NCBI RefSeq assembly: GCF_031877795.1
Contig: NC_133954.1
Coordinates: 9,639,466-9,703,465, forward strand
DNA from: Strix aluco
Taxonomy: Eukaryota > Chordata > Aves > Strigiformes > Strigidae
DNA length: 64,000 nucleotides
Direction of reading: 5' to 3'
Shown: positions 1 to 64,000 of the stretch, one piece after another
Numbering within the stretch: position 1 is the first letter of the stretch
Layout: every line of letters begins with the position of its first letter
Program-made: the position numbers and the translations under genes
The notes under the pieces: model-generated
The model's database searches: none
What the model saw: the letters and a program-made list of their open reading frames with translations, nothing else
Told to the model about the DNA's origin: nothing

Positions 1-3000
1 CTCCCTCCCCGCAGCAGTGCAGTGGAATGGCACACTTCGCTGTGCTCATCCTGTAGCCCATGAATGTAGCCTGTGTAGCATTTGACAATTAATAGGGCTC
101 ACAGTTAATGCTAAACAAAAGAGACATCAGCAAAATATACGCATAGGCAATTTTGAAATGACATCTGTGCCTTCAAATGGACAGACGAATTGCTCTGGGA
201 GTACTGAAGCCAAACACAGGAGTGTGTGTGCACGTTTATTTTTGCCTAAGGTTGTCCTGAAGGTCTTGTTCTAACACGTACCACAGTTTTCTTCTCAGAG
301 CACTAATAGGAACACCAGATAAGTATCCGAATTGCAACATTGTGTACTCATAAAATTAAAGCTTGTTATGCTGATTAATGCCTAACAAAATGCATGCAAA
401 TAAAAAGTGTGAGGCTCTCCTCACTACCCGTAATATTGCCGGCGTCCCACTTTAAGCGTGCCCTAAGCTTTGACACCTGACACTACAATATCTGTATTTC
501 TTACTCCTGCCTTGCAGTAGGTTTGGTTTTCTAGCTCTGTTCCTCTACATAAGTTTTGTTGCATCGTTGTTATTAATTCAATCCTGTTCTCTCAGTAAGC
601 AAATGCTAGTGATGACCTAGATGCAGATTTTGTATGTACAAAATGGAAAAAGGAAAGAATCCTTCAGCTGGCACTTTCTCCTGGGGTAGTCGTCTTCTTG
701 TCTGAAATGAGCACTAATGCCACAATTAAGTAGGTTTTTTTAAAAGTTTATAGGTGGTTTGTATTTATTTTGCCACACACTGTAACATGTAGCAAATAAA
801 CTTTATCATGAAGCGTATTTGCATTACAGCTGAGGCTCACATGCAGGGAACACGGTGGGAACACCTTGGTAAAGACACGGATTTTAGGTAAGGAAGAGCA
901 CAGTACGGTCGATGCTGAGTAGTAAAAGTAGGAATAGTAATAGCATATTATTTATCCTAATTGCTCGGAAATTTTTCCTTATTTCTGTGCGTGATTATAT
1001 CGTATCAATGTCAGCCCTGAAATGGGCAGCAGGATTGCACAGCACGTTACAGCACACGGCGTTCCCGCGTCCGCGTGTTTGCGCGGCGCTGCTGCTCCTC
1101 GCAGGGCTGAGCCGCCGGGCGGATTCTCCTTCCCACACTTTAGACTCTTCAAGTTCCCTTCTGCTTTGCTCTCACAAGGACTTGTTTCAGTGGAATTGCT
1201 TCTGCAAGGTTAGATGCATAGAAACTAGATAATTAGATAACTGGCAGTAAAAGTACTAAAAGTAAGTTACATTTTTGGAAAGGGACAGGAGCAAGAGGTG
1301 TCAGAAGTTCTCAGAGCTGCCACGATGGTGCTGAGCAGCAAGCTCCAGCACAGACAGATCACTCCTCCACCTAAATTGTGTCTGACCTCCTTTAATAGCC
1401 TCCCGGGTGTTGCTGTAAGGCCAGAGGTGAGGTGAAGGCCTGTAAATCACTCTGTAAAAGCCAGGTAGCATGCACTCAACAGAAGTGTTTTTGAGATGAA
1501 CTTGGCAGGCTCTTGGAGGAGGTGTGAGAAGCAGAGCTCCTGGATCAGGAGCGTTCTTTAATTCGGGCTGCTAATAGACAGGTCTGAAAAAGAATTGTAA
1601 CAGCCTGCAAGAGGTGTTAAGGCTGCCAGAGCAATCAGAGAAAGTAGGTTTAGGGGACAGCTAGTGATATACAGACAAGTATGATTTTATGCTGCAAGGG
1701 TTTTAAAAGTTAAGTAGGCGATTTTGCAGTAGGAGGGAGATGGGGGTATCCTTGCAAACGGAATCAGCGCTGCCGCTTCGCAGTCAGGTCAGGGGTGCCA
1801 GTGTGTGACTCTATGAAGTGGTCCTTCAGCAAGACTAGCCGGTTCCTCAGGCCCCCGTAGAGACAGCGGTCAGAAAAAAATTTCTTCTAAGATTTTTTTT
1901 CTTTTCAAATACTAATCACATTGGCCAAGAGCCTGGCATAAGGCGATGCAGTGAATCACTGGCACAGATCTGCCCAGGGCTCAGGTGTTCAGATTCCCGT
2001 TCCCACGGTCTCCCGCTCAGTCTGTGTTTCTCAACCTTCTCCAGTGGGTGATGCCTTCCTCAGAGGGAAAAAACACAACTCATGACTGCAAAGCTGAGAG
2101 AGAAAAACTTACACAGTGATACTGCTATCGGGTTCCCTTTGTTTGTGTTTAAGCAGATGAGTCAAGAAATACAAGGGGTGAGGGATGGAGCAGGGAGCAG
2201 GGGTCGTGTGAGAAGCCCTCTGAATCTTTTTCAAGTGAAATCCCCCACATAGTTGGTTTCAGCAATTCAGCCCACGGAGGTTGTGCTTACGCAGAGCCCA
2301 CACTCCGGTGGGAAGTGCTGGAAGGGACAGGGCGTGGGGGAGCGGCAGGGGAACCCTCCGGCCAGTGAGCGCCCACCCAGGGCCTAAAGGAGGGAAACGG
2401 GGCTGTATTGAAAACACAAAGCTCAGTCTCTGTCTTTTAGGGCACTTGAACCTTGTCGCTGCGAGCAGTCCCTCTACTGTGTGATCTGTAGGCCACCCTT
2501 AAAGGTGGTGTCGGAATCTTTTCTCTTGGATATCTTTTTTTTTTTTTCTCTCAACCTACCACTGGGTTTTTTAAAATCATATACTAAATAATTTGCCAGT
2601 CTTCTTTGTAAAGTGTGTTCCTGCCTGTACTTAGATGTGAGAAATGCCCCAAAGTGGAAATACATAGAAGAGGCCAGGAATTGTCCAGCTTCCAGACAGC
2701 AAGGCAGGGTTGTGATCAGTAAAACTAGCCGTGACTTCCTCCTTCTGTAAGAGCCTGTGTGTGCCCTGTGGTTCATACCCCAGCTGTAGGAACTTCATTT
2801 GCAGTGCAGCCAACGGCTGTCACACAGCGGGGATAGCCTCTTACTGAACTTACCCATTTGTTATCCAGTGGTGGTAGGTAGCACTCGAAATGTGCTCATT
2901 TGGGGTAATTAATTGTATGTGATTTGAGCTCTGCACTCGGGGGTGTTTTGGCACTGGGAGCTGAAAATTTCCATCTTTAAATTCCATGATAGAAAAGTTT

Positions 3001-3360
3001 CATACTGCATTTTCAGACTCCTTAGGAAGTCACCAAAGAGTCTAAGAGGTTTTCTGGGGAATAGCCAGTTCCTTAAGCCCACCCTGTCTTTTCCTGACAG
3101 AAGTTAATAGCAGAAACGAGTAGGTTTTTTGACTCTTAGTTTTCCCATTGCAGGGACCACCAGAACATTGGACCTGGCAGTGTATTCTTCAAAGTTTTGC
3201 CCAGTTAGTCTGAAATGGTGAATATGTCGCAGCAAACTTCTGGGTCTTATGCAAAATCTGGCATGTTATTGTGTATTCCACAGGTAGGGCTTGATATTTG
3301 TAACTGATTCAAACAAAAATGCCCGCTAAAGGAAATTTCACCCAGACGTGGCTTTCTGGT
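1..3360. other. Intergenic DNA downstream of gene A
   Basis: No keratin exon, other coding exon or RNA gene is recognisable on either strand. Open frames here are short and lack family resemblance. It is AT-rich unique sequence with a few homopolymer T runs (near 2531-2546). As all genes in the window point leftwards, this is 3' flank of gene A. Confidence 0.6.
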
Positions 3361-3381
3361 TGCATCAGAGAGAAGCAAAGG

Positions 3382-3387
3382 TTTATT
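3382..3387 (-). terminator. Poly(A) signal of gene A (AATAAA)
   Basis: TTTATT on the plus strand reads AATAAA on the minus strand, about 290 nt beyond the stop codon of gene A. The context (GCATCAGAGAGAAGCAAAGG before it on the plus strand) matches the 3' ends of genes B and C, which supports this as the real transcript end. Cleavage is expected near 3360-3370. Confidence 0.75.
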
Positions 3388-3672
3388 AGTTTTGTTTTGG
3401 TTTTTTTTTTTTTTCTATTTTATTGACAGGAATACCAATCATGGTAGAGATTAACTCAGATAACAGTGATTAGGAACAGAAATTCAGATGGAAGAAGCAA
3501 GTAGGCCATCCAGAGGGTTCTGCTGAGCCCCTGGAGTGAACAGTGTTGAGTAACTTGAACAAGCGTTTGCTCTTGCTCTTCGCAGAGGCACGAAGGGCCA
3601 CGCTCCCTGCAGCCTGGCTGGGTCACGGGCCCTCTGGTAAGGTCCTGCAGCGGGAGGTGCTGCTTTCGCCAA

Positions 3673-6600
3673 TCAGTCCTCAGACTTTCTAAAACTCCCT
3701 GTTGAAAGATGAAGGGAAGCAAGAATTTCTCTGAAGAAGCGTTATCTCATTCAGCATTTTTAATCTTTTTGTTACTTCATAATTGCAGACTGTGCATTCT
3801 CAATGGACTAGATTTTTTTCCCCAGCATTCTAGAAAGGTTAGAACAGTGACAGACAATATTTGTACAAGCATGTGTGTTTGCAGCTTTGTCATATTAAAT
3901 ACATGGACCCGCTTCTTTTCTCAACTGTGTAAGTGTAAATCACTCTTTAACTTTAGAGTGACTGTAGCATTATAAATCAAATACAGATGAACTTAGAATC
4001 TGTATTGATGTGTGTATGGATATTTACAACAAATTTTTATAAGTTAAACATGAATGGCACATAATATATTTTAGTCTTGCCTACCAAGCATTAGTATACA
4101 TAGAACTGTTGCAAGGCAGATGGGATGTTTGATCAGAGGAGTACATTTTTACAGAGGAGTTTGAAAAGCCTATTAATTTGGGAAAAACTAGATCTCATCT
4201 ACATCAAAGAATCTTAGTCATTACACAAAGCCTTCTGAACTCACTGCCTTTGTTTTCAGCATCAAGAGAGTCTGCAGTATTCTCGCTTTCTATATTGATG
4301 GCTTCAGACCTTTCAGTCTGCAGCCAGAACTTTCATGACCAACTGTCAGTCTGTGATGGAAAAAGTGTGTTTGTGAGACAGACTACATCTTTAACTAAGA
4401 TTAATATCCCTGTTACTTCCTTGGTAAGAAGAAATAAATGGAAGCCTCAGTGCAGGATCATTCCCCATCTTTTTTTTAAAAATCAGAAGTGGAAGGGAAC
4501 CTTTCTAAAAATTAGAGCTTCCTGTTCATTTTCAAAATTTTCAGGCATTTGTCTGAGGTGCTGTCAGGACCTGGAGCCTTACCCAGTCTCATCGTTTTTA
4601 TGGCTTCGGACACTTCCTCCATTGTTGCTCCTCTCTCCAGTGTTTTGTTCCCTTCCAGGCAGAGCCTCATGTTTTCAGCACCTCCTGGAACCACAGCCAT
4701 GAAATCAGACATGAAGAAGACCTTTCGTGCACTCCCCATCTTTTGCTACTTCAGGATTTTGCAGCTAATACCTCTTATATTTTAAATGTCTTGAGTGTTC
4801 CAACTGTTTTACCCTGCTTTCCCCATTTTCCCCCCTTAGAAAGTTACATTTCTAACATTTTTCTTCATTCCAAAACTACTGATTTCTCTGGTTCCCTGCG
4901 TGCTTTGGGTTGGGCATTACTTTTCCTTTTCCCTCTTCATTTCCTCTTTCTACACATCCTCCAATACAACCTTTCATAACATCCTCTTCATGCAAGTCAC
5001 TTGTGAAAATACTACCATGTTGATATGTTACTGTAGAAGAACAAATGTCAGAGTGGACTTAAAACACGATCGGGAAAAAATAACAAAAGTATCTCCAGAT
5101 TTCCAAATAAGAAAGGAAGTTGCCATATCCCTTCCTGCTATTCAGAGAGAAAAGTGAATGGGAGGATGTACTCTTTTATTCCAGTTTTTACCTTGGCTTT
5201 CACAAGACTTGCCAGAATGGGACTGGGAAGATGAAGAGCGGGAGAGGCAGGATTTGCCCCCTCCTTCGCCACTGCCGCCTCCTCCACCTGATGTTTTACC
5301 ACAGGCTCCACCTCCTGTTCCTCCTCCGCTCCCTCCTCCTCCACCTCCAGAATAGGAAGTTCTTCCACTGGATCCTCCAGTTTTTCCTCCACTGCTTCCT
5401 CCACCTGAGGACCAACTACTTCCTCCTCCACTACTTCCTTTTCCAGAAGACCAGCTGGTTCCTCCATGACCTCCTCCTCCTGAAGATCCGCCACCAGCTC
5501 CTCCCTGTGAGATGCTGCAAGGAGGAAAGGGCACGTATGTCTAAGATTTACAGCAACATGGCCAGTGTCTGCAGTCCTCTCAGCTGTGTCGAGGCCACTT
5601 TCTGACTCCCTCTGAGCTCCTTGTATGACTGAGAAACTACTATTGTGTGAAACATGTTCTAGAGAATGGGTTTTAAAGTATCCCTAATTAAGGACAAATT
5701 GACTGATCTGCCTGAAGAAGAAAAAGGAAGATAATGGATGGTTTTAGAAGTCTTTCAAAATATGTACCTTGAGTATTTATAAAAGGCAGTTATTCTCTTG
5801 CTTGCCTTTCATTTCCATATATAACTGTACTGCCTGATTGTACTTAGGAGAAGAAATGGCAAATTATAGTTCTAAACACTTTTGTAAATGTTTTTGTTAA
5901 GTTCATAATAAGTATAGAATAATCCAGCTTTGTACACTGCCAGCTGAGATTTAGATTCCATATGAATTCTTGCAATTATAGTAAATATCTTGAGGATGAA
6001 TTAGTTGCACTTGTTCCTAATATGAATTTTGTTACTTTCATCTTCACCTGTTTGCAGAGATGGCATGTTCATTCATCTGAATGTACACACCTAATATCCT
6101 CTTGCCCTTCCTCAAGCAGTGCCCGGTACTGCGCAATCTCCTGCTCCAGGCGGGTCTTGATGCCCAGGAGCATCTTGTACTCCTGGTTCTGACTCTCCAT
6201 CTCACAGCGGATGCTGGCCAGCTCCTCCTCCAAGGGGCCAATCATACCCTGGATCTGCTGCAGCTGCATGTTATAGCGACGTTCCGTGTCTTCCAAGTTG
6301 GATTGCAAAGACTGTAACTGAGAATGAGAGACAAAATACAGTGTTTAGGGGAATGTGGCACGTTAGGGGAATGTGGCAGGATTGGATCATTCTTACACCC
6401 CAAATGAGAAAAATGTTACATGGTCTCAGATGGGCCAAGCGTCTTCATTAAAGGGAGTGCTGGCTACAGCTGGTCTCCTGCCATTCCAGCACCTCACGTG
6501 CCCTCCGCGTGCCAGAGGCTCAGGAGCAGTCGGTACCTACCATGCTGATTTGCGATTGCAGCTCAATTTCCAGGCTCTGATAGTCACGTCTCAGCACAGA

Positions 6601-9576
6601 GATCTGTTGGTTGCTTGATTCCACTTCCTGGCCGCTCCAGTGGACTTGTTGGCTCACTTCCTCCATCTGAAAAATCAATATACAGAATTGGCGTTTTTGA
6701 GTTTAATTTACAATCTCAGTGTGGTGGTTTATCATGGAAACATCTGGCAACACAAGAAGTTGAAGCAGAACCACTTGTAATACGGGGGCTGTTTAAACTT
6801 GTTTATTTGGCTCTGCCAGTGCAGTTCAAGCCCACTTGTCACTTCCTTTATTTTAATCAAAGAGGTTCTACCATTATATCCTAAAAGCAATGGATGTTGT
6901 CGTTCAAAGTGTCATTGATCTGCAGGAAGTTCTTACCAAAAGTTGGTATTGGTTTTCTTTTGTAATGTGAACATTCATGTTGTTTTTACCTTGCTTTCAT
7001 ACCACCTTTCAACCTCTTCACGGTTCTTCTGGATAATATTTTCATATTCTTGTCTCATATCATTCAGTTTTTTCAGCAGATCCTCTCCTGGAGCAGCATT
7101 CACCTCCACATTCACATCACCACTGGACTGTGTTTGCAGCGATTTCATTTCCTGCAGAGAAAACCCAGGCCCAAGGCAAATAAACAAAAATTTGCAAGAG
7201 TTTTGAAGTTTTCAAGTCAGTTGATCTGCTCTGACATCCATCCTGGATCCTTTCCACAACATACATATGTATGTTAGGTTTTTTCTTGTTGCCGTTCTTT
7301 GGCCTTGACTTCCCAGGCCTTGCTTGCTGGGAGGGACTGGCAGAGCCTGGCCCCGGCAGTCAGCCCGGCTCAGGAGGCCCCTTGCCGAGCTGCCGCACAC
7401 GAGGGGAGCAGGGACCACTGTTCAGTGCAGAGGATGTTACCTGCAAGACCTGCCCACGTTTCCGATACTGTAATGGTCCTGTTTTCCTCTGCAGTTTGCA
7501 TTTCAGGGAGCTGGCTCTTACCTCCTCATGGGTCTTCTTGAGGTCAATCATCTCCTCCTTTAGGGACTCAAATTGCATTTCCAGGTCAGACCTGTTCAGC
7601 GTCAGATTATCCAACAAGGGTCGCAGGCTGTTAATGTCAGCCTCCACATTCTGCCGGAGACCAAGCTCCGTCTCGTACCTGCGCCAAGGACAGTGCGGAA
7701 AGGTCAGCCCTGGTCTTGGCTTCTCAGTCCTTCTCCTGCTGACTTCACGTATGAAAAAGTTCATGTATTCCAGTATCTCAGTGTCTGCTTTTGTGGCTGT
7801 ACTTGGTAGCACGTGACGTCTCTCAACCAGCAGAATTAGGAAATCAGCAGCCAGTACTTAAAGTTTAATATTAATATTAAAATTTAATATTAAGAAATAT
7901 AATAAAGTTTTATATTGGCATTAACTTTAATATTAAAATGTACTCTGTGGCCTTTTTCATTGTCTCTTCTTACTGTAGACTGTGTACGTTTCATCCATCT
8001 GTTTCATCTGACTTTCCATGAGAGAAAATCACAATTTTTATTTTCTTAAAAGTAAAGCTTTTTTTAAGCTTTGACTCCACAGGCACAGGGAGTATTGGAG
8101 ATCATTACAGAAGTAATGAAGAATTTTGAAGGCTTACAAATTACTTCAGTTGTGCTGCCATGGAACCAGGAGGAACCCCAGTCTCTGTGGATTGATATTT
8201 GTTTATGGAATGAATTTACGGAACTAAGTTGAGAAAAGTAGGAGAAAGGAAGTCAGTGCCCAGAAAAGAGGAATATATATTTACTTTATCCTGAAGTCTT
8301 CCGCAGTCATCCTTGTGTTATCCAGGTCCAGAAGTACCCTGTTGGTTTCCACAGCTGCAGTCACAAGCTGGAAGAGAAGACAATATGCTGAGGAAAACTT
8401 TCCCTGTGAATCTCTCAGGTTTGCACAAGGGACAGAAATATGAATGTGATCGTCTTGTTATAATGCCCAGGTGTCTGCGGGGAACAGCATTTCCCACACG
8501 CAGAGGCCTGGAAAGGTCATCTACAGTGCAAACCAGAGAGGTACCCGTGTGAAGACAGCATCAGAACTGCAAAAACTGTTCTGTGAGTACAGGAGGCTTG
8601 GTGGCCCCGCCATAGCTCTGTCTCGCCTTCCACACCACGGGCCAAGGGCTGCACTCAAATGTCAGACACTGCACGTCCCAGAGGGTCATTGTCACCCTTT
8701 GTCCTGTGCTCTCAAATCCACTGCCGGCGCTCTGAGAGTCTGCGCTTGCTGCCAGCGATGGTCTGTGGCATGTGCCGTAGGGGTGGGCATTGTTTCTCCA
8801 CCACCACTTGAAGCTGGTTGGATGCGGCACAGAAGGCAGAATTTCAAGCGCAGGAGGCACGTTTAGAGAGACAGGGAGGTTAGAAGTATCCATGCTGGGT
8901 GCCTCAAACATTTTACACAATCACAAAAAGTCTGTCAATGCTTAAACTTCTCTGACAAAGAACATCCTACCTGATTTTGGAGGTCTTCAATTTTTCCATA
9001 GTAGTGGCTGTAGTCCTTTGTACCAGTAGGACCTTGCTTCTGGTACCACTCCCTGATTAATTGTTCAAGCTGAGCATTTTCCATTTCCAGATTTCTGACC
9101 GTACTCAGGTAAGAAGCCAGGCGTTCGTTAAGGCTCTGCATGGTCAGCTTTTCGTCGTTGGAGAGAATTCCCCCATTCCCTCCAAGAAAGCCACCACCGC
9201 CAAAGCTGCCACCACTGAAACCAGCACCACCGCCACCAAAACTTCCTCCATAAGCACCAGCAAACCCGCTCCCGCCCGACCCAAAGCCGGCTCCCACGCT
9301 GCCACAGCCCATTCCCCCTCCGTAACCGCCACTGCTCATTCCTCCTCCGTAACTACTGCGCCTGATCTTCCCATAACTGCCGCCGCTTGCTCCCCCACTG
9401 TAGCTGCTCCTGGAGCTTCCTCCTCCACGACTGCTGCCACCACTTGACCTCACAGTGATCCTTCTTGAGGAGGCAGAGGAATACTTACTGCCCCCTCCAC
9501 CGCCCCCACTGCCTGCGCTGCCACCGCTGCTCCCTCGCAGGCAGCTTTTAGAGCTCTGCTTGGAGCCACAGCTCAT
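3673..9576 (-). CDS. Gene A: KRT9-like type I keratin, Gly/Ser-rich head and tail
   Basis: Eight coding exons: 8971-9576, 8285-8367, 7522-7678, 6990-7151, 6541-6666, 6091-6317, 5192-5514, 3673-3698; all have GT/AG ends and phases close to 569 aa. It is an acidic intermediate filament protein that should pair with a type II keratin. The head (about 1-140) is Gly/Ser-rich, the rod starts at LNERLASYL, and the tail (about 455-569) is GGS-rich, ending [11 protein letters not shown]9-type signatures, judged from memory of human K9, are [48 protein letters not shown] and EEGQED at the rod end. The start MSCGSK follows a TATA box by about 95 nt. Oddities: STVR replaces the usual DKVR in the helix initiation motif, and LLGIK replaces LLDVK in the termination motif. 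The last intron (3699-5191) is inferred from a good donor and acceptor of matching phase. A KRT10-like name is the main alternative. Cysteine is low (about 1.3%), unlike B-D. Confidence 0.85.
4512..4739 (-). mobile_element. LINE reverse-transcriptase fragment in the last intron of gene A
   Basis: The minus strand encodes a stretch containing [19 protein letters not shown], the conserved segment at the start of LINE reverse transcriptases, followed by a KCLKILK stretch. The segment is about 75 codons long and has no start, endonuclease or catalytic YADD block nearby, so it is a 5'- and 3'-truncated remnant. It does not look like the common avian CR1 (which usually has a different sequence here), and resembles RTE- or L1-like lineages more. 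It sits inside the intron between coding exons 7 and 8 of gene A, in the same orientation. Confidence 0.55.
7855..7945. repeat. AT-rich low-complexity tract in intron 2 of gene A
   Basis: About 90 bp of alternating TAATATT units, partly palindromic (for example TTAATATTAATATTAAAATT). It lies between exons 3 and 2 of gene A. It is simple sequence; no function is visible. Confidence 0.7.
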
Positions 9577-9591
9577 AGCGGCAGCAGTGAC

Positions 9592-9598
9592 TGACTCA
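9592..9598. promoter_or_regulatory. AP-1 consensus in the 5' UTR of gene A
   Basis: TGACTCA, a perfect palindromic AP-1 site, lies about 16 nt upstream of the ATG of gene A and downstream of the expected transcription start. AP-1 is an established regulator of keratin genes; function here is inference. Confidence 0.4.
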
Positions 9599-9669
9599 GG
9601 TTAAACTCAAAGCTGGTCCTACAGTTGTTCTGGAATCATAGCTCCAAATTCCACCCTGCCTGGTCGGCA

Positions 9670-9696
9670 TTTATACCCGAGACAGTGGGTGTCACC
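9670..9696 (-). promoter_or_regulatory. Core promoter of gene A: TATAAA plus GGGTGTCACC motif
   Basis: TTTATA at 9670-9675 reads TATAAA on the minus strand, about 95 nt upstream of the ATG. GGGTGTCACC at 9687-9696 lies just upstream of it and recurs at the same place in genes B and C. Further upstream, TGCCAAGGGTAATTTGCCAA aligns with TGCCAAGAATAATTTCTCAA of gene B. Confidence 0.75.
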
Positions 9697-9799
9697 GTCA
9701 GAGGGAGTACCTTCTTTCCATGGGCATTTGCAAGCCATAGTTTTTCTGCCAAGGGTAATTTGCCAAAGGGAGATGTTTGACAGTGTCAGGAAGCTTAAC

Positions 9800-12700
9800 C
9801 CATACTCAAAGTGTTCATGACCGTTTGTTTATTAATACAAAACATGTAATTTCTATTGGGTGGCTCTGAATTAGGCTGATCTCTTCCATGATCTAGTCCA
9901 CTGACTTACAGTCATCGGAACTAAACTCATCCCACTCACCTCATCCTGTTCACGTCTCTTTCAGCACAACAATAAACTGTCATAAAAAGGGGCAGTACGA
10001 AGGTTACTCTCTCTCTTCTAATGTTGCCATTCCTTGTGCTCTTTCCCCTTTCAGATATTTGTCAAGGAATGCCAGCTGATGTTTTTATACTTAATTGATA
10101 TTTTAATAGGTTCTAGTTTATGGTTGTCTTATGCTGGACGCTGATTATTTTTAGTCCTTTTTTGCTTTATGCCTTTCGGAAACGCATCACAGGATGTATT
10201 TTGTAGGTACACTGACCCACTCTGACATCTTTGTCATTTCTCGTAAAAATTTAATGAACATTGGCAAATATACATGTCAGCAATTTATTCTTTCTACAAT
10301 TATGTTTTATAAATAACAATTTAATTATGAAAAATTGTATGACAACTGGGAAACAGCTCTGTGTAAGACTGTAAGGAAATGAACTGTGGCAAGTTGTTGC
10401 AGGGAATAACTCTTCATGGGCTCGGACCAAATGCAGTTACAGGGTGGTCGAGAGAGCTGGGGAAGTGTCCTGGCTCTGGGCGAGTCTCTCTTGACGTGTC
10501 TGTGAATAGGAGAGGTGGTGTGCTCAGTCCTGAAGGGATCTCAGAATTTCAGTCAGGATGTTTTCCTTCCACAGTGCAAATACACACACACTTACTTGGA
10601 GGAGAAAGGTTAAGTTCTGGTTTGGGGATTAAGTCAATGATCTGTACATCAAAATAGCATTTTCCCTTCAGATTTTTTTCCATTCGTGGACACAGCATGA
10701 CCAAAAGTAGGAAATAGTTGCTATCTTGCATCTTTTAAGATTGTCTCTTTTTCAAATGCCCAGCAGTGGATGGTTCAGCTGAGCATCTTCTGCTGAGCTC
10801 TTACAGCAACCTGAGCCTCAAACATTTGAAATTTCTTTCCTGAGTGCCCCTCATGTCTGTGCTCCTCCCCAGGCACATGATCTTTAGCAAAATGCACTCT
10901 GTTACCTGTCATTCTTTGTAGGTTGAACTAGTTGTGTGATGGCCAATTTCCTGTATTGATTTGGTATATTATTATTTTCTCACTCAGCCTTTGTGATTTG
11001 GTTGTTGCTAATTTAGAGGTTTGTTTGTTATGGCTTATAGCAAGTGTTTGTGGAAACATCTTTTTATAAATGCCCCTCCCAGCACACCCTCGCCCACACA
11101 GTAGGACACACCTGAAGTTTCTTCTCCTGCTAGACTTCATTTCTGAAATGTCTGAGGAAGCAAGGCGGCCTCTGGCTTGTAGAAATTGAAATGGTTCACT
11201 ACAAAACTTAGTGGAGCCTAAGTCACGATTTTAGCTTGTTCCAGTGAGAAATCCTTTTCTCTTGAAGTGCACAAAATTCTCTTCTATACCAACAGTTACT
11301 TTGGCTCATGAAACTATTGGGTTACGTTCTGGTTAACTGTTGGCTTCCAGCCGCTGACACCCATGTTGTAAGGACATGGATATGTTTCCATGTTGTTCTG
11401 TGTAATTCTGCAGAAGGGGAAGGTTTTGGGTTGCTTTTTGTTCTGGAAAGATGTTTATTACATCTTTTGTATGAGTCATTCCTTTCAGGTGGACTAAGCC
11501 TCATGTCTTCTGTTTACAGAAAGAACATGTTCGGATAGTTTGAATATCAGTGAGGATGCTTGTGTGCAACATACTTCACGGCTTCATGCTTAAGTCATGA
11601 AAGAAAGATTTACTGCCATTTCCCCCCTAGAATCTGTGCAGGCAACATATCTCAAGAATGAAGATTAGCTCTGTAAAACTGGAGAAGCCTGATGGATTCA
11701 GTGTATCTGGAAATGACCGGTCAGGATCGGAGATAGAAGTTACGGAACAAATGCTTCCTGAAAGGAATGTTTTATTTTGAAGTTTGCTTTGATGGAAAGC
11801 AAAAGATGGAAGCGTTTTTACGAGATGGTAGTTTTTTCTGCAGTCAGGTCTCATAGGATTGTCCTGGCATTTGCAAATATACTGAGCTAACTAGATGATC
11901 TTAGATAATGTTTCCAGCAAAATCTGGAGATAATGCTGTAGAACAGAACCTGGAGGGCTGGAAAAACCTTAACATAAGAGAGATTTCAATAAACTCTGCA
12001 AGAACTGCAGGGAACCCCAGTAGTACCTGTGAGAAGGGACAGGGAGACGTTATGAAATCTCAGGCTGGTGCTGCTGCTCCCCAAACACATCAAGGCACAT
12101 CCACCCTCTGTTGGTTTGCCCTTCGCCATCACACCCTGCAGCGCAGCGAGTACAGCACGGGGAGCCGTGAGGGCTTCCTCTGGCCCTGCCCGTGCTCAGA
12201 GCTGCCCGGCTTCACTCCAGGATGCTCACAACCACCGGAGCATCTGAATCCCCTTTCCTCTACTTGCCCGCCTCCGTGGGCTTGCCAGTGCTGGGAGCAG
12301 GCCCTGGCATATCCTCTGGCCACGCTGAGGACAGTTCTCAGTCATGGGCAGGTGAAGGAAGCGGAGAAAACTTCCATGCCTGCACCAGGCCAGGGCTGAG
12401 AGGCAGCTGTGGCTGTGCCTGGGGAGCGGGGGGCAGTGTGACATCTGTCACCCGTGAATGTCCCTTACACACCCTGTGGTGTGGTCCTCAGCCCTGGCTG
12501 CTCGCAGGTGTTCAGGCAGTCTCAGCCGTGTTGGGTATGAGCATTAATATGGGTATTAAAGAGCTCTTTTGGATTCTTTTCTGCTTGAGAGACCTCTGAA
12601 AGGCTGCTCCAGAGAAGCTGTGATCATCTGTGCCTCTCACACTGGTATAAAGTAAAAGTGTGAATTGAACTGCAAGGTGAGATTTAAAACACGGGACTTG

Positions 12701-15700
12701 TTTTGAAACAGATTTTTTTTTTTTTGCACTGGGCATAACTAATGGAGTGTACAGTCGCAATGTACCCTCAAAGCTGGGAGTTTAATGGCGTTCAGGAAAA
12801 CCTGCCCCTGCGCACTGAGCGACAGGCTTCAGGTCACAGCCGAGAGAGGAGGGGGTGGAGGAGGAGGAGGAGGAAGATACCCTGGGGGTGATGACACCAT
12901 AGTTGTTTGCTGTGAGGCCTCTTCCCTTTTGCTGTGATGAAACTGTTCCCAGCTCCTGCCCAGAGCAGGACCGTGGACTATTTAAGCCTGAAAGGCTCAC
13001 CCAGTGTGGGCATGAATTCACCCAGCGCACTTAATGGCAGAATTATCACAGGCTCCGCAGCCACACAGGCGTGCGCTGGCCGACAGCGGAGGCTGGGAGG
13101 GAGTGAGGCCCCTTTCCTTTGGGCTGCGTGTGGCAGCAGTAAGGGGTGAAGCTGAAAGGGCCTCCGTGGCGGCCTGGGGTGCTGGCACAGGTGGGCACAC
13201 ACAGGCACCCCCTTTTCTGAGCTCTGCATTTACAGCCTCCTCTGGACTGGTGTGTTTGGGAGAAACTGCTGGGGCTGCTGAGCACATTTGTGGGGGTACA
13301 ACTGGACTGTTACCCACCCTTTTAGGTGCTTCAGTGGTGGTGAATCTTCTTCCATTCTTCCTGCTTCTGGTCAGGCCTTGTCAGGAAAATTCTGTTTGCT
13401 TCTGTTGCTACACAGAGCAAAACTGTGAAAGATCTGTCTGGGGAATATGACTAATTCTCATAATTATACATTATAAACTAACTTCCATTATATAATCATT
13501 AAGCAATTGTATTAACACCAGATAATCCCATAGAACAATCTTTCTCCATAGTAAAGAAGCCCAGTCCCTGAAGTATGACTGTGTTGGAGGGAGAACACTG
13601 GTCTCGTTCTGAGGATGTGCACTGCTCTTCCTTCCATTGAGGTTCAGCTCCTCACACTTAGCATGAAACTGTTTTCTTTCCACTAAAATTTAAATGATGA
13701 GGGGTTTTTTCTTATCCCGATAAAAAGCTAGATGTTTGAAAACTGAAAAATCTGAGAAAATTTCATTCAGATTAGTTGAAACATATTAGGGCTCAATCAT
13801 GTTTATTATTTTAATAATGGGTTAACTGAGAGTTCTAAACAAAAAGTAATTCCCACCTAACAATTCCCAACTATTTACTCTGTAATGAGGGCACAAGGTG
13901 CTTTGGAATCTTTTTTTCCCACTAACTCAGCTGTTGGTGCCTGGCAGCAGTTTCATCCAGAAATATTTGGAGTTGAAAATGTTGTCAGTTCCAACTATTT
14001 CCAGTGAAAAGTATGATTTTTCTCTAAATGCATCTTTGCAATTAGAAATACTTCTGTCAAAAACCTGTGTCCCATTCTTCTCCCAGCAGTGGGACACTCA
14101 ACTAGTGGACTTGGGTTTGCTCCCACAGCAGTTTGTACAACTGTCCTGAACCCCCTGTGCCCGGCAGGAGCATCTTCAGGTATTTTTAGCATTGCCTGGT
14201 GGAACAGTACAGGACGTATTGATCATTCTGCTTCTTTCTTCCTATGTATATTTATGGCCACATCTAATAAAATAAAGCAGTGTGGTTTTAGAGCTCGGTG
14301 AAATTCTCTGTAAACTATCTGCATGTAATCATTCCCTGCATGCCGAAACATGCTTAGGCTTTTTTTAAGTGAAGGTTTTTAAAATATCTGTTTTGAAGTG
14401 AGAAAGTGAGTCCCCACCTCTCCTGCACTCTTCTGCAAGACAGGGTGTAAGTGTTGCCACCCGCCCACACCCGAGATGCGTGGCCACGGGGATGTCCCTG
14501 CAGCGAGTCCTCGTGGCCCCTGGTGGTCCTGACGCAGCGTCTCCCCCCCCCTGACGGTTCAGAGGGGCTGCAGCACTGGGGGTGATCTGCTGCCCTCCAC
14601 GTAAGAGCAGCCAGTAGGACCCAATCCAGCAAACATCTCTCCTTTAGGAAAAAAAATAATTCTTGCGTGCCGTATACTTGATCTGTTACTCATTCGCTAT
14701 TGCAGAGACTAGTACTGATGAAACATTAAAGGGCACCTTCAAAAGATCCACCACCCAGTGGAACGATGGTGATTATGATAGGAGCTGTAATTAGGTGAGT
14801 CAGAGCTGTAAGATTTCAGAGTACAAACCCTTTGGTTGGGAACTTCTTCCTTTTGGGTCTCACCAGCCCCTTGCTCAGCCGGCTCCTTGGGGGTCTCAGC
14901 TAATGTGACTTCATCGGCCAGACCTTCGTCAGCGCAGGGTCTGAACTGCAGCTCTGCCGGCGTAACGCAGCCACAGCCCCAGCGGAGGGCCTGGGCTTCG
15001 CCGTGCCCCTGCCTGACGACAGGACGCAAAACATTCCAGTGCCATTCGCAAAACATAAACAGGTATTAGCAAATTGGTGCAGCGAGTTTCAGCCTGGCCT
15101 CCGTCCTGTGCACTTACACCCAGGAGAACACAGCCAGGGTCTTCGAGGCGGAGGGAGGAAGGCTGCGGCGTCTCCTGCCACAGACTCAGCACAGAATCGG
15201 TCCCGTCCAGCCGAGTGCGAGTGGGAGCCCTGAGCACCGGGCCGCGAGCTGGAGCGCGGTGGTGGGGCTGGTTGGTGGCTTGGGCCGTGGTGTCAGCTGG
15301 CGGGATCTCCCCGGCACGTACCGCAGACACGACTTCCCCTGGTCAGCCCAGGATTTCTGTTAGAAGAGCCTGAGCCCAGCAACGAGCGCGGGTTTGCGCA
15401 GCCTCTCCCGGCACCCGCGGCGGGCTGGGCGAGGGCCGAGTGCCCTCTGGAGAGCAGACTGCGGGCCGGGGCGCGGGGCCTGCCCTGTCCGTCTCCTCCG
15501 GCATCGCCAGATGCTCCATGGAGAGAAACGCAGACGTGTCTGCAGCGCTCGGCCCGCGGGGACGGGCAGCGCGGGGGGGAACGCGTGTGCCCCCCGGCAG
15601 CGCAGCCGCTGCAGGTACGTGCTGGAGGACTGAAATTCCTGAGTGCTGTGTATCCTTACATTCTTATAGAATATTATTTTCATTACATAATATTGTTCTT

Positions 15701-17540
15701 TCGTTGTACTGTCTCACAGCAACTTCCATTTAGCCACAGTTGGTATTAGGCAAACTTCTCGGCGTCTCCTGGCCTCTTAGTACACTGTAAGTCCCCCGTT
15801 ACGCAGCGTGTCCGCTCTCAGGCCCAGGCCCTGCGGCGGGGCAGGGTCCAGCGCCGTGGGCAGGCGGAGGAGAGCGGGCGAGGGCTGTGCCAGACCCGGG
15901 CCTCGGTGCAGGAGGCTCCAGGGCGGCCTTTCGTTGGATCTGCCAGTTGGGAACAGCTGACACCTTCTGGAGAGAGCTGGAAAGTACCAACAGGGCTGCT
16001 CCGCCCCTGTGTGCCAGGCTCCTCCATTTCCTTGTTCTTCAGCACACGCAGCATTTGCATGTAATGATAATTTATTATTCCAGCTCCTCTTTAAGTTTTT
16101 ATCGGAAATCAAATATAGTGCTTATGAAGAACTTCTGCTTGAGTCTTGGTACAAGCTGGACAGATGACCAGCTTTGCCTTTTGCAGGCAAACACACGTTC
16201 AGTTTCTCTTTTGTCTGAAAAAAAACCAAAACAAAACAGTGTAAATATTTTCACAGGTGCTTCTGGTCGATTCTTCCTTATGTGGTGGAAGAGGGAAATG
16301 CCAGCGCAATAGCAGTTAGAAAGTGAGAACTCAGATGTCAAATTCACAGGATTTTAGTTGCGATGTGAAACCGTCTCTCACTTCAGGGAGGATTTGATTC
16401 GTGCTGCTTAGCCAAAATCCTCGGCTGGGGGAGACAAGCGGCGGGGGGGCACGTCTGCAGAAGCCCGTGGTTTGTACAAGGGCTTGCACAGTGGTGGGAG
16501 CTGCCGGGGAGAAATCCCAGTCTGGGAAGAGCAACATGGCAACCCTGGCACCGGCCCCGAGCAGGGGTGTGTGCCGCGGGCATTGGCCGCCTCCCCCGGT
16601 GCACAGCAGCCAGCGGCCGCTGTCAGCCCTTTCTGCTGGCATTTGTTCCCAGACGCGCGTTGGGGCCGGGCCAGGCCGTGGTGGGAGCGGAGCCAGCGTG
16701 GCTCTCCCAGCTCTGCCTTCCCCAGCCCCGTGCTGCTCGCAGCCGCGTCCGCCAGGGATCAGCCTTGTCGCTTCTCTGCTTCGAAGCCAAAATACCTCCT
16801 GCCCTTTGCTCCCCTCTCCCTGCTTCCTGCCGCGCGTAACCTGACCGTGAGCAGAGGCGGAAATTCTTCCAGCTGTGTGGTATCTTCAGGAGTGAGATTT
16901 GGGGAAATGCACTTGCTTTTATGCTTCAGATATTCTTTAATTTCTCAGCAAAGGGCCCCAAAATATTTCACATGTGTTTAGGTGTGGGAAATGTTCGTGC
17001 CATGCTATATAGGCTATAAAAAGGGCTTTCAGGCCATCTGCTTCTTCCAACCTGTGGGTGTCTCTGCACAGCTACAGATGCCCAACCACCCCTTGGCTGT
17101 CTCAAGAGGAGATTCGTGACAAAATGTGGATGCTGTCATCTCAGCACCTGCTCTCAGCTCTGCTTACAGTCACCCGGAGAAGGGGCACTCGTGTGGCGCG
17201 GTTCCTCTCCCCAGGCAGATGTCTGACACCGACGAGATGGGATTTGCTCAGCAGAGGCAGACTCACGCAGACGTGCTTACGTTACAGAAGCCCAGAAGAC
17301 AGGAGAGGTCAGAAGACACCCCCACACACCCCCCCGCCCCGATGACTGCAGTGCAGTGCTGTTAAAACGTGTGTGACTGACACCACAGTCACCATCAGCC
17401 AGCGCATCTCCCGGCCTAATGCCCCCACGGCTGCAGAGCAGCTGGAGATGTGTGCCAGGGCTGGCTGCTAGGCCAGGGACCGGATGGACGGACGGACGGT
17501 CACCATCCTGAGCCTGCTTTTTCATGGAGATGCCAATCAC
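9800..17540. other. Gene A-gene B intergenic region
   Basis: About 7.7 kb without a recognisable gene. It holds T runs (12713-12725), a GGA-rich patch (about 12850-12880) and CpG-rich patches at about 14880-15640 and 16440-16830. No keratin exon remnants, tRNA-like structures or frames with family resemblance were found on either strand. Confidence 0.55.
15380..15620. other. CpG-rich patch, possible CpG island
   Basis: Dense CpG dinucleotides (for example GCGGGCCGGGGCGCGGGGCC) in an otherwise moderate-GC intergenic region, with further CpG clusters to about 15900. It is 6 kb from the nearest keratin promoter and no exon adjoins it. It could be an orphan regulatory island or simply a GC-rich microchromosomal patch. 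Confidence 0.4.
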
Positions 17541-17559
17541 AGATCTCTCTGTTCTCCTT

Positions 17560-17885
17560 TCACTGACGAGCTCCAGCTCCACTCACTTCCCCCTTTGTTG
17601 TTCTGCAGTGAGTTTTAGCACAATGCTCTGTGGGAAGCACCTGCCTGGTGCGGCTGTCCGTGCAGATCCCGAAGGATGCCGCGCAGGAGCGGGCAACGCT
17701 GCTGCAGGAACAGGCAACGCTGCTGCAGGCTTTGACGGGGAGGAGGTGGCCATTCTCCAACTGCTGCTGGCAAAGCAGCTTTGTCCTCAGGGGAGTACGA
17801 CCCCGAGCAGGTTAGTGACCCCTGTACCTGGATCGGCACCTCATTTTCTAAAGGAACTCAGACTCCAGACACAGGTTTCTTGATT
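17560..17885. repeat. Duplicated 3' flank of gene B (partner at 27800-28118)
   Basis: From TTTTAGCACAATGCTCTG to the poly(A) region, this block matches the 3' flank of gene C closely; the last 120 bp are nearly identical. The B copy also carries an internal tandem duplication of GGCAACGCTGCTGCAGG (about 17693-17732), absent from C. It marks the downstream side of the B/C tandem duplication and contains the conserved GU-rich region beyond the cleavage site. Confidence 0.8.
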
Positions 17886-17905
17886 GCATCAGGCAGAAGC
17901 AAAGT

Positions 17906-17911
17906 TTTATT
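17906..17911 (-). terminator. Poly(A) signal of gene B (AATAAA)
   Basis: TTTATT on the plus strand, about 240 nt past the stop codon of gene B, inside the conserved GAAGCAAAGTTTTATTAG context seen also in gene C. Cleavage is expected near 17885-17890. Confidence 0.8.
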
Positions 17912-18152
17912 AGAGAAGTTTTTTCACCAGCAGGTACATTAGTGGTCCTGACTAACTCAAGTAACTTCTAGAGATTACAGCGTTACAGAACAGAAGGAGC
18001 AGAACAGAGAAGGTGGCCCCCAACAGGCCCCTTCAGAGACACGGCAAAGCATCGCTGAGTTACTTCTACTTTCTCTGCACAGAGGCGTGCAGTGAACATC
18101 GAGTGTTCTGTCTGTGGGTTTCTCTGTATGTCATCTTCTGGTCCATTCCTCC

Positions 18153-21100
18153 TTAATCACAAATTCTCCTGCAGGTCACTGGAGAAAAAACAGAGCAGCA
18201 TTATTTGATTGGAACAGAGATAAAATCCTTCAAATAACAAAAATTTGGCCTGTACAGTGCCCTGCTTTCAGCAGTATCCTGTTAAACAGGAGCAGTTGGC
18301 AGACAACCCAGGAAACCCCAGAAATTCCCTAAATAATTGTGTTTTAACGGGAATTTGCACTTGTGAAATTACAGATTTGCTTTTGTTTTCACTGCTTCCA
18401 GCCTCTTTTGCTAAGCTTTGTTTGGCTGTCTTCTTCTTTACTTCTACTTCCAGATTTTTTCTTTATGCTTCATTTCCCCACCTTTCTCCTCTTAGTTCTA
18501 CTGCTCCCGCTTGTCTCTCACTTGCTTTCTGCTACTCCCTATTGAGTCAGGACTCTCTATAAACCTATTTCTTAGTGACAGCCAACTTTGCACCGCAGTC
18601 GGATCCACTGTAGCAGACCGTACCTGTAGCAGAGTAACTCTCTGAGAAGATACCAGTAGCATGTCCTAGGAGTGTGTGTTGTCTCCTGGCCTTATTACAA
18701 AGGAACAAACTGGAAAAAGTTTTCTTTTTGTGAAAACACAGCTCTTACCTTGTATATCTCCAGTCTTGCAGGGTGGGACTTGGGGCTGGCAGTGGGAAGA
18801 TGAAGTTGTAGTATAGGTGTGGCTTGTCCTAATGACTCCTCCTCCTACACCAGTTCCTACTCCAATTCCTCCTCCATGACTAGTGGGAGAAATTTGGTGA
18901 GAGAAATGGGGAATTTTAGAACTTTACATGATGCTGCTGACTGACTACATGACACAAAGTCTCAAACTATGTCTCTTACAGGGGTTAGAGTATTTTACAT
19001 TGTGTTCTTTTCTCACTTTCAGAGGTGCTTTGCATTTGTGCTCCCCTTTGGCATGGAAATGCAATGCAGAGTGTTGCAATTAATTCTTATTTCGACAGTT
19101 CTCACCCATCTTACTATAGGAGAGAGGTTGTTATGAATGCTGACATAATACCAGTAGTTACAGTGTTGTAACTAGCAGTTAGAGATTTGGTTTCTCTGCT
19201 TTGCAGATGCCAAGGAGTGATGTTTGGTTCAGATTTGAATGTTCATCACAGTAAAGTTGCTCATGAGACAGCTTTTTAATCTCAAAGCATTAAGATGGAC
19301 TAAAGATTATGTCAGATTCACAGTCTAATGCAGATCCTTGATATTTTCAGTTATTCTCTAGCGGATTTAGAGATCTACATACATAAGGTCCTGCTGTCCT
19401 CCTTCCAACAAGCACCGGTAGGTCTGAATCTCCTGCTCCAAACGGCACTTGACGTCCAGTAAGGTCTTGTACTCCTGGTTCTGGCACTCGATCTCCGCTC
19501 TTATTTCAGCCAATTGCTGCTCCACGCATGTGATCTGGTTCTGTAGCTCACCGAGGAGGGTGTTGTACTGGCACTCAGTCTCAGCCAGAGAGGATTCCAA
19601 ATTATTTCTCTGATAAACAAGAAAGCCAAAGAAACAACATTCACTTAAGTGTCACCCTGGAATTTATTACTTCCAATCCAAAAATGAGAGAGCTATTCCC
19701 CCCCACCATGCAGATTGGTAGGTCTGGCTGTTCAGGCTAAGAAATGCAGCAGCAGCCACATCCCAGCTGTAAGTAGACTCACCACCCACCTGGCTGAGCT
19801 GGGCCTGGAGATCGATTTCCAGGGCTTGCAATTGGCGTCTCAGTTCGGTGACCTGGTTGTTGCACGTCTCTACCTCCTGACCGCTTGTAATAACCTCCCG
19901 ATTCACCTCCTCAATCTGAAAATCATCAATCCAGAATAAAGAGCTTCAGAGAATATCTGTGTGAATGGGACTTGCTTTTACAGAAGCAGAATACAGTGAG
20001 CAGCTAGCCAAAAGAAGAGTGAGCAGGGCGAGTTCTCTGTGCGCTGGGCGTTAACCGTCGGCTTCAGCTGCTTACTCTTTTTACAAATCGCATTAACCTC
20101 GGGGCTATTAAGTCTCTTTAATCCAAATGTGGGATATCTCAGTTCCAACAACACACCACAGAGCCTTGCGGCAAACGCTGCTGTTCCAGATGGGACATAA
20201 CAAACTGGTCAGACAGGCCTGTGTCTGCTGTGGAACACGGGGCATAACGAGTGCTGATCTCGGGCTTTGCTGTCAAGGGAGAACTGCTGATTGTCTCCCC
20301 GGCTGTTTTCCGCAGCGCTCCTGTGCCCTGCAATGGGCCTGTCAGTTTGTTTCGCAGCAGGCGTGTTGCTCACCTTGCACTCGTACCAATCCTCAACTTC
20401 CTTGCGGTTGCGCGCTATCAGTGTTTCATACTGGCATCTCAAATCCTCCAAGATTTGCCTGAGATCTGGTCCAGGGCAGGCATTAACCTCCACACTCACA
20501 TCTCCAGTTGATTGTTTTCTCAGGCAATTCATTTCCTGGAAATAGAACCCAGATCAGACTCATACCAGCTTTTGAAAGACAACAGAGCAGAGCAGCGTTT
20601 GGTGGCCAAAAGCAGTGACCCTGCGAGAGGAGCCTCCCAGCTACGGCTGGAGAAGCGCTGGGAGATGGCGCAAGTGTTTTCCCCAAGAAATCTGTTGGGT
20701 AATTTCTCAGCCACTGAAGTCAGCAGCAACTTTCACCCCCCTCAGGCACTCCCAGCGCCAGCGCAGCCCCGAGAGCCGCAGCCGCCTCTCTGCTGCCGGA
20801 GCTCCAGCACCACCCACGAGGCAGATGGATCTGAGCCCCAGAACTGTTGGATGGGAAAGCTGTGGCGTGAAAGTGGTTGATCTTTGCTTTTAAATTTAGA
20901 GCACATTCGTGTAGGCAGAGTTGTATGTCAGGGCCATGGCACTGCAGGCAAGGGCAGGACCCTACCTCCTCGTGGTTCTTCTTCAGGCAGCAGAGCTCCT
21001 CCCGCAGCGACTCCAGCTGGGCCTCCAGGTCAGACCTGCAGAGCGTCAGCTGATCCAGGACCTGGCGTAAGCCGTTAATGTCAGCCTCCACGCTCTGGCG

Positions 21101-23142
21101 CAGGGCCAGCTCCGTCTCGTACCTGGTTTGTGCAAGAAGCAGAAATTCAGAGGGGTAACCTCTCATGTGCTCGGTTTATGTGAAGATCTCTTCCCAACTG
21201 CGCTCTAAACTGTACTTTGTTGTCTAAGCTGAAGGCACCGTGCGTGGCGTTTCTGCACTGCACTTCATGTCTGTTGTGTGAAAGCTTTTCCTTCCTCATC
21301 TACTTCTTTCCAGCTCCTGATCGCTGTATGTTTGATATCACTTATTCAGCTGCATTTCTGTTGTGCTGATCCCAATCTGCACTGGTCTGTGATGGAAATG
21401 TGCCAGCCACACAGCTAAGGACCCCTCCCTGCAATGGCGGTCCCCAGCCCTCACCAACAAACACTGCTGCCAGACGTTTTACCTGAGAATACTAATTAAG
21501 GGAGGGCTGGTGACCACAAGCAAAATGCCTTTCATCACTCCGTCCTGTCCTAATGTGGTGTTGCAGTGAGACTTGCCTGAAGTCTCTGTAATTAGTGCAC
21601 TGAGACTCCCCAAGCAAGATGTAAAGGAGCAGGGAGGAGGCAGTGGGGTTCGTCTACAGAGAGGGGCACTCACTTCACACGGAAGTCGTCGGCAGCCATC
21701 CTGCTGTTATCAATGTCCAGAATGATCTTGTTATTATCAATGGTTGCGCAGACAATCTGGAAGAGAGCAGACCACGAGATATGTCTCACTCCTCTCTGCT
21801 GTTATGCTCTGGAGGTCTATCTAGACTGCAGTTAGGTAGTAACTCTTCACAATTTCCTTTTTCTGTTACCTTCTTATTTAAGTAACCTTGTTCCTTGAGC
21901 AGAGCGGCTGCGGGGGGTGCCTTTGCCTCCTTAACTCACCGTCAGTAAAGAAAAGAGGTCAACTGTGGAGAGGTTGGGAGTCAAAGAGTTGTGAGGTGGG
22001 ACTTCCCCGTTTCGAGATCTGAAGGCAAGTTCCAAATGTGCTTCCAAATAGAAGAGAACCTAAAGACCCTTCCTTAAGACATTAAATCTCAACTGACATT
22101 CAAGCTGGCGTGTTCTGGGCTTCAGGCTCAGGGGTCCTGAGGGAAGATAGCTGGAAGGTATCTTTAAGCCTTAAGAGCAGCCATAACTTTCATTCCGGAC
22201 ATACTAGTGTCAAGCTGTTGGTGCCACTGTGGCAATCAATTCCAAATACTCAACTCCTCTCACCCACAATTTATAATGCTTTGTTTGATACAGCATTTGA
22301 TTTGTATGTCTTGCTCTTCTACAGTTCTCTGCTTTGCTTTTCCTTCTGGGCTGACACCACTACGTTTCCTCAGAGCACACTTGGTAAAATCATATTTATA
22401 ATTGCATAGTCAAAACACGATGCAGCAAAGCATCCTTTTCCTTTTCAAGGGTATTATCCCACCTGTATCGCCTTGCAGCATGCGTCTTGATACGCACCCA
22501 CACTCAGCAATGCCATAGGGGAACTTGCCAAAATTTCTGTTTGTGAAGACATTTAGCAGCACCAACATTACCTCTAACAATTGCAGTAGGTTCTAAATAT
22601 AAATTCAGAAATAAGCTTTAAATAGGGGAGGAGCAGCTGAAAAGGGGAATTACCTGATTCTGAAGATCTTCGATTTCTTTGTAATAGCAGCTGTAGTCCC
22701 GGGGCTCACAGGAGAGGCCCTGTGTAGCGTACCACTCTCTGATCCTGCACTCCAGTTCAGCATTTTCCTTCTCCAAGCACTTCACCTTGTCCAGATAGGA
22801 AGCCAGGCGGTCGTTGAGATTTTGCATGGTGACCTTCTCATCGCAGGATGAAAGCAAACAGTCGCCACCAAGACCACCAACAACCACACCACCTCCAAGG
22901 CCAAACCCAAGGCCATTGCCATAGCAGTTACCACCTCCATAGCTCCCACCAGCCAAGCTACCAACACTCAGTCCCCCTCCATAATTCACTCCACCGCAGT
23001 AACTCCTTCCAGAAAAACCTCTGCCACTGCCTATCCCATAGGAAGAAATCCGTGCTCCACCACCACCACCAATGATACAGCTGCCACCACTGCTCCTGCC
23101 TTTGCTAGACACAGTAATAGTCTCCTTAATGTTGCAACTCAT
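18153..23142 (-). CDS. Gene B: cysteine-rich KRT9-related type I keratin
   Basis: Exons: 22654-23142, 21674-21756, 20966-21122, 20374-20535, 19790-19915, 19383-19609, 18749-18879, 18153-18178; all splice sites are canonical and phases close to 466 aa. Type I keratin that should assemble with a type II partner. Gly-rich head (1 to about 103), rod from [16 protein letters not shown] to the [16 protein letters not shown] end motif, then a Gly/Thr/Ser tail and an 8-residue last exon VTCRRICD. About 28 cysteines (6%), spread over head, rod and tail, including NACPGPD and a CC pair in coil 1B; this is a hair-keratin-like level. Exon 2 ([14 protein letters not shown]) and LLEGGQQD place it in the KRT9 group. 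The upstream in-frame ATG at 23214 was rejected: MSCNIK matches all paralogue starts. Exons 3 and 5 are nearly identical to gene C. Orthology to a named gene is not clear. Confidence 0.9.
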
Positions 23143-23238
23143 GGCGACAGCAGTTGGAAATGCAAGCAGAAGCCCAAAGCAAGATGCACAGCTTGATATT
23201 AAATCAGACTGCAAGTTGTCCGTTGCTGCGAAACTCTA

Positions 23239-23265
23239 TTTATACCTTCCACAGTGGGTGTCACC
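23239..23265 (-). promoter_or_regulatory. Core promoter of gene B: TATAAATAG plus GGGTGTCACC motif
   Basis: TTTATA at 23239-23244 gives TATAAATAG on the minus strand, about 100 nt upstream of the ATG. GGGTGTCACC at 23256-23265 is shared in place with genes A and C. The 5' UTR and TATA region (from GCCCAAAGCAAGATGCACAG onward) are nearly identical to those of gene C. Confidence 0.85.
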
Positions 23266-23404
23266 ACTGTTTCTTCTTCCCATAAGGCTGGCTACTCTAG
23301 CCATTGGTGCCAAGAATAATTTCTCAAAGGGAAGTTTCCTTTCAAGAATCCTGGTAGACAAGGAAGATACTTTACATGTCTCTTGCTAATTTCAAAAATA
23401 CATT

Positions 23405-23462
23405 AGCAATAATGTTTTATGAATCATCAGCTTTTTGTTTATGATGCAAACTTTACAACATT
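23405..23462 (-). promoter_or_regulatory. Conserved distal promoter block of gene B
   Basis: A block with AATAATGTTTTATGAATCAT, then CAGCTTTTTGT and ATGATGCAAACTTTACAACA, lies about 180 bp upstream of TATA. It recurs upstream of gene C (33624-33676) and in weaker form upstream of gene D (44506-44548). TGAATCA (23420-23426) is an AP-1-like site, and ATGCAAA is an octamer/C/EBP-like core. Factor identities are inference. Confidence 0.6.
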
Positions 23463-24717
23463 AAGCCAGGAACAACACTGTCCTAAATTATATACCAGGA
23501 AGAAATCATTAAAGGTTATTGCATCAAAGAGCTCTTTATCTCTCATTAATTTATTTTCATTTTATTTTGAGTCGAATAAGCAGTTTTCATGCAAGGTGCT
23601 GATGTTGGAATATGTAAGATGAAAAAGAAAGCATAAATACGAAGTTTGACTCTCGAATGATGTATGAGGAATGATGTAAGAACTCTGTGGAAAGATCAGA
23701 GACACAGAGATTAACCTTTAAGTCTCTCCACTGGCAAAATGACAAATCCAGAGCACTCTGCTAGGAGACAAGTGAGACCGTGGAGTGATCTCTTAATGGA
23801 CGTGGATGAAAGGTTCTTCATACATGATCGTGGCTCTCCAGTAATTCACAAAGGATTTGTTTCTTTATGTGGAGAGTGTAAAGTAAGGGAAGAGTACTTT
23901 AAGTATTTCCTGTTGTTCAGTGAAAGATATTTCTGCAGTTTTCATCATTATGGATAGTGACTGTTGCTGGGGAAGGGTGGGTGTTTTGAAGCAGTGAATG
24001 GGAGTGAAACATCCTATGGGCAATTTTGCTGTTAATATGTGCTGCATTCTAATGAGAGGTTTGGGACTACTGTCCTAGGAAATATAAAGGCAGAATTGCT
24101 GCTACAGCTGGCACAGCAATCGCTGCCCAACACAGTTCTCCACTGGCTTGGAGAAGATGGATTAAGCACAAACTAGAGGTTCTTCTCTGCCACTAATGTC
24201 TCCAAATCTTAGCTAGGCAGAGAATTAAAAGGTAAGAATCCTTTCAGTCTTCTGACATCAAAATTCAGGCTAAGCTCATTTTCATGAGAAGTTTTGCTGA
24301 GACTCAAGAGCAGTGGCCTTTTCTCTAGGGAGAACCTGTTTCTACTGGCCATTGAGCAAGAGACAGGCGTTCCGCAGTTTTCTGAAACTAACTGTTCACT
24401 GCAAGAAATTCTCCAAGGCTGCTTCGCCAGGGAACATGTGAGCTCAGACTCTTGCTCAAATCCTCGCTCCGTGTCAGGACTGTGGATTAGAATAGCTATT
24501 ATTATGGCAAGTAAATAATCCCATTTACTGAAAGACTGAATTATCCCAGTGTTCCTGGATTTGCCCATCATTTTATTGCTCTTATTCTGCTTAATTCTGT
24601 TGAAAAGATGCCTCCCTTATCTCTGCACTCTTGGATGTTACTTATCCAGTACAAAGAAAGCCAGCAGCATTCCGGTGCTATCTCCAGCAGACTGGAGACA
24701 GGGGTGTGGAGAGATTT

Positions 24718-24830
24718 GCTCCAAGTGATTTACTCCAAGACAAAGAGCACGCCTCTGGCAGAGTCCGCAGTTGAACCCAGGTCTCCTGTATCAGACTGCA
24801 GTGCCTGGATGTTAGCACGCCCTTCCTCCC
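24718..24830 (+). mobile_element. MIR-like SINE remnant upstream of gene B
   Basis: TTGAACCCAGGTCTCCTG and the preceding GGCAGAGTCCGCAG resemble the 3' half of MIR/CORE-SINE elements (GGCAGAGCTGGGATTCGAAC...). The same remnant appears at 34975-35060 upstream of gene C, so it predates the B/C duplication. The family call is from memory of the consensus. Confidence 0.5.
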
Positions 24831-25873
24831 AGGTTGTGCTCCACTTAGTCCCTAAATACAAAGGAGCAAAGCTCAGAATAGGGAAAAACTCCAGTAAAGT
24901 TCTTGTGTATAGGAAGGGCTGCCTGGATTTCATTACTCGGACTGGAGAACATAATTGGAGTCAGGGTGTGGTGGTAAGAATGAACCGAAACTGCCGTGAT
25001 GCTGCAGCGCTGGAAGCGTCGCCTGGCCTGCCTGTGATTCTGCAGAAGTTTCCCAATAGCTGTCTGCAGCAAGCATCTTTTCTGAGTGAGCACACATTCC
25101 TCCCTCTGCTCCACAGTTATCATTTTAGCACATCAGAAGAATGCAGGCAGAAACACGGGATGACTTACTCCTCTGTGGGAGTGGAGGATGTCTGCATGCC
25201 TATTGCGGTAATTATTGCGGAGAGCGGAGAGGATGGCTCCTGCTCCTCTGCAATCCCTTGGTCCCTGTGGGCCTGTAGCTTTACCCATCAGACCCTCCCC
25301 TTTCTCCGCGGGCCTTCAGCAGCACCTTTGCCCAGATCCTTGCATGGCACACGCTTGCCCTCTTCCTTGTTATTTTTCCTTTTTGTCTTCAGGAAATGGG
25401 TGCACTTGTTAAGCTAAGATAAAATTAAATAATTGTTCTAAAGACCTTAAAAAAATAAATTAAGCTTTCCCTCCCCCTATTTTCATTCGGTTATTTGAAC
25501 TCATAAGCTTCCTGGGTCTGTCTCATTAGCACAAAGAAATATGGAAATCTCATGGAAATGTAGTTTCCAGCCCAAGGTTTGCAGCTCCATAATTTGCAGC
25601 TCTTTAATATATGGGTTGTTTCCAGGGTGTTTTCTGCTGGGGAGCTGTTTATCACAAGCCACCTTCTCATGCTCTCCAGACGCATCCCAACTTGCAGGTC
25701 CACAAACAACATCACAGTGTCTTAGGAGCTGAGTCTGTACCCCCTGGGGGCTCTCCAGGGGCATATTCATAAAGTCTGGATCATTAGAGTCCTTCTGGCC
25801 GTGTCATTAGGCCTCTTTCACCTCTCAGGAATTTAGGACAGCTCCCTTGTGAAAGTGCCGGCCCTGGTGGGAA

Positions 25874-25898
25874 GGGTGGGAGGGGTGGGAGGGTTGGG
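25874..25898 (+). other. Putative G-quadruplex motif
   Basis: Six runs of three or four G with loops of one or two bases (GGGTGGGAGGGGTGGGAGGG and onward). This fits the canonical four-run quadruplex pattern with very short loops. It is intergenic, about 2.7 kb upstream of gene B. Confidence 0.55.
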
Positions 25899-27799
25899 AA
25901 GGCCTTGGCCACAGCCCGGGGAGCGGAGCAGCTAGATGTCAGTAGCAGTTTGCAGGAGAAGGAAACTAGCCCAGACCTGGTGGGAGGCAGCCGGGGCTCC
26001 CAGAAGAAAGTGGCAAGCTCTTATATATTGTAGGTAGCCTAGAGTTTCCAGAAGACTGAAAACTGGAAGAGCATCAGCACAGTATCTTTATATTTTTAGA
26101 AATGAGAGTGTGAGGACTGACAGACTGGGAAGGTTTGAGGCCAGAAAGGGCAGTGGTGGGTTGTCTTCCTGTCTGTCTTTGCACTGAACAAGGTGGGAGA
26201 AGACAATGGGAAAGGAAAAGGGAAAGATTTGTTTTCCGACAGCGAGAGCTCTGAGAACAACTGGGGTATACACAGAGGAGTCCAACCAATGGAAATTGGC
26301 CTTTAGAACCATGATAAGCATCTCTTTTGATCTCTTGTGAAGCACTGGTCTTACACGTCTACTGAGAGATTTCTGCATCAAGTCTGGGACTTCCTGTAGG
26401 GCTGGAACTGATCTTTAAAGAAGACTTGATTTAAGAGTGTCTACCTATGGCCACTCTTCTGAGTCACGATTGCAATTGTTCCAGTGCTGCATTTTCTTAT
26501 TTTGCTCTGGCCCCTGGACAGTATTGGGTTGAGTGTCTGGTAGATGAGATTAAAGCAATACCACTGAGACATCTTCTCACCATGATCTTCTACAATGGGA
26601 GAAGGGCACCTGTCACCTGCTCCCTGGTACCTGAATGACTGGGGTTCTTCAGACACTTGCTACCTACAGGCCTTGGAGATGGCGCTTTCCTGGAAGGTTT
26701 CAGGCTGTGTTGAGTCCATTTCTGTAGCAAGAGAAATTGGTGTCTATATACAAGAAGTGATGCTAGAAAAGTGTCCCACACTATACCGTATATATGATCC
26801 TGAAATGGTTTTGCCCTTGTGCCCCTTCTCCTCCTCCTCCAAGGCTGCCTGTTCCATAACCTCCAGCTTTTGACAAAAAAGGAGTAACCAGGAGTTTTGC
26901 TCTGCCAGGTCATCTCATAAGTGAATGCGACTCCTGTAACAGCCACATCGTGGTGTACCAGATACCACAGCAGCCATACCCGGTGCTGCTGCTTTAGCTG
27001 GGAAGCTGCAGGTGGAGTGGACATGTAAAACCAACCACTGCTTGGTTTTCTGCACCAACAGACAATCTAATCCTCAAAACACCCTCCAGCTCATCATGGC
27101 TTTTAACTGAAAATGCTCCAAACCCAGAATGACTCTGCAAGCTCCCCATGGCTGGTTCCCGTGGCTGCACCCACCAGAAGTGCTCCAGGGCCCCGAGTTA
27201 CCGCTGCGGCCCTCGCGTCTCCACGCAGGGCAGCGTCCGGGCGCGGGCACGCCGCCGAGCCGGTCCACGCTGACTCAGCGTCGCTACGTGGCTGCTGGTC
27301 GAGGCCCCGAGGAGGGGGTGATCTCTGCCTTCTTGTGAGGTTTGAGAGCTAATGGCTCTGTGTATCCAAAGGTCCTAGCTGGCTTTTTGCTCCATTGTAT
27401 TCTCTGTTGAGCTGCACTTTTTCAGCCCCCATCCTGCCCTCTCCAGTTCTCCAAAGAAAGTACATTTAATGTAAAGATGATCTTTCAACAGTTCTTGATG
27501 TTCAGGTTTAAACTCTTTGAAACAGAAGGATGACCAGTAAATGACTCAGTCATCAGTCACTGTGTGAAAATAGATAGGAAATAAACCCTTTGCCTCCAGT
27601 CCTTCTCCCAGTGGGAAGATTCCTATAAAATGGAAGGGGTAGGTCGGAATACAAGCCATGTCAGCAAAACTGAATCAGTTGTGGAGACCAAGATTTCCTC
27701 TTCAGGTCCCCAGGCTGGCTGATGAAGTGTGAGAGGGCACAGCTCAGATGTGGCCACACTAGACTGGGGCTGTGGCAATCTGTCTCCACATGTTCCATC

Positions 27800-28118
27800 A
27801 CTGACTTTCAAAATTTTTCTGAAATTTTGTGTTTTAGCACAATGCTCTGCGGGAAGCCCACGGACACCTGCCTGGTGAGGCTTCCGAGCAGATCCCAGAG
27901 GATGCTGCTTAGGGACGGGCAATGCTGCCGCAGGCTTTGACGGGGAGGAGGTGGGCAAGACCTGCAAGGCCAGCGAGGCCGTTCTCCAACTGCTGCTGGC
28001 AAAGCAGCTTTGTCCTCAGGGGAGTACGACCCCGAGCAGGTTAGTGACCCCTGTACCTGGATCAGCACCTCATTTTCTAAAGGAACTCAGTCTCTGGACA
28101 CAGGTTTCTTGATTGCAT
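27800..28118. repeat. Duplicated 3' flank of gene C (partner at 17560-17885)
   Basis: Starts at GTTTTAGCACAATGCTCTG and matches the gene B flank to the poly(A) site, with small indels. From TTCTCCAACTGCTGCTGGCA to the poly(A) signal the two are almost identical. Confidence 0.8.
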
Positions 28119-28134
28119 CAGGCAGAAGCAAAGT

Positions 28135-28140
28135 TTTATT
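28135..28140 (-). terminator. Poly(A) signal of gene C (AATAAA)
   Basis: TTTATT on the plus strand, about 290 nt beyond the stop codon of gene C, in the same context as gene B. Cleavage is expected near 28115-28120. Confidence 0.8.
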
Positions 28141-28430
28141 AGAGAAATTTTTCACCAGCAGGTACATTAGTGATCATACTACTGGTTAACTCCAGCAATA
28201 GTCATGGCGGTTGGGCACACGCAGCGATACAGAGTAGAAAAAGCAAATAGCAAAATAAAGCAGAATGTGGCCCAACGCTCTGCTTAGCCCTCTGACACAT
28301 TGCTTAGCATTGCTGAGTAATACAAAAGAGCACACTCCTTGCCCTTTGCAGAGGCATACAGTAAATATTGTCTTTCTTCATCCATGGCTCTGCTTCAGGG
28401 TTCTCTTGTTGGATATTCTCATTTCTCTGC

Positions 28431-33360
<4,930 letters not shown>

Positions 33361-33456
33361 TTTGAGGACAGCTGCAGATCCAACCCAAAGCCCAAAGCAA
33401 GATGCACAGCTTGATATTGAATCAGACTGCAGGTTGTTTGTTGCCGCAGATCTCTA

Positions 33457-33483
33457 TTTATACCTTCCAAAGGGGGTGTCACC
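33457..33483 (-). promoter_or_regulatory. Core promoter of gene C: TATAAATAG plus GGGTGTCACC motif
   Basis: TTTATA at 33457-33462 gives TATAAATAG on the minus strand, about 100 nt upstream of the ATG; GGGTGTCACC lies at 33474-33483. The layout is the same as in gene B. Confidence 0.85.
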
Positions 33484-33623
33484 TGTAGCGTGTTTCTTCT
33501 TCCCACGGGGCTGGCTAGTCTTGCTGTTTATGCCAAGAATAAATAGCCCATAGGCAGTTTCCCTCTAGAAATCCCAGTTCACAAGGAAGATACTTTACAT
33601 GTCAGCAGCTTATTCCAAAAAGT

Positions 33624-33676
33624 AAAATAATGTTTTATGAGTCATCAGCTTTTTGTATGATGCAAACTTTACAACA
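33624..33676 (-). promoter_or_regulatory. Conserved distal promoter block of gene C with perfect AP-1 site
   Basis: AATAATGTTTTATGAGTCAT followed by CAGCTTTTTGTATGATGCAA, at the same distance from TATA as in gene B. Here the AP-1-like site is the exact consensus TGAGTCA (33638-33644), versus TGAATCA in B and D. This could make C more AP-1 responsive than B (inference). Confidence 0.6.
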
Positions 33677-34974
33677 AGTCAAGAAAAAAAGTTGCCCTTG
33701 ATTATGTACAAAGAAGAAACATTGGTATTTATAACATCAAAGTGCCTTTTATCTTTTATTAATTTGTATTTATTTTATTCTTAGTCCAATAAACATTTTT
33801 TATATCACATGCTATGGTAGAGTACGTGGAACAAAAATGGGAAATTAACATAAATTCTCACTTTTGAAAAGTGTGAACAATAGTGACCGTAGTAGTGAAA
33901 AGACCAGGGATATGGCAGTGTAGATGTCCGTCGCCTGGCACAGGGACAGACAGCAGGTCTAATACATGCTTGACTGTGAGATTTCTTAAATCACTGAGAC
34001 AATTCCCCCGTGGGTTTAGTTCCCCTTTTGTGGCTTAGATGTCTTTGGTCATGCAAAGACAAGTCAACTTGCTCACAGTCTGCGAAGATCGGGCCTGCTA
34101 AATGTTGGAAGTCTTCTGTGTCCAGATGTTACCCAGACTTGATGTAAGCCGAAGTGCATGAAGTACCTCTCTGAAGTTATTTTTCAATTACTTTAATTGC
34201 CGTCCATGCTGCCTCAATTTGTGGTGATCGTAGATAAAGAAAGAGATGACAGAAAAGGGAGTATCCATGGGCGATATATCCAGTTCCCTGGATGGCCCGA
34301 GAGGTGATCCCTCAGGTCTTTGCCATTACTAAGATTGTGCTGAGCACAAAATAAGGAGAAAAGCTTTCCAAGTTTCTTAACTGAGTTTGTCAGAGCAGTA
34401 GCAGGCATTAGCCCAGCCTGGCTAGTGATGGGAGCGGGATCTCCGAAAGCAGGCAAGCAATAGCCAGAGGAGTGTTCGGGGAACTGGCTCGGCCAGTACA
34501 AGTCCCTCTCCAGCAGACTGCTGTAACGAGAGGAGATTCTGCTCTCCAGGGGACGGAGGCTTCTGTTCCCTACAGCGTGGAATTTCCAAGCAACTCTTAC
34601 TCACAAGTAACCTTTGACTCAAGCATGTCCGCATTTACAGGAGCAGTTGTGATAAATCCTCTTTGGCGCTGAGTGTGACACCTGAGAGGGAGCCCTGAGA
34701 GCAGCCGTCACCTCCAGGAAGAAAGGCAGAGAAAACCTACGCTCGTACGCGCAGCCACCTCTCACTTACTGCTGGGAAGCTGGGTGGCTTCTGTCACCAT
34801 GGCAGGAGAGTGTCCCCAAGCATATATATAGATGTGATCGTCGTCTCACCAGCATAAGTTAGGACTCCCCACTCTCCAGTGAGATAATTTATTTCTTTAC
34901 TTAGATCAGAAATGATAAAAAGACGCCTACCCAAGGCTTGCAGCATCCTAGAATATTCATTATTCATATGGTGC

Positions 34975-35060
34975 AGTAAAATAACTTGCTCAAGGACAAA
35001 GCCGGAGTCTGTCAGAGCTCGGATTCCTGGCTAAGACTGCAGGGCCTGAAATACGAGTCC
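34975..35060 (+). mobile_element. MIR-like SINE remnant upstream of gene C
   Basis: TAACTTGCTCAAGGACAAAG followed by GTCAGAGCTCGGATTCCTGG resembles the MIR 3' region. It is the duplicated counterpart of the remnant at 24718-24830. Confidence 0.5.
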
Positions 35061-36019
35061 ATCCTGCCCCTGGGAACACGCCCCCCTGCTCCCCACACAG
35101 CCCAGACTCACAATAGTGAAAATCATGAGCAAAAAGGAGAATAGGGAGTAAATCTGACTTTCATGCGTCGTTTTGAGGAATATAATTGAAGACAGGGTGT
35201 GGCTGTAAGAGCCAACAGAAATTAATATGTCTGGATTGCTTGGAGCTTTGCTTCTGCCGTGTAGGTTTTCAGAAGTTGCCTAACAGCAATCTGCAGAGAG
35301 CAGCACTCTGGGCTGAGCTTGCCTTTCTTTCCCTTTCAGAGTCTTTGGTTTAGGAGGAGACATTGCAGATATTGGACATTTCTCTATGGGTGGGCAAGGA
35401 GCACCTACACCTCCTTCTTTCAGCGATTGCCTACTAGGAAGAAGGAATAAGTCTTGCTCCACAAAACAAACTGGTTTGCAGCACTGTATGACTGCTCACA
35501 TATGTCCTGGCAGAAAGGTCCACGGGCTACTCAATCCCGTTTTACCAGTGAAGATTAGAAACAATCATGCAGTTCTTCCAAAGGACTCGTATTTGGGATA
35601 TAATGACATTCTTTGGAGCTTTACTGGGCTCCCACCAGGACACGGAACACGGGACTGGTACAGCAGATGCATCCAAAAGCCAGTCCCTGCCTAAGCAGCC
35701 TGGGCTTTGGAGCCGGTTGGGTGCTTGTCGCGCTCTGTGCTGGCGGGTGCCGCTGTCTGCAGCTGGCGGGGGCGCGGGGTGGGTTCCCCCCAGGCACTGT
35801 GGCGTTGCCCTGCTCCTCCCCGCCAAGCCAGTGCTGGCTTCTGCTTTCTCCAGCTGTGAGCCACCATCTTGTGCTGAAACATCCATCAATACCCTTTTTT
35901 TCCCCACTAAACTGATTTCCCTACCTCCACTTTGGTTATTATTTGTGTCCCTGTAGCCTAGGGGCATGGCCTTGGCGCAGAACGCTGCATAGGAGAGGGC
36001 TGTGCATGTCTAAGACATA

Positions 36020-36290
36020 AAAATGTCCCAGAAGGATTTACAACCTAAGTGTAAGACAGGAGGAAACAAATTATTTCATACAGGTGGAAGTAAAGGAAGC
36101 AATGAGAGGCTATTAGCCGGTGTGATTAGCAGTGGGCTCAGCACAATGTCAGTGCAAACGCCGTTAGGTCTTGTGGGCATTATGGCAAAGAAGGGAGGTC
36201 TGAAAGTGGACAAAGAGGTAATAAGTGTAAATATTGACACACAGCGATGGCAGCTCCGGAGGAGGCAGGGAGGTGTTACACTTGCCAGCA
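36020..36290 (+). mobile_element. Ancient interspersed repeat, family not identified
   Basis: The stretch beginning near GATTTACAACCTAAGTGTAA and including AGCAGTGGGCTCAGCACAAT and GGCATTATGGCAAAGAAGG recalls an old sauropsid interspersed repeat seen in many copies in bird and reptile genomes. This is from memory and the family name is uncertain. It is strongly diverged and non-coding. Confidence 0.3.
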
Positions 36291-39200
36291 ATGCTGTGGG
36301 CACTGGAGTTCAGTCCTGTGGGCGCTGCGACTGTCCCAGTGCAGAGTGTTTTTGCAAAATGTCAGCCTGTCTCTTCCACGCTCTGCTCACTTTTCTTATC
36401 AAAGTTGATAATGTTTTCTTGTGTCAACTACAAGAAGGGTGTGTCTAATTTGACAGAACTTTGCTTTCATAAGCATTGCTTCAGTGATGTTTGTGCAACC
36501 ACACTGGAGTATGATTTTATCTTGTCACTTGTAATTACCATTAATAATTTGCATAATGGCCATTAGGCATCACTTATTAAACATTTCTTTGATGTGATAC
36601 TGAGCTGGCTCCAGACCTCATGCTCCCACCTTTCAAATGTAGACCATAACTTTTTTCTGGCTAATGACTCATTGGTTTATACCACCATGTTTAGCAAAAT
36701 TCCTGTAAGGCAAGTGAAATAATTATCACAGTGAGTTTGGTAACAGCATGATCCTGGGTCTTAAATACGCCTCAGAGACCAAGGTGATTACTCTGTTTCA
36801 GTTGCTTTCTTGCTGACTGTTCACATCTTCAGACTCCCTCTGAACATCTGTGGTGATGGAGTAGAAGTTCAGCAGAACAAGGTGGACAGAACGAGATTTC
36901 TTCCTGCTGAAGCTCACAACCTTCCCTGATTCCCTTTGTGGAGGGTTTGGAAGGAAATTCCAGCGCCCACCAGACGATGACAGTGCAGCCAGACTTCCCA
37001 GTATTTGGATCTCTGGAAGCACTGCTCATTATCATGGCAAAGAAGGGGACCAGAGAATTCGTGTTAGGCCAGATGGGAGGATGCTGATGGGTGAATGACA
37101 CCACGGCAGTTTCACTCCTGCACGGACAGCTGAGTGCCGGCCGGAGGAGGAACAAGGCGTCCGCCTGCGGTCCCCGCTGGCAGGGCCGCGTGGGTCAGAG
37201 CAGAACCTGCCCAGCAGAACGGGAGGATTCGGGTGCTGCCTGCACTCAGAGGCCACTCAGTGGTACAAGAGCGACAGGCAGCCAAAGGCATGGGCCAGCC
37301 ACAGCCTCCCCAGAGTGTCTTCTTTTTATCTTTGTTTCATATTTGTACTAAAAAGTCTCTTCATTTCAATGCACTTTCAATAGTGGTTCCCACTGGCAGT
37401 TTACATTACTTTATTCAGTGTACTGAGATGAGAAATCTCCTGCTTGATTATAGTTGTAGTTTACTCTTCTCTATAATTCTTTATAAATATTGCACAAGCC
37501 AGTAGACAAAAATACAAACCCCACAGATGATAGTTACTATGGGTGTGAGTGAGACTGTACCTGTCTGCGTACTTTATAAAGTAGACTTTTATAGAGGAAT
37601 TATAGTTTATACATCACACCAGAATATGGCCTGCTATTAAAAATGCAGAGTGCCTGTCATCAGGTGTAATGGCTTGGGCAGTGCAGTGCTGAGTTCCAGC
37701 ATTGGCCATGTGCAAAACGAGCTGCTTGCTTTCTGTTTCTCCACTGATGTCTTAAACCTCTGGTATGTTCACTCCTCAGGGGGTTTTCTGACGGTGGTGT
37801 GGTTCCCGTGTGTCTGCTCTCTCTGTAAGACAGAGACTGTCCCTGCTGGAGTAACCGCAGGGCCTCTTGTCTGCAGCCACTGGTGGGGATGCTGGAGCTG
37901 CCTTCCAGCCCGAGCGCTGACAGAACTCCCCCTCTCCTCTCTGGGCTCCCGTCCTTGCTCTTTTTATCGTCAGATTTCTCTCCCAATCTTTCACCTTCAG
38001 CCTAAGTCTGAACCTTCAGTCTCAGTTCTGTCTGTCTGAGGTACTCATTCACTCTTGCTTTGCAAGATTTGTACATTAAGAGAGAAGAACGAGCTCTTCG
38101 GAGCCGCCCCCCCGCGTGCTCGTGGGAGTGGCTGCGTGTGTGGCGTGGGACAGAAGTTTGCCCACAGTCAGTGTCCCAGGTCACTTCTTGTCCTGCGTCC
38201 TCTGCATTTCATTTCTCTCCTCCCCATCTCTTCCTGCACTGTTTCCACAGTCAGCGTTTCCCATCACTGTCCAGGGTATAAACTCATTGGGCAGGGAAGG
38301 CACCTTTTTATTTCTGCAAAGCATTTAATGCGGCGACCGTAGGGCTGCTGTGTAAACACCGAGGCAGGTTAAATAACACTGAAATGCACGGAATAATTAG
38401 TGTAGCAGGAATGGGAGATACAGAACTTAGTAGAGAAAGTATTTAACACAAAGCCTTGCGCAGAAGCTCGTTAGAGCAATTACCCCCACAGGGCTAACAG
38501 GAGTCTGTTACTTGGACAGAGCGGGGAGAGGCCACCCCCGGAGGGACCCGCTGGAGCCGCCCGATGCCGCCCCGGCCGCTGTGCGGTGCCGTCACCGACA
38601 CGACGCGTGGCCGGGAGCTGGGAGCTCAGAGCACGAGGGGTGACACCCGAGCAGAGGTTTTCTGCAGAGCAAAGACCCCAAGCACGAAACAAAAGCCCCG
38701 CCTTTGCTGTGGTTTTTGCCAAGAGAATAGCTGGCTGTGGTCAAGCTTTGGCTTCCTCCATGTCGTCATTCCAGAAACATCTGGGCTGTTTCTTTCTTTA
38801 GACACCGACACTCGTGTCCCCTGAAGTCTTCTTGTTCGAAGCCTTCGCGTTAGCCCTCTGTGTGAAGTTAGTTGTCAAACCCCATGCAGTATTTCGCTGC
38901 AGAAAGGGGCTAACAGAGCCACGTGTCGAGGAGCAGAGCTTGGGAACAGCCCTGGCAGGCGGGCTGACACCTGGGTTAGACACTGAGAGGGGACAGGCTG
39001 CATCTTGAGTCGCTGCTTGCACAAGCAGCAAAATGCAGTTGTGTTCCTCAATGTGTTTGTAATTCCTTTCACTGCGGTAATAAAATACCAGCACCTTTTT
39101 TTTTCTGGCTGTTTATTGTATCTTACTTTTAAAAAAATTCTCTCCCACATATTAATTTGTCTCACCCTTTTATCTTCCCACATGTTGCCAGCTGGTTCTT

Positions 39201-39883
39201 CCCGTTTGCCTTTTTTTTAAAGCCATGTAGAGGTTCTTTATTTAGCATTTTCTCTGGGAATTGTTTTCCTCCATCAGGAGGGTGTGTCAAGTCCAGCAGT
39301 GCCTTGCTTTCAAAATTACTACTTCAGTGTTATTTGGGAAAACGTGTTGTTCTTGATTTTATGTCGTTGCTGCACATTCATAATAACTCAGTGTTGTGTA
39401 TTACATTATATTAGCACACACCTAGTTTAATGAAAAGTCGATTTTTGCTCAGCAGTCTCCTTCAATAGAAGACTGTCAGTCAGGCTGCCTTGAAACTCCT
39501 TCCCTGCACTCTCTCCAGCCTCCCTCAATGTTTCTTTCTCATCACCTTCTACTTCATGTCTCAGCTTATGCTTCCTGCTCGGGTAGCCAACGTCCCTTTC
39601 CGCAGCATCAGCTGGTCCCTCTCCTCCATCCTGCTGTGGCTGCTCCTCCATCACCGTCCTGCAGCCGCTGAACTCTGAGGAGCAGGGCACCAGATGGGAA
39701 CATTGCTTTCTTTTCTTTTTCCTTTGTAATGATTGCTTTGTGGACATAGATCAAAGGTGGATTCCTAACCAAAGGTGTGTGATAAATATAACTATCTGCC
39801 TAACAATTTTTTAAATACTTGTATATTAATTTACTTGTAGAAATTATTTCTCAGGTTCAAGGCTGTGTCAGTAGTAGCAAAGT

Positions 39884-39889
39884 TTTATT
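39884..39889 (-). terminator. Poly(A) signal of gene D (AATAAA)
   Basis: TTTATT on the plus strand within AGCAAAGTTTTATTAG, the same context as the transcript ends of genes B and C. It shows that the transcription unit of gene D originally, and probably still, extends to here. Confidence 0.65.
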
Positions 39890-40679
39890 AGCGACAAGCT
39901 TTGGTAGTTGTTAGACAACTGACCGCAGAACAGACTAGCCCAGGTGAAGACCAGTGATTAGATCAAAGCAGCACCGCAGGATGAAGGCAGCAGGCAGCGT
40001 GGGTGGCAGGAAGGTTCTGCAAAGTCCCTTCGAACTGTGCTATAAGCAGAACTGAGAGCTGTCAGGTTATTTTTGCCTTGCTTTTTCCAAAGGGTTTGTT
40101 CTTCGAGAGACCTCCGCAGGGGGCTGTGCAGTGGGGCTGGCAGGAAGCTCCCTTGCCTGTGGTGACCTGCCGAGGGAGAGCAGAAGCGTTGCCTTGTCGG
40201 GGGGTTCGCCTGCATCACGCACCTTTCCCTTACAGCCCCCGGGCTCTTGTACTGACCTTTCTTTTCCCTCTTCTCCCTGGCTTGCTTAATTTTATATACC
40301 TGTTGAAAGGCTGGTGACTGACTGATTTCCCCTGCCAGTTCCTCATTTTCGTATTGTGCTGAAAGTCTTATTTAAACACATTTACTACTAGTAAACCCCG
40401 TGTCAAACATATTTTCTGTGCATAAATTTATAAATGCCCTGTAGCTGCATCCCTTGCCACGGCTTTCTACCACAGCTCAATTCATCCCCATGCTCTACCA
40501 CCAACAGTCACAGCTGCGATTCTGCCCCTCTCCAGAAAAAACTGTCTCCAGCCCCTCGTCACCACCCAGAACAGCCCGGCCATCTCTCCTCCTCCTCTTC
40601 CCCAGGTACCCAGCAGGACTAAAGCAGCAACCCACAGTCACCCTCCCGGGCTCCCAGAGGACACCTCACCTTCCCCGTC

Positions 40680-40787
40680 CCCACCCGGAGCGCAGGGGTT
40701 TAGGGCAGGCAGGGCTGACACAGGCCGGCCTTAAGCCCACCGCCTCTTCCAGCTGACGTTGCAGGGACTCCTCTTCCCACGGGCCCT
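40680..40787 (-). other. Tentative exon 7 of gene D
   Basis: The acceptor CTGTCTCCTTTCCACAG is strong and the donor GGGGAAG|GTGAGG is good. Entry in the correct phase gives a Gly-rich peptide ([17 protein letters not shown]) that aligns loosely with exon 7 of gene C before a TAA. The stop is about 20 nt from the exon end, too close to the next junction to be expected to trigger nonsense-mediated decay. A partly homologous last exon, then non-coding, would follow from about 40299 or 40310 to the poly(A) site. Confidence 0.45.
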
Positions 40788-43700
40788 CTGTGGAAAGGAG
40801 ACAGCTCTGGTATCCAAAGCCCCACATCCCCCCCGGAGATCTGCCCCATCCCCTGGAGCTGCTGGTAGCCTTGGCCTTGGCTCTGTGTCTCCAGTCACTG
40901 TTGGCCACTTCCCCTTTGAACCACGAGGGTCATTAAGAGCAGCAATTAGCACATCCTCCCTGCTGCCTGTCTGTTGACAGCAATTGCTTTTCCATCTTGA
41001 CACAGTCAGGATCACCCGGGGCTCTCAGACAGGCTCTGACAGTGTCATTTCATCCATTGCAACTGGCATTTTGGAGCAAGAACTGATTTTTCATGTAACT
41101 AATTTAGGACTGGAGAGTCCAGGAGAGGCGACCTCAGGGCACCACCATTAAAATACCTCTTTTTCCAAACTGATGGAGCAGGTGGGTGCTCCGGCTGGTT
41201 ATGTGTGTATGCAGCCATTTATGAGATTAGCAGCCTGCCTCACTGTTTCAAAATCTCAGGCACTGGGAGGCAGGGAAGAGCCAACTGCTTTACATACAAA
41301 TTAAATTCCCAAAACTTTAATTAAATTGTTGTGTGAAACTGAAAATGTTTAGATAATTTATTGTTTCGGTTAATTTAACTGCCAGTCCCTAATCCTGTCT
41401 AGCTGTGGCAAAGCCAATAAAACTCAGTTGCATGCCAGTGTGCGTAAAAGGCCTTGCCCAGCTCACAGTGAAAACCGCCCTGGAACGAGCCGTGGTGCTG
41501 CGCCCTGCCCCGGCGGCTGGGGCCGCTCGGGGGCCACTCCGGGCCGCCCTCGCTGGCCCAGCACAGGGGATGGTCTCTGGCTTGCACTCTGGACGTAGAG
41601 CAGAGCCAAAGCCTCACATGCCTCCTGGTTTGCTAACAGGCCCTGGCTGGTAACAGGTCAGTACTGGTTCCTCACCACAACGCTGCTTTCACCACTTGTA
41701 CCACGAATTTTCATACCCCTGTAAGTCAAAGCATAGAGATTTTACTGTGCCGGCTCTGTCTGCAGTCTGCGTACATGATGTCGTGCTGCCCGCCCTCCAG
41801 CAGGCAGTGGTAGGTCTGGATCTCCTGCTCCAGGCGGCATTTGACGTCCAGGAGGGTCTTGTATTCCTGGTTCTGGCACTCCATTTCTGCCCGGATTTCA
41901 GCCAGCCGCTGCTCCACGCAGGAGATCTGATTCTGCAGCTCAGCCAGGTATTTGTTGTAGCGACATTCGGTTTCCGCCAAAGAGGATTCCAGGTTTTCTT
42001 TCTGAGAATGGAAACACCACAAAGGTACCTGGGTGTGCTGCAGGCCCAGCCCGCCTGGGTGCAGGTACGACCCTGGCGGTGCAGCTTTCTAGAGAGAGCT
42101 GGGGAGGCGGAGGCGTGAGTCGTAGTGGCATCACCTACCATGGTGAGCTGGGCTTGTACATTGATTTCCAAGGCCTGCAGCTGACGTCTCAGCTCAGTGA
42201 CCTGTTTGTTGCTTGACTCGATCTCCTGGCTGCTCGTGATGACCTCCAGATTCACCTCCTCCACCTGCAACGTTAGAAAAGAGCAGCCCTTCCCTCACCT
42301 TGCCACAGCATCTCCTGTGCGAGGCCATCACCACGCTGCTTGTGCACGCCCCGCAGTGCACCTGAGTGTTTCCAAATCCGAAGCCCCCCCATTTATTCTG
42401 TTGTAACACCATGCGGAGGCCCCTCTGCCATGTACAGAAGAACCTGAAACTGGGCCGTACAGTGAGATGCTGAGCACATCGTGACACAGTTGCTGATATT
42501 GAGACATCCCTCCTTTCCCCCCAAGAGGCAGAGCAGGGCACAGTACCTTGCAGGCGTACCACTGCTCAGTCTCTTTGCGGTTGCGCTCCATCAGCGCTTC
42601 GTACTGGCACCGCAGATCCTCCAGGATCTTCCGCAGGTCTGGGCCAGGGCAGGCGTTGACCTCCACGCTCACATCTCCGGTCGCCTGTTTCCTCAGACAG
42701 CTCATTTCCTGCAGAGAATACGTGCACCATATCAGTAATATTGACACCTGGGGGGATTTTCCTTCTTCCTTCATCTCAATTTTCTAAGAGCAAGGGGCAG
42801 TCTAACCTCTTCGTGGTTTGTCTTGAGACAACACATCTCTTCGGTCAGAGCCTCACACTGCAGCTGCAGGTCGGTCTTGCAGCTGGCCAGCTGATCCAGG
42901 ACGGGCCGTAAGTTGCAAATATCTGAATCCACATTTTGCCGGAGACCACATTCAGTCTCGTACCTTAAGCCACAGGCAACAAGGAAAGGTCAGCGTGGCA
43001 GTAAGCCGTGGCAACATCCTTGAGTTGAGTTTGTGGGGGAAAAAAATTTAGGATCAAGTTCTTCTTTCGCTTCAGGCATGCAATGCTATGAACATTGTCA
43101 GCGGCACCCACACCTTTCCCAGAGATCTGCATTTTAACACGGCAGCGCGACAAGCAGAGGGTTAGGGCTTCCCCATCAGCACCGCTCCCCTGCCCTTCGG
43201 CGGGCAGTGGGAACCCTCAGGCCAGCACAGGACCCTACTCACTTCACGCGGAAGTCGTCAGCAGTCATCCTGTTGTTATCAATATTCAGAAGGATTTTGT
43301 TAGTCTCCATGGCTGCACACAGGATCTGGAAGAGAAAATGCAGGAGAGAGATTGGGCTTGTGGCTTCCTCTGGCTACGGAAGGCTCTGGAGGAAACACCT
43401 ACCCGGGGTAGTGCAACCCACTTATTTTATAATGATTCCATATGTTGGGGTTATTAATCAGTTAGACGGCATTACCGCGGGGAAACCCGTGTGCCAGCTC
43501 GGTGGAGCAGGCTGTGCTGAAACTTCAGCTCTCTGTACATGCAGTGTCCTCCTCCCTCCAACCCTCCCATTCACCTGCACCTCCAGGGACACAGCTCTTG
43601 CCTCTGCCATTTGACATGGGTCTATTCACATGTGAAAGCAAAGCCCAAAGAAATATTAGGATTTTCTTGAAAAACAATGACTTACCTGGTTTTGAAGGTC

Positions 43701-44219
43701 TTCAATCTCCTTATGGAAGCAGCTGTAGTCCCGTGGCTCGCAGCTGGGCCCTACCTTGGCGTACCACTCCCTGATCTTGCACTCGAGGTCGGCGTTGTCT
43801 CCCTCCAGCAGCCGCACCTTGTCCAGGTAAGAGGCCAAGCGGTCGTTGAGGTTCTGCATCGTCGCCTTTTCATTGTTAGCGAATAAGATCCCATCACTGC
43901 AACCAGCGCTGGCCCTGGTGAAACCGCCACCAACGCCTCGAGTGCAGATGCCTCCACCGCTGAATCCAAGGGCAGAACAAGCCCTCTGGGTAGCTCCAAA
44001 GCTCCCACCAGTAGCGCTGCCAGCGCTCAGCTGCTTCCCAAGTAATCCCTCGCTTAAACTGCCACCAGAAAAATTGCCAACCACACCAGCGAAGTCATAG
44101 GCAGCGTGTCTTCCCGAGGAGGCGGAGGAGACCTTCCTTCCACTACCAGCTGCAGAGCTGCCCGCGCTGCTCCTGCCTTGGGAGCAGGTAGTAACGACCT
44201 GCCTGACGGCACAGCTCAT
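40700..44219 (-). CDS. Gene D: cysteine-rich KRT9-related type I keratin, tail uncertain
   Basis: Firm exons: 43686-44219, 43243-43325, 42807-42963, 42547-42708, 42139-42264, 41775-42001. Tentative last coding exon 40680-40787 with a TAA at 40700-40702, giving about 458 aa. The head (1 to about 116) is Ser/Gly/Ala-rich and less glycine-rich than in B and C. The rod runs from [16 protein letters not shown] to [16 protein letters not shown], then LLEGGQHDI. About 24 cysteines in 429 rod-plus-head residues (5.6%), with six in exon 3 alone. The start MSCAVR was chosen over an in-frame ATG at 44303, which lies only about 10 nt from the TATA box. Tail alternatives: a spliced short tail ending CQPCLP, or read-through of exon 6 to a TGA at 41726-41728 (a KRT19-like tailless form). 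The rod is intact, so it is probably functional. Confidence 0.82.
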
Positions 44220-44312
44220 GGTGAGGGCGCGAGGATCCAACTGGGAGCCCAGGGCAAGCTGCACAGATGGTGGCGGAGCCGATTGTGATCCCTCTGTCCC
44301 CATACTCCTCTA

Positions 44313-44318
44313 TTTATA
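44313..44318 (-). promoter_or_regulatory. TATA box of gene D
   Basis: TTTATA on the plus strand gives TATAAATAG on the minus strand, about 95 nt upstream of the ATG, as in genes B and C. The GGGTGTCACC motif of A-C is degenerate here (ATGTTGCCACC). A 14-T run (44387-44400) separates the core from the distal block. Confidence 0.8.
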
Positions 44319-44505
44319 CCATTCCTCATGGATGTTGCCACCGGAGAAGGGCTGTTTATTCTTCCTCCTTGTGACCTGGCTAGTACTTTTTTTTTTTTTT
44401 CAGCCGGAAGTATTTCCCCAAAGGCATTTGTCTCCAGAAATCCCACAACAGAAAGATGCTTTGGTTAACAGAAGCGTGTTTCAAAACTACATCAAAAATG
44501 TTACT

Positions 44506-44548
44506 TCCTGAATCATCAGGTCTGACTTGTGATGACAACTAAACAACA
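44506..44548 (-). promoter_or_regulatory. Conserved distal promoter block of gene D
   Basis: CCTGAATCATCAGGTCTGAC, then TTGTGATGACAACTAAACAA, aligns with the AP-1-like blocks of genes B and C. It lies about 200 bp upstream of TATA. It is weaker than in B/C: the ATGCAAA part is lost, while TGAATCATCAG is kept. Confidence 0.5.
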
Positions 44549-44559
44549 GTGACACAAAA

Positions 44560-47500
44560 AACGACGATACCCGAGAGTGCCCGGGGAATGAAACATCAGA
44601 GCAATTATCCATCCCTGACGTGGGCGAGTCTACCCGGAAAGCAAAAGCTGTGGGAAAGTCGTCCTATCTGACGGAGCCTGTTCGACCCCTTTGTGACCGG
44701 GAGCGAGGGTGCCCCCTCATTCAGCTGCCCTGCGGCCGCGGGGCCAGGGCCAGGAGACCACCCTGCACCGTGCTGCCTCTGCAAGTGCACACAGCGAGGC
44801 TCCGTCCCGTTCCGCCTGGCCGTCAGTTGAGGGAGGACCTGCCGAGGTCTGGGTCGTTGGCCCTCGCAACGCTCTGCTCTGGGAGAGCACCGGAGAACGT
44901 TGCACTCGGTATTTGCACGCTGATATTTGTTACTGCTCCTGCACGCACCAAAACATCCCCTTACAGAGGGGAGATCCCCAGGTGTTTGTTTTGCCGCTTT
45001 CAAGGGGAGACAAAATATTCAAATATTTATCCAAAATAAAAGAGACTAGGCTATTTCCTGAGTACCAGATGCTGCAGTTAACTATGAATATTCACTGTCA
45101 AGAGAGGACAGCCACCTAAAATGTTTCATAAGATTTGTAAAACAGTAACACTGCGAATTTCAGAAGCAGCCTGATGCTGTATAGGTCTGACCCAGTTCCA
45201 ATCAGCACCATGGAAATTCTCCAAATCTAATCTGGGGAAAATGTGTTAAATTTAGCAAAGGCACTAGAAAAGATCATTTAAAGAAAGATATTAAACCTAT
45301 TCTTTAGTCTTGGAATTCTGAACTGAGGAAGAAGGGAAATAATTAAAATGTTTTGTCATCTGAATCTTTCATTTTATTAACAGTATTAATGCAGCCATGC
45401 TAATATTGGCCGACTTTCACCCGTGTGTTGTCCAGCATTGGCTTTGGCATCCAGGTCGCTTGGACACATCACTTAAAGGGCGCGTCAGGTGCAGCCTGGG
45501 TCAGAAATATTGCTTATGCCATTTGGGTAGGTTCATTAGCCTTGATTTTATCTTGGCACTGCAAACCTAGAACACCTTAAATGTGGTGTGGATTCTGTGC
45601 ATGTCCATCCTTCGTTCTGTCCGTAATTAGCGAGTGAAGCCTGTGCCGTGGTGCCAGGGCACGCCCCAGCGCTGGCGAGGTCCTGGGTGGAGGCTGTGGC
45701 ACGGGCAGGACCGGGCGCCTCTGCCACGGAGCAGCTCGCTGCTGGGGCAGGAGCAGAACTGCTCATACTCTGTCTGGCTTCCATGAAGAATTGTAAAATT
45801 AATGCTGAGCTAACGTTTAATTTCATTTAATTGAGAAATACATAGTCCTTCATTTTTCAATGGGAAAGATTAAAACCTTAATGAGTGGGGGGGGGGGGGT
45901 TCAGTTATTGAGAACTAAGCAGAAATGTCCACTTTTCTTTCTTACTTTTGACCTTCAGACCTTGCCGTAGGTGTCTGTAGCCCAAGATGATTAAAATGTC
46001 TACAGTTTTTTTAAAGGAGAATGATAATTTCACTCCTGATTTTACTGGATTTGTGTGTTCTTCATGGTAGCTTTTTTCCTTTCCAAAATTTAAAATTTTT
46101 ATTAAAACCAGCTCTTGCTTTTACACCACAGCGTATCTCAAGACATGCCAGCAGTTACAGTCCTCATTTTATTAAAAAAGATTTTCATATTTTTATGAGG
46201 AGATCTGTTAATGACAGTATCTACATGGATAATGGAAGGCTCTTTCCAGAATTAACTTTTACTGACTTCCAGACTGGAGTCTACAGACGGAAATTTGCTC
46301 ACCACAGCCTTGTAGCCAGCCACGGGCAATGCCTCTGATGAGCCATCCTCGGTTGGCTTGGGAGCCCCTTGCAGGCAACATTGTGCCCCAAGGGAGGAAG
46401 AGGAGGAGAGAAGTGATGGCTTACGAGGATTTCCCGGCAGGCATTTCAGAAACAGCAGTGCAGGCCTGACAAGGAAAAATTATTACTTGAAGTAACAAAT
46501 GAGCAGAAAAGCCTCCCCCAGGCAAAGGTGCTGTTCCTATTTAATGAGCTTTGTGAAAAATAGAAAGAAAGGAATTATACTTCAACCTTACATTTGGGTC
46601 TTGTGCTGTGCTTTATCGGGGAGAGCAGGGTGGCGGTAGAGGGTGGGCACTGTGGCGTTATTCCCAAGGGTTGTTCTGCACAAAATTGTCAGATTCAAAA
46701 GGGCAATGGAAACGAGAGAGAAAGATTAGATTTCCCCAGAGGGTAATCCTTTGGGATAGTTTAAGGCTTAAGACTGTTTCTTAAGCTAATGCTTATGAAG
46801 TACAGAAAGTATAATGTGTCCCCACGAAGGAGAGCCAGCATTTCACGTTCCTACAGACTTTCCCCGAGACACTAGCTGATTTCATGTCCGAGAACTTCCC
46901 CGGAGACTCGGTGACTCAGGTCCGACACCAAACCCTGAGTCCCTGCTGGTGCCAAGCTGCTGCCCGTCACCCTGCGCAGCTGCCGGCCCAAGCCCGTGTT
47001 TGGGCTGGAAGTAGCCACCAGAGAGTGCCGGGGCGGAGGAGCCGGGGGCCTGGCGCTGCCGAGGGGCTCCCTGTGTCCCGCCAGGCTCCGCAGGGCCGGC
47101 CTCGGGCTGCGAGAGCTGTCGAGCTCCACGAGAGAACTGCAGGCAGCCCTAGCTCCTGTCTGCTCGCTGTCGGCTGAATTTCAGTCTTTCACCTATGGAA
47201 AATTCTTGTGTTTGCTATTTACAAAGTATTTGCTTATCTAGCTATTGGTGTCATTGTCATTCCACCTTTTTTCTGCGTGTTATTGGCTGTTCCAAACCTG
47301 ATCTCCGTCTTGCTGACGACACCAGACGCTCCAGGGTACTGATCCCAGCTTTGCAAATCACTCTAGGCAAATCGTTCAGCTTCTTCAAGTCTCAATTTCA
47401 TGCTTTGTAGGATGGAAACACTAATAACAGCAATAGTCCTTCTCCAGGGCATTGTAAAGACAACTGTCTGATGCGAACATGGAGCTTTAAAGATGGGAAA

Positions 47501-49970
47501 CATGATACTCATTTGAAGTATTATTCACTGTAAGTGTTCTTGCTATTAGATATTCAGTTTGACACTGCACATCCCACATATTTCTCCCTCTGTCTCAGCT
47601 GACGCAATAACTTTCAAGGATGTTCTTGGTGTTCCTTTTTTGTTCTGTTGTTCACTGAAGTTTCACCATTATTCGCTGAGGATTTGCTTCTGTAACTCTT
47701 CCCTGAATCCTAGCAAGGCTTTTCTTGTCGTGCTTGCATCTCGCAGAAAATTTGAAAAATGCTCTCCAAAACCAGTGTTTGTCCATCTCTTGGATGGGAT
47801 AATTTGTCCGTGTTTCACACATACAAACTGTGTGTAGCAGAGTAATAATAAAAGATAAAGGTATTTTTCTTCCTCAGAGTACTGTGTTGTCACACGGTGA
47901 TTCCTCGTGCTGAGCTGGGACTTCTCTCTGGTTTGTGGTAATAGGGCTGTGCGGAGCCGTATGCAGAATTTAAGCCTTTTTTGTTGATGCAAATATATGT
48001 TGGTGAATAAGGAAAACTCCTGATAAGATCCTCCCAGGGGAACTGAATCAGCTGATTACAAACCTGGGCTTTCCATCAGCTCTCCCACCCCTTCTCGGGT
48101 ATTGGTTTCAGGCTGCTCCTGCTGACAGAGTAAATCGATATCTTAGCACTGGGTGACAGATCAAAGATAACTAAATATGCTGCTTGATAAATCTCTCCCC
48201 TGTGTCCTCTTGGCTGCAGAAGTGGCCGTGCCTCACTGTGCTGCCAGCAGAGCCAGATACTCTCGGACTGGCATGTTCTTTTAGCCTCCTACTTATATTT
48301 AATCCATAATGTCTGTGGTTTTCAGAAAGCCTTTCCGTATTCACACGCTTGGGGCGTTCTGCAGATGGCTCAGGAGTTAAAAAGCTGACACTGAAATGCA
48401 ACAACTCTCTTCTGATGGGAAAAAAAAAAAGCGCATTTGCAGTTTAATCAGAATTTCCAGCCTGCACCCTTGCCCCTTGCCATAAAGTCTAAGACACCTT
48501 GATGCTAAAGTACATTTTTGCTAGATCTCATTTTTATTTTTGAGATGGCTCTAGCTCGCTTGACTTGGGAGTCTTCCTGCTTCTGCAAGGAAGGTCTGTT
48601 CTTCCAGCAAAGAGCAGAGCATGATACAGTCCATGAACTCTGCACTCTGGTCTGCGTTTCATTTCCTGCCCTTCTCTGTAATTGCTGAACAGTAATACAG
48701 AATGATAACATCTCTTCACACTCCCTTTTCTGGAAAGACCTGGCAGGTTCCCCACTTCTTCGATCACCTTTCCTCTCCTTTGCTCATCTTGTCACGCCCC
48801 GCATGACATCACCAGCTCTTCTCTCAACTCCGCAGAGGCCGGGGAGCTGCCTTTGCCATTGGGCACTGGGGGCCAGAACGCCTTTGTGGAGCCTGCGGGA
48901 GAATGAATCATCAATAATAATCCAAGGGATGGGCAGGCTTGACTTCAGCCGCAGAAGCCCCTTGTACGTGGTTATAAGCAAAGGGAAGCTGATGTACTGC
49001 AAGCTTTTACCTTTTCCTTTTGTCTAGGGCCCAAATCTGAACCCAAGGCTGAACGGAGCTCCCAGGTACCACTGGCTGGAAAGCATGAAGTGGGATCTAA
49101 GGGATTCCATCAGGCTTTTGGGTCTAAAATGATTTCCTCGCCTCTCTCACCCACGGGACAGGCTCGGAGGATGCGCGACCAGTGTGGCGTCCTTTGGTTC
49201 CGCCGCCGCTCTCCAGGAGGGGAGTGGGCAAAGGCAGAGGTGGTGCCTGGCTGCCAGCGCACGAGCCGCGTCCCTGATCCCGGCTGGCAGCTTGCCTGCA
49301 GGCGTTGGCGTACGACAACTGGCGCGTGTGTTTCAAGGATTTTAGCAGGGATCTGCTAGATGCTGTAGTGATAAAAAATTATTGCCGCTCATCCCTCTGC
49401 GGATTAAGCAGTGGTTACTTTAGAGCTGTTACGTGCAGCCCTCGGGCAACATGAAAAGACCTGTATGAAGTTTTTGTACCATGTGCCTGACAGTGTGATT
49501 TAAACAGTCAAATAAGGCAGAAGGCATGGATGTATAAGATTTGCCAACCAGTCTGGTGGTGTGCTCGTGCCTCAGAACAGTGCACGTGACAGTAGTTGTC
49601 TTGCTGAAGTCATTGAAGTTCAATTTACAGGAGAAAGTGGTTCTTTATGATACCAAGAGTTGCAGAACTGAGCTTTATTTTGTTGGCTTTATTTATCAGT
49701 TGTGTGGCACATTGACCTCAAGCATCGTCCTTCCATCATTGCCTTCATTTTGTATCAAATTTATCTGTTTTATGTCTCAGTCAGTCCCGTGTATTTACAA
49801 GCAATGAGTTCAGTAGAAACAGCTGTCTTGAATTATTTTTGCTCCAGGTGGAACCCACATCCCTCCATTCCCCTCCTCTCGCTGGCTTCTTGTGGTTTCT
49901 TAGGACTTTCCCTGGCACGAACACACAACCCTGAGGCTTTGAAGGATCATGTATCAGTGACAGACAAGTC
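44560..49970. other. Gene D-gene E intergenic region
   Basis: No gene is supported. It holds a 13-G homopolymer (45887-45899), a CpG-rich patch near 47000-47120, and a MIR-like SINE near 47.4 kb. Open frames on both strands are short and without family resemblance. Confidence 0.55.
47340..47520 (+). mobile_element. MIR-like SINE remnant
   Basis: CTAGGCAAATCGTTCAGCTT, then CTCAATTTCATGC and GATGGAAACACTAATAACAG, follow the order of the MIR consensus (GGGCAAGTCACTTAACC..., CTCAGTTTCCTCATC, GGGGATAATAATAG). It is diverged and non-coding. The call is from memory of the consensus. Confidence 0.5.
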
Positions 49971-49997
49971 TGCAGTTGCATGAAAGAGGAAAAAAGC

Positions 49998-50003
49998 TTT
50001 ATT
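49998..50003 (-). terminator. Poly(A) signal of gene E (AATAAA)
   Basis: TTTATT on the plus strand, about 180 nt past the stop codon of gene E, in the context AAAAAAGCTTTATTAAATG. Gene F has a similar AGCTTTATT context. Confidence 0.8.
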
Positions 50004-50181
50004 AAATGTGTACAGAGTGCACAGTGACACCTGTGTGAAATTAGGGTAGTAGAGGAAGGAGGAGCAGATGACTGAAGCGGACTGCTTTCTGTGACGTGAC
50101 CCCATCGCATACGCCCTCAGAGAGCGCTCGGGGCAGCTTGCCGCTCTCTTGGGTCGAGGGTCCCTGGAGCTGCTTGTCCTC

Positions 50182-54958
<4,777 letters not shown>

Positions 54959-55049
54959 GGCGAAGGCTGGCGGGGCTGGAGGGCTGGAGAGAGACACCCG
55001 GCTCGGCAGCGCAGGCAGCGAGTGCTCGCTTCCCCCTGCCTTGGAGCCC

Positions 55050-55055
55050 TTTATA
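55050..55055 (-). promoter_or_regulatory. TATA box of gene E
   Basis: TTTATA on the plus strand gives CTATAAAGG on the minus strand, about 92 nt upstream of the ATG. A T run (about 55081-55095, A run on the sense strand) lies just upstream. The motif shared by genes A-C is absent. Confidence 0.8.
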
Positions 55056-55199
55056 GCCGGGGCGGGAGGCGTTGCCGGCGCTTTTTTTTTTTTTGTTGCA
55101 TTCCCGATGATTTTCATCACTCCTAAAATCTGAGCCAACTTCCAGAATCGTCATTTTTGCCTTTGTTCTATTAATGCTTTTTGTCATATTCCACTAGAA

Positions 55200-58100
55200 A
55201 CTTTTTATCTCACAAAGGGCGTCTTTATGCTTCTTCCGTTTCCAAGTAAATAGTCAGGTGTGATTCAAAGTAGGACGCTCCTTGCTCAGGGCTACATTTT
55301 AATACTGCTTTGTACTGTTAGCTCTGAAATAGAGCTATTCAGAGAGCGTTTCGATGGAGCATGTCAGCATCCCTTTTGCTGTCTTTTGTCCCAGCTATAC
55401 AGGGTCCGGGCTCTCCTTAGATTGCACACACACACCTGCAGGGACAGCAGCCGTGTCCTGGAGCCCTGAATGTTCATCTACAGCCCTGTGAGGACAATGG
55501 TGCTAGAAGGAACTTGGCTGCCGTCCTGGAAATACAAGTCCGCTCTTTTATCCACAGAGAGAGGGATGTTCTGTAATGAAAAAGCAATGAAAAGGGAGTT
55601 CATGCTTCAGGGCTTGTTCAATTCTTCACTTCAGAGACCACCCGAGGGTGGAGGAATATGAGAAGGCAATAAGCAGTGGATGTTTGTGTTCTTCTTTGTG
55701 GACGAGAGCCTGGCAAACCATTCCGAAAGGGCAGGGTATGGCTACTAGCTGGCGTAACTTAAAAACTATGAGATGCTCCAGGAAAAATTATGGAATAGCA
55801 TAAAGTAGATGAAGGATGTAAGGAAAAAACCTGATCTCTAAGCACTGTGAACAAGAGCACAAAGTTGACAGGAACAGAGCTTAGCAGCTAATGCTAACGA
55901 TGTTTTCTGTGATGAACATCTCAGTTAGTCGTGACCAGGGCAGACAACTTCAGTGTGAGTTTGGAATTTACAGCTCCCATGTAAACAGAGCTTCAGCAGA
56001 GATACCGGTTGCCTCTGAAGAGCAAAAAGGCTCAAAAAACGAGTGCAGGAGGCATGGTCAAGCTCTGTTCTCCGTGCTGACCTGCGTCACGGGCAGAAAC
56101 CGCAGATCTGAGTGTCACTAGCTAATAATGCAGGGTGTGGAGGAGAAGATATTTCTCATGTGTGTACACAGTGAAGTGTTTGACTGTCTTCGCAGACAGG
56201 CCCCAACAACCCCTCCCCAACAGCCAAGTTCTTCCTTAGATCATTTGCCAAAGGGGGGGGGAAAGAGTCTGGAAATAAGCAAGAGAGGCACATTTCTGAG
56301 TAGCTCTAAGGGCACAACTCCCTCCCCTCTACCTGAAGAAAGCTGGAAATGGTACAGGAGTGGGATGTGTCCTTGGACTATCAGGAGGTGGCTGCTATGG
56401 AGAAGCCACTGGTGAACGGAGACAAGTCTGTACGACTCGGAGAACTGGAGAACTGGAATCTCCACCGTGTTTGCTCTGGCTGGAGGACAGGTTCAGTCTC
56501 TTGGCGGCAGCATCTTCTTGTCGCGTCAGCACCAGGAGACGGGGCGCGGAGCCAGGGACGCCCACTTGCCGCTCGTCCTCCCCAGGTGCCGATGGCAGCG
56601 GGGCAGCAGCGTGGGGGCGGCTGGGATGTGCAGCTCCAAGGAATGTGCTTCTCCACATCTCCATTTTCTCACCTTCACCCAGGTGATGCAGACCGGCAGA
56701 ACTCGTGGGCTGTCCGTGCTGCGTGCAGCGGTGGCACGGAGAAAGGGGAACGTCCATGACAAAACCGGTCCAGAGCCCCCAGGCCAGTCCAAACCCTCAG
56801 CCCTGGCATGAGCGAAGGCCCTGGCTCGGCCGGCCGGAGCGCGCAGCTGCCCGCAGCCCGGCTGTAGGACGAGTGACTGTCTCAACGTTACAAGGTTAAC
56901 AGCTTTTCTTTACATGAAATTGCTTTCCTTTCATCTTTTGTTTCCTATTTAACTGCTGTGTCATAAAAATACACATTGCCCAAAATATCTGATATTTTGA
57001 TAATGCCACAAGGCAGCAATTAAAATCCTGAAGTGTTAATTAAGACTTGAAACAACATATTAAAAATTCTACTATGTTATTTACATGATCTCCCATTGAA
57101 CACAACCACAAATGACTGCGTATTGTTTGTATCACACTCTCTTTTAAAGTGAAGGCTGGCTATTAAAGCAGATTCTGCCCCTGTTTCATGAGCACATGCA
57201 CACTATGAGCCTATTTTTTATACATTTCAAAATCAGAATGCCAGTTCTAGGGCATAGCAGTAATTTCATGGTAGCACATTCATGTTCAAACACACAATAT
57301 TGTCTTACTCCAGGAGAAGTTCTGGCTCCAGACATACACATCAGCAGACCTGGTAGATGAAACTACCTGAACAAAACCACTTTTGTCTTTATTTTAGTGT
57401 GCATATAAACTTTGCCCTACTATCAGATTATCATAGGAAAGTTCCCTAAAATGAGCTGAAAAGCCACACCTGAATGTCTCTGTCTAAAGGGGTCTTTTAT
57501 GTCAGATGAACTCAGTGTAGCTTGAGAAGTCAAACCTTCTTTCTGGAATAAAATACCACTTTCTGAAACCTGCCTCAAGCTGCCGCTGCCTGTCTGCATA
57601 AGCCACCACCTGCAGCTCTCTCCTCAACGGGTTTCTTAAGGTCAGGACTAATTATTAATGCTTAAGGCAGGAGAGAATCAACATCTGTTTTCCACACCTC
57701 CCTCGCAATTTGCAGTAGCAGCAGTAGCAATGCTTTGCTAACAAAATCCCCTGTTTTAATTACTCATTAATTAGCTTCTGTTAGCAAAGTATTATTTGTT
57801 GTTTCTATAGCAACACAGGTGTGCCCAGACTTTTCCAGGAGAAAAATCTAAAGCAAGGATGAATTCCAGCGAGGTACCTCCGGCATCCCCGCGCCGGGTG
57901 TCGCAGGGGCGGCAGCCGGAGGGGCACGACCACGGCGGGGAACTCGGAGGAGCTGCGAGAGGGGTGACGATCCCTGCGCCATCCACGGCGAGAACGCGGG
58001 GTCCCTCAGAGGTGACCTGGGGAGCCCCAGGTGTTACCTGCAGGCTGTGTTTGTCCCTTCCCTTCGCAGGCGCCTGAGCCCGGGCTGCTCGACGCCTGCC

Positions 58101-59540
58101 CTCACCCAGCCCCGGGCGTGGAGCGTCACTGGGGAGAGGCCCCGTGCTGTGCGGGGTCCCTCGTCCCGGGGTGTGGGAGCGGAGAGAGCGCGGGCTGTGG
58201 GGCTGCGGCTGGAAGTGCCTCGGGTCAGGAATTGTGCCCCGTTATTCACCCACGGCCCATCCACGAGGCACCGTGAGCGCGTGCCGTGGCAGAGCCGGGG
58301 GAGCCCTTCTCCTGACCACAGCGCTCCTGGGTTGTGTGTACGTGTCCTTCGGTGGGATCTGAGTGGAAATGAGATCCCTGTTGGGCAGCAGTAAGCTTCA
58401 GAACCAAAGCCACAGGTTGGGGGATGCTGGGAGCGCTTTAAGGCGGTTTGGTGAGGGCTTGGCGCGGGGTGCACGGGGCAACTGATGCCCCGCACGAGCT
58501 GCAGAGGGCGGGGGATAGAGCCCCGGACGACACTGGGCAGAGCTTGGTGGCTGCAGCACGGGATCCCGCCAGACCCTGTGTCCCTTCTACCTCGGCTTGT
58601 GGTGCAGATGAGGCACTGCAGGGATCCTTTTTGGAAAAAACCCCTGAATTCTCTCCTATCTCCCCATAAAACCCAGGCAGATTTTCTGGAACCGGGTCTT
58701 AAAACTGTGTGGCCAGCTCTATTACACACGTTCAGTAGCATTTCTCTGAATCATCCCATCGATTTAGAAGTCGGATTTATGAAGTAATAAATCAGTGGAA
58801 TCCAGCCAAGAATGTGTCTGAACTGGCTTTCCAGGAACAGCCGGGCCAGCTGACGGCACCGCGAGCTGCTGCGTCAGGAACAGCCACCAACATCCAGAGA
58901 GCCAGAAATAACTCCCAGAAGAGTTTTAATCTCTGTGCTTGTACGGACCATACCCACCACTTCCATCGCTTGTTTTCCTCACTCTTTAGCGGTGCCTTTG
59001 GAAGTGAGAATTAAACCAAGCCGAGTTTGTATTTCTGGAGGGGCATCAGCCAGTGTATCCCTGCCACATCTACGGCTCAATTGTGTTTTACCACACAGGT
59101 TGTGATCGGGACCACACGGCGACTGCTGAGGCAGCGCTGGGGCAGGGAGCGTTCGCAGGGTCCTGGCTGGGTGACCTGGGTTTTGTTCACTTACTTGCTT
59201 GGACTCCCTGAGTTAAAAGCTTCAGCTCTGCTGTTGCTGGACATTGAAGGCGGGGAAGCAGCGCTTTGCCCCAACCTGAAAGTCTCAGCGACACATCTGA
59301 GGTGAAATAGAGACTCTCAGAGGTCTCACCTCCCATCACCCACGTACTCAGTTCCCTCCAGACCTCCACCCCCATCAGCTGTCGTCACTGAAGCAGCCGG
59401 GTCTCGGGTAGCACAGAAGTGTCGGTGTAGGGGCCCCATCAGCCGCGTACCAGAGATGGAGAACGTTACTCCTTCCAGAGAGGAGCTTTGTCCTACAGCT
59501 CCCGGCGGGGGACAGCCTGGCTCTTCAGAACAGCAAGACA
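55200..59540. other. Gene E-gene F intergenic region
   Basis: No gene is supported. An AT-rich stretch (about 56880-57800) is followed by a CpG-rich patch (about 57868-58300). No keratin exon remnants are recognisable. Confidence 0.55.
57868..58300. other. CpG-rich patch, possible CpG island
   Basis: Dense CpG (for example CCCCGCGCCGGGTGTCGCAG) over about 430 bp between genes E and F, next to AT-rich DNA. No exon or promoter can be tied to it; a regulatory role is only a possibility. Confidence 0.35.
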
Positions 59541-59572
59541 AGACCCTGGTTTGCACGAGTGCGAAGAAAAGC

Positions 59573-59578
59573 TTTATT
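59573..59578 (-). terminator. Poly(A) signal of gene F (AATAAA)
   Basis: TTTATT on the plus strand in GAAAAGCTTTATTGG, about 160 nt past the stop codon of gene F. Cleavage is expected near 59550-59558. Confidence 0.8.
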
Positions 59579-59732
59579 GGATCTCTGAACGCAGCGCTTA
59601 GAGAACGGGTGAGGGAAGCTGGGGTGTGATAAAAAGAGAAGATGCTTTTTGTGATCTATGTAGCCAGAGCACATAAGCCGGAATCTTCTTTTGCTTTGCT
59701 CTGCGAGGTTTGCAGCAAACCACGCAGCCACC

Positions 59733-62700
59733 TCAGTGGGCAGCCTGGGTGATCTGCTCACGGGAGGAAATCACCTTCCCATCCTGGACCTCCTCAAAGA
59801 TCGTGCGGATTTGACGGGTAGTTACAGGTGCTACAATGGAGAAAGAAGGAGCCGTTATTTACAGGGCAGGAGGGAGAAAGTGTCTTAAAGATTTTCAGGG
59901 GTAGATTTGTTATTCCCAACAACTGCTCAGAAAGCCAGTATAACCACCACATTCCTACCCCAAAATACTTTATTGTACAGCTTCAGTCTGCACAGATAAT
60001 CTTCTGAAATGTGTTGGTGTGTCATAAGAGTGGTTTATGTCAATTCACATTTTGAAAATACAGTAATAAATTTAGTAAATTAGGAGAAAGAGTCCGTGCT
60101 AAGAAGGTGGCTGAGGATATGACAGAGCCATGTGTGATCAGTGCTTCCGCCAAGACATGTTCTTACCTTCTTTCACAGACTGCGAGATGTAGTGGGAAGA
60201 CATGCTACAGGAGGAGAAGAGAGACAGAATGGTCAGAAATGGAAAAAAAGTGAGTAGTGTCTAAGACAAAATCATTATTTAAAACCCCGCCTTTTCTTCT
60301 TGTACCAGTATGTGACTAAAATGCCTTCTGGAAACTGCCTGGTGTCAAAACTGAGAGGAGGAGACTGGTGAGGGTGAGTGTGTGCCACAGGGACCCAGAC
60401 GTCCGGCAGCACGCGGCCGGCCCACAGCGAGCAGCAGCGGGACCCGCTCCTGCCCCCGGTCAGAGGGACGCTGGAGGGGGGGAAGAGGATCCCGGGGATG
60501 CTGCAGCGCTGTGATACCCACGGGGCTGTTCTGGACTAGGACTGAAAAGGGAGACCCTGTGCATGCTCTGGGCCAGGAAACAGGCTCACAGCAGCCTCCA
60601 GCACAGGCAGGTGGTTCATTTTTTATTTCCTTCGCTATCACCCGTCTCCTCCTGAGCCGCCCCCCCGAGCGGAGCCCCTCTACGTACTGGGCGTCCTCGC
60701 CCTCCAGGAGCCGGCGGTACGTGGCGATCTCCTGCTCCAGGCGGCATTTGACGTCCAGCAGGACCCTGTACTCGTGGTTCTGGCGCTCCATGTCGCAGCG
60801 CAGCTCGGCCAGCTGCTCCTCCACGCTGGTGATCAGCCCCTGCAGCTGGGCCAGCTGGGTGCCATAGCGGGCTTCCGTGTCGGCCAAGGTGCCCTCCAGC
60901 GCCGCTTTCTGCGCAGAGGAGAGGGACGGGCTCAGGGGGGGCGGCGGGCGGTGGGGATGGGAGCGCCCCTGCATCCCCCGGCCCGCGCTCCTGCGAGCCG
61001 CCCGCCCCGCAGGGAGCCGGCCCCTCGTACCGTGCTGAGCTGGGACTGCAGGTCGATCTCCAGGCTCTGGATGGTGCGGCGCAGCTCTGTGATCTCCGTC
61101 TTGCCACTCTGGAGCTGCTCCGTGTTGATGGCCACCTCCCGGTTCAGCTCTTCTGTCTGCGAGGAGGCAAAACCGTGCCATTACCGCCCCGGCGAGCGGG
61201 CACAGCCCCGGTCCCGCGCGCCCCGCGGCACTGCCGGCTGGCCGGCTCACCTTGCTGAAGAACCACTGCTCGGCGTCCCTGCGGTTCTTGTCCGCCAGGC
61301 TCTCGTACTGCTCCCTCATCTCAGCCAGGATCTTGGTGAGGTCGATCCCAGGAGCAGCATCCATCTCCACGCTGATCTCTCCACCCACCTGCCCGCGCAG
61401 GGCGTTCATCTCCTGGTGCAAAAGAGACACATCTTCATGCAGTGCAACCACCAGCGTGCAGAGATGTTCCTCTCAGGTTAGAGTTCTTCAGGAATGGTGG
61501 CATCCTGCAGCAGGGCTTTCTGGGGCAGTTCAGCAGGGAGCAAACTGGGGCCTGTGCTGCACAATCACAAACAAAATAATCCAAATTCTTAAGAAATCTC
61601 CATTTAAGTTAATTCTTTAGAGAATAACTCAGAGCCTGTAGTTGGTTTCGTTTCTCAGGAGACAGACCTTCCAGGCCTGAAGCTGCTGGGATTGTTAACA
61701 GATCTCTAACAGCTACACTGGACGTTACTGAAATAACAAGTGGTGAAGGGCTTATACAGGCTCCGGAGAGGATGAGCTGTCAGCCAGAACGCATCATCTC
61801 TGCTCCCTTACCAGCACCTCTCATCTGCCCTCCCTGCAATTCTCAACTCAGCACAGTCTTAAAGGTTGGACCTGACCTCATATTTCTGGGCCCAGGCTGG
61901 AGTTTTTTGAGCCTGGCTCTGTGCTCACCTCCTCGTGGTTCTTCTTGAGGTAGGCCAGCTCCTCCTTCAGGTTCTCGATCTGCATCTCCAGGTCAGCTCT
62001 GGCCAGGGTCAGCTCATCCAGGACCCTGCGCAGGCCGTTGATGTCGGCCTCCACGCTCAGGCGCAGAGTCTGCTCCGTCTCAAACCTGGGGACACAAGAA
62101 CAGTCACAGAAGGTGCACGAGATCTTGCCCAGCTGGGCACAGAGCACCTCGGTTTGTTGTTCGCTTCCTCCACGCCGCTGCTGGCATCGTGGCAACACTG
62201 CACGACCCCGCTGGTGCGTGGAGAACCCTCTGATGGTGAGCGCTAGTGAATGCAGGGGCACGGCTGAGAAAACAGCGCCCATCTCAGTCCATAACGTCAC
62301 CTTGCTCCTGATAGCACCGGGCCTTGTCACTGGGCCTGGGCTTTGCTGAGCTCTACACACACAGCCTAAACGCACAGCAGAGGCACAGGGCAAGTTCTCT
62401 GCACAGGAGAGGTCGTAACGCAGAGGAACAAGCAATGGGAGTAAAATAGCGAAGTTTTGGATGGACGGAAAACAATCCCTAAGCCCCTGTAAGATTTAGA
62501 TTACCATCTGCTTTGGAAATTGCACCTTCATTTTGAAGGCTTTGTTTCCGTGTTGCCTTTTTGGGGTTTGGATGGGATTTTCTCCTCATTTCATCAAATG
62601 TCTCTGCAGACTTTGCTCTGTTTTTCCAGTAAATGTGGCTTACTTGGTCCTGAAGTCATCAGCTGTCAGCCTGGCGTTGTCAATCTGCAGGAGGAGGTTA

Positions 62701-64000
62701 GCGTTGTCAACGGTGGCCACCAGGACCTGGAGAGGGGAGGACAAAGACACAGCACTGAGTGTCAGGAACTCCTCCTGGCTGCCCGAGGGACGGGAGCACA
62801 AGGGAGACTGTTGGGACAGGAAGAGTTTTGGGGAAGCTTGGGGCTTTCTTCGCAGAATCAGGACAAGTGAGCCACAGCTGAGACTCACTGCAGGAAGGGG
62901 CTGATTACTCTGTGACCTCCCTTTCCAAAAATCCGTCAGTAAGTGTTTCAAAAGGCAGCATGAAGCCACGTAAGATGCGTGAGATCGGATGCTGGCGTTT
63001 GTTCCCACGCCTCAGGCAGGTGCTGATTGTGCAAGGGTCAGGCAGGACTCACCTGCTCCCCCGTCCACAGCCCCCCGGGGCTGCTCTGCCAGGACAGATG
63101 GACCGGGAGGGTGTTTGTGCTTGGCAAACCTTGTGCCCATTTGCTCTGGGATGGATTTAATTTCTTGACTGCAGAAATGGAGCAAAATGCAGTGAGCAGG
63201 TGCCTAGAGCTTCTGATTTTTGTATTACAAACCCAGGAGCAAACAGTCCACAGTGGGAGAAGATTCAAGTCAGAGTTTGGGAAGACGTCAGTTATGGGGC
63301 CAAGGAGAGGGAGGGAAGGTGGATTCCCTGCAGCATTTGCCAGCGCTCCTGCAGCCCCAGCTGTACCTGCCTTCCTTCCTGGTTACTGGGGGCAATTCAT
63401 ATGTAAGTAAGAGAAGAACACAGTCAACTCTTGAGTATTTCCTCCAAAATGGGGTGGTGGCAATCAAATCAGATCTGAGAGAAATCCCCCCCCCCGCCGA
63501 GCTGCCTGGGATGGTGGGTTTGCATCGGGCCTGGCCCTGGGGCAGGGACTGCCAAAAAGAGGCAAAAAAGCCGTTATTGGTCAGTTCCATCTTTTTAGCA
63601 TCTAAATCACATCAATAGGGAGGAGCTGAAACAAGTTTGCAAATTCTTTGACTGAATGTTTACAAATACAACATCCATGTTTCACGGTGTGTGCACACCC
63701 ACAACGTGCCCTGCACGTTCATTTAAACCTCCCCAAACACACATTATCAAGGCAGGTCTCTTATTCTTCAGTTTGGCATTACGTCCTTTTACAGCTGCTT
63801 CTTCCAGTGAAATCTGCCTTCTTTCATCTAGAGGATGAAATCAAAAGCTGACATTGAGACATCTCTGAATTTCCAGCCTGGTGCTCTGCATGTGCATCTG
63901 AGATGCTTTTTACAACACAGTTAGTGCTTACTAATTACAGAGGTAGCAGTTTGTGTTTCTGCCTCCTCTCTGACAACAAGGTGTCCGGCTGTGTTAATGG
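59733..64000 (-). CDS. KRT17: Gene F: KRT17-like type I keratin, exon 1 beyond the window
   Basis: Exons seen: 62644-62726, 61929-62085, 61251-61412, 61031-61156, 60688-60908, 60167-60204, 59733-59830, encoding the last 294 residues. Exon 1 (head and coil 1A) must lie to the right of 64000, and intron 1 fills 62727-64000. KRT17 is a type I keratin of stressed and appendage epithelium. The coil is intact ([11 protein letters not shown] end). The tail, spliced [13 protein letters not shown] then [18 protein letters not shown], is very like mammalian KRT17 ([20 protein letters not shown], recalled from memory). Its place after a KRT14-like gene in the same orientation also fits. Exons 4-6 are amino-acid identical to gene E; exons 2, 7 and 8 are diverged. 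The gene may alternatively be a KRT16/42-type paralogue. Confidence 0.85.
60636..61416 (-). repeat. Near-identical paralogous tract (F copy; E copy at 51158-51938)
   Basis: Partner of the 781-bp tract in gene E, at a constant offset of 9478 bp with no indels, covering exons 4-6 and introns 4 and 5. The introns are as similar as the exons, which points to gene conversion rather than protein-level constraint. Confidence 0.9.

Follow-up and report, generated by a model that had tools for sequence, protein, structure and literature searches.

What are the three cysteine-rich type I keratin genes, here called B, C and D, that lie side by side in a 64,000-nucleotide stretch of the Strix aluco genome (the window), and from which keratins did they arise? 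A first-pass annotation, made from the letters alone, had proposed that the KRT9 position in this lineage gave rise to hard-tissue keratins independently of mammalian hair keratins. As described in PMC7086170, the HAS (hard acidic sauropsid-specific, KRT9LC1-3) keratins have cysteine numbers above 20 and are encoded by three genes in birds, located 3' of KRT14 and beside KRT9L, with K9 as the closest mammalian relative and with the hair keratins standing separately. The genes of the window were modelled as follows.

18153 to 23142, minus strand: gene B, HAS1 / KRT9LC1 by elimination; 8 exons (23142-22654, 21756-21674, 21122-20966, 20535-20374, 19915-19790, 19609-19383, 18879-18749, 18178-18153); 466 aa, 28 cysteines (6.0%), C-terminus VTCRRICD
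28431 to 33360, minus strand: gene C, HAS2 / KRT9LC2; 8 exons (33360-32776, 31812-31730, 31166-31010, 30768-30607, 30192-30067, 29945-29719, 29390-29245, 28456-28431); 503 aa, 26 cysteines (5.2%), C-terminus VPCRRICD
40700 to 44219, minus strand: gene D, KRT9LC3 and by inference HAS3; 7 exons (44219-43686, 43325-43243, 42963-42807, 42708-42547, 42264-42139, 42001-41775, 40787-40700); 458 aa, 26 cysteines (5.7%)
3673 to 9576, minus strand: gene A, cysteine-poor KRT9-like (KRT9L); 8 exons (exon 8 at 3698-3673), 569 aa, 7 cysteines (1.2%)
50182 to 54958, minus strand: gene E, KRT14/17-like, cysteine-poor; exons 1-6 modelled and the last one placed by eye at about 50279-50182
59733 to 62726, minus strand: gene F, the second of the KRT14/17-like copies, with exons 2-6 modelled and the last one placed by eye at about 59830-59733; exon 1 at and past the window end (G000:C24:9703465-9703659)

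The reading frames of B, C and D are open, their exons follow the type I keratin pattern, and each gene has a TATA box (that of B 102 bp upstream of its ATG). All internal junctions of the gene models carry GT/AG. The two limits given in the first-pass annotation coincide with the ATG of D (44219) and with the stop of B (18153). The filament domain PF00038 is matched over positions 1-311 or 1-312 of 313 with E values of 2e-101 or lower (D with a provisional tail), which together with the exon pattern marks all three as type I keratins with a complete filament rod. Gene B matches the database protein P0034 from Lathamus at 98%, and C differs from P0013 of Athene cunicularia at 2 of 503 residues. 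The tail of D, its last coding exon 7 (40787-40700), was found because the canary protein P0072, the database protein nearest to D, ends in GLKASLCQPCLP. That protein, by revealing the real last exon, ruled out a tailless K19-like keratin with exon 6 read through. This exon had escaped a scan of D for a Gly/Ser-rich exon 7, because that scan required a donor site.

The cysteine counts of the first-pass annotation (28 in 466 residues for B, 26 in 503 for C and 24 in the 429 of exons 1-6 of D) are exact in these models, exon 7 of D having been missed, and its description of A and E as cysteine-poor is borne out by 7 cysteines in 569 residues and 3 in 420 modelled residues, respectively. In the final models the cysteines of B, C and D fall mainly in the rod (18, 18 and 19), with 6, 5 and 5 in the head and 4, 3 and 2 in the tail. 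Many positions are shared, as had been noticed: when A to E are aligned, B, C and D share 17 of the 37 cysteine columns. Gene D carried its read-through end in that alignment, so that its tail columns count for nothing. The excess is not due to chance, binomial tails being at most 2.3e-9 for all three genes against the cysteine rate of A or of E. Elsewhere, the 103 database proteins fetched as nearest to A have a median cysteine content of 1.0%, and other type I genes sampled on the same contig, C24 (8 or 9 genes and one keratin-like exon; 17 stretches, exons incomplete) have 0-3 cysteines per rod exon.

Along the direction of transcription the genes are ordered F, E, D, C, B, A, followed beyond A by three further KRT9L-like genes assigned by best exon match. 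B to D thus lie 3' of KRT14/17-like genes with KRT9L genes adjoining, which is the published HAS location, and their number is the published bird number. No Rfam family reached its gathering score in the window, and no Pfam retroelement match was found in two database relatives of A. Because published chicken primers match them, C is assigned to KRT9LC2/HAS2 and D to KRT9LC3: both KRT9LC2 primers match C in the right orientation, at 29892-29912 (2 mismatches) and 28391-28411 (3 mismatches), the forward one also matching D with 3 mismatches, and the KRT9LC3 forward primer has its sole match at 43808-43827 in D (3 mismatches), its reverse primer as printed having no match with up to 3 mismatches. 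Gene B is HAS1 by elimination, and D is inferred to be HAS3. B to D are the owl's copies of the known HAS family, with which they share more than 20 cysteines (28, 26 and 26), the three genes, the location, the K9 kinship and the separation from hair keratins as given in PMC7086170; no feature setting them apart from that family was found.

The cysteine counts of B to D resemble those of type I hair (trichocyte) keratins, for which the same function, disulphide-hardened filaments, is proposed, and kinship with these was weighed as a rival reading. In a tree built from 62 rod-domain rows (25 of them in the HAS clade, 4 of them hair keratins), however, B, C and D group with proteins of turtles, alligator, tuatara and squamates in a single clade (100/100). 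Its sister group is the sauropsid KRT9L keratins (joint branch 99/92), and HAS, KRT9L and mammalian K9 share a branch with 100/100, the hair keratins lying elsewhere in the tree. A clade of HAS with hair keratins was rejected (AU p 0.0085) with four hair rows, three of them partial, and was likewise absent from a quick tree with all cysteines masked, in which HAS received 99, HAS with KRT9L 86 and both with K9 100. Exon 3 taken alone does not reject such a clade (AU p 0.375). The HAS proteins have 18 columns of conserved rod cysteines and the hair keratins have 8, and four of these do coincide (hypergeometric 5e-4), though one of the four rests on one of two hair rows; the other 14 HAS columns are not hair columns, and the coincidence of a few positions has been noted in print as well. 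Kinship with hair keratins, refuted at this sampling of four hair rows, is accordingly extremely improbable, and the KRT9-like placement and hair independence in the first-pass annotation stand. Two further ideas were discarded along the way. A donation of exon 3 of B and C from hair keratins finds no footing, that exon alone being uninformative and a cysteine-poor Alligator KRT9L exon having the same neighbouring SDLEAQ letters; and P0043, which might have been a rodent K9, proved to be a keratin prediction of the fused kind.

The phylogeny supports B to D as a cysteine-rich branch of KRT9-like keratins rather than as hair keratins. Mammalian keratin 9 and sauropsid KRT9L are their nearest relatives in the tree, and KRT9L genes adjoin them on the contig, yet these relatives, such as A, are cysteine-poor. 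What did not hold was an origin in this lineage. Among the best 120 matches listed, those nearest to D are all from birds, and yet an alligator protein groups with D, with weak support (92/76), and the turtle, alligator, tuatara and squamate proteins inside the HAS clade, also placed there in PMC7086170, have up to 32 cysteines. A branch restricted to this bird lineage is thus very unlikely; judged by the tree, the branch is older than birds and common to turtles, an alligator, tuatara, lizards and snakes. High cysteine content is not uniform in it, some squamate members having fewer (Ahaetulla 14, Gekko 16).

The first-pass annotation had also asked for a check on a cysteine-rich type II partner, and the same genome has three such genes on contig C27, with 10, 18 and 17 cysteines in the matched rod exons. 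These are candidates for HBS (hard basic sauropsid-specific) keratins, which are cysteine-rich like HAS and differ from the type I B to D in being type II and in lying in another cluster; they are the probable pairing partners of HAS. In chicken, the literature describes HAS1 and HAS2 as highly abundant in beak, claws, feathers and scales and KRT9LC3 as present in the egg tooth, the E10 beak and the wing at the feather stage, and the chicken data in PMC7086170, PMC8742010 and PMC12821399 contradict expression in soft internal epithelia only; passages of PMC4202321 and PMC8072682 added nothing on the HAS genes.

As a whole, with a probability of about 0.95, B to D are the three bird HAS genes, encoding disulphide-hardening type I keratins of hard appendages with a K9-like origin independent of hair. 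The coiled-coil rod of each HAS protein would serve for pairing with a basic type II keratin, probably one of the cysteine-rich HBS set, and intermediate filaments would be built in the keratinocytes of scutate scale, beak, claw, feather and egg tooth, the tissues being those of the chicken work. At cornification, the many cysteines of head, rod and tail would become linked by disulphide bonds, hardening the tissue, as their abundance suggests. The branch itself would have arisen in early sauropsids from a cysteine-poor KRT9-like gene, independently of hair keratins. The basis for this account here is gene structure, cysteine content, phylogeny, the location by KRT14/17-like and KRT9-like genes and the cysteine-rich type II genes.

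Genes B and C are near-identical in exons 3 and 5 only.

20966 to 21122, minus strand: exon 3 of B; the same as exon 3 of C (31166-31010) at 157 of 157 bases, and 98.9% identity for the alignment including flanks
19790 to 19915, minus strand: exon 5 of B; differs from exon 5 of C (30192-30067) at one of 126 bases, and 96.6% identity for the alignment including flanks

Genes E and F show a similar pattern. The likeness of B and C is what gene conversion would give, and it is possibly new: the words 'gene conversion' are absent from the main text of PMC7086170, and among the titles listed by one literature search none was on the subject. Tentatively, and with doubt prevailing, repeated conversion of single exons, confined to exons 3 and 5, which encode rod segments, may keep HAS1 and HAS2 alike. 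Divergence would then be left to exons 2, 4 and 6 and to the heads and tails, and the two proteins would retain a common partner surface and cysteine register but have different ends. Assemblies do err at near-identical tandem exons, and the pattern in E and F could point the same way; strong constraint could produce likeness too, and alone could preserve the protein letters by which other birds were compared. However, both copies have the same exon 3 protein letters in all ten fused bird predictions examined, and the same exon 5 letters in six of the nine in which both copies were found, so that this assembly is not alone in showing the likeness, and none of the 39 fourfold sites in exons 3 and 5 differs between B and C in this genome, which protein constraint would not give. 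An artefact or constraint in place of gene conversion is thus considered unlikely.

The inference drawn at first pass was right yet already known, for the gene group, its K9 kinship and its independence from hair had been published as the HAS/KRT9LC keratins; position, bird gene number and the argument for convergence likewise appear in PMC7086170. What is given here are full models of all three HAS genes including the last exons, together with type II genes of this genome that are candidate partners. Trees of HAS genes may be misled by the conversion-like pattern of HAS1 and HAS2, and one more bird genome confirms the published convergent evolution of hard keratins.

The type I keratin cluster lies on the minus strand within the 64-kb window, and its genes A to F were modelled by translated searches for exons, reading of splice sites and assembly. 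In the assembled models the cysteine-rich genes B, C and D have reading frames without stop or frameshift; B (466 residues, 28 cysteines) and C (503 residues, 26 cysteines) carry exactly the counts given in the first-pass annotation. Its figure for D, 24 cysteines in the 429 residues of exons 1-6, was likewise confirmed, and a further exon, identified through the canary protein P0072, brings D to 458 residues and 26 cysteines:

40787-40700, minus strand, last exon of D

Exons 2-5 have lengths of 83, 157, 162 and 126 in each of A to F, and TATAAA lies 97-102 bp before the ATG in A, B, C, D and E. The motif GGTGACACCC stands just 5' of the TATA box in A, B and C (9687-9696, 23256-23265 and 33474-33483, minus strand), with a degenerate version before that of D (about 44333-44342, minus strand) and none visible 5' of the TATA box of E. 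Downstream of B and C, past the final exon of each, 17609-17954 and 27828-28181 are 84% identical, probably as part of the B/C duplication. Intron 7 of A, a cysteine-poor KRT9-like (KRT9L) gene, holds a reverse-transcriptase-like stretch (4551-4676, minus strand), which resembles a LINE remnant; it forms the end of the predicted chicken and guineafowl KRT9L proteins and occurs in part in the ostrich one (P0226, P0233, P0221), and Pfam gave no reverse-transcriptase or retroelement match in two database relatives of A.

The cysteine enrichment of B, C and D is more than chance, with binomial tails of at most 2.3e-9 against the cysteine rate of A or E. Among 293 fetched database proteins, the 219 with 330-700 residues were grouped by nearest window gene, giving median cysteine contents of 6.0% for B (n=10), 4.9% for C (n=64) and 5.6% for D (n=17), as against 1.0% for A (n=103) and 0.5% for E (n=25), although single C-nearest proteins fall to 0.8% and A- and E-nearest ones reach 2.9% and 3.3%. 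The protein C differs from one of Athene cunicularia at 2 of 503 residues, and a KRT9L gene elsewhere in the genome is 99-100% identical to a Bubo bubo protein over five exons, this being the sole bird compared. Ten bird annotations of 821-1013 residues, P0001 and P0002 among them, fuse two genes of the B and C types.

Genes B-D belong to the hard acidic sauropsid-specific (HAS, or KRT9LC) keratins, reviewed in PMC11816140. The accessible text of PMC7086170 describes two to four HAS genes with more than 20 cysteines on the 3' side of KRT14, flanked by KRT9L genes, with three in birds; mammalian keratin 9 (K9) is their nearest mammalian gene, hair keratins are not close relatives and the similarity is convergent. 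Chicken HAS1 and HAS2 are highly abundant in beak, claws, feathers and scales (PMC7086170), and from the portions available of two further papers, KRT9LC2/HAS2 is present in hard scutate scales and absent from interscale epidermis, KRT9LC1/HAS1 being co-expressed with it (PMC8742010), while KRT9LC3 occurs in egg tooth, E10 beak and later the wing at feather stages (PMC12821399). The main points about B-D are thus already known, because this work covers them; the observation is correct and well reasoned, and concerns a known gene family in another bird.

The 293 proteins were the best 120 matches from each of three protein searches, and from them 22 HAS-like, eight mammalian K9, 12 KRT9L and 13 other proteins, chosen for spread, were aligned with one hair keratin from outside the searches and the six window genes (62 rows, 310 columns). 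In this tree all 25 HAS rows fall in a single clade (100/100) whose sister group is KRT9L, represented by 13 rows, with 99/92 for the branch uniting the two; both join mammalian K9 (100/100), the hair keratins being placed elsewhere (100/100; four rows, the added one and three partial); KRT14/17 rows are not monophyletic and K13/15/19 reaches just 79/99. Constraining HAS and hair keratins to one clade was rejected (p 0.0085); for exon 3 alone it was not (p 0.375). A quick tree with every cysteine masked still recovered HAS (99), the HAS-KRT9L branch (86), its union with K9 (100) and the hair clade (100), without any HAS-hair branch. Together, the full tree, the rejected constraint and the masked tree uphold the claim that B-D are a KRT9-like branch separate from hair keratins. 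Cysteine occupies at least half of the rows at 18 rod columns in HAS and eight in hair, four of them shared (hypergeometric 5e-4, uncorrected for coiled-coil position), one of these on the basis of one of two hair rows; the text available of PMC7086170 considers convergence likely at several cysteine positions, most positions being clade-specific.

An own-genome search with PF00038, in which 127 of 246 first-look candidates were scored, placed the window on contig C24 and the type II cluster on C27. The cysteine-rich type II set that the first-pass annotation proposed looking for is present there, as three genes within 200 kb that are HBS-like (hard basic sauropsid-specific) candidates and possible pairing partners:

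C27, about 2115153-2118831, cysteine-rich type II gene 1, 10 cysteines in matched rod exons
C27, about 2125606-2129363, cysteine-rich type II gene 2, 18 cysteines in matched rod exons
C27, 2138186-2138350, degraded last rod exon between genes 2 and 3
C27, about 2145360-2150681, cysteine-rich type II gene 3, 17 cysteines in matched rod exons

Type II exon stretches outside these genes have 0-2 cysteines each (43 of 47 translated). Other type I genes of C24 have 0-3 per rod exon in 17 sampled stretches (eight or nine genes and one keratin-like exon), and no hair cysteine pattern appears among these stretches, which cover part of the exons; this agrees with the accessible text of PMC7086170, by which all birds studied but the kiwi have lost their type I hair keratins. 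One cysteine-poor C24 exon 4 scored highest against a hair row (50%).

Both published KRT9LC2 primers have a site in C, one at 29892-29912 and the other at 28391-28411, just 3' of the stop codon, the forward primer also matching D with three mismatches. The KRT9LC3 forward primer has its sole match in D, and the reverse primer, as printed, has none. From the naming of KRT9LC1 and KRT9LC2 we infer that KRT9LC3 is HAS3, and B is HAS1 by elimination.

The likeness of B and C is concentrated in two exons:

20966-21122 and 31010-31166, minus strand, exon 3 of B and C, 0 of 157 bases differing
19790-19915 and 30067-30192, minus strand, exon 5 of B and C, 1 of 126 bases differing

Exons 2, 4 and 6 differ at 9/83, 20/162 and 42/227 bases, giving 1/283 differences in exons 3 and 5 against 71/472 in exons 2, 4 and 6 (p 1.6e-14), or 0/39 against 17/43 at fourfold sites (p 3e-6). 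The near-identity reaches only partly into the flanks: of 30 ungapped bases on each side, 27 match downstream and nine upstream of exon 3, 26 upstream and 20 downstream of exon 5, and 11-19 beside exons 2, 4, 6 and 7. The KRT14/17-like genes E and F have a similar pattern of near-identity limited to some exons:

51210-52355 and 60688-62085, minus strand, E and F, 5/666 bases differing in exons 3-6 and 20/83 in exon 2

No title on gene conversion in HAS genes was found among the literature matches listed, and the phrase is absent from the main text of PMC7086170. At protein level, the exon 3 copies are identical in all ten fused bird predictions holding both genes and the exon 5 copies in six of nine, a single copy being found in the tenth. 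An assembly error, by which the near-identity would be an artefact, is less likely, and gene conversion between B and C is the simplest reading of their near-identical exons 3 and 5.
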